Origin: Lachnoclostridium sp. An118
Lineage (GTDB): Bacteria > Bacillota > Clostridia > Lachnospirales > Lachnospiraceae
Assembly: GCF_002160985.1 (NCBI RefSeq)
Contig: NZ_NFLQ01000018.1
Span: forward strand, 1 to 64,000
Direction: 5' to 3'
DNA length: 64,000 nucleotides
Part shown: in pieces, positions 1 to 64,000 of the stretch
Layout of the letters: each line of letters begins with the position of its first letter
Position numbering within the stretch: the first letter of the stretch is position 1
The notes under the pieces: generated by a model
Told to the model about the DNA's origin: nothing
What the model saw: only the letters and a program-made list of their open reading frames with translations
Database searches by the model: none
Translations under genes and position numbers: made by a program

Positions 1-117
1 CGCTTTCGCTCGATCTGATTTCCGTTCTGAATATTTCTCTTAGAAATTTTCAGGGTCGTTGTCTATTGTTCAGTTATCAAGGTTCTTTTTGTTTTTTGCT
101 GTCTCTCGCGAGTCAGC
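1..117 (-). other. rRNA operon leader (16S start outside window)
   Basis: This stretch lies downstream of a strong minus-strand promoter (124-152) and holds no ORF. Read on the minus strand it contains AACCTTGATAACTGAACAAT, a string of the kind found in clostridial rRNA leaders and spacers. The 16S gene itself would begin beyond the left edge. The rRNA assignment is inferred from the promoter and the leader wording. Confidence 0.65.
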
Positions 118-123
118 TTGTCT

Positions 124-152
124 ATAATAGCACTTTGTTTTTCTCTTGTCAA
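124..152 (-). promoter_or_regulatory. Strong sigma-A promoter, probably rrn
   Basis: On the minus strand TTGACA (147-152) is followed after exactly 17 bp by TATTAT (124-129). The perfect -35 box and optimal spacing fit a stable-RNA promoter firing toward the left edge. Confidence 0.8.
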
Positions 153-211
153 GAACTTTTTTCAGGTTTTTTTGACATCATTTTCAGTCGCAAAACCAAT
201 GCTATTATAAG

Positions 212-301
212 CGGAGAAGGAGGGATTTGAACCCTCGCGCCGCTATTAACGACCTACTCCCTTTCCAGGGGAGCCCCTTCGGCCAGCTTGGGTACTTCTC
301 C
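212..301 (-). tRNA. tRNA-Ser (GGA)
   Basis: A 90-nt cloverleaf with acceptor arms GGAGAAG and CTTCTCC plus discriminator G. The anticodon loop CTGGAAA between CTCCC and GGGAG gives anticodon GGA. A long variable arm typical of class II serine tRNAs follows. No CCA is encoded. It lies just upstream of the rrn promoter on the same strand. Confidence 0.95.
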
Positions 302-348
302 AAATTGCCCTTTCATACCTCGCAGACTCTCGTCTGTTCAATATGAAG

Positions 349-434
349 CGGAGAGGGTGGGATTCGAACCCACGCGCCCTTTCGGACAAACGGTTTTCAA
401 GACCGCCTCGTTATGACCACTTCGATACCTCTCC
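349..434 (-). tRNA. tRNA-Ser (UGA)
   Basis: An 86-nt class II tRNA with acceptor arms GGAGAGG and CCTCTCC. The anticodon loop CTTGAAA gives anticodon TGA. It is the first of two tandem serine tRNAs, 47 nt before tRNA-Ser(GGA) in the direction of transcription. Confidence 0.95.
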
Positions 435-536
435 ACGATAGTTTGTTTTCATGCCGCTTTCTCAGCGACATTGGTTATTTTATCACACGGGAATTCCTGA
501 GTCAATACAAAATTTTAAGTTTTTTGGTTTTTCCTG

Positions 537-1277
537 TCAAAGCTCCGGGAAGCATCTCTTCACAAACACTTCAGCTATGTCCAGATCCTCCGGAGTGGTG
601 ATCTTGATGTTCTCATAGCTCCCCTCCGTCATATGGACAGGGATATGGAGTTCGTTCTCCACAGCCATGGCATCGTCCGTCGCCTGTATCACATCCCGGG
701 ACATCATTTTTGCATAGGCTCCCGTAATGATAGCAGCGTCAAAGACCTGTGGTGTCTGGATGACCCACACGAACCTGCGGTCCGGCGTTTCCCTGGAAAA
801 GCTCTCCTCATCCACAAGCTTGACCGTATCTTTGCTGGGCACCCCCACCACACAGGCATGATGCACTTCAACATCACTGTAGGCCCGCCGGATGATCTCC
901 TCCGTCAAAAACGGTCTGGCACTGTCATGGATAAAAATATATCTCTCCTGAGTACCGCCTTCTGCCTGCACCGCCTTCAGCCCCTCCCAGACGGAGTGGT
1001 ACCTCTCTGCGCCCCCCTCTACAATGCGGGTCACCTTGGTAAAATGATATCTTTCCACAAATTCTCCTCTGACATACTCGGTCTGTCCCTCTCCGGCCAC
1101 CAGTATCACATCGTCTATCACCTCAGACTTCTCAAAGGTATAGAGCGAGTAAAAAAGGACCGGGCGGTCCTGGATCCGCAGGTACTGCTTCTGTATTCTG
1201 GAACCCATCCTTGTCCCCCGTCCCGCCGCCAGCAAAATAGCGGTACATCTTTTTTTCTTCCCCGTCTCCCTGTCCAT
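537..1277 (-). CDS. ispD: 2-C-methyl-D-erythritol 4-phosphate cytidylyltransferase
   Basis: IspD transfers CMP from CTP to 2-C-methyl-D-erythritol 4-phosphate, the third step of the non-mevalonate (MEP) isoprenoid pathway, in the cytoplasm. The 246-residue protein has the usual length. It carries the N-terminal nucleotide-binding signature LLAAGRGTRMG (about residues 15-25), the family HDSARPF motif near the middle and a DDA segment near residue 200. It is the last gene of the tsaE-tsaB-rimI-rnz-tsaD operon, 12 nt after tsaD. A second MEP gene, ispG, lies at 55.3-56.3 kb. The first methionine sits a few residues ahead of the conserved core, so a slightly later start is possible. Confidence 0.95.
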   Translation of the reverse strand: MDRETGKKKRCTAILLAAGRGTRMGSRIQKQYLRIQDRPVLFYSLYTFEKSEVIDDVILVAGEGQTEYVRGEFVERYHFTKVTRIVEGGAERYHSVWEGLKAVQAEGGTQERYIFIHDSARPFLTEEIIRRAYSDVEVHHACVVGVPSKDTVKLVDEESFSRETPDRRFVWVIQTPQVFDAAIITGAYAKMMSRDVIQATDDAMAVENELHIPVHMTEGSYENIKITTPEDLDIAEVFVKRCFPEL

Positions 1278-1289
1278 CCTTTTCCCCTC

Positions 1290-2318
1290 TCATCTCTCAC
1301 CCAGCTTCAGATTGGGTACCGCATTGAGGTCCCATCCATGTCTGGTGCCGTTTCTATATTCGTAGTAGGCGGCCACACCGATCATGGCCGCATTGTCCGT
1401 ACAGTAAATGGGAGAAGGATAATAGAATGTGACCCCTCTCTCCTCACAGGCCCGGGCCATCGCCTGACGAAGTGCGCTGTTGGCCGCCACACCTCCGGCG
1501 ATAGCGAATTTGTCCACGCCAAATTCCTCCACCGCATGCATGGCATTCCCCACCAGCACGTCCGTCACCGCCTTCTGGAAGGAGGCCGCCACGTCCGCCT
1601 GGCTGAAGCTCTCCCCCTTCATGTGACAGCCGTTGATATAGTTGAGGACTGCTGACTTCACGCCGCTGAAGCTGAAATCATAGGGCGCGTCCTCCACGTG
1701 GGCTCTGGGAAACTGGATGGCGTCCGGATTTCCCTCTTTTGCCACCTTGTCGATCTTCGGTCCTCCCGGATAGCCAAGTCCGATGGCCCGGGCCACCTTG
1801 TCAAAGGCCTCCCCCGCCGCATCGTCCCTGGTCCGTCCCAGGATATCAAATTGACCGTAATCCCTGACCCGCACAAGATGGGTGTGCCCGCCGGATACCA
1901 CCAGACAGAGAAATGGCGGCTCCAGCTCTCTGTGCTCGATAAAGTTGGCCGCAATATGCCCCTCAATGTGGTGTACTCCCACCAGGGGCTTGCCCGCTGC
2001 GTAGGCGATAGCCTTGGCCTCCGCCACGCCCACAAGGAGGGCTCCCACAAGGCCGGGGCCGTAGGTGACACCCACCGCGTCTATGTCCTGCAGGGAAACG
2101 CCGGCCTCCGCCAGCGCTTTCTCTATCACCTGATTGATCTTCTCGATATGCTTTCTGGACGCGATCTCCGGCACCACGCCGCCGTACAGCGTGTGGAGAT
2201 CGATCTGGGAATAGATAATGTTCGAGAGGACCTCCCTGCCATTTCTGACGACAGCCGCCGCCGTCTCGTCACAGGAGCTCTCTATCGCAAGGATAAGAAT
2301 ATCTTTCTCTTCGTTCAT
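1290..2318 (-). CDS. tsaD: tRNA N6-adenosine threonylcarbamoyltransferase
   Basis: TsaD is the catalytic subunit that moves the threonylcarbamoyl group onto A37 of ANN-decoding tRNAs (t6A). The 342-residue protein begins with the ASKHA nucleotide-binding strand [15 protein letters not shown]. It has the metal-binding HHIEGHIAA motif near residue 115 and GGGPKID-like and IAGGVAANS segments of the Kae1/Qri7 fold. Its partners TsaB and TsaE are encoded in the same operon, with rimI next to tsaB, so three of the four bacterial t6A proteins are together. TsaC/YwlC is not in the window. The gene starts 18 nt after rnz. Confidence 0.97.
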
Positions 2319-2335
2319 TTACTGCCTCTGCCTTC

Positions 2336-3250
2336 CTATTTATCATCTGAAAATACCAGTTCCATCGTTCTGCCGTCTCTGGCCGTCACCGTGTTAGGGA
2401 AGATTTCCCTCACGTCATCCAGGAATTCCTCCGGATGGTTCAGGGAGGGGCTATAGTGGGTCAGCCACAGCTCCTTCACCTCCGCCTCCTTCGCAAGACG
2501 GGCCGCCTCGTAGAACGTCATATGCTTGTACTCTTTGGCCTTTTTCTGTTTGTCCTTCTCTCCGTACATGCCCTCGCAGATAAACAGGTCTGCGTGTCTG
2601 GCGTTGCTGCGTATGGAGTCTGTGGGCCGGGTGTCCGTGCAGTAGGTCACTTTAAGGCCCTTCCTGGGAGGTCCCAGCACCATATCCGGGGTCAGGGTTC
2701 TCCCTTCATATTCCACTGTCTCTCCCTTCTGGAGCAGTCCCCAGCAGCGCTGCGGAATGTCCGCGGCCTGAGCCCGGGCCACATCAAATTTCCCGGCCCG
2801 GTCAATCTCCAGAGCGTATCCGTAACAGAGCACATTGTGGTTGACCCGGAAGGCCTTCAGGCGGTACCCGTTCATCTCGAACGTCTGCTCCGGCTCTGTG
2901 ATCTCCAGGTACTGTATCTTAAAAGGGAGCTCAGGGGCAATGACCCGAAGAGCGTTCACCACCCGTTCCAGCCCTTTGGGGCCGATCAGGGTGAGGGGCT
3001 CCGTCCGGTCCGCATTTCCCATGGTGAGCAGAAGGCCGGGAAGTCCGCTGATGTGATCTCCGTGATAATGAGTAAAACAGATCACGTCAATAGGCTTAAA
3101 GCTCCACCCCTTCTCCTTAATGGCAATCTGGGTTCCTTCCCCGCAGTCGATGAGGAGACTGCTCCCGTTGTAGCGGACCATCAGAGCGGTCAGCCAGCGA
3201 TAAGGGAGGGGCATCATCCCTCCCGTTCCAACTAAACATACGTCTAACAT
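2336..3250 (-). CDS. rnz: Ribonuclease Z (tRNA 3' endonuclease)
   Basis: RNase Z cleaves the 3' trailer from tRNA precursors, which matters where CCA is not encoded, as in the tRNA-Ser and tRNA-Pro genes of this window. The 304-residue beta-lactamase-fold protein has the zinc-binding HYHGDH motif at residues 61-66, an upstream DCGEGTQ motif, and a late LTHYSPSL segment supplying another metal ligand. It starts one nucleotide after the stop of the small zinc-ribbon gene, so the two are translationally coupled. Its place in a tRNA-modification operon fits its function. Confidence 0.95.
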   Translation of the reverse strand: MLDVCLVGTGGMMPLPYRWLTALMVRYNGSSLLIDCGEGTQIAIKEKGWSFKPIDVICFTHYHGDHISGLPGLLLTMGNADRTEPLTLIGPKGLERVVNALRVIAPELPFKIQYLEITEPEQTFEMNGYRLKAFRVNHNVLCYGYALEIDRAGKFDVARAQAADIPQRCWGLLQKGETVEYEGRTLTPDMVLGPPRKGLKVTYCTDTRPTDSIRSNARHADLFICEGMYGEKDKQKKAKEYKHMTFYEAARLAKEAEVKELWLTHYSPSLNHPEEFLDDVREIFPNTVTARDGRTMELVFSDDK

Positions 3251-3251
3251 T

Positions 3252-3491
3252 CTATTCTCCTACTGGAATAACAAATGTGGCCACAAAGGCGTCGTAGCAC
3301 TCTTCGCAGAGATCAAAAGAATCCACCTGGTTGTCTTTCTCCGAAAAATACCCCCACCTCTTCTCCACTGAGAGGAAGTCCGCTCTTGGCTCTCCCTTTT
3401 CTGTGGGGATTTCCTTTCCACATTTATTACAGATTATTTTTTTAACTTTTTTCTGAGTCTCTTTTGTTTCTATCACTTCATACTGGCGCAT
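3252..3491 (-). CDS. Small zinc-ribbon-like protein, unknown function
   Basis: This 79-residue protein was not recognised as a named family. It contains two CxxC pairs, CNKC near residue 21 and CEEC near residue 62. They could form one zinc-ribbon site around a short beta-rich middle (residues about 30-58). The N terminus is charged and soluble, with no signal peptide or membrane segment. A good ribosome site (GGGAGG) precedes the ATG. It sits between rimI and rnz in the t6A/tRNA operon with 1-nt spacing to rnz, which suggests co-expression and perhaps a role in RNA or translation. That role is inference only. Confidence 0.75.
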   Translation of the reverse strand: MRQYEVIETKETQKKVKKIICNKCGKEIPTEKGEPRADFLSVEKRWGYFSEKDNQVDSFDLCEECYDAFVATFVIPVGE

Positions 3492-3597
3492 ACATTTCCT
3501 CCCAAATGGTATTTTGCAGGATCATTCTTCTGTTACGCCTACATTATATATGGCCGAGCCGCCCGGTCATAGTGGGAACTGTTTCCTTTCCTGACAG

Positions 3598-4041
3598 CTA
3601 TTTCCCCAGGTCCCTGCTCATCAGCACACCATCCTCCACAGGGTCGCTGTAGTATCTCCTCCGGATGCCGTCCTGCACAAACCCATAGTCTGTATAGAAG
3701 GAAATGGCAGGGCCATTGCTCTCCCTCACATCCAGCAGCAGCCTTGTAATGCCCCCCAGCTCGCAGAGATTTTCCAGCTCCAGCAGCAGCCGGGCGCCTA
3801 CCCCCTGCCTCCTCTTCTGAGGGATGACGGCAATCCGGGCAATCTCTCCGTCCTCCAGGGCGTAGTACATGATCAGGTACCCGATAAGCTGCTGGTCCTC
3901 GTACGCCACCAGGAGCAGCGTCCTTTTCTGTCTGTAGCTGTCCAGCAGTGCCCTCTCACTCCAGGGGTCCGGGAATATCTCCGCCTCCAGCCTGGCCACG
4001 GCGGGGATGTCCATTTCTTTCATCTTTCTGATCACAAGCAT
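3598..4041 (-). CDS. rimI: Ribosomal-protein-S18-alanine N-acetyltransferase family
   Basis: This is a 147-residue GNAT acetyltransferase. RimI acetylates the N terminus of ribosomal protein S18 in characterised species. The acetyl-CoA-binding loop reads QKRRQGVGARLL (about residues 76-87), after the beta-strand segment IARIAVIP. It closes with the SFYTDYGFV motif common to RimI proteins. It follows tsaB by 9 nt, and the tsaB-rimI-tsaD order is common in Firmicutes. The exact substrate is inferred from the family. Confidence 0.9.
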   Translation of the reverse strand: MLVIRKMKEMDIPAVARLEAEIFPDPWSERALLDSYRQKRTLLLVAYEDQQLIGYLIMYYALEDGEIARIAVIPQKRRQGVGARLLLELENLCELGGITRLLLDVRESNGPAISFYTDYGFVQDGIRRRYYSDPVEDGVLMSRDLGK

Positions 4042-4050
4042 GTTCCTATC

Positions 4051-4755
4051 CTACTCCTTCTTCTCCCGCTGCGCCCGCTCCCGCTCCGCCTGGGATACAC
4101 GCAGATAATCCGGCGCATGCCCGGCGGCCGTCTCCGTCCTGCCCTGTCTGTAGTATGCTATCCCCAGAGCCCCCACAGAAGCCGCCCTCTGTCTGTTCAT
4201 GTGGGCCGGCGCATATGTGTGGGGCACAGTCAGCCTCTCCTCCAGGGTCTCCCTGTATACCGGGACTCCGTCCCCCAGAAGGACCACAGCCTGCCCCAGC
4301 TCATTCAATCTGTCCGCCAGCTCTTCCACAGGGATGGCACACTGTTCCACCACTGTGGAGAATCCTCCTTTGAAGGAGTAAATGCCTGTGTACACCTGCT
4401 TTCTCCTGGCGTCCATGAGGGGACACACCAGCTCCGACACGCCATACATGTTGTAGGCAAGCCCCTCCAGAGTGGGAATATGGACAAGCGGAATGTCCAA
4501 AGCCAGTCCCAGCCCCTTCGCTGTCGCTGACCCGATCCGAAGTCCGGTGAAGGACCCCGGCCCGGCTGCCACCGCAATGGCGTCCAGGGTTTTCAGGTCC
4601 AGCTCGATCATCCTGGCTATCTCATCCACCATGGGAAGGAGTGTCTGGGAATGGGTCTTCTTATAATTGACTGTGTATTCTGCGATTGTCTGCTCTTCCT
4701 CCAGGACGGCCGCCGAAGCCACCAGCCCGGAGCTGTCCAGTGCTAATATCCTCAT
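4051..4755 (-). CDS. tsaB: tRNA threonylcarbamoyladenosine biosynthesis protein TsaB
   Basis: TsaB is an inactive paralogue of TsaD that dimerises with it as the platform for t6A synthesis. The protein is 234 residues from the start chosen at 4755, where MRILALDSS begins the ASKHA fold behind the ribosome site AAGGAAG. The frame stays open further upstream, but that region overlaps tsaE and lacks homology. AAGPGSFTGLRIG (about residues 67-79) is the TsaB signature. It lies 25 nt after tsaE and 9 nt before rimI in one operon. Confidence 0.95.
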   Translation of the reverse strand: MRILALDSSGLVASAAVLEEEQTIAEYTVNYKKTHSQTLLPMVDEIARMIELDLKTLDAIAVAAGPGSFTGLRIGSATAKGLGLALDIPLVHIPTLEGLAYNMYGVSELVCPLMDARRKQVYTGIYSFKGGFSTVVEQCAIPVEELADRLNELGQAVVLLGDGVPVYRETLEERLTVPHTYAPAHMNRQRAASVGALGIAYYRQGRTETAAGHAPDYLRVSQAERERAQREKKE

Positions 4756-4780
4756 TGCTGCATCTTCCTTATCTGTATGA

Positions 4781-5218
4781 TCATCGGCCACGGCCTTTTT
4801 CTTCCACAGTGATCCTGCGGAAGTCAAACCCCCGGCCCGGGTCTTTCTCTATCTTGATTTCCACGTAGTGCTCCGGCAGGATTTCCTCTATCAGGTCCGC
4901 CCACTCGATCAGGCTTACGCCCTCCCCGTAAATGCAGTCCTCGTACCCGATCTCATCCATCTCCTCCACGTCGCCGATCCGATACACGTCGAAATGGTAG
5001 AGGGGCATGCGGCCCTCCTCGTAAATCTGCACGATCGTAAAGGTGGGGCTGCTGACAGGCTCCTCTATGCCAAGTCCCTTTGCCAATCCCTTTGTAAACA
5101 CGGTCTTCCCGACCCCCAGATCGCCCACCAGAGTGTATACATCCCCGGGCACGGCTTTCTCTCCAATCTGACGTCCCATATCAAAGGTATCCTTTTCACT
5201 GTTCGACTCAAATACCAT
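4781..5218 (-). CDS. tsaE: tRNA threonylcarbamoyladenosine biosynthesis ATPase TsaE
   Basis: TsaE is the P-loop ATPase that drives turnover of the TsaB-TsaD complex. The Walker A motif GDLGVGKT is at residues 32-39. A family SSPTFTIV segment and a LIEWADLIEE segment follow. The start at 5218 is preceded by AGGAG. The open frame continues further upstream, but that stretch overlaps the preceding membrane-protein gene and is not conserved. The resulting 145 residues match the family. The start overlaps the end of the membrane-protein gene by 11 nt, indicating translational coupling at the head of the t6A operon. Confidence 0.95.
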   Translation of the reverse strand: MVFESNSEKDTFDMGRQIGEKAVPGDVYTLVGDLGVGKTVFTKGLAKGLGIEEPVSSPTFTIVQIYEEGRMPLYHFDVYRIGDVEEMDEIGYEDCIYGEGVSLIEWADLIEEILPEHYVEIKIEKDPGRGFDFRRITVEEKGRGR

Positions 5219-5750
5219 CTGTCTGTCTCCTGTCCTGACTTTTTCTAATGCGCACGGCCGCCCGCGGCACATGGTCCGCTATCATGTCCACCGCCGCACC
5301 GTAGTCATCTCCAAGCTGGGAAACGGGCAGCACCATGGCATGCTTTTTCTCGTCATAGAGAATAAGGATGTGCTTTCTTGAGACGGCCTTTTTCACGTTC
5401 TCCCAGGGCACCTTCTTTTCCCTGTCAGCCGCCACTGTCTTTATGCCCTCCTGGTCAAAAATATACTCCACAGGCTTCACGAATTTCTTCTGTCCCTGGA
5501 GGACTGACACCCTGTTTTTGATCACTATCGGGAAACCGAAGAACAGGAGCAGGGCGAACACCACGAAGAGCACTATCATAAACCATTCCCTCCGTATCCC
5601 AAAGGCAACCGCCAGTCCCGCGTTCAGCGCCCCCAGCACCAGCACGGCTATGCCCGCTCCCCCTGTATATATCTGATACATCATAAACTCTGATATAGCT
5701 TCCGCATCCAGGGTGATCTGTGTCCTTATCTCCTTCTTTTTCTCTTCCAT
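5208..5750 (-). CDS. Two-pass membrane protein, YcxB-like C-terminal domain
   Basis: This 180-residue protein has two adjacent hydrophobic segments (about residues 29-51 and 56-78). A cytoplasmic beta-rich C-terminal domain follows, with the pattern PWENVKKAVSRKHILILY, which resembles YcxB/PH-like membrane proteins of Firmicutes. No catalytic motif is visible. It is the first gene of the minus-strand operon, preceded by AAAGGAG and an extended -10 promoter, and overlaps tsaE. Its function is unknown; co-transcription with t6A genes may only reflect operon convenience. Confidence 0.8.
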   Translation of the reverse strand: MEEKKKEIRTQITLDAEAISEFMMYQIYTGGAGIAVLVLGALNAGLAVAFGIRREWFMIVLFVVFALLLFFGFPIVIKNRVSVLQGQKKFVKPVEYIFDQEGIKTVAADREKKVPWENVKKAVSRKHILILYDEKKHAMVLPVSQLGDDYGAAVDMIADHVPRAAVRIRKSQDRRQTDGI

Positions 5751-5779
5751 TGCACTTCTCCTTTACACCTATGTGGAAC

Positions 5780-5788
5780 ATTATAGCA
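5780..5788 (-). promoter_or_regulatory. Extended -10 promoter of the t6A operon
   Basis: The minus strand reads TGCTATAAT (TGn plus a perfect -10) about 30 nt before the start codon at 5750. No good -35 is present, as allowed for extended -10 promoters. Confidence 0.55.
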
Positions 5789-5874
5789 TATCTTTTTTTC
5801 TTAGGCTACACATGATATACTGTTTTAAAGACTGCGCCAGGCAGCAAAACACGATCTAAAGGAGGCACTCTGCT

Positions 5875-6237
5875 TTGAATTTCACATTTTATCACAACAA
5901 CATCAATGTATATGACCTGGAAAAGTCCCTCGATTTTTACGAAAAGGCCCTGGGGCTTACCGTGACCCGGGAGACGGAGGCTGAGGACGGAAGTTTTAAG
6001 CTTGTCTACCTGGGAGACGGCGCCACGCCCCACCTGCTGGAGCTCACCTGGCTCCGGGACATGGACCGGCCCTATGATCTGGGCGACAACGAATTCCACC
6101 TGGCCTTCCACACGGATGATTTCGAGAAGGCCCACCAGCTCCACAAGGAGATGGGGTGCATCTGCTTTGAGAATGAAGCTATGGGAATCTACTTCATCTC
6201 CGACCCGGACGGCTACTGGCTGGAAATCTGTCCCTAG
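5875..6237 (+). CDS. VOC family protein, glyoxalase I-like
   Basis: The 120-residue single-domain protein has the glyoxalase/vicinal-oxygen-chelate fold. FYHNNINVYDLEKSLDFYEK opens the first beta-alpha-beta-beta-beta unit, and it ends with SDPDGYWLEICP, including the metal-ligand glutamate. It resembles small lactoylglutathione lyase-type proteins, but anaerobes of this kind usually lack glutathione, so the substrate is uncertain. The start is TTG, chosen because AAAGGAGG lies 9 nt upstream and no ATG fits. It is monocistronic, followed by a terminator shared with convergent ribU. Confidence 0.85.
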   Translation: MNFTFYHNNINVYDLEKSLDFYEKALGLTVTRETEAEDGSFKLVYLGDGATPHLLELTWLRDMDRPYDLGDNEFHLAFHTDDFEKAHQLHKEMGCICFENEAMGIYFISDPDGYWLEICP

Positions 6238-6264
6238 CCGCCCGCCAGCGACAGACGCTCATGC

Positions 6265-6308
6265 AAAAATCCGGACTGCCCCGTGCCTGCAGTCCGGATT
6301 TTTCTTTT
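6265..6308. terminator. Bidirectional terminator between VOC gene and ribU
   Basis: The arms AAAAATCCGGACTG and CAGTCCGGATTTTT form a 14-bp hairpin with A and T runs on both sides. It can therefore end both the plus-strand VOC gene and minus-strand ribU. Confidence 0.9.
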
Positions 6309-6319
6309 CACACCTGCCT

Positions 6320-6955
6320 CTACGCCTGATGGTTCATGCGGAAGACAGGACTTATCTTCTTATAGATCAGAAATACGATCAGCGATACAAGCACTCCCTT
6401 GAGAAGATTAAAGGGAGCCACGGCAAACGCCACAAATGTAAACAGGCTGTCAATGCTTCCGTTTACCGCTGTTCCCATAGCCACCAGCGCATCGATGGGC
6501 ATCTGGAAGGCTGTGGCATAAACCGGGAGGAGCACATACGCGTTCAACAGACAGCCGATCAGCGTCATGAACACCGTTCCCACGGCCATACCGATGATGG
6601 CGCCAGTCCTTGTGCGCTTCCTGCGGTAAATGATGCCGGCCGGGACTACAAGGGCGCACCCGATGAGGAAGTTGGCGACCTCACCCACACCCGCCGTGGT
6701 TGTTCCGTTGATGATAAAGTTCAGGAGGATCTTCACCAGCTCGATAGCCGCCCCGGCCACCGGCCCTATGGCGAAGGTCCCTATCATGACCGGCACCTCG
6801 CTGAAATCAATCTCATAGAAGGACGGAGCGAAGGGCAGCGGTATCTCAAAGAGCATCAGCACTACGGCGATCGCCCCCAGCATGCCTGCCTGGACAATGG
6901 TACGGACCCCCGTCCTTGCTTTTACATTTGCATTGTTCATAACCTGTGTACTCAT
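6320..6955 (-). CDS. ribU: Riboflavin ECF transporter S component
   Basis: RibU is the membrane S-component that binds riboflavin or FMN and works with a shared ECF ATPase/T-component module, which is not in this window. The 211-residue protein has about six hydrophobic segments. The RibU signature PLPFAPSFYEIDFSEVPVMI lies after the first helix, and ELVKILLNF sits near residue 76. The ATG follows AAAGGAGAG. An FMN riboswitch (7089-7232) and its terminator lie directly upstream, which fixes the substrate class. Confidence 0.97.
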   Translation of the reverse strand: MSTQVMNNANVKARTGVRTIVQAGMLGAIAVVLMLFEIPLPFAPSFYEIDFSEVPVMIGTFAIGPVAGAAIELVKILLNFIINGTTTAGVGEVANFLIGCALVVPAGIIYRRKRTRTGAIIGMAVGTVFMTLIGCLLNAYVLLPVYATAFQMPIDALVAMGTAVNGSIDSLFTFVAFAVAPFNLLKGVLVSLIVFLIYKKISPVFRMNHQA

Positions 6956-7020
6956 TTTCTTTCTCTCCTTTGATGAATAAGATATTTTGCAGGAAAGAAA
7001 ATCTTCTTGGAATTATGCAA

Positions 7021-7055
7021 TAAAAAAACTCCCATATCCATCAATATCGGAGTCC
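7021..7055 (-). terminator. Expression-platform terminator of the FMN riboswitch
   Basis: On the minus strand ACTCCGATAT pairs with ATATGGGAGT and is followed by seven T residues. It lies between the FMN aptamer and ribU, so FMN binding should favour this hairpin and stop transcription. Confidence 0.85.
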
Positions 7056-7088
7056 TGAAATCAAATATTTTTCTTGATATCGCATAGT

Positions 7089-7232
7089 TCTTCTCTCATC
7101 CAGACTGTACTGTCGGTTTTGGAATTTCACCAAATCAGCCGTTCACACATCTCCCATGCTCTGCAGCGCATCCATGTGCTCGCGGGTCGCGGACTATACC
7201 GCCGGTTGGGACTTTCACCCGACCCCGAAGAC
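7089..7232 (-). promoter_or_regulatory. FMN (RFN) riboswitch
   Basis: The minus strand carries the conserved blocks GGGTGAAAGTCCCAACCGGC, AGTCCGCGA, TGGTGAAATTCCAAAACCGA and CAGTCTGGATGAGAGAAG in the right order. These define the FMN aptamer. It controls ribU through the terminator at 7021-7055. Confidence 0.97.
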
Positions 7233-7253
7233 TTTATTCCTTTTACAGATATT

Positions 7254-7282
7254 ACTATAACTCTTTGCAGCGGCCATTGCAA
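7254..7282 (-). promoter_or_regulatory. Promoter of the FMN riboswitch-ribU transcript
   Basis: The minus strand has TTGCAA (7277-7282), a 17-bp spacer and TATAGT (7254-7259), about 20 nt ahead of the aptamer. Confidence 0.75.
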
Positions 7283-7323
7283 TAGATTTTGAAAATTTTC
7301 TGTCACTGCCGGGCGCGGGGCAG

Positions 7324-7350
7324 AAAAAAACCAGCGGAAATCCGCTGGTC
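7324..7350 (-). terminator. Terminator of tRNA-Pro
   Basis: The minus strand has GACCAGCGG and CCGCTGGT arms around ATTT, followed by a run of seven T residues immediately after the tRNA. Confidence 0.85.
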
Positions 7351-7357
7351 ATTTAAA

Positions 7358-7432
7358 TCGGGGTAACAGGATTCGAACCTGCGACCTCGCGGCCCCCAGC
7401 CGCGCGCTCTAACCAAACTGAGCCATACCCCG
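7358..7432 (-). tRNA. tRNA-Pro (GGG)
   Basis: A 75-nt cloverleaf with acceptor arms CGGGGTA and TACCCCG and discriminator A. The anticodon loop CTGGGGG between CGCGG and CCGCG gives anticodon GGG. The T arm holds TTCGAAT. It is followed by its own terminator, and CCA is not encoded. Confidence 0.95.
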
Positions 7433-7628
7433 GTCACAGATAGTATTATACTCGAAGTCTGTCGTATATTGCAAGTGTTTTTTTAATAAATCGTAAAATT
7501 CATAATATTTTTCTATCGCACCCTTTATTGCATCCACAAATCTGCCTGTATTCACCAATTATTATTTCCTGTTTTCAGACAAATATGCTAAAATATCTAT
7601 GAAATCTTATGCGAAAGGAGTCCCTGAT

Positions 7629-8429
7629 ATGAAATTGATCGTAACAGGCCCAAGAGGGAAAATGGGCCGTCTCATCACTCAGGTCGCCGCGGAGCACCCT
7701 GACATCCATCTGGTCGCCGGAGTGGGGCCGGCGGGAAGAGATTACATCGGAAAGGATCTGGGCGAGGTGGCCATGACAGGGCGCCGGCTCGGGGTCCCCG
7801 TGGTGGATGACCTGGAAGCCGTCATAGATGACTGCGATGTACTCATCGATTTTTCCACAAAAGAGACCGGACTGCAGGTGCTGGAGAGCGCCGTGCGGCA
7901 CAAGAAGGCGCTCGTGTGCGGCACCACCGGATTTTCATCGGAGGAGATGGCTAAGTTCAGGGAGGCCGCTTCCTCCATCCCCATGCTCTACGCAGCCAAC
8001 ACCTCCAAGCTGGTAAACATCATGAACAAGCTCCTGGAGCTCGTGGCCACCGCAGTGGGGGACGAGGCGGACATCGAGATACTGGAGATGCACGACCAGT
8101 GGAAGAAGGATGCCCCCAGCGGCACCTCCAGGGAGATGGGGGAGATCATGGCCCACGCCATAGGAAGGGAGCTGGATGACATCGCCGTCTACGGACGGCA
8201 CGGCGTATCTCCCCGCGAAAAGGGGACCATTGGCTACCACTCTCTCCGGGCCGGGAATATCCCCAGCAGCCACACTGTGTACTTTGGCTTTATGGGAGAG
8301 CGCCTGGAGATAACCCACCACTCCTACAACTGGGAGTGCTTTGCCAGAGGCGCCGTGGACTGCGGGCTTTTCCTGGCAGATAAGGAGCCGGGCTGGTACA
8401 CGATCGGAGATGTGCTCCACTTGTCCTGA
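7629..8429 (+). CDS. dapB: Dihydrodipicolinate reductase family protein (divergent DapB)
   Basis: DapB reduces the dihydrodipicolinate precursor with NAD(P)H in diaminopimelate and lysine synthesis. The 266-residue protein has an N-terminal Rossmann motif GPRGKMGR, the middle DFSTKET and CGTTGFS segments, and the active-site string KKDAPSGT. Several normally conserved positions differ. The usual HH pair before the lysine is HD, and the usual RGGDIVGEHTV is RAGNIPSSHTV. It may therefore be a paralogue with altered cofactor or substrate use. The start follows AAAGGAG; an upstream in-frame ATG lacks this site. A candidate -10 TAAAAT with TG extension is at 7589-7594. It is monocistronic. Confidence 0.85.
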   Translation: MKLIVTGPRGKMGRLITQVAAEHPDIHLVAGVGPAGRDYIGKDLGEVAMTGRRLGVPVVDDLEAVIDDCDVLIDFSTKETGLQVLESAVRHKKALVCGTTGFSSEEMAKFREAASSIPMLYAANTSKLVNIMNKLLELVATAVGDEADIEILEMHDQWKKDAPSGTSREMGEIMAHAIGRELDDIAVYGRHGVSPREKGTIGYHSLRAGNIPSSHTVYFGFMGERLEITHHSYNWECFARGAVDCGLFLADKEPGWYTIGDVLHLS

Positions 8430-8438
8430 CCGGAAAAG

Positions 8439-8491
8439 GGGAGCGGCCGCGTCGGTCCTTTTCGGACGACTGAGGCCGCTCCCGCTTTTTT
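8439..8491. terminator. Terminator after dapB
   Basis: GGGAGCGGCC pairs with GGCCGCTCCC around a nested GTCGGTCC/GGACGAC hairpin, followed by seven T residues on the plus strand. Confidence 0.9.
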
Positions 8492-8538
8492 GCTCATCAC
8501 TCTGTTTATCTGCCCGGTCTGTTTTCTCCTGTTTACCT

Positions 8539-8985
8539 CTACAGTGTGTCTGAGTCCAGGATGATCGTAAAGGGGCCGTCGTTTGTGAGGCTGACCTTCA
8601 TGTCCGCCCCAAACTGCCCCCTCTCTACTGTAGGCACTGTCTCCCTGCACTTTCCGATAATGTATTCGTACATCTCCTCTGCCATGGCCGGATCCCCCGC
8701 CTCGATAAAGCTGGGGCGGTTCCCCTTTTTGCAGTTGGCATACAGGGTGAACTGGGAGATGAGGAGAAGACTTCCTCCCACCGTGTCCAGAGACAGGTTT
8801 GTCTTTCCGTTCTCGTCCTCAAAAATGCGCAGTCCCAGCATCTTTTTCACCATCTTGTCCGCAATTTCCCTCGTGTCGCTGTCTGACACGCCGATCAGCA
8901 CCATAAAGCCTTTTCCGATCTCTCCGATCGTCTGGCCCTCCACCTTCACGTCCGCATTTGTGACGCGCTGTATTACAAAACGCAT
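8539..8985 (-). CDS. dtd: D-aminoacyl-tRNA deacylase
   Basis: Dtd hydrolyses D-amino acids mischarged on tRNA, a cytoplasmic proofreading step. The 148-residue protein has the [17 protein letters not shown] active-site block and the C-terminal [11 protein letters not shown] motif, the cross-subunit Gly-cisPro-like region of the family. The start at 8985 is set by AAAGGAGGAAGG just upstream. The frame is open further back but unconserved. It is convergent with dapB and sits about 65 nt after the carD-like gene on the same strand. Confidence 0.96.
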
Positions 8986-9049
8986 ATTCCTTCCTCCTTT
9001 ACGCTGTCTTCTATCATCTATGAAACGGAGGAAAATGTCAATACTCTCT

Positions 9050-9556
9050 TTATTCCTGCTCCCCTCTCTTCTTTCGGATATAGGACTCAACTTCACTTTT
9101 TTCAATCCCCAGCGAGACAGCGAGCTCGCCAAAAAGGTTTTCCTGGGCTGCGTGCAGGCAGCGCTCATCACCTGCGGTCACTTTTTTCCCCTGGGCCAGT
9201 CTCTTTTCCCTGCGGACATTGATGGTCTTGATCACCCGCACCCACTGCCTCGTGTCGCAGGTTTTCAGCGCCCTTTTCAAAGTTTCTTCTCTCTGCCGTT
9301 CATTATCGATAGGGATCATGTCCATCCCGTCAATCTCACCGATGAGCTGCTCCGCTTCCTGCCTGGAGATGACATACCGCATAATGATCTTCTCACTGTC
9401 TGCCGGCACATAGACCACACCTCCCTTTGAGTACAAAGGTGACAGTGTATAGTAATCCCTTCCGGCAGACGCTTCCGCCAGACGGATGGGACCTATGCTT
9501 TCCACCCTGCATACGCCGTGCTGCCCGCAGACAATATACGCTCCTGTCTCAAACAT
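9050..9556 (-). CDS. CarD-family transcriptional regulator
   Basis: The 168-residue protein begins [20 protein letters not shown], the N-terminal RNA polymerase-interacting Tudor-like domain of CarD/TRCF-RID proteins. A helical C-terminal half (about residues 70-168) follows, similar to the DNA-binding part of CarD. CarD proteins bind the RNA polymerase beta subunit and tune open-complex stability, often at rRNA promoters. The start at 9556 is favoured over the ATG two codons earlier because AAAGGAG is then 7-8 nt away. Its targets here are unknown. Confidence 0.85.
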
Positions 9557-9609
9557 TCCCATTCTCCTTTCTTTCATATTAAAGAGTATTCCCCAAAATA
9601 CTGTTACAT

Positions 9610-9650
9610 AAAAATCCGCCTATCCACTGATGTGGTAGACGGATTTTTAT
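9610..9650. terminator. Bidirectional hairpin terminator
   Basis: AAAAATCCG and CGGATTTTT flank an inner CTATCCAC/GTGGTAG stem. It lies between the carD-like gene's start and the EamA gene's end, so on the minus strand it probably terminates the EamA gene. Confidence 0.8.
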
Positions 9651-9738
9651 CTCTGTCTTTATCTGTATTTTATCAGACAAATCTGTTTTGCGTAAGGCTT
9701 TTCCAGAAAATATTTTATTTTCAGCATTTTTGTGAACA

Positions 9739-10638
9739 TCACAGCGTCGGCGATCGTCTATTTTTACCCGGTTTTTCCGGGAGCTGCGCCAGTATGATCG
9801 CCGCAAACATCAGGATACAGCCCACTCCTTCCCTCACCGAGAGACGCTCTCCCAGGATTACCCATCCGGCCAGCACGGAAATGCAGGACTCCAGGCTCAG
9901 GATAAGGGAGGCGATCGTCGGATCCATGTTTTTCTGTCCGATGATCTGCAGTGTGTAGGCCACGCCGCAGGACAGGACACCCGCATACAGGAGGGGGCCC
10001 CAGCTGCGCGCGATTCCCTCCACCGTGGTGGTCTCAAGGGCGGCCATGGGAAGCATGGACAAAATGCCCGCTACAAAGAACTGGATACAGGACATTTTCA
10101 CCCCGTCCGTTCTGGGCGCAAAATAGTCGATGATCAGGATATGAGCGGCAAACAGTAGGGAGCCTATGAACACATAGACATCGCCCCGCCCCACGCTGAA
10201 GGACTCTGTGATACACAGAAAATAAAGTCCCGCGAGGGCCATGGCCACCGCCAGCCACACCTTCCAGCCGGTCTTTTTTCCCATAAAGATGCCCAGCACC
10301 GGCACCAGGACAATGTAGAAGGCAGTCACAAACCCGGCCTTCCCCGCCGTGGTGTACTGGATGCCGATCTGCTGCATGCTGCTGGCCGCGAACAGGGCCA
10401 GCCCGCAGCATATCCCCCCGACTATCAGGGTCCTTGTGCTCCCCTCCTCCCCGGATGTCCTTTTATTGACCTTTCCCAGAATAAAGATGCAGGGAAGGAG
10501 CGCCACTCCGCCGATGAGAGAGCGGATGCCGTTGAACCCAAAGGGCCCCAGGTAGTCCATTCCCATACTCTGGGCAACAAAGGCGGTTCCCCAGATAAAT
10601 GCTGTCAGGAACAGCATACATGCGTTTTTTCTCCTCAT
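9739..10638 (-). CDS. EamA/DMT-superfamily transporter
   Basis: The 299-residue integral membrane protein has about ten hydrophobic segments arranged as two EamA repeats, approximately residues 8-145 and 155-290. The motif FIWGTAFVAQSMGMDYLGPF opens the first repeat, and SLESCISVLAGWVILGERLS lies in the second. The LGE near the end of helix 9 is typical of drug/metabolite exporters. The substrate cannot be told from sequence. It starts behind AAAGGAG, is apparently monocistronic and is divergent from the YwaF-like gene. Confidence 0.88.
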   Translation of the reverse strand: MRRKNACMLFLTAFIWGTAFVAQSMGMDYLGPFGFNGIRSLIGGVALLPCIFILGKVNKRTSGEEGSTRTLIVGGICCGLALFAASSMQQIGIQYTTAGKAGFVTAFYIVLVPVLGIFMGKKTGWKVWLAVAMALAGLYFLCITESFSVGRGDVYVFIGSLLFAAHILIIDYFAPRTDGVKMSCIQFFVAGILSMLPMAALETTTVEGIARSWGPLLYAGVLSCGVAYTLQIIGQKNMDPTIASLILSLESCISVLAGWVILGERLSVREGVGCILMFAAIILAQLPEKPGKNRRSPTL

Positions 10639-10787
10639 ATTTTCTCCTTTAGTACTCTGTCAGGTATTTCATGTGCAACAACCCGTTCAGTATAGCATAT
10701 TCATGTTTTTTTTCAAATGGTGTATACTAAAGAAAATACAGGGTCTAAAACGCGGTAGCGCATACAGGCAGGAACCAGGAGGAGCCC

Positions 10788-11441
10788 ATGTGGAAGTACA
10801 GACGTTTTTTCTTGATATCCGGAATACTGATGCTGGCATCGGAGCTGTGGAAGCAGTACACCCTGACCTTCCCTATCGGCGGCGGCAGCTACAACTGGTG
10901 GTATTTCCCCTTCCAGCTCTGCAGCATCCCCATGTACGTCTGTCTGCTCCTGCCCTGGGTCCACAGCCGGCGTCTCCGTCAGGTCCTCACCGCCTTTCTG
11001 GTGGATTTCGGCATGCTGGGCGGTATCTTCGCCTTCTTTGACACCAGCGGCATGCACTACGGATATCTCCCCCTCACGGTCCACTCCTTTGCCTGGCATA
11101 TCCTTCTTATCCTCCTGGGTCTTGCCGCGGCTCTCTCGGACCGCTGCGCTGCCGCGTGGAAGGATTATGCCGGGAGCGCCTGCCTCTATCTCGCCTGCTG
11201 CCTGGCCGCTACAGGGATCAATCTTCTCTTCGACCGGCACGGCACCATCAACATGTTCTACATCAATCCGGACTATCCCATGACCCAGAAGGTGTTCTCA
11301 GATATCGCCGCCGTCCTGGGAGACACCGCGGGCATCCTTATCTACATCAGTGCAACGCTCGCGGGCGGGGCTGTCTTTCATCTGGGCTGGCGAAGTTTTG
11401 CTCTAAAGTCTATAGGAAATCCCAATCGCTCCAGTTTATAG
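10788..11441 (+). CDS. YwaF-like membrane protein
   Basis: The 217-residue protein has about six hydrophobic helices. The polar-aromatic stretch NWWYFPFQLCSIPMY (about residues 36-50) and HYGYLPLTVHSFAWH resemble the YwaF/TIGR02206 membrane family of unknown function. GTINMFYINPDYPM sits in a late loop. A clear AGGAGG site precedes the ATG. The downstream sugar-importer cassette has its own promoter, so this gene is probably independent of it. No function can be assigned. Confidence 0.75.
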   Translation: MWKYRRFFLISGILMLASELWKQYTLTFPIGGGSYNWWYFPFQLCSIPMYVCLLLPWVHSRRLRQVLTAFLVDFGMLGGIFAFFDTSGMHYGYLPLTVHSFAWHILLILLGLAAALSDRCAAAWKDYAGSACLYLACCLAATGINLLFDRHGTINMFYINPDYPMTQKVFSDIAAVLGDTAGILIYISATLAGGAVFHLGWRSFALKSIGNPNRSSL

Positions 11442-11473
11442 ATATTATAAATATAATTATAGATGTCATCAAT

Positions 11474-11502
11474 TTGACCACAAAACCACGTAGACGTACA
11501 AT
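11474..11502 (+). promoter_or_regulatory. Promoter of the sugar ABC-psuG-like operon
   Basis: TTGACC (11474-11479) is separated by 17 bp from TACAAT (11497-11502). The start codon lies 35 nt downstream of the -10. The flanking region is distinctly AT-rich. Confidence 0.75.
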
Positions 11503-11536
11503 AGATTTATACCGAAATCAGATCAGGAGACTTGCT

Positions 11537-12292
11537 ATGGAAACTGAAACTCCCCTTTTAATCATAAACAACATCTATAAATCCTTTGGGCATGTACAGG
11601 CCTTAAGAGGTGCCTCCTTTTCTGCCCCCAGGGGCAAGGTGACTGCAATTGTAGGGGATAATGGTTCCGGAAAGAGTACTCTTGCAAAAATCATATCCGG
11701 CTGCCTGAAGCCTGACTCCGGGGAGATTACCATCAACGGCAGGACCTATCCTTCTCTCACGAACCATCAGGCCATATATGAAGGGAACATCGGGACTGTC
11801 TATCAGGATCTGGCGCTGGACAATCTGAAGAACGCCTATGAAAACATCTTTCTCGGAAGGGAGGATATTCATTTCGGCGTTTTTCTCAACAGAAAAAAGA
11901 TGAAAGAAAAGGCTGCTGCACTTTTCCAGGCCCTGGCAATTGACATCCCTGACATGGAACTCCCTGTGGGCAGCATGTCCGGAGGGCAGCGACAGGCTAT
12001 CGCCATCGCAAGAGCCATTGATATGGACAGGCAGATTCTGATTTTTGATGAGCCCACTTCTGCTATGGGCATGAAGGAGACTCAACATACCATGGATCTC
12101 TTTCAAAGATTAAAGGATGAGGGGAGGACCATCCTCCTCATCAGCCACAACCTGTTTCAGGTATTTGATATTGCAGACCGTATTGCAGTTCTGGATAAGG
12201 GACGTTTTGTAGACACATTTTCCACAGCCGAAAGCAGCCCCCAGAAGCTGCATGATCGGATCGTAAAGAAAGAAATGGAGCTTGAGCAATGA
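11537..12292 (+). CDS. Sugar ABC importer, ATP-binding protein (single NBD)
   Basis: This 251-residue ATPase energises a ribose/monosaccharide-type importer. Walker A is GDNGSGKST (about residues 39-47), the signature is SGGQRQ (about 151-156), and Walker B is ILIFDEPTSA. A SHN switch follows. Canonical RbsA proteins carry two fused NBDs; this one has a single domain, as in FrcA/YtfR-related half-size forms, and would act as a homodimer. The ATG is preceded by AGGAGA. It overlaps the permease gene by 4 nt (ATGA). Confidence 0.93.
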   Translation: METETPLLIINNIYKSFGHVQALRGASFSAPRGKVTAIVGDNGSGKSTLAKIISGCLKPDSGEITINGRTYPSLTNHQAIYEGNIGTVYQDLALDNLKNAYENIFLGREDIHFGVFLNRKKMKEKAAALFQALAIDIPDMELPVGSMSGGQRQAIAIARAIDMDRQILIFDEPTSAMGMKETQHTMDLFQRLKDEGRTILLISHNLFQVFDIADRIAVLDKGRFVDTFSTAESSPQKLHDRIVKKEMELEQ

Positions 12293-13257
12293 CAAAATAT
12301 ATTGAGAAAAACAGCCAGCAGCTATTTCTTATGATCGTAATTGTTATAATAGGTGCTTTTCTGACCATAAAAAGCGAATATTTTCTTACTCCTTCAAATC
12401 TGATCAATATTGCGGACTCCTGTGGCTATCGCCTTATCATGGCTGTAGGGATGACCTTTATCATGGCGTCCGGCGTCATGGATCTGTCGGCTGGTTCCAC
12501 TGTATCACTTGCAGGTGTCATCATCGCCTGGATGCTGCACGCAGGGGCAGGAATTCCCCTGTCTGTGGTGGCCGGACTGCTGACCGGAGTGACGGCCGGT
12601 GCGTTGAACGGTCTGCTCATCCACTACACAAAAATCAGTTTCTTTATCATCACACTGGCTATGAGCGGTATGCTCCGCGGCATTTCACTGATCATTACGG
12701 GCGGACGGCCTATCACACGATTTGGAGCGGCCTTTATGACGATTGGCACAGGCAGGCTGGCAGGGATCCAGATTTCTGTATGGATAGCAGTCATCCTGAC
12801 ACTGGCCGCCGCGGTTATCCTGAACTGCACAAAATGGGGCAGCTATATCAAAACTCTCGGGAGTAATCCGGAGGCTCTCCGGAAATGCGGCATAGGCACA
12901 GCCGGATACCGTATTTCCGTACAGGCTGTCATGGGGCTTGCAGCGGCTATTACGGCTGTCATCATCACGGCCAGACTTAATTCTGCCGAGCCCAATGCAG
13001 GTATGGATATGGAGCTGGATGCCATCACTGCTGTTGCGATGGGTGGCACACCTATCACAGGTGGAAAGGCCTGCATCAGCGGCACTATGCTGGCCGTTAT
13101 CATTCTGGGTATCATCCGAAACGGCCTTACACTTATGAGCATTTCCTCAGATTACCAGCAGTGGATCACTGGATTTTTATTGCTGATCTCTGTCCTCGTA
13201 TCAGGGATCAGGATTAAAAATACAAGACAAAACACACAAGAAAAGGAGAATGAGTAA
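12289..13257 (+). CDS. Sugar ABC importer, permease (RbsC-like)
   Basis: The 322-residue protein has eight to ten hydrophobic helices of the BPD_transp_2 family that includes RbsC. Family strings include MAVGMTFIMASGVMDLSAGS in the first third and the cytoplasmic coupling region with TLGSNPEALRKCGI. AVAMGGTPITGGKACISGT follows near residue 250. It overlaps the ATPase gene by 4 nt and the binding-protein gene by 1 nt, so the three components are translationally coupled. Confidence 0.95.
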   Translation: MTKYIEKNSQQLFLMIVIVIIGAFLTIKSEYFLTPSNLINIADSCGYRLIMAVGMTFIMASGVMDLSAGSTVSLAGVIIAWMLHAGAGIPLSVVAGLLTGVTAGALNGLLIHYTKISFFIITLAMSGMLRGISLIITGGRPITRFGAAFMTIGTGRLAGIQISVWIAVILTLAAAVILNCTKWGSYIKTLGSNPEALRKCGIGTAGYRISVQAVMGLAAAITAVIITARLNSAEPNAGMDMELDAITAVAMGGTPITGGKACISGTMLAVIILGIIRNGLTLMSISSDYQQWITGFLLLISVLVSGIRIKNTRQNTQEKENE

Positions 13258-14345
13258 TGAAAAAACTACTTAGTATCTTATTGGCAGCAGTGCTGGCCAT
13301 GTCTCTGCTTGTCGGATGCTCCGGCACAGGCAGCAACAGCAGCACAGAGGACACAGATGAGGCACAGACCACCGAAACGGAAGAAACTTCCTCCAGCGTT
13401 GTGGATCAGATGCTGGCAGATGTGGAGGCCGAGATGGACAGCCAGCTCGGAGAGGTCCCGGAAAAAAGCGCCGGTGAAAAAGTTGGTATTCTGATCAGCT
13501 CCACTTCCAATGAATTCTGGGCTACTATGAAGACGCGCTACGAAGAAGCTGCCGCGGACGCAGATCTTGACATAGAAGTATACGAGGCTTCTGCCGAAGA
13601 TGACGCCGAGGGGCAGCTGGATGCACTTAACACTATGGTATCCATGGATTTCGATGTGATCATCCTCTCACCCATCAACGGTACCAACCTGATTCCCGGC
13701 ATCGTGGCCGCCAATGAGAAGGACATTAAGGTTATCAACCTTGGCCCTGGCGTAGATGAAGCTGCTCTGGAAGAAGCAGGCGGGCATCTGGATGCCAAGA
13801 TCACTGTCAATTTTGAGGATCAGGGAAAAATGGTGGCGGAAGATATCGTAGAAAGACTTGACGGCGAAGGTCAGGTAGCCATTCTGGAAGGTCTCGCAGG
13901 CGCTGCACAGAGCGAGGGACGTGTAAAAGGCGCCGAGGATGTATTTGCACAGAACGAGGGGATTGAGGTCGTAGCAAGCCAGGACTGCAACTGGGATACA
14001 GATACAGCCTACGAGGCAACCCGCGATATCATGACTGCCAACCCGGATGTAAAGGCAATCTTTGCCTGCAATGACAATCTTGCTCTTGCAGCCGTACAGG
14101 CCCTGACAGAGCTGGGCAACAGCGACGTACTGGTATACGGCGTGGACTACACCTCTGACGCGAAAGCTGCTATCGAGGATGGTACTATGATGGGCTCCAT
14201 GACCTATTCAAGCGCTATCTACACGAAAGCTGCCATCTCCATGGCTATGAATCTGGCACAGGGCGGCAGCTATGACGAGCCCCTGTATCTTCCTCTGACA
14301 CTGGTGACACAGGACAATGTGGCAGACATGGACGGTTGGAAATAG
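13257..14345 (+). CDS. Sugar ABC importer, substrate-binding lipoprotein
   Basis: The 362-residue protein has a lipoprotein signal peptide with lipobox LVGC, so Cys21 would be lipidated and the mature protein anchored outside the membrane. A Ser/Thr/Glu-rich linker (about 22-65) follows. The periplasmic-binding-protein type I fold (Peripla_BP_4, RbsB/xylose-like) then starts at VGILISSTSNEFW. SPINGTNL and FACNDNLALAA are typical ligand-pocket loops. The ligand is probably a pentose, nucleoside or related glycoside. The PsuG-like gene three nucleotides downstream argues for a ribosyl compound. Confidence 0.94.
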   Translation: MKKLLSILLAAVLAMSLLVGCSGTGSNSSTEDTDEAQTTETEETSSSVVDQMLADVEAEMDSQLGEVPEKSAGEKVGILISSTSNEFWATMKTRYEEAAADADLDIEVYEASAEDDAEGQLDALNTMVSMDFDVIILSPINGTNLIPGIVAANEKDIKVINLGPGVDEAALEEAGGHLDAKITVNFEDQGKMVAEDIVERLDGEGQVAILEGLAGAAQSEGRVKGAEDVFAQNEGIEVVASQDCNWDTDTAYEATRDIMTANPDVKAIFACNDNLALAAVQALTELGNSDVLVYGVDYTSDAKAAIEDGTMMGSMTYSSAIYTKAAISMAMNLAQGGSYDEPLYLPLTLVTQDNVADMDGWK

Positions 14346-14348
14346 GCC

Positions 14349-15113
14349 ATGAGACATCTGATCGAAACCGCTCTTTTAACTCACGGTCTGTCGTCACTGT
14401 CCAATGAATACATAAAAAAGCAATGGCCGTTTAAGGAAGCAAACCTTGCTTATCTTGAAAATGGCACGGTGAAGACAGGCACTATAGAGGATTACCTGAA
14501 GCTGCGGGAACATCCGGAACAGATAGCACGCATTGACTGCACTGCTCTGGAAAGCGCAAAAGCGCAGGGATTGTCCGGAGCTTTCACGGCCTCTGCCACC
14601 ATGGCTGTGTGCCGTGAGCTGGACATACCTGTGGCAGTCACTGCAGGTATGGGCGGCATTGGCAATGTAGAAGGGGAAGAGCTTTGCCCAGATCTTCCTG
14701 CACTTGAAAGGATACCTGTCATCCTGATTTCAACAGGTCCAAAGGATATGCTGGACAGGACAGCAACTTTTTCCTGGCTCCGTGAGCACGGTGTTTCCGT
14801 AAAGGGGATCAACACCAGTTCCTGTACCGGTTACGTTTTTACCGGCACTCCTCTTCCTCTGGAACCATTTGACAGGAGTCTGCCCATCGCCGCTCCGCTT
14901 CTCCTCATCAACGAGATCCCTGTATCCGACAGGATCACTGACAGAGAAATACTGACAGAAGCCATTCAGGCAGGGCACCAGGCAGCTGCAGAAGGGAAAG
15001 CTTATCATCCTGCTGCCAACAGACGCATCGATGAACGCACAAACGGGTATTCTTCCAGAATTCAGCTGGCTTCTCTGATTGAAAATGCCCGTGCTGCCCA
15101 AAAGCTTCCTTAA
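14349..15113 (+). CDS. Pseudouridine-5'-phosphate glycosidase-like protein
   Basis: PsuG cleaves or forms the C-glycosidic bond of pseudouridine 5'-phosphate. This 254-residue protein is shorter than typical PsuG (about 300). It aligns over its length: IETALLTHGL matches the N-terminal glutamate block, LSGAFTASATM and AVTAGMGGIG the core, STGPKDMLD the catalytic-lysine block, and IENARAA the C-terminal asparagine. The lysine of the usual KxSRRDLP block appears to be Arg and the histidine after GGVH is absent. The substrate may therefore differ. No PfkB-type kinase is adjacent. It starts 3 nt after the binding-protein gene, so uptake and cleavage are likely linked. Confidence 0.75.
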   Translation: MRHLIETALLTHGLSSLSNEYIKKQWPFKEANLAYLENGTVKTGTIEDYLKLREHPEQIARIDCTALESAKAQGLSGAFTASATMAVCRELDIPVAVTAGMGGIGNVEGEELCPDLPALERIPVILISTGPKDMLDRTATFSWLREHGVSVKGINTSSCTGYVFTGTPLPLEPFDRSLPIAAPLLLINEIPVSDRITDREILTEAIQAGHQAAAEGKAYHPAANRRIDERTNGYSSRIQLASLIENARAAQKLP

Positions 15114-15140
15114 AAACATAATAAAGGGAAAAATTGACAC

Positions 15141-15188
15141 AGGGCCATACCGCTCTTCAGATTTTACAGCGGTATGGCCCTCTTTTGT
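15141..15188. terminator. Bidirectional terminator
   Basis: AGGGCCATACCGCT pairs with AGCGGTATGGCCCT, followed by TCTTTTGTT. It ends the sugar operon and can also end the convergent MerR-family gene. Confidence 0.9.
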
Positions 15189-15190
15189 TA

Positions 15191-16033
15191 TCACACGGTT
15201 TTCACCGGCACCTTGATCTTCACTACATAGTCCTCCTCCCCGGCCCCCGCGATGTAGCTTATCATGTCGTACACATAACAGTCCCCTGCAATCTCCAGCC
15301 TTTCTCTCTCCGTGAATTTCAGCAGCTTCTCAATACTTTTCCCAAAGGAATTGTAGGCTCCCTTGTGCATGACTGACGCGAAAGTCCCGGCCGGCTTTCT
15401 CCTGACGTCCTCTCTTCTCCGCCACTCATCTGTCCATATATTCTCCGGTATCTTTGTAAAGAGAAAGCTTTCTTTGAGCTCTCCCTTCTTCAGCGTCTCA
15501 TGCAAAATAATGGAGCCCACAAAGGCATGATTGCGAATGCCGTGAGCCTCGCATTTACGGATATGCTCACCCAGCAGCCGGGCCGGAGCGGCGGTGCTGT
15601 CCCACTCTCTGTATCCAAAGTCCGTGACCAGCAAATACTCGTCTTCATCCCGCTCTATCCTGGGAACGCCGTACCGGGCATCCAGAGCCTCCTCCGTGAT
15701 CTGCACCAGCTCCTGCATAAAGCCTGAGAGCTCCTCCAGCTTCCTTTGCTCCTCTTTGATCCTGCGCTGCTTTTCCCTGAACATCTCCAGGAAATACGCA
15801 GTGTCAAAATTGCGAAAGCATTTCCGTATATCCTCCAGGGAGCTGCCGGTGTATTTCATGGTCTGGATCAGGTCAAAGTCATAGAACTGGGCAGCCGTGT
15901 AATACCGGTAGCCATTGTCCCCCACACAGGCGGGCTTCAGTATGCCAATCCGGTCGTAATGGAAGAGGGTCTCTTTTGTGGTGCCGCACAATGCCGCAAA
16001 CTGTCCTGTTGTAAAAAACCGTTCCGTATTCAT
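15191..16033 (-). CDS. MerR-family regulator with GyrI-like effector domain
   Basis: The 280-residue protein has an N-terminal winged helix (FTTGQFAALCGTTKETLFHYDRI, shown here only as its first part, FTTGQFAALC). The FYDFDLIQTMKYTG region and a coiled-coil dimerisation helix (about 85-115) follow. The C-terminal half (about 125-280) resembles the AraC-effector/GyrI ligand domain of BmrR-type multidrug sensors. It is transcribed divergently from a MATE efflux gene and probably activates it by twisting the long-spacer promoter at 16062-16092. Small hydrophobic drugs are likely ligands by family. Confidence 0.9.
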   Translation of the reverse strand: MNTERFFTTGQFAALCGTTKETLFHYDRIGILKPACVGDNGYRYYTAAQFYDFDLIQTMKYTGSSLEDIRKCFRNFDTAYFLEMFREKQRRIKEEQRKLEELSGFMQELVQITEEALDARYGVPRIERDEDEYLLVTDFGYREWDSTAAPARLLGEHIRKCEAHGIRNHAFVGSIILHETLKKGELKESFLFTKIPENIWTDEWRRREDVRRKPAGTFASVMHKGAYNSFGKSIEKLLKFTERERLEIAGDCYVYDMISYIAGAGEEDYVVKIKVPVKTV

Positions 16034-16061
16034 GCTCCCTGGTCCTTCCTTCTTTTTTCTC

Positions 16062-16092
16062 TTGACTATTGTGTTACCCTATAGTTTACCAT
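16062..16092 (+). promoter_or_regulatory. MerR-type promoter of the MATE gene
   Basis: TTGACT (16062-16067) and TACCAT (16087-16092) are separated by 19 bp, too long for unaided sigma-A and typical of MerR-activated promoters. An imperfect inverted repeat, GTTACCC and GTTTAC around TATA, lies in the spacer. Confidence 0.5.
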
Positions 16093-16117
16093 TCCTTTTT
16101 GAGGAGAACAAGCATTT

Positions 16118-17548
16118 ATGAATACAGATAACTACAATACAAAAAACACAACCCATCCACAGCAGGACACCCCTCCGGGCAGCACCGGGGAGCACAACCG
16201 GATGTTCGGAGGGATGCCGCCCACCAGGCTCTTCTTCCGCTGCGCCATCCCCAACATGATCAGCATGGCAGTCGTCTCCATGTACACGATTGCCGACGGG
16301 ATCTTTGTGGGCTACTATATCGGTGCGGAGGCTCTGGCCGCCATCAACCTGGTCATGCCTCTTATCATGATGAGCTTTGCTTTTTCAGACATGGTAGCCG
16401 TGGGCTCCTCTGTCCAGATTGCCATCTGGCTTGGAAAGAAAGATGAAAGGATGGCAGGGCGCATCTTTTCCACCGCCTGCCTGCTGATCCTTATTTCTGC
16501 CCTGGTCATGGGGACGCTGGCCTGGCTGTTTTCCTATCCGCTGGTGCATCTGCTGGGAGCCTCCGGGGAAGTGGCAGACCTGGCAGTAAAATACATGCGG
16601 GTCTATGCAGCCTTCTCTGTCCTTATCATGCACTTTTTTGCCGTGGACAATTATCTGCGCATCTGCGGGAAGGTCCACTACAGCATGGCCATGAACGTGG
16701 GCATATCTCTGGCAAACATTGTGCTGGACTGGCTCTTCATCGGCGTCCTGGGCTGGGGGATCGAGTCTGCCGCCCTGGCCTCCTGCCTCAGCCTGATGTG
16801 TGGGAACATCCTCTGCTTTCTCCCGTTCTTCGCCGGAAAGCTGCCCCTTCATTTCATGCGGCAGTGGATCAGACCCGGACTGCTGGGGAATATCATCGCC
16901 AACGGGAGCTCGGAGTTTTTCAACAACATCTCAGGCTCTGTGTGTATGATCATCTTCAACGCTGCTCTCCTGTCCGCCGGAGGATTTATGGCAGTGGCAG
17001 CCTTCAGCATCATCATGTACGTGGACAGTGTGGTAAAGGCATTGCTTTTTGGTATGGGCGATGCCCTGCAGCCGGCTATCAGCTACAATTACGGGGCGGG
17101 AAGTCCCGCGCGGATCTGGGCGATCGAGAGGAGGGTCCAGGCTGCCGGGCTGCTGCTGGCTCTTTTGGTGCTCGCCTTCATGCAGCTTGGCGGCGAAGCG
17201 CTGATCGGACTCTTTGCAAAGGAGGATGCGGAGCTGCTCAGCATCAGCGTCAGAGGCATGCGTCTTTTCTCCCTGTCCTACCTGTTTACATGGTGCGCCA
17301 TTTTGTCCGGCTCCTTCTTCACCGCTCTGAACCGGCCCGTCTTCTCCCTTATGACTGCCGCAGGGCAGACCCTGCTGTTCCCTGTGCTCTTTCTCTCTGT
17401 CCTGCCCCGGTTCCTTGGGCTGGACGGTATCTGGCTGTCCCCGGTACTGGCAGGGGCTGCCTCCTTCCTGGTCTGCCTCCTGTTCCTGCTGGACACCAGC
17501 CGGCGCCTGTCCTCCGGGTCCGGACAGCAGGCACAGCGGCCGCTGTGA
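16118..17548 (+). CDS. MATE-family efflux transporter
   Basis: The 476-residue protein has about twelve hydrophobic helices in two MatE repeats, and exports cationic or amphipathic compounds using Na+ or H+ in characterised relatives. The N terminus has an unusual polar tail of about 30 residues rich in Asn, Thr and Pro before PTRLFFRCAIPNM. GDALQPAISYNYGAG (about 310-324) is a MATE family string. It is divergent from a MerR-type drug sensor, which points to inducible efflux. A GAGGAG site lies 11 nt before the ATG. Confidence 0.94.
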   Translation: MNTDNYNTKNTTHPQQDTPPGSTGEHNRMFGGMPPTRLFFRCAIPNMISMAVVSMYTIADGIFVGYYIGAEALAAINLVMPLIMMSFAFSDMVAVGSSVQIAIWLGKKDERMAGRIFSTACLLILISALVMGTLAWLFSYPLVHLLGASGEVADLAVKYMRVYAAFSVLIMHFFAVDNYLRICGKVHYSMAMNVGISLANIVLDWLFIGVLGWGIESAALASCLSLMCGNILCFLPFFAGKLPLHFMRQWIRPGLLGNIIANGSSEFFNNISGSVCMIIFNAALLSAGGFMAVAAFSIIMYVDSVVKALLFGMGDALQPAISYNYGAGSPARIWAIERRVQAAGLLLALLVLAFMQLGGEALIGLFAKEDAELLSISVRGMRLFSLSYLFTWCAILSGSFFTALNRPVFSLMTAAGQTLLFPVLFLSVLPRFLGLDGIWLSPVLAGAASFLVCLLFLLDTSRRLSSGSGQQAQRPL

Positions 17549-17550
17549 TT

Positions 17551-17579
17551 TTGACCTTTTCAGGAAAAAGAGTTATAAT
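17551..17579 (+). promoter_or_regulatory. Promoter of the DUF6465-like gene
   Basis: TTGACC (17551-17556), a 17-bp spacer and a perfect TATAAT (17574-17579) form a strong consensus promoter immediately after the MATE stop codon. Confidence 0.8.
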
Positions 17580-17646
17580 ACATTCCGTAGCAGATCAAAG
17601 ACCAGCCTGCTTACATGCAATGTGTGATCGAAGGAGGTAATCAGTC

Positions 17647-17979
17647 ATGAAAAAGAATAACAGAGCATCACATACAGCTCAGGCGACCAAATCCATTGTC
17701 ACAACAAAGGACACTACCAAGGCTATCGAGACAAGAGCCGGCGTCTTAAAGGATGCGCCCGAGACCCCGAAGAGCGAACTGAAGACACAGATATTTCTCC
17801 AGTATCTGGGAACAGAGTGCAGCACCGATGATATCCTTGCAAGGATCAAGGATATCTGGACAAAGGACATGGGCAAAAAAGCCGAGGATATGAAGACCAT
17901 CAACGTATATCTCAAGCCTGAAGAGATGGCCGCCTACTATGTGATCAACGGAGAGACAACCGGGAAAATCGCTCTGTAA
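17647..17979 (+). CDS. DUF6465-like protein, unknown function
   Basis: The 110-residue soluble protein has a basic, Thr/Ala-rich disordered N terminus (about 1-45). A compact C-terminal domain (about 48-110) follows, with ILARIKDIWTKDMGKKAED and the ending MAAYYVINGETTGKIAL. This pattern resembles DUF6465 proteins common in Lachnospiraceae; the family name is from memory. A strong promoter and a GGAGG site suggest high expression. It is monocistronic with its own terminator. No function is known. Confidence 0.75.
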   Translation: MKKNNRASHTAQATKSIVTTKDTTKAIETRAGVLKDAPETPKSELKTQIFLQYLGTECSTDDILARIKDIWTKDMGKKAEDMKTINVYLKPEEMAAYYVINGETTGKIAL

Positions 17980-17997
17980 ACATTTTCACAAAAGGAC

Positions 17998-18042
17998 ACT
18001 CCCGGCAGATGCGCAAAACGCCGCATCTGCCGGGAGTTTTTC
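17998..18042. terminator. Strong hairpin terminator
   Basis: ACTCCCGGCAGATGCG pairs perfectly with CGCATCTGCCGGGAGT, followed by TTTTT on the plus strand. It touches the stop codon of the convergent YczE-like gene. Confidence 0.93.
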
Positions 18043-18782
18043 TACTCCACCCCTGAAAGCCGCATCATCCTGTCGTATGTAAAATGATTGAACACAGCGA
18101 TGGTCCTCCCTACTCCGACCATAGCCAGGACCGTCCCTATTCCGATCCCCACCAGCTGCCCCGCGAAGCCAAGGCTCACCGTGGTGGTGATGGCGATGTT
18201 GGTCAGGCCAAAGCAGTTCTTTGTAAATCCCACGCTTTTGCGGATACAGTCCGCTATGGCCTGCACGATGCCGTCTCCCGGGTTGGGGATGATGCGCATG
18301 TTCAGTGACATAGCCGCCCCGATCCCGGTCAGCACGATGGCAGCCACGAGGATAAGGACCCGCAGGGCCATCTGTCCTGGCGTGTCCTTTCCCTCCCCGT
18401 ACAGGTCCGGGATCACCGCCGAGAATACGTTCATGAATCTGGTGAACACAAGGCTCAGCGGTATCTGAAGCAGATCCATGAGCACTGTCAGCCTCCTGTC
18501 TATCCTGTTTGCATGGGCAAGGACGGCTCCCTCCTCACCGGACGTCCTCCGGCTGCGGACAAGATGCAGGCAGATCTGGATGACAACAAAAAGGCTGTAC
18601 AGGACGAGCGTCATATTTCCAAAATTCTGTCCGGAGATGACCGAGATACTGTATGCAACGGAAATGATAGGCGATACACCCAGGCCGGTCTTTGTGTTCA
18701 GCGTAAGGCCCAGCGCCAGGACAAGAAGTCCCAGAAGATAGAAAAGCACACGGAACCAGATGCTTCTGTTGATCTTTTTCAA
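18042..18782 (-). CDS. YczE/YitT-like membrane protein
   Basis: The 246-residue integral membrane protein has five or six helices. The opening WFRVLFYLLGLLVLALGLTL and then TKTGLGVSPIISVAYSIS are typical of the YczE/YyaS family (DUF6198-like). RIIPNPGDGIVQAIAD is a conserved late loop. Function is unproven in the family. The start is TTG, supported by GGAGGG 7 nt upstream and the promoter at 18816-18844. Confidence 0.8.
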   Translation of the reverse strand: MKKINRSIWFRVLFYLLGLLVLALGLTLNTKTGLGVSPIISVAYSISVISGQNFGNMTLVLYSLFVVIQICLHLVRSRRTSGEEGAVLAHANRIDRRLTVLMDLLQIPLSLVFTRFMNVFSAVIPDLYGEGKDTPGQMALRVLILVAAIVLTGIGAAMSLNMRIIPNPGDGIVQAIADCIRKSVGFTKNCFGLTNIAITTTVSLGFAGQLVGIGIGTVLAMVGVGRTIAVFNHFTYDRMMRLSGVE

Positions 18783-18815
18783 GTAAATCCCTCCTATTTT
18801 CTGCTCCGGTATCCT

Positions 18816-18844
18816 ATTCTAAGGACTTTTGAAAAATCTGTCAA
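18816..18844 (-). promoter_or_regulatory. Promoter of the YczE-like gene
   Basis: The minus strand carries TTGACA (18839-18844), 17 bp, and TAGAAT (18816-18821). Confidence 0.8.
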
Positions 18845-18872
18845 ATCCGGATTCGGAAGGACCTTCCCTCTT

Positions 18873-19217
18873 TCAGACAGGACTTTGGATCCTCACGTCA
18901 TACAGGTCCTCAAAAGGGATTTTGGTATCCACCACCTTCAGAAGCCGGGCCGTCCCGTCTATCCTGGACACCATCCCTGTCACCTTCAGATACTCTCCAT
19001 CGCAAAAGTAGATGACTGTCACCATATCATTTTTCCTGACCTGCCTGAGTGTGCGGTCCAGCTCCTCTCCCCGCTCCTCGGAGAGCTCCGCTTTGGGCAC
19101 TGTGATCTTTTCCTTTCTCCTGAGCGCCTCCTCATATCCTTTCAGGGCCGCGAAGGGCATAAACTGCTTTGCCCTGTCCCGGGGGCACATCCCGCCCCGC
19201 CCGTTTCTGTACGCCAT
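18873..19217 (-). CDS. YolD-like protein, partner of Y-family polymerase
   Basis: The 114-residue protein has the YolD-family pattern AKQFMPFAALKGYEEAL near the N terminus and a beta-rich C-terminal half. YolD proteins are encoded next to Y-family polymerases in Firmicutes and are thought to work like UmuD in supporting them. The start at 19217 is set by AAAGGGGAGAG upstream. It lies 16 nt after the polymerase gene in one SOS-controlled transcript. Confidence 0.85.
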   Translation of the reverse strand: MAYRNGRGGMCPRDRAKQFMPFAALKGYEEALRRKEKITVPKAELSEERGEELDRTLRQVRKNDMVTVIYFCDGEYLKVTGMVSRIDGTARLLKVVDTKIPFEDLYDVRIQSPV

Positions 19218-19233
19218 TTTCGCTCTCCCCTTT

Positions 19234-20529
19234 CTACACTCCGCTCCTGTGGCCCCCAATCTGGCGGTTCCTCTCCATGGTCGTGGCTCCCTCCTGCAGG
19301 TCCATGCCCCTGACCACCGCATTTTTCCCGTATTTCTCTTTGATCTCCAGGAGGGCCTTCTGCATCCGCAGCTCCCGGTCCAGCTCTTCCGGGTCTGTAA
19401 AGAGGTCGTACTGCCTTAACGCCTCGTCCACCACATGATTGTATGTGACGCTGAGCCTTCTCACCGGCGTGCGGCGGTCCACGATCCTGTCGTAGAGCCG
19501 GGCCGTGCAGGCCATGAGCTGGCGGGAGGAGCTGGTCGTCAGAGTCATAGGCTCTGTGCCGTGGGCAGACCTTTTCTCCAGCCTCCCGCTGTACCCTACA
19601 TGGAGAGTGACCGAGTCTGTTACAAGCCCCTTCTCCACCAGCTCCAGGCTGAGCAGGTCCGCCATCTCCCTGGCCGCCAGCCTGCCCTCCTCAAAGCTGT
19701 AATCCCGGGGCAGCACCTGCCCGTTGGAGACAGAGCTGGACCTGGGCCTGTAGGCCTTGATATCTTCCATCGTGGCGGTCTCCCTTCCCCAGGCGTGATC
19801 GATGAGGAGCTCCGCGTCAACGCCGAACAGGCTGTACAGCAGTCCCTCATCCGCGTGGGCCACCTCCTCCATGGTCGTCAGGCCGGACTGAGCAAGCCGC
19901 CTCTGTATCCCGCTTCCGATCCTCCAGAAGTCCGTCAGCGGCCTGTGCCGCCAGAGCTGCCTCCTGTAGCTCTCCTCGTCCAGCTCCCCCATATGCCTCT
20001 CCGAGTGCTTTGCCGTGATATCCATGGCGATCTTGGCAAGATATAGGTTGGTCCCTATCCCCACCGAAGCGGTGATGCCTGTGGTGTCGTACACATCCTC
20101 CATGATCTTCATGCCGAGCTCTCTCCCGCTCATCCCATACATGTGAAGATACCTGGTCACATCCATGAACACCTCATCAATGCTGTAGACGTGGATGTCC
20201 TCCTTTGAAATATATTTCAGATAGATACTGTATATCTGCGCCGACCGGTCAATATAGAGCTGCATCCGGGGCGGCGCCATGATATAGCTGATCCCCTCCG
20301 GGATCTCAAACACCCTGCATCTGCCCGGCACCCCCAGCGCTTTCATGGCCGGGGACACAGCCAGACAGATGGTCTTGTCAGTCCTCTCCGGATCAGCCAC
20401 CACCAGGTTGGTGGTCATGGGGTCCAGCCCTCTCTCCCGGCACTCCACGGAAGCGTAGAAAGACTTCAGGTCTATACACACATATGTCTTTTGTTTTCCG
20501 GTCTGAACGCTCCCAGCAGTGTTCTCCAT
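19234..20529 (-). CDS. Y-family DNA polymerase (UmuC/UvrX type)
   Basis: This error-prone translesion polymerase is 431 residues. The palm motif CIDLKSFYASVEC is near the N terminus, and the catalytic YSIDEVFMDVT supplies the Asp-Glu pair. Helix-hairpin-helix, little-finger and C-terminal regions follow, similar to plasmid and chromosomal UvrX proteins. The start at 20529 follows AGGAGGGG. Longer open frame upstream runs through the promoter and is not coding. A LexA box lies 26 nt upstream, and yolD follows, making a two-gene SOS mutagenesis operon. Confidence 0.93.
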   Translation of the reverse strand: MENTAGSVQTGKQKTYVCIDLKSFYASVECRERGLDPMTTNLVVADPERTDKTICLAVSPAMKALGVPGRCRVFEIPEGISYIMAPPRMQLYIDRSAQIYSIYLKYISKEDIHVYSIDEVFMDVTRYLHMYGMSGRELGMKIMEDVYDTTGITASVGIGTNLYLAKIAMDITAKHSERHMGELDEESYRRQLWRHRPLTDFWRIGSGIQRRLAQSGLTTMEEVAHADEGLLYSLFGVDAELLIDHAWGRETATMEDIKAYRPRSSSVSNGQVLPRDYSFEEGRLAAREMADLLSLELVEKGLVTDSVTLHVGYSGRLEKRSAHGTEPMTLTTSSSRQLMACTARLYDRIVDRRTPVRRLSVTYNHVVDEALRQYDLFTDPEELDRELRMQKALLEIKEKYGKNAVVRGMDLQEGATTMERNRQIGGHRSGV

Positions 20530-20554
20530 CTGAAATCCCCTCCTGTCATTTTCT

Positions 20555-20568
20555 CGAACATATGTTCT
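20555..20568 (-). promoter_or_regulatory. LexA (SOS) operator
   Basis: CGAACATATGTTCT matches the Bacillus/Clostridium LexA consensus CGAACRNRYGTTYC at 13 of 14 positions. It lies just downstream of the polymerase promoter, where bound LexA would block transcription. Confidence 0.9.
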
Positions 20569-20575
20569 TATTTTG

Positions 20576-20604
20576 ATTATAACAGGAGAGGGGAAGATTT
20601 TCAA
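20576..20604 (-). promoter_or_regulatory. Promoter of the polymerase-yolD operon
   Basis: The minus strand carries TTGAAA (20599-20604), 17 bp, and a perfect TATAAT (20576-20581), followed directly by the LexA box. Confidence 0.85.
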
Positions 20605-20691
20605 CTGGGGATTTTTGACAGAAAAAAAGTGACACCCACCCATCAAAAACAAATCGGTTCCGCGCCACTTTTTCTTTCCGCTGTACTTTCT

Positions 20692-21675
20692 CTATTTACC
20701 TTGCTTTTTCAGCCGGATCCACTCTTTCCAGCTTTCCTCCTCGGGCTGATCCGTCCTGTCCCTCAAAAATTCATAGACTTTCCCGACATGCTCCGGATCC
20801 TCCTCCAGGATATCCGCCGTTTCCCCCGCGCTGCATCCCTTTATCATCTTCCTGCGAATCATCAGAAACATCTGATATTCCCGTCCCTCTGCGCGTCCCT
20901 CTGCCAGGCCCTCTGCACGTCCCTCTGCACGTCCCTCTGCACGTCCCTCTGCACGTCCCTCTGCACGTCCCTCTGCCAGGCCCTCCTCACGGGCCCGCCT
21001 TTTCTCGATGATCTTCTCTTCCCACTCCTGCATATATTTCACTCCAATCTCTTCGCTCGATTTGATCATGGCGATCCTGCGCTGCAGCTCCTGTATTTTC
21101 TGGCTGCGGCAGGAGCTGCTGACCTCCTCTGTGGTGTGCTCTATGTACCGGAGCAGCTCGATCAGCTCCTCTGACACCCCCGCAGGGTCCGTCCCCCTGG
21201 TGTTCAGGAAAATCCGACACGCTCCGTCCTCCAAGGCGATCTCCGGCTCCTCGTCACACCTCATGCGGAAGGTATAGCGGTACCGTCCCTTCCCGAACAG
21301 GTCAAAGGGAGCGATCATGATCGTGTACACATCGTTCATCCGGTCAAAGTCCACCTCCCCCGGCTCCAGAAGCTTGGTGTCGATCATGCCCTGGTACAGA
21401 CGGCTGCGGCGGGGAAGGTTTTTTGTGTCCTCCCTCTGCACCTCCGCATCGTAAATCGTCTCCTCCGTATCCATGGCCCAGACGTCCATGCGGATGAAGC
21501 GGAAGAGGGGAGAACTCCTCTTTTCCTTCTCTGCCTGGGGCGGGTATTTGAGGAGGATGTCCCTCCCGAGGATGATCTCCAGGATCATCTGCATGATAAC
21601 GGGATCCTCCATAGCCTCCGCAAACAGGAAGCGGTCCAGCAGGTTCAGGTCCTTCAGTGCTTTGTGAAACGCCAT
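20692..21675 (-). CDS. Rpn-family PD-(D/E)XK nuclease/putative transposase
   Basis: The 327-residue protein opens with FHKALKDLNLLDRFLF and continues with a nuclease-like core, YDAEVQREDTKNLPRRSRLY, where D-x-E-x-Q resembles the Rpn/PD-(D/E)XK active site. Rpn proteins promote RecA-independent recombination in E. coli. The helical middle is followed by a tandem AEGR/AEGL repeat (about 230-262), then a short C-terminal domain. The start at 21675 is set by AAAGGAG 7-8 nt upstream. It stands alone between the SOS operon and the broken ABC locus. A possible promoter (TTGTCA, 17 bp, TATAAT at 21691-21719) lies unusually close to the start codon. Confidence 0.85.
   Translation of the reverse strand: MAFHKALKDLNLLDRFLFAEAMEDPVIMQMILEIILGRDILLKYPPQAEKEKRSSPLFRFIRMDVWAMDTEETIYDAEVQREDTKNLPRRSRLYQGMIDTKLLEPGEVDFDRMNDVYTIMIAPFDLFGKGRYRYTFRMRCDEEPEIALEDGACRIFLNTRGTDPAGVSEELIELLRYIEHTTEEVSSSCRSQKIQELQRRIAMIKSSEEIGVKYMQEWEEKIIEKRRAREEGLAEGRAEGRAEGRAEGRAEGRAEGLAEGRAEGREYQMFLMIRRKMIKGCSAGETADILEEDPEHVGKVYEFLRDRTDQPEEESWKEWIRLKKQGK
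20881..20988. repeat. 12-bp tandem repeat encoding AEG(R/L)
   Basis: A 12-bp unit CGTCCCTCTGCA and near-copies are repeated about eight times inside the rpn-like gene. On the coding strand they encode Ala-Glu-Gly-Arg, with Leu in some copies. Units in the run are nearly identical at the DNA level, so copy number can change in frame by slippage. Confidence 0.95.
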
Positions 21676-21719
21676 TCTCATTCTCCTTTCATTATAAACG
21701 GCAATGCACAAGTTGACAA

Positions 21720-21950
21720 TAAAAACCTGAAAATCAGACTGCTCCCGTCAAACCTGTGCGTGAACAAGTGCTGTGAGGGGTAGACAAATGGATAGACACT
21801 CCTCGAAAAAAGACTTCATAAGATGTTGCCAGAGACTGCTCCGGCCAAAGATTTTCCTTCACATAAAGAAGTAAGCAAAGATTAACATATCCGCGCACAA
21901 AAGTCAATCAAAATCCAAAAACACGAGCCAAATATGAAGTTCAAAACAAA
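21720..21950. other. Unassigned AT-rich intergenic stretch
   Basis: No ORF with a ribosome site, no tRNA and no clear repeat were seen here. It separates the rpn-like gene from the terminator of the ABC permease remnant and could hold decayed sequence. Confidence 0.4.
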
Positions 21951-21953
21951 ATC

Positions 21954-21998
21954 AGCCGAAGGACAGAGCCATTTCATAGAAACGGCCTGTCCTCCGGC
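21954..21998 (-). terminator. Terminator of the truncated permease
   Basis: GCCGGAGGACAG and CTGTCCTTCGGC form a long hairpin on the minus strand, followed by TGATTTTGTTTTG. Confidence 0.75.
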
Positions 21999-22036
21999 AC
22001 GGTTTTTCCTGTTTTCCTTTTTCTGTTCCGTTATCT

Positions 22037-24532
22037 CTACTCCATCCGCAGTCTCTCCACCACACTCTGCTTCTCCAGGTTCAGGAAGCACAGGCAGGGG
22101 ATGAGGACTGCCAGGATGAAGAGCAGCGGCGTACACACACCCAGGGGCAGAAGCGTAAAGCGGAAGGTGGAAAAATCATCCGCCGCCGTCACGGCCCGCA
22201 CGCCGATGCCCACCGCCAGGGCGCTCACAATCCAGGAGGCAAGAAGGGTCAGTCCTGCATAGTACAGTCCCTCATACACAAGCATCCGTCGGAGCTGCCG
22301 CTTCGTCATGCCCACGCTCTGTATCATGGCGAACTCTCTCTTCCTGGAGACGATGGCCGTGATCATGGAGTTGGCAAAATTCAGCACGCCCACCAGGGCG
22401 ATGATGACGCTGATGGCATTTCCCATGACCGCGGAGGACCTGGTCTCCTCCTCGTACTGCTGCGCCATAGTCTGGCGGGAGGTGACGGGAAGCGTCCTGT
22501 CCACGGAGGCGGTGTACCCGTCCAGCAGCTCCTGCATGGCATCCACCTGGTCCTCCTCCACATTGACGTAGAGCCTGCGCATGGTATTGTCCGGATACAG
22601 CTCCCGGAAGGAGTCAGAGGGGATGACATACTCCATCTCAAGGCCTGTATCCTCCCCCTCCTCCAGGGCTCCGTCCATGACGGAGGCATCCGGCAGCACC
22701 ACCGCCATCACCTGGTAGGTCCTGCCCTCCAGCTCCACGGTCTGGCCGACAGAGGCTGCGGGCAGCGTCTCCTGGCGGTCCGCCTCCTCTCTGGATAGGG
22801 ACGCGGTGGATACGGCCAGGACGTACTCTCCCGTGGCAAATGCCTCCGGGTCAAAGGAGCCTGCCAGGATGTGGTCCTCATCTGTCATCGCCTCCAGAGG
22901 GATCCCATCCAACCCGAAGAGGGTGACTGTGGCCCGCTTCTCTCTGATGGAGTTCTCCGCGTCCTGGGCTCCCTGTGCATCGTAGCTGGCCCAGTCAGCC
23001 AGGACGTCTTCATTGTAGTAGGCGGCCAGATCAGCGGCTGTCCCGTCGTCCATCTGCCAGATAAGCTGGTGGGACCAGGCGTGGCCGGTCTCCTCCACCC
23101 CGTCTGCCTGCTCCACCTGGCTCACAAGCTCCTGATCCAGCGTGGTGCCCTGGGGATCGTAGCCTCCCGTGTAGTCCTCGCTGGAGGCATCGGAGAGTTC
23201 AAAGTCGGCGATGGTCAGGCCGGAGAGATATTTCTCCATGTCAAAAGCCGCATTTTTGGCGTAAAAGCAGCTCAGCAGCACAAGCCCCAGGGACAGGGAG
23301 CAGACCACCAGGGCCGTCCGCTTTTTGTTCCGCCCCAGGTTGGCCCAGGCCATCTCGTGGAGGGAGGCGCTCCCCCGCCTCTTTGCCGTCTTCTTCGCCT
23401 TGTCCGGCGCGTCGCAGGCCCGCAGGGCCTCCACAGGAGACACCTTCCCCGCAAGGCGGGCCGGGCGCAGGCAGGAGATCAGGACCGTAACCCAGGCAAA
23501 GAGGGCCGACCCGATGAATATCACCGGGCTTACCGAGACCACACTCTCCCCCTCCATCATGCCAAGGAGGATGGGGACAAGGAGAAAGCCAAGGCCCCAG
23601 CCCAGGACCAGACCGATGGGGATACCGGTGAGGCAGAGCCTGTCAGCCTGTCCGTAGATCAGCCTGCGAAGCTGCCTTTTCGTCATGCCCAGCGTCTTCA
23701 GCTTGCCGTAGAACTGCACATCCGCGGTGACGCTGATCTGGAAAATGTTGTAGATGATGAGATACCCCGCCACAAAGACAAGGATCATCCCCAGGTACAT
23801 AGGAAGGCTCTCCGAAAAGGCCGTGGCCCCCATCTCCGGCGAGTAGGCCAGGTTCACACCGTACTCCAGCCCGATCAGGTCTGTGTCTGCCAGGATGCCA
23901 TCCATGGTCTCCTCGATATCTCTGTCACTGTATAGACTCACCTGGGCCATATGGGTGCCAAGGACCTGCCCCTCCGCAGGGCCGTCGGCGCCTCCTGTCA
24001 TCTGGTCTGCAAAAGATCTGGATACCCAGGCCATGCTGGCGTAGCTGGAGGCATTCCCCTCCCAGAAGCCGCAGAGGGTGAAGGTGGAGGCTGTGGTCTC
24101 CTGGCTGTTCAGATCCGGCCGCCACTCAAGCGTCACCTGCTGCCCCAGCTCGTGGGGAACTCCTAAGTGATCCAGCACTGTGGTGTCCACCGCCAGCTCG
24201 CCTGCCGCCTCCGGCATCCGGCCGGTGTCAGGCCAGGCAAAGGAGTGGGAGGCGTAGGGATCGTCCGCCCAGCGGATCTCGGTCTGATGACCCTGCAGCT
24301 CTCTGTTTTCCGCCACTCCCAGTACAATGCTCTCGCCCACCTCCTTCACGTCCGGATGAGCGTCGATGAGAGCCGCTTCCTCCTCCGTAATACTCTTAAA
24401 AGAGGCCTGGGCGTCGTAGCCGGTCTGGCGGAAGGTCATCTCCACCATGTTTTTGCTCATGCTCTGGGCCAGCGTGAACAGAGTGGTGAACATGAGCGTG
24501 GTCATGAGGATGGCCAGCACAGCCACTAGGCG
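22037..24532 (-). pseudogene. FtsX-type ABC permease, N-terminally fused remnant
   Basis: About 830 residues of an ABC permease with two FtsX-like domains remain, of the kind used in peptide or antimicrobial export and resistance. Helix 1 is RLVAVLAILMTTLMF. A large extracellular region, helices near VPILLGMM and a second FtsX domain ending LEKQSVVERLRME follow. The usual start is missing: the homologous sequence begins abruptly near 24532, inside DNA that upstream encodes a histidine kinase in another frame. The open frame runs back to an ATG at 24622, but those residues derive from kinase DNA. The partner ATPase gene is absent. Expression from an internal start cannot be excluded. Confidence 0.8.
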
Positions 24533-24935
24533 TCTTGACCTGATGAGAGATGTCGCTGACCAGCTCCTGGATAGTCTGCTTGTCCCTCTGGCTCTCCCTT
24601 CTGGCCTCCCTTGCAATATCATAAAACTGCAGGAGCTTCCCCTGCACCTTTGCTGTCAGGCTGTCCTCGTAAATCTGGGGCCACCTGTCCGGCTCCCCGG
24701 CGATGAGGCTGTCCAGGATGTCGCAGAGGGAGTCGGCAAAATCCGCCACCTGCCGCCGCACCCAGGCCCGCCACAGAGCCGCCAGGAGAAAAAGGCCCGC
24801 ACATATCCCAAGGAGCCCGTACCTCACCTCCCGGCGGGGGACATACGCCCACAAAAGCCATACCATGGCTCCGAATAAAACAGCCGCTCCAAGAAACAGA
24901 AGCGCCTCCTGGAGCCTTCTCCTCTTCTCTCTCAT
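24528..24935 (-). pseudogene. Sensor histidine kinase, C-terminally deleted
   Basis: The first 136 residues of a kinase are intact: two close membrane helices (about 12-31 and 39-56) with almost no extracellular loop, then the dimerisation helix ending LVSDISHQVKTP with phosphoacceptor His131. Homology stops at 24528. The frame then continues about 43 residues through permease DNA in a different frame to a stop at 24396. The ATP-binding domain is therefore lost and the protein cannot autophosphorylate. Its start abuts the response-regulator stop codon. This is one side of a deletion that also removed the expected ATPase gene. Confidence 0.85.
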
Positions 24936-25628
24936 CTATCTTCCCCCTGTCCATATGTAGCCCATGCCCCGGACTGTCTTGATATAGGTGTGCTCCCCGT
25001 CCTCGATCTTGGCCCGCAGTCGGTTCATGGTGACGGTCAGCGTGTGGTCGTCGATAAAATTCCCCTCACTGTCCCACAGCTTTCCCAGGAGAGTCTGCCT
25101 GGTGAGCACATTTCCCCCGTTCTCTGTCAGCGTCCGCAGCAGCTTGTACTCGTTGGGGGTGATGGCAATCTGCTCCTCTCCCCTCCTGGCTGTCAGAGAG
25201 GCAAAATCCAGGCACAGAAAGCCATCCTCCCACCGGTCCTTCGGGGCAGGCTCCCTGCCGCCGGCATGCCGCAGGGCAGCCTCCACTCTCTTGAGGAGTA
25301 TCTTCATGCTGAAGGGCTTTGTCACATAGTCGTCCGCTCCCAGATCAAAGCCTGCCACCACGTCCTCCTCCAGGTCATTGGCGGTGAGGAAGATGACAGG
25401 AAGGCCGGACTCCCTCTCCTTCAGCTCCCGGCACAGGTCAAACCCGCTGCCATCGGGCAGATTGACATCCAGTATGACCAGGTCAAAAGTGTCCTCCCCG
25501 GCAAGCTGCCGGGCTTTCTTTATATTGTAGGCGGCCACGGTGAGATAGCCGTTCATATCCAGTTCAAAACAAAGACCTGCGCTCAGCGTCAGGTCATCCT
25601 CCACTACCATGATCTTTTCCGCACTCAT
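24936..25628 (-). CDS. OmpR/PhoB-family response regulator
   Basis: The 230-residue protein has a receiver domain with acidic pair Asp11-Asp12, phosphoacceptor Asp54 in VILDVNLPDG, and the KPF motif near residue 104. A C-terminal winged helix (about 135-228) includes ITPNEYKLLRTLTENGG. In intact loci such regulators control the adjoining ABC transporter. Here the cognate kinase is truncated and the transporter broken, so the regulator may be orphaned or driven by another kinase. The ATG follows AAGGAG. Confidence 0.95.
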   Translation of the reverse strand: MSAEKIMVVEDDLTLSAGLCFELDMNGYLTVAAYNIKKARQLAGEDTFDLVILDVNLPDGSGFDLCRELKERESGLPVIFLTANDLEEDVVAGFDLGADDYVTKPFSMKILLKRVEAALRHAGGREPAPKDRWEDGFLCLDFASLTARRGEEQIAITPNEYKLLRTLTENGGNVLTRQTLLGKLWDSEGNFIDDHTLTVTMNRLRAKIEDGEHTYIKTVRGMGYIWTGGR

Positions 25629-25747
25629 AACTTCATTCTCCTTGTCATTAAGATCCTGCAGCCGGCTTTACAGCGCCGACATCACCATTATATTTCCGCC
25701 GTCCCCAAAGGGCAAGAAAAAGCTCCCTCTGCCCGGAACTTTTTGAT

Positions 25748-25775
25748 TTGCAATATCGGGAATCTATTGTACAAT
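25748..25775 (+). promoter_or_regulatory. Promoter of the potassium channel gene
   Basis: TTGCAA (25748-25753), a 16-bp spacer and TACAAT (25770-25775) lie 35 nt before the start codon. Confidence 0.65.
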
Positions 25776-25810
25776 ATCTGTGAGAGCTTAATGCGGGGAG
25801 GGCCTTCTGT

Positions 25811-27022
25811 ATGCAGGATACATGGGAGAAGCGGCGAAAAAGGATTTTTGAGATCATAGAGGTGGGGACAGAATACGACTATGTCAGCCGCGCCTATGAT
25901 TTCTTCAATGCCTTCTGCATCATCCTCAATCTAGCAGCCAGCATGGTCTACACCTTCGACGAGTACCGGACAGTCTTCGGCGGCGTCCTGATGCTCATAG
26001 AGCAGGCCACTGTAGCCATGTTCCTGCTGGACTACATCCTGAGGATCTGGACGGCAAAATACTTGTATCCGGCTGACAGCCAGCCCAGGGCTGTCCTGAA
26101 ATATGCGACCTCCTTTACCGGCATCGTAGACCTTTTGTCCTTCCTTCCCCAGTATCTCCCCTTCTTTTTCCCGGCAGGGGCCATTGCCTTCCGTATGTTC
26201 CGTATCATCCGGATCTTCCGGCTGTTCCGCATCAACTCCTACTATGACTCCCTGAATGTGATCACAGAAGTCATTGTAAGCAAAAAACAGCAGCTTTTTT
26301 CCTCGGTCTTCATCATCCTCATGCTGATGTTCGCCTCCAGCCTGTGCATGTACAGTCTGGAGCATGAAGCCCAGCCAGAGGTCTTCTCCAACGCCTTCTC
26401 CGGGATCTGGTGGGCTGCGTCCACCCTTCTCACCGTGGGCTACGGCGACATTTATCCCATCACGGTACTGGGAAAAATGTTTGGCATCTTCATCGCCTTC
26501 CTGGGTGTGGGCATTGTGGCCATCCCCACGGGTATCATCTCCGCCGGGTTCGTAGACCAGTATTCCCGCATCAAGCGGATGAGCGAGTACGGGCAGGAGG
26601 CTGCCATCCATTTTATCCAGATCCATCTGACAGAGCAGGACAAGTGGGCCGGAAAGACCATCTCCCAGCTCCATCTGCCAGCCCGCGTCATCGTGGCTGC
26701 CATACAGAGGGAGCACAAGATCATCGTCCCCAGAGGGAGCATGATGCTGAAGCCCGGAGACGACATGGTGCTGGGCGCCGAGTCCTTCCACAACAACGAG
26801 GGTGAGCGCATCCAGCTCAAGGAGATGGTGCTCCAGAAGAACCATCCCTGGATCGGCCAGCGCATCCAGGAGCTGGACATCTCCAGAAAATCCATCATCG
26901 TCCTTGTAAAGAGAAAAGGCCGCACCCTGATCCCCAACGGGAATATGATCCTCAGGGAGCAGGACATGGTCATCTTCTATTCCCAGATACACATGGCCAG
27001 TGCCACGGAGATAGACGTGTAG
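25811..27022 (+). CDS. Voltage-gated-type potassium channel with RCK-type C domains
   Basis: The 403-residue protein has six membrane segments. The fourth, FRMFRIIRIFRLFRI (residues 127-141), carries regularly spaced arginines like a voltage sensor. A pore loop follows with selectivity filter TVGYGD (208-213). After S6 a cytoplasmic region carries two beta-rich TrkA-C-like repeats, about 270-330 and 340-400, which in relatives bind ligands such as nucleotides or ions and gate the pore. GGGAGG precedes the ATG. The gene is monocistronic and divergent from the response-regulator locus. Voltage gating is inferred, not shown. Confidence 0.93.
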   Translation: MQDTWEKRRKRIFEIIEVGTEYDYVSRAYDFFNAFCIILNLAASMVYTFDEYRTVFGGVLMLIEQATVAMFLLDYILRIWTAKYLYPADSQPRAVLKYATSFTGIVDLLSFLPQYLPFFFPAGAIAFRMFRIIRIFRLFRINSYYDSLNVITEVIVSKKQQLFSSVFIILMLMFASSLCMYSLEHEAQPEVFSNAFSGIWWAASTLLTVGYGDIYPITVLGKMFGIFIAFLGVGIVAIPTGIISAGFVDQYSRIKRMSEYGQEAAIHFIQIHLTEQDKWAGKTISQLHLPARVIVAAIQREHKIIVPRGSMMLKPGDDMVLGAESFHNNEGERIQLKEMVLQKNHPWIGQRIQELDISRKSIIVLVKRKGRTLIPNGNMILREQDMVIFYSQIHMASATEIDV

Positions 27023-27081
27023 CCTCCGGAGAAGTGTTTGCTTTTATACTGATTTTATTGAGATATTTTTTAAATTTCTAA

Positions 27082-27111
27082 TTGACAAGATACAACTGGA
27101 TATGATATAAA
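27082..27111 (+). promoter_or_regulatory. Promoter of the tRNA-Trp gene
   Basis: TTGACA (27082-27087), an 18-bp spacer and TATAAA (27106-27111), in AT-rich flanks. The tRNA begins 35 nt downstream. Confidence 0.7.
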
Positions 27112-27145
27112 TATCTAGTGACCGATTTAAGTCGGAAGCATGTAC

Positions 27146-27216
27146 AGGGGATTGGTCAAATGGTATGACAGGAGTCTCCAAAACTCTTAGCGGGAGTTCG
27201 ATTCTCTCATCCCCTG
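27146..27216 (+). tRNA. tRNA-Trp (CCA), atypical
   Basis: A 71-nt cloverleaf with perfect acceptor arms AGGGGAT and ATCCCCT and discriminator G. The anticodon stem is GGAGT/ACTCT with loop CTCCAAA, so the anticodon is CCA (Trp). The T arm has TTCGATT. The D arm is short, and the T and anticodon stems each contain a G-T pair. The 3' flank reads CTCCA rather than CCA directly after the discriminator. It could be a second, divergent tRNA-Trp. Confidence 0.8.
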
Positions 27217-27224
27217 CTCCAGGA

Positions 27225-27266
27225 AAGGCCGGAAACGCTCATTCACAAGCGCTTCCGGCCTTTTTC
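27225..27266. terminator. Terminator between tRNA-Trp and the cupin gene
   Basis: AAGGCCGGAAACGCT and AGCGCTTCCGGCCTT form a hairpin with TTTTT on the plus strand and TTTCC on the minus strand. It can end both convergent transcripts. Confidence 0.85.
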
Positions 27267-27278
27267 TCACTGAAAGAC

Positions 27279-27614
27279 TTAGCTTTCCTTTTCGATCAGC
27301 ATCCACACCAATGTGGCGTCCTCCTCCGAGTCGTTCATGCTCTTGTGCAGCTCCCCGGCGGGGATGTAGGACGCGTCCCCCGGTCCCAGCTCCCTGATCT
27401 TGCCGCAGCTCTCACACTTGACTTTCCCGGATATGATATAGGAGTACTCGTCCCCTGTGTGGGCGGCAAAAGGCACCACCGTCCCCGGCGGGAACACGGC
27501 GTATCCCATGGACACCCGTCCGTCAGTGGGGCAGTCGGCCCCGAAGAAATCTGTCATCTCCACATGGTCTTCCCGCACTCTGACGGGCACCTCCTGATTT
27601 TTCCTGACGATCAT
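27279..27614 (-). CDS. Single-domain cupin protein
   Basis: The 111-residue protein is one cupin barrel. Motif 1 includes PFAAHTGDEYSYIISGKV and motif 2 GDASYIPAGELHKSMN, which together supply possible metal ligands (His, Glu, His). A CESCGK string between them adds two cysteines, unusual for a small cupin. It overlaps the end of hyuB by 4 nt (ATGA), so it belongs to the hydantoinase-like operon and may act on the same substrate or sense it. The reaction is unknown. Confidence 0.8.
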   Translation of the reverse strand: MIVRKNQEVPVRVREDHVEMTDFFGADCPTDGRVSMGYAVFPPGTVVPFAAHTGDEYSYIISGKVKCESCGKIRELGPGDASYIPAGELHKSMNDSEEDATLVWMLIEKES

Positions 27615-29350
27615 AAGCCCGCCTCCTGTCTTCTCTTCTCTGTGAAGCCTGTGACCTCAAAGGTCTCCGGGTCCACAATGACACCGTAGTCCTCCCTGGC
27701 CTGCTCCAGGGAAATATATTCATTCTTCACATCCCAGGCCACGCTCTCAGGCTCCCTCTCCAGGGGATTGCCGTAGCCGCCTCCTGTGCAGGTCACCATG
27801 CGCACCACGTCCCCCTTATTCATGACGCGCCTTGCGGTGATCCCCATGGGGCCCTCCACCTTGCCGTCCGCATCATGGAACTCAAAATAATTGTAGGAGC
27901 CGTCTTTTCCGCCTGCCGCTCCCCAGGCCGGGAATTTGTTGCGGCCAAAGGAGGCGGTGAAGAGCTGTCCGTCTGTCATGGCCCGGTAGGAGCGGACCGC
28001 TCCGCTTCCGCCGCGGTATTTGCCGGCTCCGGTCCCGTCTGTGTGGAGGCTGTACTCATCCACCATGATCCCGTACCGGTTCTCCGCCATCTCCACAGGC
28101 ACATTGTAGGTCTCTCCGTCACCCACGCAGAACTGTCCCACTTCTCCGTCCTTTCCGTCGCTTGCTCCCCAGCCGCCGCCGGTGGGCTCCACGATGAGGA
28201 AGGGCTCGCCGCTCCCCTGCTTTGTCCCTGCCAGGACCACAGAGCAGACGGAGAGCATATGGCCTGCGCCCAGCATCTCCGGGAAGACCGGGGCCAGAGC
28301 CCGCCACACTACGTCCGAGGAGTAGATCATGCTCTCAAAATAGCAGGATGTGGGCGCCGGCGCATGACATTTCAGCACAGAGCCGTCCTCCGCAAAGATC
28401 CGCATGGGCTCGAACACGCCGTCGTTGACAGCCAGCTCCGGCCCGAGGATGGACATGTAGATCACCTTCACTCCGGCACACAGGGAGCTGTAGCCCGTGT
28501 TGATGGGGCTGGCCACCTGGGGGCTGCTGCCGGTGAAATCCGCGATAAATTCGTCATCCGTGATGGTGATCTTCACCTTTACCTTCACCAGGTTCCCGTA
28601 GCCGTCGTCATCCATGTACTCTTCCATCTCCCAGGTCCCCTTTGGAAGCTCTTTGATGCGGTTGCGGGCAATCTTCTCCCCCTGGTCCAGGAGCCGCTTC
28701 ATGGACTCCTTTACCACCTCCACCGTATATTTGTCGCAGAGCTCACCTATCCTCCGGTAGCCGGTCCTAAGGGACGCGATCTGTCCCCACATGTCTCCCT
28801 CGGAGGTCTCCGGGAAGCGCACGTTGCTCTTGATGGTCTCAAGAAGAGGCTGGCATATCTCTCCCCTGTCCAGCAGCTTTACGCCCGAGAACCTGAGTCC
28901 CTCCTGGAAGGCGTCCGAGGAGTCCGTGGTGAAAGAGCCCGCCGCCATGCCGCCCACATCAGACCAGTGGGCCTTGTTTCCGATAAACGCGATCAGCTCC
29001 TCCCTGTAAAAGACCGGCATCACCATGCCGATGTCGGAGAGGTGGGTGCCGCCTCCCATGTACGGGTCGTTGATCAGGTACACATCTCCCGGGTGGAGGT
29101 TTTCCTTCCCGTATTTTTCTATGATTTCCTGGATCATGGGCGCTATCAGGCCGATAAAGCCGCAGGCGCCGTTGCCCTGGGTCAGCAGCTTCCCGTTCAC
29201 ATCCGCAATGCCGCTGGCATAGTCCAGAGTCTCGTAGATGATGGGGCTCATGGATGTCCGGGCAAATGCGTAGAACACCTCATTGCTGACTGCGATCAGA
29301 GAGTCCTTTACAATGTCCAGTGTGACCGGACTTACTTTTACTTCCGCCAT
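27611..29350 (-). CDS. hyuB: Hydantoinase B/oxoprolinase family subunit
   Basis: The 579-residue protein has the HyuB fold. The segment HPGDVYLINDPYMGGGTHLSD (only GDVYLINDPYMGGGTH needed) and the later GGWGASDGKDGEVGQFC region are typical. With HyuA it hydrolyses cyclic amides such as hydantoins or 5-oxoproline at the cost of ATP, or acts as a carboxylase in related acetone/acetophenone enzymes. The exact substrate cannot be read from sequence. It overlaps hyuA by 1 nt (TAATG) and the cupin gene by 4 nt, so the three are translationally coupled in the order hyuA-hyuB-cupin. Confidence 0.9.
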   Translation of the reverse strand: MAEVKVSPVTLDIVKDSLIAVSNEVFYAFARTSMSPIIYETLDYASGIADVNGKLLTQGNGACGFIGLIAPMIQEIIEKYGKENLHPGDVYLINDPYMGGGTHLSDIGMVMPVFYREELIAFIGNKAHWSDVGGMAAGSFTTDSSDAFQEGLRFSGVKLLDRGEICQPLLETIKSNVRFPETSEGDMWGQIASLRTGYRRIGELCDKYTVEVVKESMKRLLDQGEKIARNRIKELPKGTWEMEEYMDDDGYGNLVKVKVKITITDDEFIADFTGSSPQVASPINTGYSSLCAGVKVIYMSILGPELAVNDGVFEPMRIFAEDGSVLKCHAPAPTSCYFESMIYSSDVVWRALAPVFPEMLGAGHMLSVCSVVLAGTKQGSGEPFLIVEPTGGGWGASDGKDGEVGQFCVGDGETYNVPVEMAENRYGIMVDEYSLHTDGTGAGKYRGGSGAVRSYRAMTDGQLFTASFGRNKFPAWGAAGGKDGSYNYFEFHDADGKVEGPMGITARRVMNKGDVVRMVTCTGGGYGNPLEREPESVAWDVKNEYISLEQAREDYGVIVDPETFEVTGFTEKRRQEAGL

Positions 29351-31398
29351 TACTCCTGCACCTCCGTTTCGATGATCAGATTTCCGTAGACATCCACAGT
29401 GACGCGCTGTCCCTTCGCCGCCACTGTGGAGGCTGCCGCTTCCTCCACGATGACAGGCCCGTCAAGGCTTGCGCCGCTGCCCAGCTTCTCCCGCAGGTAG
29501 ACCGGCGTATCGATCCAGCCCTCCTCCTCAAAATAGACTCGCCTCGTCTCCTTCCTGGCGGTCTCCACCGGGCCCTCCTGGGGCGGGATGTGAGCCAGCT
29601 CCGGCTTTGTCAGCCGCCCGTACGCCACAAGATGCAGGTTTACGATCTCCGTGGGCGTGTCCGGAAGCCGGAAGGTATAGAAATGTTCATGGGTATCGTG
29701 AAATCTCCGGATGATCTCCTCCTTTGTCTCCTCGCTCCAGGGGATGGGCGGAACATTGACCTTCACCGTATGCTCCTGTCCCATGTACCGCATGTCCGCG
29801 ATATAATTGCAGACAATATTTTCCTCCGGGATATTTTCTTTTTCAAACTGCTCCCGGGCCTGGGAGAGAAGGCCGGTCCACATGCCGTTCAGCTCTTCGG
29901 CAGTGACCTCGTTCATCCTGCGGATGTTGGTCTGGATATAGTCGTGGCGCACATCTGTCATCAGCATGCCCCAGGCAGAAAATACAGGCGCCGCGATGGG
30001 CACGATGACCTTGCGGATGTTCAGCTCCTTCGCCAGTCGGGCGCAGTGCATGGGGCCGCCGCCTCCAAAGGCCACCATGGTAAAGTCTCTCGGGTCATAG
30101 CCCCTGCGCACGGAGATCAGCTTCAGGGCATTGTACATATTGGCCTCCGCCACCCGGAGGATGCTCATGGCCGCCTCGTCCGTGTCCATCCCGAAGGCGT
30201 CTCCCACCTTTTCCTGGATGGCTCCCCGCACGGCGTCCATATCCACCTGGTTGTCAAAATTCTCCGCGGACAGCCGCCCTGTCACCAGGCAGGCGTCTGT
30301 GGTGGTAGGCTCTGTGCCGCCGATACCGTAGGCCACCGGCCCGGGAACCGCCCCCGCCGACTGAGGTCCCACCTTCAGGGAGCCGGCTTCGTCGATCCAG
30401 GCGATGGAGCCTCCGCCGTTTCCGATCTCCACGATGTCCACCACCGGGGCCATGATGGGATAGCCCGCATAGCTCTCCGTGCGCTCGATGCGGTACTCTG
30501 TGGTCACCTTCACCTCCCCGTTGTCGATGAGGGAGCATTTCGCCGTGGTGCCGCCCACGTCAAAGGCGATGATGTTGTTCTCCCCGATCATTTTCCCCAG
30601 GATGGCAGAGCCGTACACGCCCGCCACCGGTCCGGACTCCACCATGTTGATGGGAGTCTGCTTCGCCTGCTCAAAGGTGGTGGTGCCTCCGTTGGACTGC
30701 ATGATATATTCCTTGGCATCGCACCCTGCCTCCTTCAGGCGCCGGTCCAGGTTGTCTATGTAAGAGGATGCCACGGGCATGACATAGGAGTTCAGCGCCA
30801 CCGTGGAGGTGCGCTCATACTCTCTCCACTCCTTCGTCACTTCGATGGAGGAGGTGACGAAAACCTCCGGCCACAGCCTGCGGACCAGCTCCACCGTGCG
30901 CTTCTCGTGCTCGTCATTTGCGTAGGAGTTGATATAGCACACCGCGATGGCCTCCACCTGCTCCTTCTTAAAATACTCTACTGCTGCCCTGATGTCCTCC
31001 TCCGCAAGGGGCGTCACGACCTTCCCGTCATAGCTGACTCTCTCCGACACCTCCCGGCGCAGATACCGGGGGATAAAGGGCCTCGGCTTGGCAAAGACCA
31101 TGTTAAAAAGGTCCGGTCTGTTGCACCTGGCGATCTCCAGCACATCCCGGAATCCCTTTGTGGTGATAAGGCCTGTCTTTGCCCCCTTGCGCTCTGTCAG
31201 GGCGTTGATGATGGTCGTTGTCCCGTGGATGAAATCCTCGATCTCCTCCGGACGGACCCCGCTCTTTTCAATCACCCGGATAACGCCCTCCTCAAAATTC
31301 GGCGGCGTGGTGTGACTCTTCGTCAGGATCGTCTTGCCCTGGTCATCCACAGCGACCAGGTCCGTAAATGTACCGCCAATGTCTGTCGCAACTCGCAA
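29350..31398 (-). CDS. hyuA: Hydantoinase A/oxoprolinase family ATPase subunit
   Basis: The 682-residue protein begins with the ASKHA phosphate loop DIGGTFTDLVAVD. HGTTTIINALTERKGAKTGL lies at about residues 59-78, and a second nucleotide-binding strand is IAFDVGGTTAKCSL. It is the ATP-dependent half of hydantoinase/oxoprolinase enzymes. The start is TTG, preceded by AAGGTGG; no ATG is suitable. It lies 55 nt after the cupin-sensor XRE regulator, probably in the same transcript. No amidohydrolase or racemase is adjacent, so a hydantoin pathway is not certain. Confidence 0.9.
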   Translation of the reverse strand: MRVATDIGGTFTDLVAVDDQGKTILTKSHTTPPNFEEGVIRVIEKSGVRPEEIEDFIHGTTTIINALTERKGAKTGLITTKGFRDVLEIARCNRPDLFNMVFAKPRPFIPRYLRREVSERVSYDGKVVTPLAEEDIRAAVEYFKKEQVEAIAVCYINSYANDEHEKRTVELVRRLWPEVFVTSSIEVTKEWREYERTSTVALNSYVMPVASSYIDNLDRRLKEAGCDAKEYIMQSNGGTTTFEQAKQTPINMVESGPVAGVYGSAILGKMIGENNIIAFDVGGTTAKCSLIDNGEVKVTTEYRIERTESYAGYPIMAPVVDIVEIGNGGGSIAWIDEAGSLKVGPQSAGAVPGPVAYGIGGTEPTTTDACLVTGRLSAENFDNQVDMDAVRGAIQEKVGDAFGMDTDEAAMSILRVAEANMYNALKLISVRRGYDPRDFTMVAFGGGGPMHCARLAKELNIRKVIVPIAAPVFSAWGMLMTDVRHDYIQTNIRRMNEVTAEELNGMWTGLLSQAREQFEKENIPEENIVCNYIADMRYMGQEHTVKVNVPPIPWSEETKEEIIRRFHDTHEHFYTFRLPDTPTEIVNLHLVAYGRLTKPELAHIPPQEGPVETARKETRRVYFEEEGWIDTPVYLREKLGSGASLDGPVIVEEAAASTVAAKGQRVTVDVYGNLIIETEVQE

Positions 31399-31453
31399 TG
31401 TAATCCCACCTTTCTTTCTGGCTGTGTTTTCCGGCTATACGTAAAGCCGCAGG

Positions 31454-32005
31454 CTAAAATATAGTCGGTGTTACTATACATAAAAAGACCAGTTCCCGGT
31501 CCTCTATGTTCACGATGCTGTGCAGAAGAGTGGATGGATAGTGGATGGACTCTCCCTCTGTCACCACATACTCCTTCCCCTCCACTGTAAATTTTGCCGT
31601 TCCCTCCAGTATATAGATAAACTCCTCCCCCTCGTGGGTGCAGGGCTCAAAATCGCTTCTCAAAGGCTCCATCCGGAGCAGAAGACTCTCCAGCCTCCTC
31701 CCCTCAAATCTTCCGCTCAGGCGCTCATACCCCGCATACTTCTTCTCCAGGCCCATGATCCCGGTCCCGTCGCTCTCCCGGTGGACAAAGCTGCCATAGC
31801 TCTCCGGCTCATCGTCAAACAGGTCCCGCATGGTGATGTGCAGGGCCTCCGCAATCTTCTTGAGGGACACCAGCGTGATGGAGGAGACGCCCCGCTCAAA
31901 CTGGGACAGAAAGCTCACGGACAGCTCTGTCCTCTCGCTCAGCTCCTTCAGTGTGATATTGTTTTCTCTGCGGATCTTCCGTATTTTACTGCTGACACTC
32001 TCCAT
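31454..32005 (-). CDS. XRE-family regulator with cupin sensor domain
   Basis: The 183-residue protein has an N-terminal helix-turn-helix (KIRRENNITLKELSERTELS, about residues 7-26). A C-terminal cupin follows with FEPCTHEGEEFIYILEGTAKF (here cited by its core, HEGEEFIYILEG). Such proteins (PuuR/SutR-like) usually sense the small-molecule substrate of the neighbouring operon. It is first in the hyu operon. Its promoter overlaps a perfect 31-bp palindrome, so it probably represses its own operon until inducer binds. Confidence 0.92.
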   Translation of the reverse strand: MESVSSKIRKIRRENNITLKELSERTELSVSFLSQFERGVSSITLVSLKKIAEALHITMRDLFDDEPESYGSFVHRESDGTGIMGLEKKYAGYERLSGRFEGRRLESLLLRMEPLRSDFEPCTHEGEEFIYILEGTAKFTVEGKEYVVTEGESIHYPSTLLHSIVNIEDRELVFLCIVTPTIF

Positions 32006-32043
32006 ATCTCTCCCTCAAATTCCATTGTATTTTCATTCTTCAC

Positions 32044-32074
32044 AAAATAATTACAGTACTACTGTAATTATTTT
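32044..32074. promoter_or_regulatory. 31-bp perfect palindrome, likely operator
   Basis: Left arm AAAATAATTACAGTA and right arm TACTGTAATTATTTT are exact reverse complements around a single central C. The right arm covers the -10 box of the XRE-cupin/hyu promoter, so a bound repressor would exclude RNA polymerase. Confidence 0.85.
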
Positions 32075-32098
32075 ATCTCTGCGCTATACAAAAGTCAA
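32070..32098 (-). promoter_or_regulatory. Promoter of the XRE-cupin/hyu operon
   Basis: The minus strand carries TTGACT (32093-32098), a 17-bp spacer and TAAAAT (32070-32075). The -10 overlaps the palindrome. Confidence 0.8.
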
Positions 32099-32217
32099 GC
32101 ACCAGGACAAAGGTAAGCCCACTTTCTCAGTCCCTCTTCCTGTAAACCTCCCCGTCATACCCCGCACGCTTCTCTCATATAATGAAGAGACAACTGCAAG
32201 AGCAAGGATACAGCCCT

Positions 32218-33054
32218 ATGTCCCGCAAAATAAAACTATTCCCCTGCCTCCGGGTCACACTTCTCCTGGCCGCCGCCTTTCTCCTCGGCCGCGCCGCCGC
32301 CCAGGTGACCTCCTCTGTCGCCGCCTCCCACTCCGGCCAGATCCAGTCCTCCGCTGAGGGAAACTGGGGCCTTGGCTTCCAGGAGGAGGGCCAGCCACCT
32401 GTGGGAAACGCCACCTCCCAGGAGCTGGCGCAGTACGATGCCTTCTATCTGGGAGACACAGATAAAAAGCGGATCTACCTGACCTTTGACGCAGGCTATG
32501 AGAACGGCAACACCGCACCCATCCTGGATGCACTGAAAAAGCACGAGGCCCCCGCCGCCTTTTTTGTAGTGGGTAATTTTATCTCCGAAAACCCGGACCT
32601 GATCCGCCGGATGGAGGAGGAAGGACACATTGTAGGCAACCACACCTCCACCCACCCCGATATGTCCCGGATCGCCACTCTGGAAGCCTTCCGGGAAGAG
32701 CTGGAGGGCGTGGAAGCATCCTATAAAGAGATCACAGGAAAGGAGATGACAAGATTTTACCGCCCGCCCCAGGGGAAGTACAATGTGGAAAATCTGAAGA
32801 TGGCCAAGGAGCTTGGCTACCACACCTTCTTCTGGAGCCTCGCCTACGTGGACTGGTACCAGGACGACCAGCCCTCAAAGGAGGAGGCCTTTGACAAACT
32901 GCTTGGCCGCATCCACCCGGGCGCCATCGTCCTCCTCCACAGCACCTCCTCCACCAACGGGGAGATCATGGATGAGCTTCTGGAAAAATGGGAGGACATG
33001 GGCTACTCCTTCGGCTCCCTGGAAGAGCTGGCACAAAGGCGAGAGGCAGGATAA
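32218..33054 (+). CDS. Polysaccharide deacetylase, PdaA-like
   Basis: The 278-residue protein has an N-terminal hydrophobic anchor/signal (about 8-27). A NodB-type deacetylase domain follows: IYLTFDAGYENGNTAPIL carries the metal-binding Asp, GNHTSTHPDM the His pair, and RPPQGKYN motif 3. YDAFYLGDT and the overall pattern match PdaA, which makes muramic delta-lactam in spore cortex in Bacillus. The start at 32218 is chosen because AAGGA lies upstream and the earlier in-frame ATG (32182) sits inside a TATAAT sequence. It would act outside the membrane on peptidoglycan. Confidence 0.9.
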   Translation: MSRKIKLFPCLRVTLLLAAAFLLGRAAAQVTSSVAASHSGQIQSSAEGNWGLGFQEEGQPPVGNATSQELAQYDAFYLGDTDKKRIYLTFDAGYENGNTAPILDALKKHEAPAAFFVVGNFISENPDLIRRMEEEGHIVGNHTSTHPDMSRIATLEAFREELEGVEASYKEITGKEMTRFYRPPQGKYNVENLKMAKELGYHTFFWSLAYVDWYQDDQPSKEEAFDKLLGRIHPGAIVLLHSTSSTNGEIMDELLEKWEDMGYSFGSLEELAQRREAG

Positions 33055-33056
33055 GA

Positions 33057-33118
33057 AAAGGCGGGCCCTGCGCCGGTGTGCCTTTCTCGGCACTCCCGGC
33101 ACAGAAGGCCCGCCTTCT
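33057..33118. terminator. Hairpin between pda-like gene and thiC
   Basis: AAGGCGGGCC and GGCCCGCCTT pair around a GC-rich loop between two convergent genes. It has only weak T runs. Confidence 0.55.
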
Positions 33119-33164
33119 GCGCTTCTGTATTCCGTTTTCTGTAGCTGTTTCCGCCTCCGCCGTC

Positions 33165-34475
33165 TTAGAGGATATCAATGTACTCCCCTGCCAGGGCTTT
33201 GTTCATGCTGCGCACCGCGCAGAATTTACCGCACATGCTGCAGGTGTCGCTGTGGTCATCCTCCGGGCTCCTGCTGTCCCGGATCGCTTTTGCCGTCTCC
33301 GGGTCAAGGGCACACTCAAACTGCGCATCCCAGTCCAGCTTCTGCCTCGCCTCGGCCATGCGGTCGTCAATATCTCTCGCCCCCGGAACGCCTTTGGCGA
33401 TGTCCGCCGCGTGAGCCGCGATCTTGGAGGCGATGATGCCCTGCTTCACATCCTCCACATTGGGCAGGGCCAGATGCTCTGCCGGCGTCACATAGCACAG
33501 GAAGGCAGCGCCGCTCATGGCTGCCACTGCGCCGCCGATGGCTGCCGTGATGTGGTCGTAGCCCGGTGCGATATCTGTGACAAGAGGTCCGAGTACATAG
33601 AAGGGAGCCCCCATACAGATGCTTTTCTGCACCTCCATGTTGGCGGCCACCTGGTCAAGAGGCACATGTCCCGGTCCCTCTACCATGACCTGGACATTGT
33701 GGTCCCAGGCCCGCTTGGTCAGCTCTCCTAAACGGACCAGCTCCTCGATCTGGCACACGTCTGTGGCGTCGGCCAGACAGCCGGGACGACAGGCGTCTCC
33801 CAGGGAGATGGTCACATCGTACTCCTCGCAGATATCCAAAATCTCGTCAAAGTACTCGTAAAACGGGTTCTCCTCCCCCGTCATGCTCATCCAGGCAAAC
33901 ACCAGGCTCCCACCCCGGCTCACGATGTTCATTTTTCTCTTGTGCTTCCGGATCTGCTCGATGGTCTTGCGGGTGATGCCGCAGTGGAGCGTCACAAAAT
34001 CCACGCCGTCCTCCGCGTGGAGCCGGATCACATCAATAAAATCCTTTGCCGTCAGAGTGGCCAGGTCTCTCTGATAGTGGATCACACTGTCATATACGGG
34101 CACCGTCCCGATCATGACCGGGCACTCGCTTGTCAGCTTCTGCCGGAAAGGCTGCGTGTTTCCGTGGCTGGAGAGGTCCATGATGGCCTCCGCTCCCAGA
34201 TGGACAGCGCTCATCACCTTCTGCATCTCAATGTCATAGTCCTTGCAGTCCCTGGACACGCCCAGGTTTACATTGATCTTTGTGCGGAGCATGCTGCCCA
34301 CGCCCTCCGGGTCCAGGCAGGTGTGCCGCTTGTTGGCGCAGATCGCCACCTTTCCTTCCGCCACCAGCTGCATGAGCTTTTCTACCGGCATCTTCTCCTT
34401 CTCCGCCACCCTCTTTATCTGGGGTGTCACAATGCCCTTGCGGGCTGCATCCATCTGTGTTGTGTAAGCTTCCAT
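33165..34475 (-). CDS. thiC: Phosphomethylpyrimidine synthase
   Basis: ThiC is the radical-SAM enzyme that rearranges aminoimidazole ribotide into HMP-phosphate for thiamine synthesis. The protein is 436 residues. The cluster-binding motif CSMCGKFC lies near the C terminus (CxxCxxxxC type). Core strings include [20 protein letters not shown] and [15 protein letters not shown]. The start at 34475 follows GGAGG by 8 nt and is preferred over the ATG five codons earlier. It lies downstream of the TPP riboswitch-thiW unit on the same strand and may be cotranscribed. Confidence 0.96.
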
Positions 34476-34492
34476 TTGTCCTACCTCCATTA

Positions 34493-34612
34493 TTATTTGT
34501 CCTGTTCTTTCCGACGCCGGCTATGGAAAACGCAGGACAAAGGAACGCGAAATCCCCTTCTCCCTGTCCGGATGCCGACGCCTTCACCTCTGCATAACGC
34601 GGTGATCATCAT
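34493..34612 (-). CDS. Possible 39-residue leader or decayed ORF between thiW and thiC
   Basis: A short frame begins with two ATG codons 9 nt after AGGAGG and ends with TAA 18 nt before the thiC start. The product is basic ([13 protein letters not shown] at its start), has no recognisable domain, and was too short for routine gene calling. It could couple ribosomes into thiC, be a remnant, or be chance in a leader. Confidence rests only on the ribosome site. Confidence 0.3.
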
Positions 34613-34653
34613 GGCTGTATTTCCTCCTTTGCAGTACAACCAGATTTTTCTAT

Positions 34654-34690
34654 AGCGGCAGAAGGTGGTGTCCCCGATCTGCCGCTTTTT
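34654..34690. terminator. Hairpin between thiW and thiC
   Basis: AGCGGCAGA and TCTGCCGCT pair around GGTGGTGTCCCCGA. A TTTTT run follows on the plus strand only. On the minus strand it lies in the thiW-thiC gap, where it could attenuate or help processing. Confidence 0.5.
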
Positions 34691-34718
34691 CAGAGGGCAC
34701 GCCCTCCGATAAACACAT

Positions 34719-35228
34719 TTACCCTGCTGCCCGCAGCTGGCTCATGACTCCGCCTCTCTCCAGCACTGTGATCAGGATAAAGGCCAGTATGCTCCCCGCC
34801 ACAGTGGACACGAGGAACGGGACAACGTACACGAAAAGTCCCGCAGGCTCCATCCCCATCAGGAGTTTGGCTGCCGGGTAGGCGCAAAGTCCGCCCAGGA
34901 TGCCTGTCCCAAAGGCCTCTGCCACACAGGTCGGGGCCAGCTTCCTGCATCCCGCATAGACCAGTCCGCAGCAGAGGGCTCCCACCATGCTGCCGGGAAA
35001 TGCCAGAAGGCTCCCGATCCCCAGGATATTGCGCAGAAGGCTCGCCGTAAATGCGATCCCCACGCCCCATCCGGGCCCCAGCGCGACCGCGGCCAGGATG
35101 TTGACCATGTGCTGTACCGGAGCGCATTTGCTGCCCGCTATGGGAAAACTGATCAGACTCCCCACCACAGCCAGGGCTGTGAGGACTCCCGCCAGCACCA
35201 GCTTCTTCGTTGCTGTATTTTGTTTCAT
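34719..35228 (-). CDS. thiW: Thiamine-precursor ECF transporter S component
   Basis: ThiW is a membrane S-component thought to import the thiazole precursor of thiamine. The 169-residue protein has five or six helices and the family block GSKCAPVQHMVNILAAVALG (about residues 31-50). RNILGIGSLLAFPGSMVGAL follows. The start at 35228 is an ATG one codon after a TTG, with AAGGAG upstream. It is directly controlled by a TPP riboswitch, which supports the thiamine link. Confidence 0.95.
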   Translation of the reverse strand: MKQNTATKKLVLAGVLTALAVVGSLISFPIAGSKCAPVQHMVNILAAVALGPGWGVGIAFTASLLRNILGIGSLLAFPGSMVGALCCGLVYAGCRKLAPTCVAEAFGTGILGGLCAYPAAKLLMGMEPAGLFVYVVPFLVSTVAGSILAFILITVLERGGVMSQLRAAG

Positions 35229-35271
35229 CAATACACAGCTCCTTTCTCTATGTCGTCAGATCCAGTGGAAC

Positions 35272-35297
35272 AAAAAAGAGATGCACGAGGGCATCTC
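35272..35297 (-). terminator. Expression-platform terminator of the TPP riboswitch
   Basis: The minus strand has GAGATGC and GCATCTC around CCTC, followed by six T residues, between the TPP aptamer and thiW. Confidence 0.88.
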
Positions 35298-35312
35298 CAT
35301 TTCACACACGAA

Positions 35313-35407
35313 TACACATCCCTACGTTGGCATTATCCAAATCAGGTTGCGGGTCGAGACGATAACAGCCTCCTCTCAGCCGGCTAACGGCCAGCTCCCC
35401 GTGACAC
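35313..35407 (-). promoter_or_regulatory. TPP riboswitch
   Basis: On the minus strand CACGGGGAGC, GGCTGAGAGG, GACCCGCAACCTGATTTGGA and TAATGCCAACGTAGGGA appear in order. These are the conserved TPP (THI box) aptamer blocks. It controls thiW and probably thiC. Confidence 0.97.
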
Positions 35408-35436
35408 GCTTATTCAACTGTATCTGATCACTTGTC

Positions 35437-35465
35437 ATTATAGACCTGCCGAAGGTCATTTGCAA
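35437..35465 (-). promoter_or_regulatory. Promoter of the TPP riboswitch-thiW transcript
   Basis: TTGCAA (35460-35465), 17 bp, and a perfect TATAAT (35437-35442) on the minus strand, just upstream of the aptamer. Confidence 0.82.
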
Positions 35466-35487
35466 GGATTTTCGGCTCTCTGTTTTG

Positions 35488-36165
35488 TCACCGCCCCATA
35501 TATGAGCGCAGCTCTTCCTCCATCCTGATCCTCGGAAGGTTCCACCGGTAGTGGGAGGCCAGGCACCGTATCACCAGGACAAGCCCCGCCCCGGCGAACA
35601 TGGCCGCCGTGATCCCGGTCATCCTGTAGAGGAGCGTACAGGCCACAGCCCCTGCTATAGAAGCGCAGGCATAGATGTGGCGGACAAATATGTAAGGCGG
35701 GACCCCTGCCATGATATCTCTGAGGAGTCCTCCGCCCACGCCGGTCACTGTGCCGGTAAAAATAAGGAGGAACGCATTGCCCCCATATCCCTGCTGGATG
35801 CCCGCGTTGACCCCCACCACGGTAAAGATCCCCAGCCCCACCGCGTCCATCAGGAGCATGGCCCCGTCGTACAGCCTTCCAAGTCTGCCGGTGGACCGGA
35901 AGCTGCGAAAATACATGATCCCGAAGACAAGGCAGGACACAAGGACGGCCACCGTCGCATAGACCGGGTCCCGGAACACATTGGGTGGGATGATCCCCAC
36001 CGCCACGTCCCGGATGGCTCCCCCGCCGACGGCGGTGACCACTCCCAGCACGCACACGCCAAATATATCCATGGATCTGCGGATGCCCACCAGCGCCCCG
36101 GAGACCGCAAAGGCCACCGTGCCGATGATCTCCAGTATAAAGACAATGTTATCCTGCACACTCAT
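35488..36165 (-). CDS. TRIC-family/UPF0126 cation channel-like membrane protein
   Basis: The 225-residue protein has about seven hydrophobic helices in two repeats, each with a glycine-rich GGG-x-x-RD motif: AVGGGAIRDVAVG (about 44-56) and GVGGGLLRDIMAG (about 133-145). This is the YadS/YicG (UPF0126) family, prokaryotic relatives of trimeric intracellular cation channels that pass K+ and Na+. The ATG follows AGAGGAAGAG. It is monocistronic, upstream of the thiW promoter. Its physiological role is unknown. Confidence 0.9.
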   Translation of the reverse strand: MSVQDNIVFILEIIGTVAFAVSGALVGIRRSMDIFGVCVLGVVTAVGGGAIRDVAVGIIPPNVFRDPVYATVAVLVSCLVFGIMYFRSFRSTGRLGRLYDGAMLLMDAVGLGIFTVVGVNAGIQQGYGGNAFLLIFTGTVTGVGGGLLRDIMAGVPPYIFVRHIYACASIAGAVACTLLYRMTGITAAMFAGAGLVLVIRCLASHYRWNLPRIRMEEELRSYMGR

Positions 36166-36326
36166 TTTGCTCTTCCTCTCATACTCGTCATTCTCATGCG
36201 GGCATACCAGCCCAGGTCATTATAGCACAATTCCATGCCATGACAAGTCTAAAAGGAAAACTCCGATAAGCAGTCCTGTTAAGCAGCTGTCTTTGTGCCG
36301 GCCGCTCTCTCCCCGGCATCACAGCG

Positions 36327-38060
36327 TCACAGCTTCCAGCCTGCCGCTGTCTCCCTGGCGTTCACAAATCTCCGGTAAATGCCCTCCTCCTGCATCAGCT
36401 CCTCGTGGCGCCCCCTCTGGACAAGCTTTCCTTTATCCACCACGAGTATCTGGTCCGCATGGCGGACTGTCTTCAGCCTGTGGGCGATCATGAGGATGGT
36501 CTTCTCCTTTGTCAGGGCCTCGATGGCCTCCACCAGCTCCTTCTCATTCTCCGGGTCCACATTTGCCGTGGCCTCGTCCAGGATGATGACCGGAGCGTCC
36601 TTCATCATGGCTCGGGCGACGGACAGACGCTGCTTCTCTCCCCCAGACAAGGAGGCCCCGCCCTCGCCGATGACCGTGTCATAGCCCTCCGGCAGGGCCA
36701 TGATAAAGTCGTGACAGCAGGCCTTTTTGGCGGCCTCCACCACCTTCTCCATGGGCGCCTCCTCCTGGCCGAAGCGGATGTTGTTGGCGACTGTGTCCTG
36801 GAACAGGTACACGTTCTGGAACACAAAGCTGAAATTCTGCATCAGGCTGTCCATGCTGTAGTCCCGCACGTCCACGCCACCCAGCCGCACCTGCCCCTGG
36901 TCCACATCCCAGAACCGGGAGATGAGATGGCACAGGGTAGTCTTTCCTCCTCCGCTGGGTCCCACGATGGCTGTGGTGGTCCGCTCCGGGATGTGGACTG
37001 TGATCCCGTCGATGACGCGCCTCTTATCGTAGGAAAATGCAATGTCCTCCACATCGATGTCGTGATCTTTGGGCTTCAGGTCCCGTCCCTCTGTGTCCAT
37101 GGGCTGCAGGTCCAGGATTTCCCGGGCCTTATCCACGCTCACGTCCACAGTCCGCAGCAGAGCCGAGTAGTTGCCCGCCGAGTCCAGGCTGGAGTAGACG
37201 ATAAAGGAGCATATCATCATGGAGATACACACGATCAGGTCCATTGTCCCCTCCAGATAAAACCAGATGGACAGGAGGGTCATGGCCACGCCAGTCATCT
37301 TTGTGACAAAATTCTGGGCGCACATGTAGGGGATGAAGGTCTTCTCAAGAGTGAAGTTGCAGTCCTCATTTTCGCTGATGGCCGCGTCCAGCTTCCGGCT
37401 CTGGGCGCTCGTCATATTGTAGGCCCGCACCTCCATGATACCCTGGATATATTCAAGCAGCTTTTCCACAAGGCCGGAGTCGGCAGCAATCTTTCTCGGG
37501 GAGACCTTCTCGGATTTCCTCTGCATCCGGCTGTTGGCAAGGAAGAAAAGAAGAAGTCCCGCCAGCACCACCAGGCCGATCCGCCAGTCGTAAAAGAGCA
37601 GCATGACCGCGATGATGAGGGTGGTGAGCACGCCCTGGGTGGTGAGCATGACCACTCTTGTCGCCACGTCCCCCAGATTTTCCATGGTGTTGGTGGTGAC
37701 GGAGGTAATGTATCCCATGCTGTTGTTGTTAAAATAGCCCATGGGCAGATACCGCAGATGCTCCGCGATCTCGATCCTCTTTCCCGCCGCGGTGCCGTAG
37801 CCCGCCTCACACTGGATGATAGTGTTGAAATACTTCACGATAAAGCCGCCGATGATGCTGACAAGGCAGATGCCCAGGCACTGCCAAATCACCGCCACTG
37901 TCACATTCCCCCTGATGACCGCATCCAGCATGAGCACGATAGCCGGGATTTTCAGGGCCTCAAAGAGGGCCATCAGCACACCGAAGAAGATGGACAGGTA
38001 AAATTTGCGCCGGTTCTCTCCCCCGCAGAAATCAAAAAATTTTCTCAGAATCTTAAGCAT
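36327..38060 (-). CDS. ABC exporter subunit B, module 1
   Basis: The 577-residue protein has an N-terminal six-helix ABC membrane domain (about 18-310) and a C-terminal NBD. Walker A is GPSGGGKTT, the signature LSGGEKQRLS and Walker B VIILDEATA. It resembles subunits of heterodimeric exporters of the IrtAB/YbtPQ and multidrug type. It overlaps its partner gene by 8 nt, with AAAGGAGGGG ahead of the ATG. A paralogous pair is at 47170-50675, and this protein corresponds to the second gene there. The substrate is unknown. Confidence 0.92.
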   Translation of the reverse strand: MLKILRKFFDFCGGENRRKFYLSIFFGVLMALFEALKIPAIVLMLDAVIRGNVTVAVIWQCLGICLVSIIGGFIVKYFNTIIQCEAGYGTAAGKRIEIAEHLRYLPMGYFNNNSMGYITSVTTNTMENLGDVATRVVMLTTQGVLTTLIIAVMLLFYDWRIGLVVLAGLLLFFLANSRMQRKSEKVSPRKIAADSGLVEKLLEYIQGIMEVRAYNMTSAQSRKLDAAISENEDCNFTLEKTFIPYMCAQNFVTKMTGVAMTLLSIWFYLEGTMDLIVCISMMICSFIVYSSLDSAGNYSALLRTVDVSVDKAREILDLQPMDTEGRDLKPKDHDIDVEDIAFSYDKRRVIDGITVHIPERTTTAIVGPSGGGKTTLCHLISRFWDVDQGQVRLGGVDVRDYSMDSLMQNFSFVFQNVYLFQDTVANNIRFGQEEAPMEKVVEAAKKACCHDFIMALPEGYDTVIGEGGASLSGGEKQRLSVARAMMKDAPVIILDEATANVDPENEKELVEAIEALTKEKTILMIAHRLKTVRHADQILVVDKGKLVQRGRHEELMQEEGIYRRFVNARETAAGWKL

Positions 38061-39837
38061 GAAGCTCCCCTCCTTTCTCTTTTTCGGCGGCCTGGTCCTT
38101 CACGGACATATGGGCCGCCCACATCTGGCTGTAGAGCCCGCCCCGGGCCAGCAGCTCCCTGTGGGTTCCCGCAGCGTCCACCCGGCCGTCCCGGATCACA
38201 AAGATCCGGTCCGCATCGCTGACAGTGGACAGGCGGTGGGCGATGACAATGAGGGTCTTCCCCTGCACCAGCCTGGCCACGGAGGCCTGTATCACCGCCT
38301 CGTTCTCCGGGTCCATGTAGGCGGATGCCTCATCCAGTATCACAATGGGCGCATCCTTCAGCATGGCCCGGGCAATGGCGATGCGCTGCCGCTCGCCGCC
38401 GGACAGATGACCGCCGCTGCCCCCTGCCACTGTGTCGTAGCCCTTTTCCAGGCTCATGATAAAGTCGTGGCATCCGCTCCTTCTGGCCACCTCCTCCACC
38501 TCCCCGTCCGTGGCGCCAGGGCGGCCCATGCGGATATTTTCCCGGATGGTGTCGTCAAAAAGGTAATTGTCCTGGGAGACGTAGGCGATCCTCCGATTGT
38601 ACTCCTCCAGGGACAGGTCCCGGATATCCACGCCCCCGATCCGGACGCTCCCCTCCTTCACATCCCAGAGAGAGGCGATCAGCTTGGCGATGGTGGACTT
38701 TCCGGAGCCGGATGGTCCCACGAGGGCGGCGACACTGCCCGAGGGTATCTCCATGCTGACGCCGTGGAGCACCTCCCTGTCGTGGTAGGCAAAATGAACG
38801 TTCTCCAGCGTGACAGAGTGGTCCGCGGGCCTGGCCCTGTCCTCCTTTGGCCGGTCCAGTTCCTCCTGTGTGAGGATCTCTGTCACCTCCCCGATGATGG
38901 TCCCCATCTTTCCCAGGTCGTCTGTGTAGGACATGCAGGTGATAAAGGGCTGGATGAGCCCCACGGACAGCAGGATGATCATGATGAAATCCACCGGGGC
39001 CAGGCTGCCATTCCTGACAAAGAGTCCCCCAAAGGGCAGCACCGTCAGGGCCGTGCAGGGGATCACCACCATGCCCAGGGAGAAGGGGATATTGCACTTT
39101 CGCATCCAGTCCACGTAGCAGGCCGCCCCCTCCTTCGCCGCCGTGACAAACCGGTCGTAGGAGGTCTTCGCCTTCCCGAATGCCTTGATGACCTCGATGC
39201 CGTTGATGTACTCCACCGCTGTGTCATTTAAGGTCTTAGTCTTTGCCAGCACATTTTTGTAGTTCTCCTCGTACCCGATCATCATCATGGAGTAGAACAA
39301 AAGTCCCAGGGGCAGGGTGATAAGAGAGATGAGCGCCATCCTCCAGTCAATGGTCAGCATGTAGAGGAACACCAGCACCGGGGCCAGTATATTTCCCGTA
39401 AACTCCGGCAGCACGTGGGCCAGCGTGGTCTCAATACTGTCCGTCCTCTCCATCATGATGTTCTTCAGCGTCCCTGACGGTCTGTCCTTCACGTACCCTA
39501 ACGGGACCCGGGACAGCTTGTCGCACATCATCCTGCGCAGCTGAGCCAGCACGTGAAAGGTGGCCTTGTGGGAGCAGGCTGTGGAAATGCTGTGAAAGAC
39601 GACCCTGGCCGTCCAGAACACTGCCATGGCAAGGCCGGACGCCAGATAGGCCTGCCAGTTCCTGTCACCTTCCACCAGTCTGTGTATCATATCCCCCATG
39701 ATAAAATAAGGAATGATCCCGCAGACCACGCCCACCGCCGCCACCGCCACGCTGGCTGCGTAGAGTCCCCTGTGGGTTCCCGCAAATGTCATGACCCACC
39801 CCAGGGTGGACCTTTCCTTCTGTCTTTTTGCTTCCAA
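38053..39837 (-). CDS. ABC exporter subunit A, module 1
   Basis: The 594-residue protein is an ABC membrane domain plus NBD. Walker A is GPSGSGKST, the signature LSGGERQRIA and Walker B IVILDEASA. The start is assigned to a TTG at 39837 because AAAGGAGGGA lies just upstream. The longer frame beginning with ATG at 39888 has no ribosome site. It pairs with the next gene (8-nt overlap). A GTTAG-N6-CTAAC palindrome lies 58 nt upstream, and the TetR gene precedes it on the same strand. It is paralogous to 47170-48930. Confidence 0.92.
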   Translation of the reverse strand: MEAKRQKERSTLGWVMTFAGTHRGLYAASVAVAAVGVVCGIIPYFIMGDMIHRLVEGDRNWQAYLASGLAMAVFWTARVVFHSISTACSHKATFHVLAQLRRMMCDKLSRVPLGYVKDRPSGTLKNIMMERTDSIETTLAHVLPEFTGNILAPVLVFLYMLTIDWRMALISLITLPLGLLFYSMMMIGYEENYKNVLAKTKTLNDTAVEYINGIEVIKAFGKAKTSYDRFVTAAKEGAACYVDWMRKCNIPFSLGMVVIPCTALTVLPFGGLFVRNGSLAPVDFIMIILLSVGLIQPFITCMSYTDDLGKMGTIIGEVTEILTQEELDRPKEDRARPADHSVTLENVHFAYHDREVLHGVSMEIPSGSVAALVGPSGSGKSTIAKLIASLWDVKEGSVRIGGVDIRDLSLEEYNRRIAYVSQDNYLFDDTIRENIRMGRPGATDGEVEEVARRSGCHDFIMSLEKGYDTVAGGSGGHLSGGERQRIAIARAMLKDAPIVILDEASAYMDPENEAVIQASVARLVQGKTLIVIAHRLSTVSDADRIFVIRDGRVDAAGTHRELLARGGLYSQMWAAHMSVKDQAAEKEKGGELHA

Positions 39838-39894
39838 ATGAAATCCCTCCTTTATTCTTACCTTCCGTCTCATCCGTATCAGTCTCATTTGTGT

Positions 39895-39910
39895 GTTAGT
39901 TTCTTCTAAC
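39895..39910. promoter_or_regulatory. GTTAG-N6-CTAAC palindrome, module 1
   Basis: GTTAGTTTCTTCTAAC has 5-bp arms around 6 nt and lies between the TetR gene and the first ABC gene. The same arrangement occurs at 47133-47148 in module 2, so it is probably a shared operator. The motif resembles DtxR/IdeR-type iron boxes, but this is inference. Confidence 0.65.
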
Positions 39911-39950
39911 TGCCTGACAAAAGAAAAAGGGAATGCTCCCTGTTTTCTCC

Positions 39951-40634
39951 TCAGCGGCTTTCGCCGCCGCTCTGTGTATCCGCATCTTCACCGGCCTCCC
40001 TGGCTTCGCTCCCGTCAAAATCAACGCCCATGATCCGCATCCACCCGCCGGTGTGGAACTCCCTCAGCTGCCGTATCCGCCTGGACGCCGCCTCCTTTTC
40101 CATATCGTGGGCCACCATCTCAAACATGCCAGTAAACAGGCCGCTGGAGATCATGTGACACAGCTCCCTGTCTATCTCGGGCATGGGATGTCCTGTAGAC
40201 TCCACGGCCTCGATGTAGCGGTAGGTGGCCTCCACCTCCTTCTCCGTCATCTCATGGATAAACTGTTCATAGGACGTGCCCCCGGCAGAGCAGATGAGGA
40301 GCTTGCATTCTGTGTAATGGTCATACACATAGTCCAGGATCTTCCCTATACAGTCGCCTGTCACCCTGGACATGGCGCCGGTCTGCTCACTGGCGGGCAT
40401 CTCCCGGATGGCGGCAAGTCCCTGGTCAAAAAAACCCATCACTGCCCTGGCGTGGGGCCCTGCCAGAGCGTCAAAGAGAGCCTCCTTTGTGGGGTAATAC
40501 CGGTAAAATGCCCCGGTGGTGACGCCCGCCTCCTTCACGATCCTGCGAAGGGAAGCCCGCTCAAAGCCTTTTTCCAGGAATTCCTCCCGGGCCGCCTCAA
40601 GGATCCTCTCCTTCGTTCCCTTCTCTTCTTCCAT
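39951..40634 (-). CDS. TetR-family regulator, module 1
   Basis: The 227-residue protein has an N-terminal TetR helix-turn-helix: ILEAAREEFLEKGFERASLR, then VTTGAFYRYYPTKEALFDAL. A helical ligand-binding domain follows with CSAGGTSYEQFIHEM. The start at 40634 follows GGGGAGGAAGG; upstream frame is non-coding. A perfect 11-6-11 inverted repeat (40722-40749) upstream is its likely operator. It precedes an ABC exporter pair, and the similar TetR at 46430 shares the EFLEKGFE-x-ASL motif. Confidence 0.92.
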   Translation of the reverse strand: MEEEKGTKERILEAAREEFLEKGFERASLRRIVKEAGVTTGAFYRYYPTKEALFDALAGPHARAVMGFFDQGLAAIREMPASEQTGAMSRVTGDCIGKILDYVYDHYTECKLLICSAGGTSYEQFIHEMTEKEVEATYRYIEAVESTGHPMPEIDRELCHMISSGLFTGMFEMVAHDMEKEAASRRIRQLREFHTGGWMRIMGVDFDGSEAREAGEDADTQSGGESR

Positions 40635-40721
40635 GGCCTTCCTCCCCTTTGTATCCTGCCTCTCCCCGCCGGAAACAGCCTCCGCTGCTGCGGCCCCTTT
40701 CACATCGGACCTTCCGGCAGA

Positions 40722-40749
40722 GATAACAGTGTGTGCTAACACTGTTATC
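40722..40749. promoter_or_regulatory. 11-6-11 inverted repeat, TetR operator candidate
   Basis: GATAACAGTGT and ACACTGTTATC are exact reverse complements separated by GTGCTA. It lies about 90 nt upstream of the module 1 TetR start, in the position of its promoter. Confidence 0.75.
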
Positions 40750-40825
40750 AGTGTAGCAGGAAATGTGTTCGGGCACAAGAGGAAGGGTTGTATATGAGAT
40801 TTTTTCTCAACTGGGATAAAGGTAT

Positions 40826-40860
40826 AAGAAAAGGCAGGCTCCTGTCCTCTGGAGCCTGCC
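40826..40860 (-). terminator. Terminator of pgsA
   Basis: The minus strand has GGCAGGCTCC and GGAGCCTGCC arms followed by TTTTCTTATA. Confidence 0.85.
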
Positions 40861-40895
40861 GGCTGTTGACTGATCATTTTCACGCGATTTTGCGG

Positions 40896-41462
40896 TTATT
40901 TCTCTGTCTGTGTCCCCCGCAGGGTCCTGATGTGATGGATGCCGTAGAGGGCAAAGGACAAAAGCAGCATGGCCGCACAGATGCCGATCAGGAGCCGGGA
41001 TACCCCCTCAGGGATATTATACCAGAACAGGTGCAGGACCATCATGGCGTAAAGCAGCCAGGTGGTGACCTTTCCGTGCCAGTCAGCCCCGAACACGCTG
41101 CCCGTCTTCCGTATCACCAGAAGTCCGGTAATGGCCATGAAGATTTCTTTTACCACCATGATGGCAAGCGGGACTGCCATGAGGGGAAATCTGGTCAGGA
41201 GACAGGCCAGCATGGCTGCCTGGGTCAGCTTGTCCGCCACCGGGTCCAGCACCTTCCCCAGGTCGCTGGTCATATGAAAATGCCTGGCTATGAGCCCGTC
41301 CGCCGTGTCCGTCAGGCCTGATATCACCAGTACGATGCCTGTCCATATATACTCCTTCTGCACGCAGTACAGCCAGGCAAAGACCGGTATCAGGCAGAGC
41401 CGGAAAAAGGACAGGAGATTGGGAATGGTCAGTATCCTGCGGGTTGTCTCTTCATGCTTCAT
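40896..41462 (-). CDS. pgsA: CDP-diacylglycerol-glycerol-3-phosphate phosphatidyltransferase family
   Basis: PgsA makes phosphatidylglycerophosphate, the committed step to phosphatidylglycerol, in the membrane. The 188-residue protein has the CDP-alcohol phosphotransferase motif, DTADGLIARHFHMTSDLGKV and then LDPVADK, which provides all catalytic aspartates. About five or six helices are present. It stands alone between TetR module 1 and the bgl operon and may be an additional paralogue, because housekeeping pgsA is usually elsewhere. That is inference. Confidence 0.9.
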   Translation of the reverse strand: MKHEETTRRILTIPNLLSFFRLCLIPVFAWLYCVQKEYIWTGIVLVISGLTDTADGLIARHFHMTSDLGKVLDPVADKLTQAAMLACLLTRFPLMAVPLAIMVVKEIFMAITGLLVIRKTGSVFGADWHGKVTTWLLYAMMVLHLFWYNIPEGVSRLLIGICAAMLLLSFALYGIHHIRTLRGTQTEK

Positions 41463-41627
41463 GGCGGGATGCTCCTTTTTATCTTGGCCTCATTGTCCAT
41501 CTGCCGGACACCGCCGCCCGACAGAAAAGCCCTGAGGTCTGTCTGTGTAAAAGTATATACCAAAGTCAGCCCTCAGGCAAGGCATCCCGGAAAAATCAGG
41601 TCAGCCCCTTAATAAAGCTCCCGCACT

Positions 41628-43112
<1,485 letters not shown>

Positions 43113-45014
43113 TCAGCGTACTACCAGTATCTCATCAAGCTCCTTCACCGGCCCGGAGGCGGTGGCAGACACATCCGCAAATGCATCCGTGTTGGATACG
43201 ATGACCGGAGTCGTGATGTCATATCCCGCCTTCACGATCTCATCCTTGTCAAACTCCAGGATAACTTCTCCCTTCTTGACTGTATCTCCGGAAGCCTTTT
43301 TCGGATAGAAATATTTTCCCTCCAGATTTACCGTGTCCATGCCTACATGTATCAGCAATTCCACACCGTCACTGCTGGTCATCCCGACCGCATGTCCGGT
43401 CTCAAACATCATATCTATCTTCCCGTCAAAGGGGGATGCCACTTCGCCCTTCTCCGGGATGACAGCGGCTCCTTTTCCCAGGATTCCCTGTGAAAATGTA
43501 GCGTCCTTCACCTGCTCCAGCGGAATGCACTCTCCCTGGATAGGGCTCAGGATACGGATTTCTTTTCCCTCTGGAAGGGGAGCGGCTGCAGGCTGGGCCT
43601 CTTCTGCCAGGATAGCCTCATCCTCGTCATCCTCGTCCACAATATCTTCAAAGCCGATCAGCATAGTGGCGATAAATGCCACAATGACTGTTATGACAAT
43701 GGTAAGGGCCGCTATCAGAAGGCTGGCTGCTCTGTCCTCCTCCACATACTGGACGATCGTCACGATTGCCGGTGTCGCGATGCCAAAGCACTTCATCTGG
43801 AAAAAACCGCCGAAGAGTCCGCCTGCGACAGCTCCGATGCAGGCCCCCAGCATTGGCCTTTTCAGTCTCAGTGTCACACCGTAGAGAGCGGGCTCCGTAA
43901 TACCTGCCACAAGTGCGGAAAACGCGGAGGAGCCGGCAACCTGTTTGAAGTCTTTGTTTTTGCTCTTTACAGATACGGCGAGAGAAGCAGCACCCTGCGC
44001 CATGTTGGAGCATAGCTCACCGATACAGATAAAGTTCTCATATCCGGTTGTTGCGATCATACCGAGCTTTATCGGGGTAAATGCGTGGTGCATGCCGGCC
44101 ATGACAACAAACGGATAAATACCGGCCACCAATCCGATGGCGATAAAGCCGAGCTGGTCATGGATAAAGTATACGATATCTGACAGGACATTGCCCAGGA
44201 TTGCCCCCAGAGGTCCCAGTACGATCAGGGCGATCGGTGCCTCGATCAGCACCACCAGCATGGGGCGCAGGAAGTTCTTGGTCACCACGGGCGTAATCTT
44301 ATCTGCCAGCTTCTCCACATACTGCAGGGACCATACCGCAAGGATGATCGGGATGACCGAGTAGGAATAAGAAGCATAGGTAACCGGGATAAAGCCGAGG
44401 AATTTTACCACCTCTCCCGCCTCGTTTGCATTGCTCATCAGGGAAATGAAATTGGGATGGAGCATGATAAGCGCAATGCTGGCCGCATAGTACATATTTG
44501 TCCCGAATTTCTTTGATGCAGAGATGGCGATCAAAACAGGCATAAAGAAAAAGGCGCCGTCTCCTATAACGCTTAACAGGTTATAGGTATTTCCTTCTGT
44601 ATCAAGCACACCTATCATTGGCAGCAGCGTCAGAAGTACCTTGATCATGGCCGCGCCGATGATCGCCGGAATGACCGGTGCCATAATACCGGAAATCGTG
44701 TCCATCAGCATGGAGGCGACCCCCTTCTTTTCCTGGTTCCGGGGCGCCTTCTTCGGAGCCTCGTTTGAAAAGCTGCCGAGCTTGTTCAGCTCCGCAAAGA
44801 CATTGGCCACATCATTTCCTATGATGATCTGGTACTGTCCCGCCTTCTTCATCACTCCCATAACACCTTTTGTCTTTTTCACTGCCTCGTCGTCCACAAT
44901 GGACTCGTCTTTCAGCGTGAATCTCAGCCTGGTCATACAGTGTACGAGACTGATCACATTTTCTTTTCCTCCCACACGCTGCAGGATTTTCTTTGCAACA
45001 CTTGCGTAATCCAT
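43113..45014 (-). CDS. bglP: Beta-glucoside PTS transporter, EIIBCA
   Basis: BglP imports and phosphorylates beta-glucosides. The 633-residue protein has an IIB domain with phospho-Cys26 (LVHCMTRLRF) and a IIC membrane domain (about 105-460). A IIA domain follows with phospho-His556 in LLIHVGMD. The domain order B-C-A is that of BglP. The start follows GAGGTGA. Upstream lies a LicT-type antiterminator site overlapping a terminator, so expression needs both inducer and relief of catabolite control. Confidence 0.96.
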   Translation of the reverse strand: MDYASVAKKILQRVGGKENVISLVHCMTRLRFTLKDESIVDDEAVKKTKGVMGVMKKAGQYQIIIGNDVANVFAELNKLGSFSNEAPKKAPRNQEKKGVASMLMDTISGIMAPVIPAIIGAAMIKVLLTLLPMIGVLDTEGNTYNLLSVIGDGAFFFMPVLIAISASKKFGTNMYYAASIALIMLHPNFISLMSNANEAGEVVKFLGFIPVTYASYSYSVIPIILAVWSLQYVEKLADKITPVVTKNFLRPMLVVLIEAPIALIVLGPLGAILGNVLSDIVYFIHDQLGFIAIGLVAGIYPFVVMAGMHHAFTPIKLGMIATTGYENFICIGELCSNMAQGAASLAVSVKSKNKDFKQVAGSSAFSALVAGITEPALYGVTLRLKRPMLGACIGAVAGGLFGGFFQMKCFGIATPAIVTIVQYVEEDRAASLLIAALTIVITVIVAFIATMLIGFEDIVDEDDEDEAILAEEAQPAAAPLPEGKEIRILSPIQGECIPLEQVKDATFSQGILGKGAAVIPEKGEVASPFDGKIDMMFETGHAVGMTSSDGVELLIHVGMDTVNLEGKYFYPKKASGDTVKKGEVILEFDKDEIVKAGYDITTPVIVSNTDAFADVSATASGPVKELDEILVVR

Positions 45015-45059
45015 ATCTTCACCTCATTAGAATTGATATATGTATCCCGGAAGTCTCCG

Positions 45060-45127
45060 GAGAAAGAAAGACCTGGCCTTAAAGAGCGCATTTTCCCGGG
45101 AAATGCGCCCCTCAGGGCCAGGTCTTG
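45060..45127 (-). terminator. LicT-controlled terminator before bglP
   Basis: AAGACCTGGCC pairs with GGCCAGGTCTT on the minus strand, with an inner GCGCATTT/AAATGCGC hairpin, followed by TCTTTCT. Its 5' arm overlaps the RAT element, as required for antitermination. Confidence 0.9.
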
Positions 45128-45149
45128 CTTAACTGAATAATAACAAACC
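45120..45149 (-). promoter_or_regulatory. Ribonucleic antiterminator (RAT) before bglP
   Basis: On the minus strand GGTTTGTTATTATTCAGT is followed by TAAGCAAGACCT. This fits the LicT/SacT RAT pattern (GG-TTGTTA, then GCAA-ACC). It ends in the 5' arm of the terminator. Confidence 0.85.
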
Positions 45150-45155
45150 TGTGAA

Positions 45156-45995
45156 CTAGCGGTGCTGTTCGTCCAGTATTCTCTTTATATGGATCAGGAG
45201 ATACAGCTCCTCATCTATGCTGAGCCGGTATCCATACTGCTTTTCAATGAACCGGGCCACCTTTTCCACACCCGTGTAGGCATGCCCGTTCTGTGCCACC
45301 ATTGCCTGGTATATCTCCTCCATGCTGTCCTGGTAGACCTCACCGTCCAGGACTCTGGATGAGAAGAATTTTAAATGTGTCAGAAATCTCTGATAGGACA
45401 CAGAATCCTCGTCAAATTCAATCCTGAAATGTATTTTGACAATCTTGATAATGGCATTGATCAGCTCTGTCATCTTCTGCACATCTGAAACCTCGTTGCT
45501 CTCAAGCTCTGAGGATATGATATGCATGGCGATAAATCCCGCCTCGTCTTTTCCCAGGTCAAAGTCAGTCATACGCCGTATCCACTCAATGGCCTCCTGA
45601 GCTACCCTGTATTCCTGGGGATAAAATTTTCGGATCTCGTGTCGCATCAGATTCTTAAGGCTGATACCTCTCTGGTATCTCTCCACAGCAGAATTGATGT
45701 GGTCTGTCAACGTCACGTAGAGGGTATCTCTCACCTTCAGGCCTGCTTCTCTGGAAGCAGTGACTACCTTGCCGGCAATCTCCAGATATTTCTCCGATAT
45801 TTCCCTCACCACCTGCTGGAGCCTGTAATTGTCCTCCGCATTCTTCAGACAGTAGATCTTCTCCACGCGGGACTTGTCCAGCTCCTCGCCCTTTTTCTTT
45901 TTAAACCCGATGCCGGCGCCGGTAATGATGATTTCCCGGCCGCACGGGTCCAGCGATACAACTACATTTGTATTCAGAACTCTGACGATCTTCAC
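45156..45995 (-). CDS. licT: Transcriptional antiterminator, BglG/LicT family
   Basis: The 279-residue protein has an N-terminal RNA-binding CAT domain starting KIVRVLNTNVVV, then two PTS-regulated PRD domains (about 65-170 and 175-279) with conserved histidines. It prevents termination at the RATs upstream of itself and of bglP when beta-glucosides are present. The start is GTG at 45995, preceded by AGGGGG; the ATG ten codons upstream lacks support. It is first of three genes, with its own RAT/terminator leader giving autoregulation. Confidence 0.94.
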   Translation of the reverse strand: MKIVRVLNTNVVVSLDPCGREIIITGAGIGFKKKKGEELDKSRVEKIYCLKNAEDNYRLQQVVREISEKYLEIAGKVVTASREAGLKVRDTLYVTLTDHINSAVERYQRGISLKNLMRHEIRKFYPQEYRVAQEAIEWIRRMTDFDLGKDEAGFIAMHIISSELESNEVSDVQKMTELINAIIKIVKIHFRIEFDEDSVSYQRFLTHLKFFSSRVLDGEVYQDSMEEIYQAMVAQNGHAYTGVEKVARFIEKQYGYRLSIDEELYLLIHIKRILDEQHR

Positions 45996-46038
45996 CTGTT
46001 CCTGCCCCCTCCGGCAAGCATCCAAAACGGCTCTGCCA

Positions 46039-46089
46039 TAAAAAAAACTGCCTATAATACTATTTATCCCAGTCAGTATTATAAACAGT
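46039..46089 (-). terminator. LicT-controlled terminator before licT
   Basis: ACTG-TTATAATACT and AGTATTATA-CAGT arms on the minus strand are followed by eight T residues. The 5' arm overlaps the end of a second RAT. Confidence 0.85.
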
Positions 46090-46117
46090 CTTGCTTACCA
46101 TTACGTAATAACAAACT
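46087..46117 (-). promoter_or_regulatory. Ribonucleic antiterminator (RAT) before licT
   Basis: AGTTTGTTATTACGTAATGG followed by TAAGCAAGACTG on the minus strand closely matches the RAT at 45120-45149. Confidence 0.8.
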
Positions 46118-46131
46118 TAATTTACCTGTAT

Positions 46132-46160
46132 ATATTAACAGCTCTCGGTCCATTTGTCTA
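46132..46160 (-). promoter_or_regulatory. Promoter of the bgl operon
   Basis: TAGACA (46155-46160), 17 bp, and TAATAT (46132-46137) on the minus strand, upstream of the first RAT. Confidence 0.72.
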
Positions 46161-46336
46161 TAGCTATTTTTCTTTTCATCATATATCATAACTTCCCGCT
46201 CTTCTTTTTATGCAATATTTCCAAAATCATTCCCTCTGCCTCGGAGCCGGAAACGGCCTCCTTCTGAAACCCTGACCGCCATTCCCTTTTCGGACTTCGC
46301 ATTTCTATCTCAAACATATTGTACGTCACATTCTCC

Positions 46337-46365
46337 TTGACATTTACCTCTCTCTCTGTTATATT
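46337..46365 (+). promoter_or_regulatory. Promoter of TetR module 2
   Basis: TTGACA (46337-46342), a 17-bp pyrimidine-rich spacer and TATATT (46360-46365). Confidence 0.82.
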
Positions 46366-46395
46366 GATAATCAGATTATCGGTAATCAAATTATC
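46366..46395. promoter_or_regulatory. Tandem GATAAT-type inverted repeats, operator candidate
   Basis: GATAATCAGATTATC (perfect 6-3-6) is followed at once by GGTAATCAAATTATC (near-copy). Together they start at the base after the -10 box. This fits TetR autorepression; a resemblance to Fur boxes is also visible. Confidence 0.75.
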
Positions 46396-46429
46396 AGTTG
46401 TTTTCCATGTAGAGAAAGGAGGCACGGTC

Positions 46430-47080
46430 ATGGCAGTACCTGACCATTCCATTGACCCGCGCATTATCGAGAGCGCCCGGAAAGAATTCCTGGAGAAGGG
46501 TTTTGAGAAGGCGTCCCTGAAATCCATCTGCGAGGGCGCAGGTGTCACCACCGGTGCCCTCTACAAGCGCTACAAAGGCAAGGAGGACCTGTTCAGCGCC
46601 ACTGTACGGCAGACCGTGGAGGAGCTGTACTCTGTGGCGTCCCAGCGGGGGGACAGAGAGCTTTCCCTCATGTCCGACGAAGAGCTGATCAAAGCGTGGG
46701 ACATGGACCACTCCGACATGATGTGGTGGTTCCGATACCTCTACGACAGGCACGATGATTTCTACCTGCTCCTTGCCTGCTCGGAGGGGACCAGGTACTC
46801 CCGCTTTGCCCACGACTGGGTGGCCCTCCTCACAAAAACCACCAGCGCCTTCCTGGAGGAGGCGAAAAGGAGGGGGCTCTGCAGGAAGGATGTGAATCCG
46901 GATGAGCTCCACATCCTCCTGTCCGCATTCTGGACTACCATCTATGAGCCCTTTATCCACCATTTTACATGGGAGCAGATCGAGGAGCATTGTCACATCG
47001 TGTGCAGGCTGTTCAACTGGCACCAGGCCCTTGGCTTCCGGACGACAGAGCCGGGACAGGAAAGCAGCCTCTCCCCCTAG
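46430..47080 (+). CDS. TetR-family regulator, module 2
   Basis: The 216-residue protein has the helix-turn-helix IIESARKEFLEKGFEKASLK followed by VTTGALYKRYKGKEDLFSA. A helical effector domain follows, rich in Trp and aromatic residues (MMWWFRYLYDRHDDFYLLL). The start at 46430 follows AAAGGAGG. The promoter and tandem operator upstream indicate autoregulation. It precedes the second ABC exporter pair and is a distant paralogue of the TetR at 39951. Confidence 0.93.
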   Translation: MAVPDHSIDPRIIESARKEFLEKGFEKASLKSICEGAGVTTGALYKRYKGKEDLFSATVRQTVEELYSVASQRGDRELSLMSDEELIKAWDMDHSDMMWWFRYLYDRHDDFYLLLACSEGTRYSRFAHDWVALLTKTTSAFLEEAKRRGLCRKDVNPDELHILLSAFWTTIYEPFIHHFTWEQIEEHCHIVCRLFNWHQALGFRTTEPGQESSLSP

Positions 47081-47089
47081 ACACGCCCC

Positions 47090-47125
47090 TCACAGCCCCT
47101 CTCTTCGGGGAGGGCTTTCTTTTCT
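47090..47125 (+). terminator. Terminator or attenuator after TetR module 2
   Basis: AGCCC and GGGCT with inner CTC/GAG pairs around TTCGG, followed by TTCTTTTCTC. It separates the regulator from the ABC genes. Confidence 0.65.
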
Positions 47126-47132
47126 CTCACAA

Positions 47133-47148
47133 GTTAGTTTTTCCTAAC
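47133..47148. promoter_or_regulatory. GTTAG-N6-CTAAC palindrome, module 2
   Basis: GTTAGTTTTTCCTAAC matches 39895-39910 in arms, spacer length and position (22 nt before the ATG of the first ABC gene). It is the only other copy seen in the window. Confidence 0.65.
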
Positions 47149-47169
47149 CCAAAAAAGGAGGTTTAAGAC

Positions 47170-48930
47170 ATGTTTAAAAAGGTTCTGGAATATGCCGGGG
47201 AATACCGCCGGACCACCTATGCGTCCATAGCAGTCATGCTGCTGGGCGTGGTCATGAGCGTACTCCCCTATTTCTTCATCTACCGGCTCATCGCCCCGCC
47301 TCTCACCGGGGAGCTGGCAAATCCCGGTCAGTCCCTTCTGTGGGCGGCGGCCATCGCCCTGTGCGGGGTGCTCTACGCTCTGCTCTACGTGAAGGGCCTG
47401 TCCCTCTCCCACCAGGCTGCTTACAGCACGCTGCGCAATCTCCGGGTCTCCCTGCAGGGCCGCCTGGAAAAGCAGCCCCTGGGAGTCATAAAGGAGAAGG
47501 GCACAGGCACGCTGAAAAAAATGTTCACTGACGACATTGACTCCATCGAGCTCCTGCTGGCCCACGCCCTGCCCGAGGGGCTGGCCAATGTGGCTGTGCC
47601 GTTCTTTGTGTTCATCGCCATGTTCTTCGTAGACTGGAAGCTGGCCCTGCTGTCCCTTTGCTCCCTCCCCCTGGGGCTGGCCGCCATGGGCGCCATGTAC
47701 CGGGCAGGCACCAGCAAGGTGGGGGACTACTACGCCTCAGCCCGGAAGATGAACAACACCATTGTGGAGTACATCAACGGCATGGAGGTGGTAAAGGTCT
47801 TCAACCGGGACGGGGACTCCTACCGGCGCTTTGAGCAGGATGTCCGGGGCTACCGGGATTTCACCCTGGCCTGGTACAAGGTGTGCTGGCCCTGGATGGC
47901 GCTGTACAACAGCATCCTTCCCTGCGTGGCCCTCTTCACCCTTCCTGTGGGTGCCTTCCTTGTCCTGAAAGACTACTCCACCCTGCCGGACCTGGCCCTG
48001 GTGCTCTGCATGTCCTTCGGCACAGGCGCCCCTCTTCTCAGGGCCCTCTCCTTCCTGGCCGCCATGCCCCAGGTGAGCTACAAGATCCATGCCCTGGAGC
48101 AGCTCATGAGCGCCCTGCCCCTCGCCCAGACAGAGGCTCCCTTCTCCGGCAGGGACCACACAGTCACCTTTGACAGGGTACATTTCGCCTACAGAGAGGA
48201 GGAGGTGCTCCACGGCGTCTCCCTGACTGTGCCGGAGGGAAGCCTGACCGCCCTGGTTGGGGAGTCCGGCTCCGGGAAATCCACCCTGGCAAAGCTCCTG
48301 GTCCACTACTACGACGTGACCGGCGGGGCGATCCGTTTGGGCGGCCAGGACCTGCGGGACATGAGCCTTCAGGCTCTGAACGACCAGATTTCCTACGTAT
48401 CCCAGGAGCAGTTCCTCTTTAACACCAGCCTTCTGGAAAACATTCGCGCAGGCCGCCTGACCGCCACCGACGAGGAGGTCATGGAGGCCGCCAGGAAGGC
48501 CCAGTGCATGGAATTCCTGGACCGGCTGCCGGAGGGCATCCACACCATGGCCGGGGACGGCGGAAAGCAGCTCTCCGGCGGGGAGCGTCAGCGGATCTGC
48601 CTGGCCCGGGCCATCTTAAAGGACGCCCCTGTCATCGTCCTGGACGAGGCCACCGCCTTCATGGACCCGGAGAACGAGGAGAAAATGAACGCGGCCATCG
48701 CGGAGGTACTCCGCGGCGACAGGCCCAAGACCGTCATCGTCATTGCCCACCGGCTCCACTCCATCGTGAACGCGGACCAGATCTGCGTGCTGGACAAAGG
48801 CCGTCTGGCGGACGCAGGCACCCACGAGGAGCTTCTGCAGCGGTGTCCCCGGTACCAGAAGCTCTGGCAGGCCGCCCAGGGCAGCGCCCGCTGGGGCATC
48901 ACCGCATCGAAAGGAGGAGAAAACAGATGA
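47170..48930 (+). CDS. ABC exporter subunit A, module 2
   Basis: The 586-residue protein is an ABC membrane domain plus NBD. Walker A is GESGSGKST, the signature LSGGERQRIC and Walker B VIVLDEATA. It is paralogous to the product of 38053-39837: both share the TGTLKK/SGTLKN and VEYINGxEV strings at the same places. AAAGGAGG precedes the ATG. It overlaps the next gene by 4 nt (ATGA). A heterodimeric exporter is likely, of the IrtAB/YbtPQ or multidrug class. Confidence 0.92.
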   Translation: MFKKVLEYAGEYRRTTYASIAVMLLGVVMSVLPYFFIYRLIAPPLTGELANPGQSLLWAAAIALCGVLYALLYVKGLSLSHQAAYSTLRNLRVSLQGRLEKQPLGVIKEKGTGTLKKMFTDDIDSIELLLAHALPEGLANVAVPFFVFIAMFFVDWKLALLSLCSLPLGLAAMGAMYRAGTSKVGDYYASARKMNNTIVEYINGMEVVKVFNRDGDSYRRFEQDVRGYRDFTLAWYKVCWPWMALYNSILPCVALFTLPVGAFLVLKDYSTLPDLALVLCMSFGTGAPLLRALSFLAAMPQVSYKIHALEQLMSALPLAQTEAPFSGRDHTVTFDRVHFAYREEEVLHGVSLTVPEGSLTALVGESGSGKSTLAKLLVHYYDVTGGAIRLGGQDLRDMSLQALNDQISYVSQEQFLFNTSLLENIRAGRLTATDEEVMEAARKAQCMEFLDRLPEGIHTMAGDGGKQLSGGERQRICLARAILKDAPVIVLDEATAFMDPENEEKMNAAIAEVLRGDRPKTVIVIAHRLHSIVNADQICVLDKGRLADAGTHEELLQRCPRYQKLWQAAQGSARWGITASKGGENR

Positions 48931-50675
48931 TCTCATTAATGAAACGCATCCTTGCCGTATCCGGGCAGTACAAAAAACGCATCCAGCTGGCCTTTGTATT
49001 TTCCTTCCTGAAATCTCTCCTGGCCAAGGCCCCCATCATGCTGTCCTTCCTTCTGCTGGCAGGATTTTACGAGGGGACAGTCACCGCCCAGGACTGCCTC
49101 AGATACGGGGCAGCCATGATCCTGTGCGTGCTGCTCCAAGTCCTCTTTCACCACATTGCGGACCGGCTCCAGTCGGCAGCAGGCTTCATGGTCTTCTCCG
49201 ACATGCGCATGGCCCTGGGCGCCCATCTGCGGAAAATGCCCATGGGCTACTTTACGGAGGGCAACATCGGAAAGATCAGCTCCGTCCTCTCCTCCGATAT
49301 GGTCTTTATCGAGGAAAACTGCATGACTGTGCTGGCTGACATGATGAGCTACATCTTCGCCCAGGCCGTCATGGCAGTCTTTCTCCTCTTTTTTGACCTG
49401 CGCATCGGCCTTGCCGCCCTTCTCGTCATCGCCGTCGTGCTCCTCATTGCCAGGGGCATGAAGCGGGAGGCACTGGCAGACTCGGCAAAGAGGCAGGAGC
49501 AGAATGAAAATCTCACCGAGGCCGTGCTGGACTTTGTGGAGGGCATCGGCGTCGCCAAGTCCTACAACCTGCTGGGCGAAAGGTCCCGGGAGCTGACCCG
49601 CAGTTTTGACGAGAGCTGCCGGACCAATCTTGCCTTTGAGGAGGACCACTCCCCCTGGCAGCTGGGGCTCAACATCGTCTACGGCCTGGGCTCCGCTGTC
49701 ATCGTGGCTCTCTGCCTGTTCCTGTCGCAGGAAGGCTTGATGAGCGTCCCCTGCTTCATCGGCATCATGCTCTTTGTCCTGGACCTCTTCGGCCCTGTCA
49801 GGGCTCTGTACGGCCAGGCCACCCGGCTGACCGTCATGAACAGCTGCATGGACCGGATCGAGGAGGTATTTGCGGAAAGGGAACTGCCCGACACAGGTAC
49901 GGAGGATATCCCGGCCTCCGGCGCCGTCCCTGAGGTCGAATTCCGGGATGTGAGCTTTTCCTACGGGGAAAAGGAGGTCCTCCACCACGTTTCCTTCTCT
50001 GTTTCCCAAAATCAGATGGCGGCCCTGGTGGGCCCCTCCGGCGGCGGGAAATCCACCATCGCCAGCCTCCTTGCCAGGTTCTGGGATGTGAATGAGGGCC
50101 AGGTCCTCCTGCGGGGCAGAGACATCCGCAAAATCCCCCTCTGTGCCCTGATGGACCAGATCAGCATGGTGTTCCAGCGGGTCTACCTCTTCCAGGACAC
50201 CATCTACAATAACATCGCCATGGGCCGGCCCGGCGCCTCCCGGGAGGAGGTCATGGAGGCGGCCAGAAAGGCCCGGTGCTATGACTTTATAGAATCCCTC
50301 CCGGATGGCTTTGACACAGTCATCGGGGAGGGCGGAGAGAGCCTCTCCGGCGGCGAGATGCAGCGCATCTCCATCGCCCGGTGCATCCTGAAGGACGCGC
50401 CCCTTATCGTCCTGGACGAGGCTACAGCCAGCGTGGACGCGGACAATGAACAGTACATCCAGGAGGCCATCAGTGAACTGTGCCGGGGCAAGACCGTGCT
50501 GGTCATCGCCCACCGGCTCCACACCATCCGGGACGCAGACCAGATACTGGTCATCCGGGATGGCCGCATCGCCCAGCGGGGCACCCACGACCTGCTCATG
50601 GAGGAGGGCGGTCCCTACCGGGACCTTGTAAGCGCCAGGGAGCAGAGCCAGGGCTGGAACCGCAGGCAGGCGTAG
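48927..50675 (+). CDS. ABC exporter subunit B, module 2
   Basis: The 582-residue protein is the partner half-transporter, with Walker A GPSGGGKST, signature LSGGEMQRIS and Walker B LIVLDEATA. The start at 48927 (ATGATC) overlaps the previous stop and follows AAGGAGG. The open frame extends upstream in an unrelated phase and is not coding. It corresponds to 36327-38060 of module 1, with the same fold order and the same short first helix region. It ends 33 nt before the convergent polC stop. Confidence 0.92.
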   Translation: MISLMKRILAVSGQYKKRIQLAFVFSFLKSLLAKAPIMLSFLLLAGFYEGTVTAQDCLRYGAAMILCVLLQVLFHHIADRLQSAAGFMVFSDMRMALGAHLRKMPMGYFTEGNIGKISSVLSSDMVFIEENCMTVLADMMSYIFAQAVMAVFLLFFDLRIGLAALLVIAVVLLIARGMKREALADSAKRQEQNENLTEAVLDFVEGIGVAKSYNLLGERSRELTRSFDESCRTNLAFEEDHSPWQLGLNIVYGLGSAVIVALCLFLSQEGLMSVPCFIGIMLFVLDLFGPVRALYGQATRLTVMNSCMDRIEEVFAERELPDTGTEDIPASGAVPEVEFRDVSFSYGEKEVLHHVSFSVSQNQMAALVGPSGGGKSTIASLLARFWDVNEGQVLLRGRDIRKIPLCALMDQISMVFQRVYLFQDTIYNNIAMGRPGASREEVMEAARKARCYDFIESLPDGFDTVIGEGGESLSGGEMQRISIARCILKDAPLIVLDEATASVDADNEQYIQEAISELCRGKTVLVIAHRLHTIRDADQILVIRDGRIAQRGTHDLLMEEGGPYRDLVSAREQSQGWNRRQA

Positions 50676-50708
50676 GAGCCGCCCGGGGTCACCGCCTCTT
50701 CATCTACT

Positions 50709-53700
50709 CTACCACGCATCAAACAGGGAGAGCTGGTTGCTCTCCGGCAGGTCCCCGAAAAGGCCCAGGTCATTCATCAGGTCTATGACCGTCTTGCTGA
50801 CTTTGGTCCTCTGGCGGAAATCATCCCGACTCAGATAGGGGCCCTGCTCGGAGGCAGCCTCCACAGCCTCGGCAGCCTTGTCCCCCATTCCCTCGATACT
50901 GGAGAGAGGCGGCATCAGCTTTCCGTCCACGATCTGGAAACGGGATGCCTTTGCCTTGTAGATGTCTATGGGGACAAATTCAAATCCCCGGGCATACATC
51001 TCCTGCACGATGCGCATGTCCTTCAGCGTATCCTGCTCCTTCTTGCTCAGGGAGTCCTTCCTCCTCTCATAGTCCTTGATATAGAAGTTCAGCTGCTCTT
51101 TGCCCTGACACATGAGCTCATAGGAAAAGGCGTCCGCGCGGATACCAAAATAGGCTGCGTAGTAGGCCAGCGGATAATTTATCTTGCAGTAGGCGATCCT
51201 GTAGGCCATCATAACATAGGCAGCCGCATGGGCCTTGGGGAACATGTACTTGATCTTCTCGCAGGAGCCGATGTACCAGTCCGGCACTCCGTGCTCTGTC
51301 ATATCCTTCTTGAAATCCGGCCACTCCTTGCACTTTCCCTTTGCCACGGCGCCCTTCCGGACACGCTCCATAATGGTAAACGACTCCTCGCTGTCCATCC
51401 CTTTATTGATAAGGTACGTCATAATGTCGTCGCGGGTACAGATTGCCGTGGAAATAGTCGCCTGCCCGCTCAGGATCAGGTCCTGGGCATTGTTCAGCCA
51501 CACGTCCGTCCCGTGAGACAGACCGGAGATGCGGATCAGGTCAGAGAGAGTCTTTGGCTTTGTATCCACCACCATCTGGATAACGAAATCTGTACCAAAC
51601 TCCGGAATGCCCAGACATCCCACCGGACATCCTCCGATGTCGGAGGGCTTGATGCCCAGAACCTCCGTGCCCTGGAAAAGACTCATAACACCCTGGTCAT
51701 CCAGAGGGATCTTTGTGGCGTCAAAACGGTGGTCCGTCTCGTTGTATTCGTTATCCATGGCCGGGGAGCTGATATACTCCTCCAGCGTCTTTATCATGGT
51801 GGGGTCATCATGTCCCAGGATATCCAGTTTCAGCAGGTTATGGTCAATGGAATGGTAATCGAAGTGGGTGGTCACGATGTCCGTATTCATATCATTGGCC
51901 GGGTGCTGCACCGGGGTAAAGGAGTTGATGTCCTCCCCCAGGGGCAGGACGATGATACCTCCCGGGTGCTGGCCGGTGCTCCTTCGGATACCGGTACAGC
52001 CCTGTACGATCCTGTCGATCTCACAGGTACGCTTTCTCTGCCCCCTCTCCTCAAAATAGTTTTTCACAAATCCAAAGGCGGTCTTGTCCGCCAGAGTCCC
52101 GATGGTGCCCGCGCGGTACGTCTGCCCGTCTCCAAAGATGACCTCTGTATATTTGTGGGCATTGCTCTGGTAGTCCCCGGAGAAGTTCAGGTCAATATCC
52201 GGCTCCTTGTTCCCCTTAAATCCCAGGAATGTCTCAAAGGGAATATCAAACCCGTCCTTTACCAGAGGCTCACCGCACACCGGACAGCTCTTGTCCGGCA
52301 TGTCCATCCCGCAGCCGCCGGCGTATTTGCGCACCTCATCCGATGTGAAATCACTGTAATGGCACTTGGGGCAGTAGTAGTGGGGACTTAAGGGATTGAC
52401 CTCCGTGATCCCCGCCATGGTGGCTACAAAGGAGGAGCCGACCGACCCCCGGGACCCGACCAGATAGCCATCCTCCACTGACTTCCAGACCAGCTTCTGG
52501 GCAATGATGTACATCACGGCAAAGCCGTTGGAGATAATGGAGTTCAGCTCCCTCTCCAGCCGCTCCACCACCACCTCCGGCAGGTCCTCGCCGTACATCT
52601 CATGAGCCTTGTTGTAGCAGATATCCCTGAGCATCTGGTCTGAGTTGGGGATCACAGGGGGACATTTGTCCGGCCGGACTGGGGATATCTTCTCCACCCA
52701 GTCCGCGATCATATTTGGGTTGTCGATGACCACCTCTTTTGCCTTGGCAGAGCCCAGATACCCGAATTCCTCCAGCATCTCGTCTGTTGACCTCAGGTAG
52801 AGGGGCGCCTGGTTGTCCGCATCCGTGAAGCCCTTGCCGGCCATGATGATCCGGCGGTAGACCTCATCCTCCGGGTCCAGGAAATGGACGTCGCAGGTGG
52901 CCACAACAGGCTTGTTGAATTTCTCTCCCAGCCGGATGATCTGTCTGTTGATCTCTTTCAGGTCCTCCTCCGAACGGACCCTGGACACTCTGTCGCTGTC
53001 TATCATGAACGCATTGTTCCCCAGAGGCTGGATTTCCAGATAATCGTAATAATCTACGATGCGGGCGATCCGCTCCTCTGACTTGTCGTCCAGGATAGCC
53101 TGGTAGAGTTCTCCCGCCTCGCAGGCGCTCCCCAGTATCAGTCCCTCCCTGTACTTGGAAAATTCACTCTTGGGGATCCGGGGATGCCGCGCGAAGTAAT
53201 CCAGGTGTGACTTGGATATCAGGGTGTAGAGATTCGTCCTTCCAATGTCGTTCCTGGCCAGGATAATGGCATGGTAGGAGGGCATCTTCCGGACTGCGTC
53301 CGCATTGTTCTTCACGCCGAACCGGTTCAGCTCCTTCAAGGTGCGGATGTCCCGCTCCTCCAGCATCTCCACGAATTTCTCAAAAATTTCCGCCGTTGCC
53401 CCCGCGTCATCCACTGCCCGGTGGTGGTTTTCCAGGGAGATATTCAGCGACTTCGCCACAATATTCAGTTTGAACCTGGACAGGGTGGGCAGAAGGACCC
53501 TGGCCATGGCCACCGTGTCCACAGAAGTAAAATCCGGCTGGATATCCTGATAGCGGCAGTTCTGCTCGATGAAGCTGACGTCAAAGGACGCGTTGTGGGC
53601 CACCAGCACGCCGTCCCCCACAAATTCCAGGAACCGGGGCAGCACCTCCTCGATGGGCGGAGCGTCCATGACCATGGCGTCCGTGATGCTGGTGAGCTGG

Positions 53701-55286
53701 GTTATTTTAAAAGGAATGGGAATCTGCGGGTTCACAAAGGTGCTGAACTTCTCTGTGATCTTCCCCTTCTCCACCTTCACAGCCCCGATCTCAATGATCT
53801 TATCCTTGATAGGGCTGAAGCCCGTTGTCTCCAGGTCGAAGACGATAAAGGTACCCTGCAGGTCCTGGCCCTTTTCATTGATGGCCACATCGGACAGGTC
53901 GTCCACCAGATAGGCCTCCACCCCGTAAATGACCTTAAAGGGATCGTCCTTGTCCAGGGTCTCTATGTAGTGGTTGGCATCCGTAAATGCCTGTACCACG
54001 CCGTGGTCGGTGATGGCGATAGCCTTGTGCCCCCAGTCGTGGGCCCGCTTCACAATGTCCTTCACCTCGGAGACCCCGTCCATGTCGCTCATCTTTGTGT
54101 GGCAGTGGAGCTCCACCCTCTTCTCCGGCTCCGTGTCCTTCCTTGTGACCGTAAAGTCCGGGATTTTCCGGATGCCTGTGACAGAGCCGATAGTCAGTTC
54201 TCCGTCAAATTTGTCGATGGTGGTGACGCCCTTTATCTTCAGGAACGCCCCCATCCTGATATCCTGGAGCATATCCGCCAGCTGATCGTTGCGGACGAAC
54301 ATCTTGACCATGATGGTGTCCGTGAAATCCGTCACCGCATACATGATAATGGTCTTTTCATTCCGTATTTCTCTCGTGTCAAAGCTGATGACCTTGCCCC
54401 GGATCGTGATCTCGCCCATCTCGCTGACCACTTCCCTCAGCTCGATAGCCGCATCGTCAAAATCACGCCCGTAGATGACATTTGGATCATCGGATCTGCG
54501 GTAGGAGGAAAATTCTCTCTTCCGGAAGCCTCCCTTTGCGCCGCTCCTGAAGCTGTCCCTTGCGCCGCCCTTCTGTGCGCCATCCCCCCGCTGTCCATCC
54601 CCTTTCTTTTTCGGGGCATCGGCGCCGGCGTCAGCACCTGTCCCGGAGGGAGCCCCCTCCTTCTCCTCCTCCGCTGCCTTCTCGCGCAGAAGCCTCTCCT
54701 TCCGGAGCACGTGGTTTTTCTCCACAATGGCATCCACCTCCTGGCGGAGCTTCAGGTCATTGTACTTCAGGCTGCTCTCCCTGGGCTTTTCGTAGACAAC
54801 CCGCACCTCCACAGGCACATGGAACCGTTCGTTGAAGACAGAGGTCAGAAGCTGCACTACCGAATCCTTTTTCCCCTGGGCCACCACGGTATCCTGGAGG
54901 GTCAGGCACAGGATATTCCCCTCCTCAAAGGTATAGTGCGAGGTCTGGAGCATGTTCCTCTCCACCACGCTTTTCTGCTCCGCCTCCAGGAGGAGGCTGT
55001 CATAGTACTCCCGCATCAGATTTTCCGGCGTGTACTGGGCGGAAAGCTGATAATCCTCTCTGACCTCTATGCGTACAGGTGCCCTGCCGAAGAGCTGCTC
55101 CTTGATCATCCTCTCCAGCTCATAGATGCGGCGCTTTTTTATCAGATGCCGGCTGAATATATGTACACGTATAAAGTCCCTTGCGGAGTTGGAGGCGACC
55201 TTCGTCACCTCCACCTCCGCAAGGAGCTGCTTCATCTCTTCTTTTACCTTTAAAGTCGGAAACACTTCAAAAAACAGTTTACTCAT
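50709..55286 (-). CDS. polC: DNA polymerase III alpha subunit, Gram-positive PolC
   Basis: PolC is the main replicative polymerase of low-GC Gram-positives. The 1525-residue protein has an N-terminal domain and an OB-fold. A PHP domain (ELHCHTKMSDMDG) is interrupted by a DEDDh 3'-5' exonuclease (FIVFDLETTGFSP). A zinc finger follows (CPKC to CPVC near residue 1000-1045). The palm motif and C-terminal tail end in SLFDAW. A low-complexity Ala/Gly/Lys-rich linker (about 208-250) follows the N-terminal domain. The start at 55286 overlaps ispG by 8 nt. Confidence 0.97.
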   Translation of the reverse strand: MSKLFFEVFPTLKVKEEMKQLLAEVEVTKVASNSARDFIRVHIFSRHLIKKRRIYELERMIKEQLFGRAPVRIEVREDYQLSAQYTPENLMREYYDSLLLEAEQKSVVERNMLQTSHYTFEEGNILCLTLQDTVVAQGKKDSVVQLLTSVFNERFHVPVEVRVVYEKPRESSLKYNDLKLRQEVDAIVEKNHVLRKERLLREKAAEEEKEGAPSGTGADAGADAPKKKGDGQRGDGAQKGGARDSFRSGAKGGFRKREFSSYRRSDDPNVIYGRDFDDAAIELREVVSEMGEITIRGKVISFDTREIRNEKTIIMYAVTDFTDTIMVKMFVRNDQLADMLQDIRMGAFLKIKGVTTIDKFDGELTIGSVTGIRKIPDFTVTRKDTEPEKRVELHCHTKMSDMDGVSEVKDIVKRAHDWGHKAIAITDHGVVQAFTDANHYIETLDKDDPFKVIYGVEAYLVDDLSDVAINEKGQDLQGTFIVFDLETTGFSPIKDKIIEIGAVKVEKGKITEKFSTFVNPQIPIPFKITQLTSITDAMVMDAPPIEEVLPRFLEFVGDGVLVAHNASFDVSFIEQNCRYQDIQPDFTSVDTVAMARVLLPTLSRFKLNIVAKSLNISLENHHRAVDDAGATAEIFEKFVEMLEERDIRTLKELNRFGVKNNADAVRKMPSYHAIILARNDIGRTNLYTLISKSHLDYFARHPRIPKSEFSKYREGLILGSACEAGELYQAILDDKSEERIARIVDYYDYLEIQPLGNNAFMIDSDRVSRVRSEEDLKEINRQIIRLGEKFNKPVVATCDVHFLDPEDEVYRRIIMAGKGFTDADNQAPLYLRSTDEMLEEFGYLGSAKAKEVVIDNPNMIADWVEKISPVRPDKCPPVIPNSDQMLRDICYNKAHEMYGEDLPEVVVERLERELNSIISNGFAVMYIIAQKLVWKSVEDGYLVGSRGSVGSSFVATMAGITEVNPLSPHYYCPKCHYSDFTSDEVRKYAGGCGMDMPDKSCPVCGEPLVKDGFDIPFETFLGFKGNKEPDIDLNFSGDYQSNAHKYTEVIFGDGQTYRAGTIGTLADKTAFGFVKNYFEERGQRKRTCEIDRIVQGCTGIRRSTGQHPGGIIVLPLGEDINSFTPVQHPANDMNTDIVTTHFDYHSIDHNLLKLDILGHDDPTMIKTLEEYISSPAMDNEYNETDHRFDATKIPLDDQGVMSLFQGTEVLGIKPSDIGGCPVGCLGIPEFGTDFVIQMVVDTKPKTLSDLIRISGLSHGTDVWLNNAQDLILSGQATISTAICTRDDIMTYLINKGMDSEESFTIMERVRKGAVAKGKCKEWPDFKKDMTEHGVPDWYIGSCEKIKYMFPKAHAAAYVMMAYRIAYCKINYPLAYYAAYFGIRADAFSYELMCQGKEQLNFYIKDYERRKDSLSKKEQDTLKDMRIVQEMYARGFEFVPIDIYKAKASRFQIVDGKLMPPLSSIEGMGDKAAEAVEAASEQGPYLSRDDFRQRTKVSKTVIDLMNDLGLFGDLPESNQLSLFDAW

Positions 55287-56334
55287 TCCAGTGCTCAAGC
55301 TCCCATCTCAGTGTGTCCAGAAGTTCCTCTTCTTTTACCTTCTTAACGACCTCTCCCTTTTTGATGAGCAGGCCCTCTCCAATGCCTCCGGCGATGCCGA
55401 TATCAGCCTCCCTGGCTTCCCCGGGGCCGTTGACCACACAGCCCATGACAGCCACCTTGATGTCAAGGGGGATATCCGCCACCATCTGCTCCACCCTGTT
55501 GGCAAGGCCGATCAGATCGATCTTCGTCCTTCCACAGGTGGGGCAGGATACAACCTCGATGCCTCCCTTCCTGAGACCCAGCGTCCTGAGTATCAGCTTC
55601 GCGCTCCTGATCTCCTCCACAGGGTCCCCTGTCAGGGAGACCCGGATGGTGTCCCCGATGCCCTGGCTTAAGATAAGGGCAAGACCGATGGAGGACTTGA
55701 TATTGCCGGACATGAGCGTGCCTGACTCGGTGATTCCCACATGGAGCGGATAAGGGCACTCTTTTGCAATCAGCTCGTGGGCCTTCACGCACATCAGCAC
55801 ATCCGAGGACTTGATGCTGACTACCAGGTTATCATACCCCTGCTTCTCTATCATATGCACCTTGTCCAGGGCACTCTCCACAATGCCCTCAGCCGTGACA
55901 CCGCCGTACTTTTCTACCAGGTCCTTCTCCAGGGAGCCGCTGTTGACGCCCACACGGATGGGGATGCTCCTCTCCTTCGCCTTCTCCACCACCTTGCGCA
56001 CCCGGTCCTCTGACCCTATATTGCCCGGATTGATGCGGATCTTATCTGCCCCGCTCTCTATAGCCGCAATAGCCAGCCTGTGATCAAAATGGATGTCCGC
56101 CACAAGGGGAATATGTATCCTCTTTTTAATCTCACCCAGCGCCAGCGCAGCCTCCTGGGTGGGCACGGCGCAGCGGATGATCTCGCACCCCGCCTTCTCC
56201 AGCCGCAGGATCTGGTCTACTGTAGCGTCCACATCCTCGGTCCTCGTGTTGGTCATGGACTGGATGGCGACAGGATGGCCCCCTCCGATCCACACGTCCC
56301 CTATCCTGACCTTTTTTGTCTCATTTCTTGTCAT
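55279..56334 (-). CDS. ispG: 4-hydroxy-3-methylbut-2-enyl diphosphate synthase
   Basis: IspG, the penultimate MEP-pathway enzyme, uses a 4Fe-4S cluster to make HMBPP. The 351-residue protein begins IGGGHPVAIQSMTNT after the N-terminal RIGD. It carries the cluster ligands CPTCGR and VMGCVVNGPGEA. It starts behind AAAGGAGAG and overlaps polC by 8 nt. Its usual Firmicute neighbours dxr and rseP are not present here. A promoter candidate lies at 56365-56394. Confidence 0.96.
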   Translation of the reverse strand: MTRNETKKVRIGDVWIGGGHPVAIQSMTNTRTEDVDATVDQILRLEKAGCEIIRCAVPTQEAALALGEIKKRIHIPLVADIHFDHRLAIAAIESGADKIRINPGNIGSEDRVRKVVEKAKERSIPIRVGVNSGSLEKDLVEKYGGVTAEGIVESALDKVHMIEKQGYDNLVVSIKSSDVLMCVKAHELIAKECPYPLHVGITESGTLMSGNIKSSIGLALILSQGIGDTIRVSLTGDPVEEIRSAKLILRTLGLRKGGIEVVSCPTCGRTKIDLIGLANRVEQMVADIPLDIKVAVMGCVVNGPGEAREADIGIAGGIGEGLLIKKGEVVKKVKEEELLDTLRWELEHWNE

Positions 56335-56364
56335 AGCCGCTCTCCTTTTCCAAAAATAAAGCTT

Positions 56365-56394
56365 TTTAAATCATATACCCACTTTCTGCATCAA
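56365..56394 (-). promoter_or_regulatory. Promoter of ispG-polC
   Basis: TTGATG (56389-56394), an 18-bp spacer and TTTAAA (56365-56370) on the minus strand. Confidence 0.5.
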
Positions 56395-56399
56395 GGCGG

Positions 56400-56457
56400 A
56401 CAGGGCCCCTCTCCTTCGCCTCCGGCGCGGGGCCGGACCGTCAAAGAGGGGCCCTGT
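56400..56457. terminator. 13-bp inverted repeat downstream of the membrane-anchored gene
   Basis: ACAGGGCCCCTCT and AGAGGGGCCCTGT are exact reverse complements about 32 nt apart. No T run follows on either strand, so it may be a Rho-type end, a processing hairpin or an operator rather than a classical terminator. Confidence 0.5.
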
Positions 56458-56478
56458 ATCTGTCAGCATCCTCGCTGC

Positions 56479-56940
56479 CTACTGCCGTTCAAACACCATC
56501 TGCTCACCGTACTCCCGCTCTGTCAGGGTCAGCTGTCCCTGATCCACGCTGTAGGAAAAGGTCGTGGTCAGATTGGTGAGCGCGCTTCGCAGGTTCTCTT
56601 CCGTGTACTGGCCTCCCGAGCTCTCTGCCTGGCCGGCCAGCGCGCCTGGGATTTCCGTAAAGGTGATGGTCTTTCCGTCTCTGTCCAGGCTGTACTGGAG
56701 CTCCACCTGAACGGTCTGCTCTTCCACCACATCAGGCAGACTGACGGTCATCCTGTCGTTGTCCTCTATATCCAGTGCAAGCTCGCTGCCCTCGCTCACC
56801 CAGTCCCCCTCCAGAGGATTGGAAGTGAACATGCGGACAAGGAAGAATCCTGCGATAACTACGATCAGCACAGAGCTGACCGTGATGACGATCCTCCAGA
56901 GTTTACTTCTTTCAGCTTCATTATTTTTTGCGATCAACAT
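56479..56940 (-). CDS. Membrane-anchored protein with lipocalin-like domain
   Basis: The 153-residue protein has one N-terminal membrane helix (about 15-36) and an extracytoplasmic beta-rich domain beginning NPLEGDWVSEGSELALDI. This resembles the GxW start of small lipocalin-like domains. No cysteine or catalytic motif is evident. GAGG precedes the ATG by 9 nt. It is divergent from the XRE regulator at 57147 and may be one of its targets. Function unknown. Confidence 0.75.
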   Translation of the reverse strand: MLIAKNNEAERSKLWRIVITVSSVLIVVIAGFFLVRMFTSNPLEGDWVSEGSELALDIEDNDRMTVSLPDVVEEQTVQVELQYSLDRDGKTITFTEIPGALAGQAESSGGQYTEENLRSALTNLTTTFSYSVDQGQLTLTEREYGEQMVFERQ

Positions 56941-57017
56941 ATATATCGTCCTCTCATACTGTCTCCCTGCCGGGAGACTTTTTCCCTTTTCTAAATTATA
57001 GGTGGTTTTGGGGACAG

Positions 57018-57082
57018 TGTCAACGACATATCCCCCGCGCCCGCCCGCCTCCTTTTCCGCAACATTTTGTTGAGTATCGACA
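57018..57082. promoter_or_regulatory. Paired TGTyGA-type repeats in the divergent region
   Basis: TGTCAACGACA (57018-57028) and TGTTGAGTATCGACA (57068-57082) are short inverted repeats in the gap between the divergent 56940 and 57147 genes. They could be operators for the XRE regulator. Confidence 0.35.
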
Positions 57083-57146
57083 CCTTCCGACCGTCCCCAC
57101 GGACAAACTGGTAAAATATGGTATCACTACAAAGGAGGAGATAGTC

Positions 57147-57503
57147 ATGTCATTTGCACAGAGACTGAAAACACTGCGTGCGGAACACAACATGACCCAG
57201 AAGGAGCTTGGCCGGCGTATGAACCTCTCACGCGCCACCATCGCAGGCTACGAGACCAAAAGCCGTCAGCCCTCCCACGAGAAGCTGGCGAGCATGGCCG
57301 ATATCTTCGGCGTCTCTGTGGACTATCTCATCGATGGGGAAGAGACACTGACCCCGGTCTCACTGTCACAGCACGAGCGCATCATAGACGAAAAATTTCT
57401 CCGGCTGTACTCCCAGCTCACTTTGAAGTCCAAGGAAAGCGCTCTCGACTACCTGGAGCTGCTAAAGCTCAGAGACGAAAAGCAGGCGCAGGAACACCCG
57501 TAG
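57147..57503 (+). CDS. XRE-family transcriptional regulator
   Basis: The 118-residue protein has a HTH_3 domain: SFAQRLKTLRAEHNMTQKEL, then LSRATIAGYETKSRQPS and VDYLIDGEE, ending about residue 70. A short helical C-terminal tail follows (about 80-118) that may dimerise. The start at 57147 is set by AAAGGAGGAG; frame further upstream is non-coding. It is monocistronic and lies convergent to gatD. Target unknown, possibly its own promoter and the divergent membrane-anchored gene. Confidence 0.88.
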   Translation: MSFAQRLKTLRAEHNMTQKELGRRMNLSRATIAGYETKSRQPSHEKLASMADIFGVSVDYLIDGEETLTPVSLSQHERIIDEKFLRLYSQLTLKSKESALDYLELLKLRDEKQAQEHP

Positions 57504-57526
57504 CGGAAAGCTCCTGACGCCTGTAT

Positions 57527-58270
57527 TTATTTCACAAAACGCTCATAAATATACCTGTTTGCCTCCAGCTCCTGACTGTCGTCCAGGGGCTCCAGCTCCC
57601 CGGAGCCGTATTTTCTCTCCAGGGCCCTGGCAATGAGCCAGTCGCATACCTGGGGATTTTTCGGAAGGAGAGGGCCATGCAGATAGGTGCCGATAACGTT
57701 TTTGTAGACCACGCCCTCACAGCCGCTGTTCTCCTCGTTCCCATATCCGTGGAGCACCTTCCCGAAGGGACTGTTCCCGCCGATAAATGTCCGGCCCCCA
57801 TGGTTTTCAAAGCCCACCACAGGGGTCTCAAAGAGGTCGCTCCTGAGAACAATATTTCCGATGAGCCTGCCCTCCCCCTGCTCCGTGTACAGGTCCACCA
57901 GGTCCAGGCCCTCTATCATGCCCTCCTCGGTGCGGTAATATTTCCCGAGGAGCTGGTAGCCGCCGCACACGGCGATGACCACCCCGTTGTCCTCCACATA
58001 ATCCTTAAAAGCCTGCCGTATGTCCTTCAGCTTCCGGCAGACGATCATCTGCTCCCTGTCAGAGCCGCCTCCAAGGAGTACGATATCCAGCTTTGAGAAA
58101 TCAATCTCATCGTTCAGCTCAAACTCCACGGTCTCCGCCCCGATCCCTCTCCAGATGCAGCGCTGCATCAGACAGGCGATGTTTCCTCTGTCCCCGTACA
58201 GGTTGAGAAGGTCCGGATAGAGGTGTCCGATGGTTATCTTCCTGGTCTTATTTGTCTCCCTGTTCTCCAT
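57527..58270 (-). CDS. gatD: Lipid II isoglutaminyl synthase, glutamine amidotransferase subunit
   Basis: GatD supplies ammonia to MurT for amidation of D-glutamate in lipid II. The 247-residue class I amidotransferase has the nucleophile Cys in AVCGGYQLLG (about residue 101) and the catalytic His in IGTYLHGPLLPK. It begins IGHLYPDLLNLYGDRGN, a CobB/CobQ-like signature. It follows murT by 11 nt in a two-gene operon. Amidation of peptidoglycan affects crosslinking and lysozyme resistance in other Gram-positives. Confidence 0.95.
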   Translation of the reverse strand: MENRETNKTRKITIGHLYPDLLNLYGDRGNIACLMQRCIWRGIGAETVEFELNDEIDFSKLDIVLLGGGSDREQMIVCRKLKDIRQAFKDYVEDNGVVIAVCGGYQLLGKYYRTEEGMIEGLDLVDLYTEQGEGRLIGNIVLRSDLFETPVVGFENHGGRTFIGGNSPFGKVLHGYGNEENSGCEGVVYKNVIGTYLHGPLLPKNPQVCDWLIARALERKYGSGELEPLDDSQELEANRYIYERFVK

Positions 58271-58281
58271 GCCGTCCCTCC

Positions 58282-59622
58282 TTACTTCTCTTCCTCAAGC
58301 CTTTTCAGCACATTCCTGGTACTGAAAAGAGCCGTATAGTTCACAAGCACATACAGGTTGCCGCAGCCGTTCTCCACCCGTTCGCAGACAGCCTTCTCCA
58401 CATCCGCCTCCAGCATGGAGGGGATATCCACATACTTGAGCCGCAGCCGCATGTCCTGGCACCGGATGCCGCTGACCGTGACAGAGTTCACGTTGGCCTC
58501 CTTAAACCTGTCAAAATCCACGTCCCAAAGCCAGGACACGTCTATGCCGTCCTGGGCGTTGTCGTTGATGACAATGATGACATCCTTCAGCGTCTCATCC
58601 TGCATGACCGCGGAAATATTCTGGTTAAATCCCGCCGGGTTCTTTGCCAGGTTCAGGGTGATGTCCGTCTCCTTCACCCGGAACCGCTCCATCCTTCCGT
58701 TCTCCGGGTTGAAGGCCGCCAGCATGTCGTTGAAATGAGGCAGCTCCAGCCCCGACGCGCGGGCTGCCGTGTAGGCCGCCAGGATGTTGTAGACATTGTA
58801 AAATCCCCGGTAATCAGCAGTGATCCTTCTGCCCTCCACTGTGAAGGCCAGATGGTCCCCCACTTCAATATCGGAAGCGTTATACTGGATATCCGGTCTC
58901 CTGAAATCACATTCTGTACATTCATAGACTCCCAGCTGGCTGTAGTGATAAAACTCATAGCGCAGCGGCGCGCCGCACTTCTTGCAGAATCGTCCCTCAC
59001 GGATCTCATGGACTCCGCTGTCGTCCGTCACCTTCTCATTGATCCCGTAGGTGATGTACGGATTTCCCGCATCCATGGCAAGGAAGGCGCTCAGGGCGTC
59101 ATCCCCGTTCACGATGACCTTCATGTCCGGGGCGCTCTGCATCACTTCCTTTAAAATGTTCATGGTGATGTCGATCTCACCGTACCGGTCCAGCTGGTCA
59201 CGGAACAGATTGGTCAGTACCATGTAGTCCGGCTTGAAATAAGGAAAGACTCTCCTTGTGGACGCCTCGTCTATCTCAATGCAGGCGCAGTCCGCGTCCA
59301 GCCTGCCGGACCACCCGGCCGCCAGCACAAAGGCCGCCGCCACGCCATTCAGCATGTTGGAGCCGGTGTGGTTGCAGACCACCTTTTTCCCCTCCGCCTC
59401 CAAAGCCGCGCAGAGCATGTTATTGGTGGTCGTCTTGCCGTTTGTGCCGCAGACGATAAAGATGTCTCCCCGCACCTGGGAGGCCAGCTCTCTCAGTATA
59501 TCCGGGCAGATGCGGAGGGCGATCTTTCCTGCCCAGGTCACGCCCTGCCTGTGGAAAATGTGTACACTCGCCGCCTGCGCCGCCTTTGCCGCCCAGACTG
59601 CTGCCATTCTTCGTAATTTCAT
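58282..59622 (-). CDS. murT: Lipid II isoglutaminyl synthase, Mur-ligase-like subunit
   Basis: MurT is a Mur-ligase-type ATPase that amidates lipid II together with GatD. The 446-residue protein has the ATP motif CGTNGKTTTNN (about 58-68), a Mur-ligase middle domain and a zinc-ribbon insertion CKKC to CTEC (about residues 215-240). The C-terminal MurT-specific region follows. The ATG follows AAAGGA. Promoter TTGAGG-N17-TACAAA overlaps a 7-6-7 palindrome (59660-59679). Confidence 0.95.
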   Translation of the reverse strand: MKLRRMAAVWAAKAAQAASVHIFHRQGVTWAGKIALRICPDILRELASQVRGDIFIVCGTNGKTTTNNMLCAALEAEGKKVVCNHTGSNMLNGVAAAFVLAAGWSGRLDADCACIEIDEASTRRVFPYFKPDYMVLTNLFRDQLDRYGEIDITMNILKEVMQSAPDMKVIVNGDDALSAFLAMDAGNPYITYGINEKVTDDSGVHEIREGRFCKKCGAPLRYEFYHYSQLGVYECTECDFRRPDIQYNASDIEVGDHLAFTVEGRRITADYRGFYNVYNILAAYTAARASGLELPHFNDMLAAFNPENGRMERFRVKETDITLNLAKNPAGFNQNISAVMQDETLKDVIIVINDNAQDGIDVSWLWDVDFDRFKEANVNSVTVSGIRCQDMRLRLKYVDIPSMLEADVEKAVCERVENGCGNLYVLVNYTALFSTRNVLKRLEEEK

Positions 59623-59649
59623 TTGCTTGTCCTTTTTCCTGATTTATTC

Positions 59650-59679
59650 TTTGTATGATGTTGAGGCAAAAACCTCAAC
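59650..59679 (-). promoter_or_regulatory. murT-gatD promoter with embedded palindrome
   Basis: On the minus strand TTGAGG (59673-59678), 17 bp, and TACAAA (59650-59655). GTTGAGG and CCTCAAC (59660-59679) form a perfect inverted repeat covering the -35 and spacer. It may be an operator or an RNA hairpin. Confidence 0.5.
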
Positions 59680-59770
59680 TACGATACCTACGGATCGTTC
59701 CGTGCCACGCTGTCTCCGCCGCCGCTTCGGTCGGCGCCAAACGAACGTCCACCGGACGCTCAGCGCCTCA
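59680..59770. other. Hairpin-rich non-coding element
   Basis: Three further perfect stems are packed here: ACGGA/TCCGT (59690-59703), CGCCGCCG/CGG-CGGCG (59717-59736) and CGTCC/GGACG (59746-59758). The last is enclosed by GGCGC/GCGCC, which competes with the second stem. No ORF is supported. It could be a structured RNA or an interspersed repeat. The remaining stretch to 59920 is AT-rich with nothing evident. Confidence 0.5.
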
Positions 59771-59927
59771 CAATCCTACCCAATCTTTGTACTATTTTAC
59801 CTTCTGGCCTGTCACAAGTCAACCGCCATGTCCGCAGCCCGCCCACCGACTCCTCCCCGCTCATCTGTTTGTTATATTTTTCACAAAATTTCTCTGTTTT
59901 TTCTCAAATCTTTGTATTTTATTTATC

Positions 59928-60061
59928 TTTACTATTCTGCCCCTGCGTGTTATGATACAGACACAGTCAGATAGATATTTTTTTAACGATAGGCGTCCCA
60001 GGTACGCACGCTTTCCGGCTGAACTGCCAGGAACAGCCGGAGAGCAAATAAACCTTTTTTT
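59928..60061 (+). ncRNA. Candidate small RNA with its own promoter
   Basis: TTTACT (59928-59933), 17 bp and TATGAT (59951-59956) form a promoter. The predicted transcript (from about 59963) contains GGCGT/ACGC and a strong CTTTCCGGCTG/CAGCCGGAGAG stem, then AAATAAACC and seven T residues (60055-60061). No ORF is present. It matches no riboswitch that could be recognised by eye. Confidence 0.45.
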
Positions 60062-60086
60062 CATACAATAGAATCCTTTAAAACGG

Positions 60087-60126
60087 AAAAACAGCTCCGG
60101 GCTTCCAAGCGCCAGGGGCTGTTTTT
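60087..60126. terminator. Bidirectional terminator after the xanthine-dehydrogenase-like operon
   Basis: AAAACAGC and GCTGTTTTT arms with inner CC/GG pairs. A and T runs on both sides allow termination of the minus-strand operon and of plus-strand transcripts from the candidate small RNA. Confidence 0.8.
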
Positions 60127-60154
60127 CTGTTCTCTGTTATCCTTCTATAAGACG

Positions 60155-62467
60155 CTAGGCCTTCTTTTCCATCATTCCCATGAGCACCTTCTCCGGCGTG
60201 ATGGGAAGCTCTCTGTGCCATACGCCGGTGGCATTGAAGATGGCGTGGGCGATAGCCGGCGAGGGAGTGTTGATAACGACCTCTCCGATGGACTTGGCTC
60301 CAAAGGGACCGGTCTCCTCGTAGCTGCTCTCAAACTCCACCCGCAGCCTTCCGATATCCAGACGGCTGGGAATCTTGTACTGCATAAAGGAATCCTGCAA
60401 TATCCTTCCCTTCTTGCTGTAGGTGATGTCCTCGTAGAGGGCCATGCCGATGCCCTGGGCCAGGCCGCCCTCGGTCTGTATCCTTGTCAGGTTGGGGTTC
60501 ATGGGCGTGCCGCAGTCCACCACGGCCACGTAGTCCAGAAGCTCCACAGCTCCTGTCTCCCTGTCCACCTCCAGCTCTGCCATGCCCACCATGAGGGGCG
60601 GCGGGGATGTGGGGGAGGAGTGGGTCACTGTGACCTGCACCGGCTCCCGGTTTCCGCACATGGATCTGGTGGCAATATCTTTAAGGAGCACCTCCCTTGT
60701 CCCGTCGGCTCTGCGCACCCGGTCAGCGGCAAACTCCACCTCATCCTTCCCGCACTCCAGCATGCCGGCGGCAATGGCGCAGATGTGGTCCTTCAGCTCC
60801 GCGGCCGCCTTCTCCACGGCCTTTCCGGTCACATACATGGTGCTGGATGCGTAGGAACCGGAGTCGTAGGGTGAGGAGTCCGTGTCCGCCCCGTAGACAA
60901 TGATATTGTCCAGGTCGCACTCCAGGCACTCTGCCGCCACCTGGGCCAGGGTGGTGTCGCACCCGGTTCCCATGTCCGCCGCTCCGATAGAGAGGATGTA
61001 GAAGCCCTCATCATTTAACTTCAGTGTGGCCGATCCCACGTCCACACCGGAAATGCCGGACCCCTGCATGGCCATAGCCACGCCCTTGGCCCGTATCTTT
61101 CCATTTCCCATGTCTTTTGCCAGGGGCTTCTCGTCCCAGCGGAACATCTCCTTGGCCCTTGCCATGCAGCGGTCCAGCGCGCAGGCTGTCATCTTCTCAT
61201 TGTAGTAGGCCATGGCTGTCTGCCCCTGGCGGACCATATTTTTCTCCCGGATGGCCACCGGATCCATGTGGAGCCTGTCCGCCAGCTCGCTGACAAGACT
61301 CTCCACCGCAAAGATACCCTGTGTGGCTCCGTAGCCCCTGTAGGCTCCGGCCGCCTGTACATTGGTATACACCACATCATAGTTGAACCGGTAGGCTTCC
61401 ATATTGCCGTTGTAAAGGGGAATGGACTTGTGTCCGCTCAGCCCTACCGTTGTGGGTCCGTGCTCCCCGTAGGCTCCCGTGTTGGACAGGGTGTACACGT
61501 CCAGGGCCCGGATGGTGCCGTCCTTCATGGCGCCCACCTTCGCCCTGACCTCCATCTCATGGCGGGGCGAGCCGGCTGTCTGGCTCTCCTGCCTGCTGTA
61601 GACCAGCTTGGCAGCCTTTCCTGTCTTCCATGTGACAAAGGCCGGAAAGACTTCTGTCACGCAGGACTGCTTCGCCCCAAATCCGCCGCCGATGCGGGGC
61701 TTGGTCACCCGCACCTTTGACTTGGGGATATCCAGGGCATTGGCCACGATCCTGCGGACGTGGAAGACGATCTGGGTGGAGCTGATGATGTGCAGCCGCC
61801 CGTAGGGGTCCATGCAGGTGTAGGTCCGGAAGGTCTCCATCATGGCCTGGCTGTCCGGCTTTGTGTGGTAGGTGTGCTCCAGCACAATGTCGCAGTCCTC
61901 CATGACCGCGTCCACATCCCCCTTGCTGTCCTTTGCAGAGGCGCACAGATTTCTCTTGTTGTCCGCTCCCACAGGGCAGAGCGCCTGCCAGTTCTCCTCC
62001 GGATGCACAAGGATCTTGTTATCCTTTGCCGTGTGCATATCCAGCACCGGCTCCAGCACTTCATATTTCACCTTGATGAGCTTCAGGGCCTTGTCCACAG
62101 CCTTCTCATTTTCTCCCGCCACAATGGCCACGGCATCTCCCACAAACCTCAGTCTCCGGTCCAGGATCAGCCTGTCGTAGGGGCTGGCCTCGGGGTAGGT
62201 CTGGCCGGCCATGGTAAAGCGCTTGTCCGGCACATCTTTATAGGTGTAAATGGCCTCGATGCCGGGCACCTTCATGGCGATGTCCGTGTTGATATCCTGC
62301 ACGAGGGCATGGGCGTGAGGGCTGTGGAGCACCTTCACCACCAGACAGTCTGAGGGCGTAATGTCATCCATGTACACCGGCTTCCCTGTCACAAGGGCCA
62401 TGGCGTCCTTCTTCCTCACAGAGCGGTTCACATATCTGTAGCTGCTTCCTGGTATCTGATCCGGCAT
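60155..62467 (-). CDS. Molybdenum hydroxylase, molybdopterin-binding subunit
   Basis: The 770-residue large subunit of a xanthine dehydrogenase-family enzyme hydroxylates a heterocycle or aldehyde using Mo-pterin. KPRIGGGFGAKQ is the cofactor loop, AYRGYGATQ the substrate-pocket arginine region, and GPFGAKSIGEVV near the C terminus carries the conserved catalytic Glu. With the FeS and FAD subunits upstream, each overlapping by 1 and 4 nt, it forms a complete three-subunit enzyme. Substrate (purine or other) is not fixed by sequence. Confidence 0.93.
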   Translation of the reverse strand: MPDQIPGSSYRYVNRSVRKKDAMALVTGKPVYMDDITPSDCLVVKVLHSPHAHALVQDINTDIAMKVPGIEAIYTYKDVPDKRFTMAGQTYPEASPYDRLILDRRLRFVGDAVAIVAGENEKAVDKALKLIKVKYEVLEPVLDMHTAKDNKILVHPEENWQALCPVGADNKRNLCASAKDSKGDVDAVMEDCDIVLEHTYHTKPDSQAMMETFRTYTCMDPYGRLHIISSTQIVFHVRRIVANALDIPKSKVRVTKPRIGGGFGAKQSCVTEVFPAFVTWKTGKAAKLVYSRQESQTAGSPRHEMEVRAKVGAMKDGTIRALDVYTLSNTGAYGEHGPTTVGLSGHKSIPLYNGNMEAYRFNYDVVYTNVQAAGAYRGYGATQGIFAVESLVSELADRLHMDPVAIREKNMVRQGQTAMAYYNEKMTACALDRCMARAKEMFRWDEKPLAKDMGNGKIRAKGVAMAMQGSGISGVDVGSATLKLNDEGFYILSIGAADMGTGCDTTLAQVAAECLECDLDNIIVYGADTDSSPYDSGSYASSTMYVTGKAVEKAAAELKDHICAIAAGMLECGKDEVEFAADRVRRADGTREVLLKDIATRSMCGNREPVQVTVTHSSPTSPPPLMVGMAELEVDRETGAVELLDYVAVVDCGTPMNPNLTRIQTEGGLAQGIGMALYEDITYSKKGRILQDSFMQYKIPSRLDIGRLRVEFESSYEETGPFGAKSIGEVVINTPSPAIAHAIFNATGVWHRELPITPEKVLMGMMEKKA

Positions 62468-62946
62468 TAGGCTTCCCCTCCCTTCGCCTGGCTTTTCTTA
62501 TAATTGATGTAGACCCGTATCCCCCGCAGCTGTCCCTCATATCCGGAACAGCGGCACAGGTTTCCTGCCAGGTATTCCTTTATCTCCTCATCCGTCGGGT
62601 CCTGATTTTCCCGGAACATGGCAATGCCGTTCATCATCAGTCCCGGGTTGCAGAAGCCGCACTGCTCCGCCCCCTCATCCGCGATGAAGGCGCCAAAGCC
62701 CTCCGCTTCCTCCTGGAGCCCTTCCAGCGTGGTCACCCTGTGTCCGTCCGCCCTGGCCGCCAGAAGGCTGCAGGACAGGACCGGCTTATCATCTACAAAC
62801 ACCGTGCACAGGCCGCAGTTGGATGTCTCACAGCCCCGCTTCACGCTGTAGCACCCCTGGCTCCGCAGGAAATCAATGAGGAGCATGTCCGGGGCAATAT
62901 CCGCGGTTACTTTCTTTTCATTTAAAAGCATCTGTATCTGCATCAT
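62467..62946 (-). CDS. Molybdenum hydroxylase, 2Fe-2S subunit
   Basis: The 159-residue electron-transfer subunit carries two 2Fe-2S clusters. The N-terminal ferredoxin domain has CETSNCGLC and a later Cys (VLSCSLLA). The C-terminal helical domain has CGFCNPG and CRCSGY. It passes electrons from the Mo site to FAD. It overlaps the large-subunit gene by 1 nt and the FAD gene by 4 nt. Confidence 0.95.
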   Translation of the reverse strand: MMQIQMLLNEKKVTADIAPDMLLIDFLRSQGCYSVKRGCETSNCGLCTVFVDDKPVLSCSLLAARADGHRVTTLEGLQEEAEGFGAFIADEGAEQCGFCNPGLMMNGIAMFRENQDPTDEEIKEYLAGNLCRCSGYEGQLRGIRVYINYKKSQAKGGEA

Positions 62947-63758
62947 TTTCTCCCCTCCTGTTCACTTTCATCCATCTGCGCGATCTGAAGAAGAGCCCGC
63001 TTTGCCAGTACCCCTGCAATGATCTTCCGGTACTGGGCGCTTCCCCGCAGATTGCTTCCTGTCTCCACAGTCTCTGACACAAAGGCACCAAAGGCCTCCG
63101 CGCTCTCCTTGGTGATACCGCCTGCCAGGATGCCTCTCTCGTCCCTGAGACAGACCGCCTTCATGGGCCTTGCGCCGATGACGCAGCGGACTTCCTCCTC
63201 TGTCTGCGCTGCGCAGCAGGCCAGGACCGGAAAATCTGTCTTTGTGTTCCTCTGGGAGAGATAGGCTGCCCGCATGGGCTTTTTGGGCACGATCACGTAA
63301 GTCAGGATGTCATTGTCATAGGGAAGGTACGCAAACTCTTCCACAGACAGCCGCCCTCTCTTGTAGAGCTCCACTTCCGCTCCTGCCGCCATAAGGAAGG
63401 TCAGCACGTCAGAAAACCCGTATCTCCCGAACACGCTGCCTCCCACAGTGGCCATGTTCCGGAACTGGACGCCCACAATGTGGCGCACACTCTCCCGGGC
63501 CGCCCCGTCAGTCAGGTCATTCAGCGCCTGGTGGAGCTCCATCTGGCGCAGCGTCACCATAGCTCCGATACGGAGCTCGCTCTCCGTCTCCTCGATGTTG
63601 TCCAGCCCCAGGCCGGACAGGTCAATGGCTGTCCCCACGTTTCTCTTCTGCATCTTCAGCCAGAGCATGCCTCCCAGGACCACATTGCTCCTCTTCTGGT
63701 TCAGCTCATAGGCCTCCTCCAGGCTGGACGCCTTCACATACTGATTGATCGTAAGCAC
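62943..63758 (-). CDS. Molybdenum hydroxylase, FAD-binding subunit
   Basis: The 271-residue protein has the FAD_binding_5 fold. The motif QFRNMATVGGSVFGRYGFSD (about residues 98-117) binds the flavin, and a CO-dehydrogenase-type C-terminal domain follows (about 168-265). It is the first gene of the three, so the order is FAD, FeS, Mo subunit. The usual accessory or transport genes are not in the window. It lies about 120 nt downstream of the phosphatase gene on the same strand. Confidence 0.93.
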   Translation of the reverse strand: MLTINQYVKASSLEEAYELNQKRSNVVLGGMLWLKMQKRNVGTAIDLSGLGLDNIEETESELRIGAMVTLRQMELHQALNDLTDGAARESVRHIVGVQFRNMATVGGSVFGRYGFSDVLTFLMAAGAEVELYKRGRLSVEEFAYLPYDNDILTYVIVPKKPMRAAYLSQRNTKTDFPVLACCAAQTEEEVRCVIGARPMKAVCLRDERGILAGGITKESAEAFGAFVSETVETGSNLRGSAQYRKIIAGVLAKRALLQIAQMDESEQEGRK

Positions 63759-63878
63759 GTCTTCTCTCCTTTTCTCTGTAAAATCCTCTTTATTATCCAG
63801 GTAAATTCCGTCGTATCTCTGTAAAGCCGATATATTATAGCATATTTTTCCCCTGTGCGAAAGAGGGAGAGACCTCTT

Positions 63879-64000
63879 TTACAGTCTCTCCCTGTCTTTC
63901 TCCAGGATATGCCACAGGAGCGCCTCGCAGCCCTCCTTTATGTCATTGTAAGTCACGTCAAAATTCCCGGTGTACCAGGGGTCCGCGATGTCCCTTGGCC
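63879..64000 (-). CDS. Low-molecular-weight protein tyrosine phosphatase, 3' end (partial)
   Basis: The minus strand from the right edge to TAA at 63879 encodes about 39 residues containing DIADPWYTGNFDVTYNDI, the DPxY proton-donor loop and C-terminal helix of LMW-PTPs. The N-terminal CxxxxCRS active site lies beyond the window. An inverted repeat overlaps the stop (GGGAGAGAC and GTCTCTCCC, 63863-63892) and may end the transcript. The frame is cut by the window edge. Confidence 0.85.
   Translation of the reverse strand, partial: PRDIADPWYTGNFDVTYNDIKEGCEALLWHILEKDRERL

Follow-up and report, generated by a model that had tools for sequence, protein, structure and literature searches.

The locus described here is very probably a scar left when about 4.8 kb was recently lost, in a single deletion, from the interior of a six-gene operon for a two-component system and ABC transporters, and the module that this operon encoded is predicted to be dead. 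It is found on the minus strand of the window, which is the 64,000-nucleotide stretch of Lachnoclostridium sp. An118 DNA that was analysed. An intact OmpR/PhoB-type response regulator of 230 aa (24936..25628; Pfam Response_reg and Trans_reg_C), now without a kinase, is followed by two open reading frames that overlap in different frames. The first, at 24935-24396, is the kinase frame with 179 aa; the second, at 24622-22037, is the permease frame with 861 aa.

To find corresponding regions, the organism's own genome and 60 relatives were searched at the DNA level. The closest relative, genome G005, showed approximately 90% DNA identity and was syntenic on both sides of the operon. In G005, the window region was split, with the permease matching contig C33 at 14156-16648 and the regulator and kinase start matching 21450-22555. 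The operon in G005 was ordered as response regulator, histidine kinase, ATPase 1, permease 1, ATPase 2 and permease 2, the last five proteins being 340, 242, 879, 223 and 854 aa in size, and all six proteins had a 100% match in Eubacterium sp. ER2 (NZ_JPJE01000034.1). The window regulator was 96% identical to that of G005. Kinase homology in the window ended, as a sequence-only reading of the locus had claimed, at the KTP just after the H box (24536-24528), corresponding to kinase residues 134-136. The resulting kinase stump (24527..24935) covered residues 1-136 of about 340 with 94% identity to the G005 kinase and comprised two hydrophobic helices and the beginning of the phospho-acceptor domain. 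In the intact G005 kinase, Pfam placed HisKA at 123-187 and HATPase_c at 233-339; because the stump ends at residue 136, the window retains only the first part of HisKA, with its histidine, and no ATP-binding domain.

The same reading had let permease homology begin with RLVAVLAI in another frame. The switch of frame was real, but this start was two codons too early, since the R and L (24532-24527) are kinase DNA read in another frame and permease homology begins at the V codon at 24526, which corresponds to residue 25 of G005 permease 2. The join thus lies between 24527 and 24526 (24526..24527). Downstream of it, the frame of the FtsX-like permease 2 remained open (22037..24526; Pfam FtsX in two stretches), with 92.5% identity to G005 permease 2 over 829 window codons. 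Frame reading further indicated that the kinase frame runs on out of frame within permease DNA to a TAA (24396..24526), and that the novel N-terminal part of the permease frame (24527..24622) is kinase DNA in the other frame.

Both sides of the join matched a single G005 operon, with order, orientation and flanks all preserved, so the join is not a chance one, and the deletion between kinase and permease proposed from the sequence was borne out. Its extent had been underestimated. The kinase ATP-binding domain, an ABC ATPase gene and the permease start are gone as proposed, but a second ABC pair had been missed. Likewise, the presumed order of regulator, kinase, ATPase and permease named genes that do occur in G005, but two ATPase-permease pairs are present there and the survivor in the window is the second permease. 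With G005 as a stand-in, approximately 4,805 bp (L022 6650-11454) are missing: the kinase from residue 137 to its end at 340, both ATPases, the whole of permease 1 and the N-terminal 24 residues of permease 2. The ancestral ends of the window species are here represented by G005, which differs by about 10% in DNA. The 34-base junction occurred once in the organism's own genome and, with up to three mismatches allowed, in none of the ten other genus genomes, so the possibility that relatives share the fused arrangement was not upheld. Each species was represented by one genome, and the scar may be fixed in its species or belong to a single isolate.

The six-gene order was whole and contiguous in four loci of four genomes, namely G005, G013, G307 and Lachnospiraceae A77_70.CF.DSS (L043); flank synteny was established for G005, and the loci of the other three were compared by gene order. 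In L044, L040, L041 and G290 the order was consistent as far as the contigs reach. It was not universal: in G257, a gap of about 9 kb that holds another module separated the regulator, kinase and ATPase 1 from ATPase 2 and permease 2, and the ATPase 2-permease 2 pair stood without this regulator next to it in the stretches read from G167, L042, G296, G025, G004 (C11) and G001 (C182). In G001 and G004, another permease occupied the first slot, and ATPase 2 was not followed by permease 2; the ATPase 2 relative there (83-86% identity; L071 13151-13816 and L078 9306-9974) had no permease 2 next to it in the DNA read. This arrangement may reflect a loss or may be an older variant. The arrangement in the window is nevertheless derived, however universal the six-gene order may be, as shown by its truncated kinase and out-of-frame join.

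The consequences for the module can be read from what was lost. The stump would be unable to phosphorylate because its ATP-binding domain is absent, which would leave the regulator without a kinase. Comparison of the start region with G005 indicated that the native start codon and ribosome-binding site of permease 2 are gone, and by eye no well-placed Shine-Dalgarno sequence was seen for the ATG of the permease frame at 24622. The permease would thus be translated poorly or not at all and would have no dedicated ATPase. With the kinase, the permease start and the ATPases lost, the module as a whole is predicted to be dead. The region upstream of the regulator (25629..25810) was largely conserved in the alignment, with a -35/-10 pair read by eye as TTGCCC-17-TATAAT in the window, TTGTCC and TATAAT in G005, and TTGTCC and TATAAA in G009; on account of this conservation, the operon remnant probably continues to be transcribed. 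The organism's own genome contained at least five further modules with matches to regulator, kinase, ATPase and permease (contigs C1, C9, C34, C55 and C23, some of these loci ending inside genes). Since these are of the same general kind, the loss of the module was probably tolerable.

Comparison of the deletion ends with the intact locus, where a short direct repeat had been thought possible, gave none beyond chance. The longest word common to the G005 ends within 40 bp was six bases, a length reached in 346 of 500 shuffles. TGGC was present no more than one base from the join on each side, and by eye the G005 sequences gave no clean overlap; a 5-base overlap reported by BLAST at the join contained mismatches against G005 and is not established as real microhomology. 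As no long repeat flanks the deletion, we infer that it arose by illegitimate joining, that is, by end joining or replication slippage. As the cause in the window, homologous recombination of one ATPase-permease pair with the other was rejected, since the breakpoints fall within the kinase and close to the beginning of permease 2, which are not paralogous stretches; such recombination is compatible with the ATPase 1/2 hybrid of G009 described below. A short kinase word searched in the window had no match, and no match to phage records was found.

Between a DinB-like gene and permease 2, the window carries an Rpn-like gene of the PD-(D/E)XK type (20692-21711, minus strand; Pfam PDDEXK_2) with AEGR-type repeats. 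In the window this gene adjoins the operon, as does an internally deleted copy in G009; it is absent beside the intact operon of G005, and tblastn gave no match to it in L025 and L080, the pieces of G006 that were examined. Given this and the presence of the family somewhere in 10 of the 11 genus genomes, a role for this nuclease gene was rejected. Elsewhere in the window, a block at about 27225-32144 with two large frames (579 and 682 aa), putatively hydantoinase/oxoprolinase-like, did not align to the syntenic G005 and G009 contigs.

The age of the event was approached with codon models of permease 2, which covered 811 of the 829 codons after omission of gaps and of codons around the G009 frameshift. 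Under a free-ratio model, omega was 0.083 for the window, 0.102 for G005 and 0.098 for G009, and a separate value for the window was unsupported (0.089 versus 0.089 for the rest, p 0.98), so that relaxed constraint was not seen. The final share of the window branch that could have been unconstrained was at most about 9% (log-likelihood drop of 1.47 at 0.08 and of 2.04 at 0.10), compared with at most about 5% for G009; the bound for the intact G005 branch was about 8%, similar to that of the window, which sets the resolution at roughly 8-10% of a branch. Separate window values were likewise unsupported for the regulator (0.169 versus 0.060, p 0.24) and for two control genes of the window, an ion channel (p 0.58) and the DinB-like gene (p 0.28), whereas the fit for the kinase stump (136 codons, three taxa) was unstable and was not used. 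For the window and G009, either the events are recent or selection still acts on the permease, since a low omega is equally expected of a permease that still functions. Recency is the more likely of the two, because the window has lost the permease start codon, the ribosome-binding site and the ATPases, and the permease of G009 is frameshifted. The recent date that had been suggested from the open frame is supported. Absence of relaxation is what a recent event would give; it does not speak against a scar, nor does it prove decay.

The same operon was found broken in other genomes. In the one-contig genome G006, the kinase was joined at about residue 157, out of frame, to permease 2 at about residue 530. 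In G009, the regulator stopped at about residue 152, where an out-of-frame join led into ATPase 1 at about residue 81, with AGGA common to both G005 sides of this join by eye; the ATPase itself was a hybrid that passes from ATPase 1 to ATPase 2 sequence near DEPTGNLDT. Permease 2 of G009 was frameshifted at a short near-duplicate sequence (L023 ~4285-4306). G010, whose flanks are 99-100% identical to those of G006, was without 5,783 bp that include the whole operon remnant (L025 ~489-6256 compared with L089 and L090). As the ends of this gap fall inside two long open frames of G006, the sequences point to a deletion in G010. By eye, the G010 join showed about 2 bp of microhomology. A sequence of about 77 bp just past the end of G006 permease 2 (L025 3202-3280) had 15 matches in G010 at 79-91% identity and resembles a small dispersed repeat. 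In G031, which belongs to another genus, the regulator was cut at about residue 173 and followed directly, in a different frame, by the kinase from close to its beginning; the kinase also contained an in-frame TAG (L074 ~3139-4268, L073). This break is weaker evidence, because it lies near contig ends in a 170-contig draft.

Within the genus, a regulator of at least 70% identity was present in 6 of the 11 genomes, and regulators of 43-52% identity were excluded as paralogues. Three of the six operons were broken, each at a different place (window, G006 and G009), and the kinase reached its end in the other three (G005, G004 and G001). A kinase query misses truncated kinases, G006 falling below its cut-off, and a regulator query was used instead for 397 family genomes. 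It yielded 19 loci in 18 genomes, including the window and G006, and in all 17 of the other loci the kinase extended to residue 338-340 with no stop in the aligned part. The regulator query in turn misses cut regulators: G009 was below the cut-off (1e-80 with the window regulator), and G031, with a cut regulator spread across two contigs, was missed. A Fisher test that is descriptive and ignores relatedness gave p 0.011 for 3 of 6 genus loci against 0 of 17 outside; restricted to whole-regulator loci, and again ignoring relatedness, the contrast was 2 of 5 against 0 of 17 (p 0.043). Adding G031 weakened it to 3 of 6 against 1 of 18 (p ~0.035, by hand). Breakage confined to the genus is not claimed, because G031, outside it, is also broken.

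These results bear on three other ways of reading the locus. An assembly error, in which the join is false and the organism carries an intact operon, is quite improbable. The genome is a draft of 57 contigs, which gives such an error some room, but the ends hold no repeat that could mislead an assembler, their longest shared word being of the chance length given above. Nor was the lost segment found on other contigs of this 99.99%-complete assembly, where only DNA of 65-73% identity (matches of at least 100 bases) was detected, so that the missing genes, which the sequence-only reading had allowed might survive in a collapsed assembly, were not recovered elsewhere in it; moreover, a like scar occurs in the same operon of the one-contig G006. 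There is a similarly slim chance that the fused locus works as a streamlined unit, in which the permease would be translated and would borrow a paralogous ATPase while the stump or the free regulator takes on a new role. The 861 open codons of the permease frame, its omega that is not raised, the largely conserved regulator promoter region and the presence of genome ATPases that are 60-67% identical to ATPase 2 in the matched parts all suit such a unit. Against it stand the loss of the native start codon and its GGGGG-type ribosome-binding site, candidate starts that look poorly placed, the out-of-frame join and the lack of the fusion in the ten other genus genomes. In addition, G006 and G009 broke elsewhere, and the permease of G009 is frameshifted.

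The third reading takes the breaks together and holds that loss is repeatedly favoured. Broken alleles would then be recurrent, recent and mostly short-lived, and purifying selection would keep the intact operon in the long term, in a balance between a conditional benefit, for example peptide resistance, and the cost of carriage. Its cases would be the recent breaks in the window and G009, with G006, G010 and G031 as further ones; it is a tentative and rather unlikely account, though clearly less so than the previous two. A single recent internal deletion that killed the module is by far the best explanation of the window locus.

The intact operon resembles Bce-type systems of peptide-antibiotic sensing and resistance (BceRS-BceAB), in which a regulator, a short-linker two-helix kinase and an FtsX-like ABC transporter are likewise encoded together. 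In PMC3023708, Bce-type kinases are described as having two transmembrane segments and a linker of under 11 residues. The hydropathy peaks of the G005 kinase and the window stump lay at 11-29 and 37-55, seven residues apart, within that description. The intact relatives differ in having two ATPase-permease pairs. Their permeases, of about 855-880 aa, also have two long stretches between hydrophobic segments, whereas BceB is described as having ten helices and a single large loop, which follows helix 7 and precedes helix 8 (PMC3023708). By hydropathy only, nine peaks were counted in permease 1, ten in G005 permease 2 (some touching) and eight in the window frame; G005 permease 2 had a long gap after peak 7 and another after peak 1, the latter being absent from the BceB description. 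For the duplicated permeases of ADOP (NCBIfam TIGR03434), the whole-protein score was 53.5 bits, below the cut-off of 622.3. The abstract of PMC3023708 also describes a dynamic history of transfers, duplications and losses of Bce-like modules, and the loss of such a module as such is therefore not new. In flux sensing, as described in PMC10314905, signalling requires the transporter. If the intact module uses flux sensing, the deletion would have removed sensing and pumping together.

A literature search for such deletions in this group gave none. Ordinary bacterial deletion pseudogenes take the form of gene-fusion scars, with one internal deletion, a truncated 5' gene, an out-of-frame join and no long repeat at the ends. 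The window scar is like them in each of these respects; unlike them, the same operon has been broken by different deletions in several related species. The scar itself is thus ordinary, and the repeated breakage is mildly interesting. By itself, the scar explains a misleading gene set: annotation would list a regulator along with a short kinase and an ABC permease and so imply that they cooperate, while the signalling and pumping parts are gone from the window locus. The different breaks in related species suggest this operon as a place to test whether the loss of such a module can bring an advantage.
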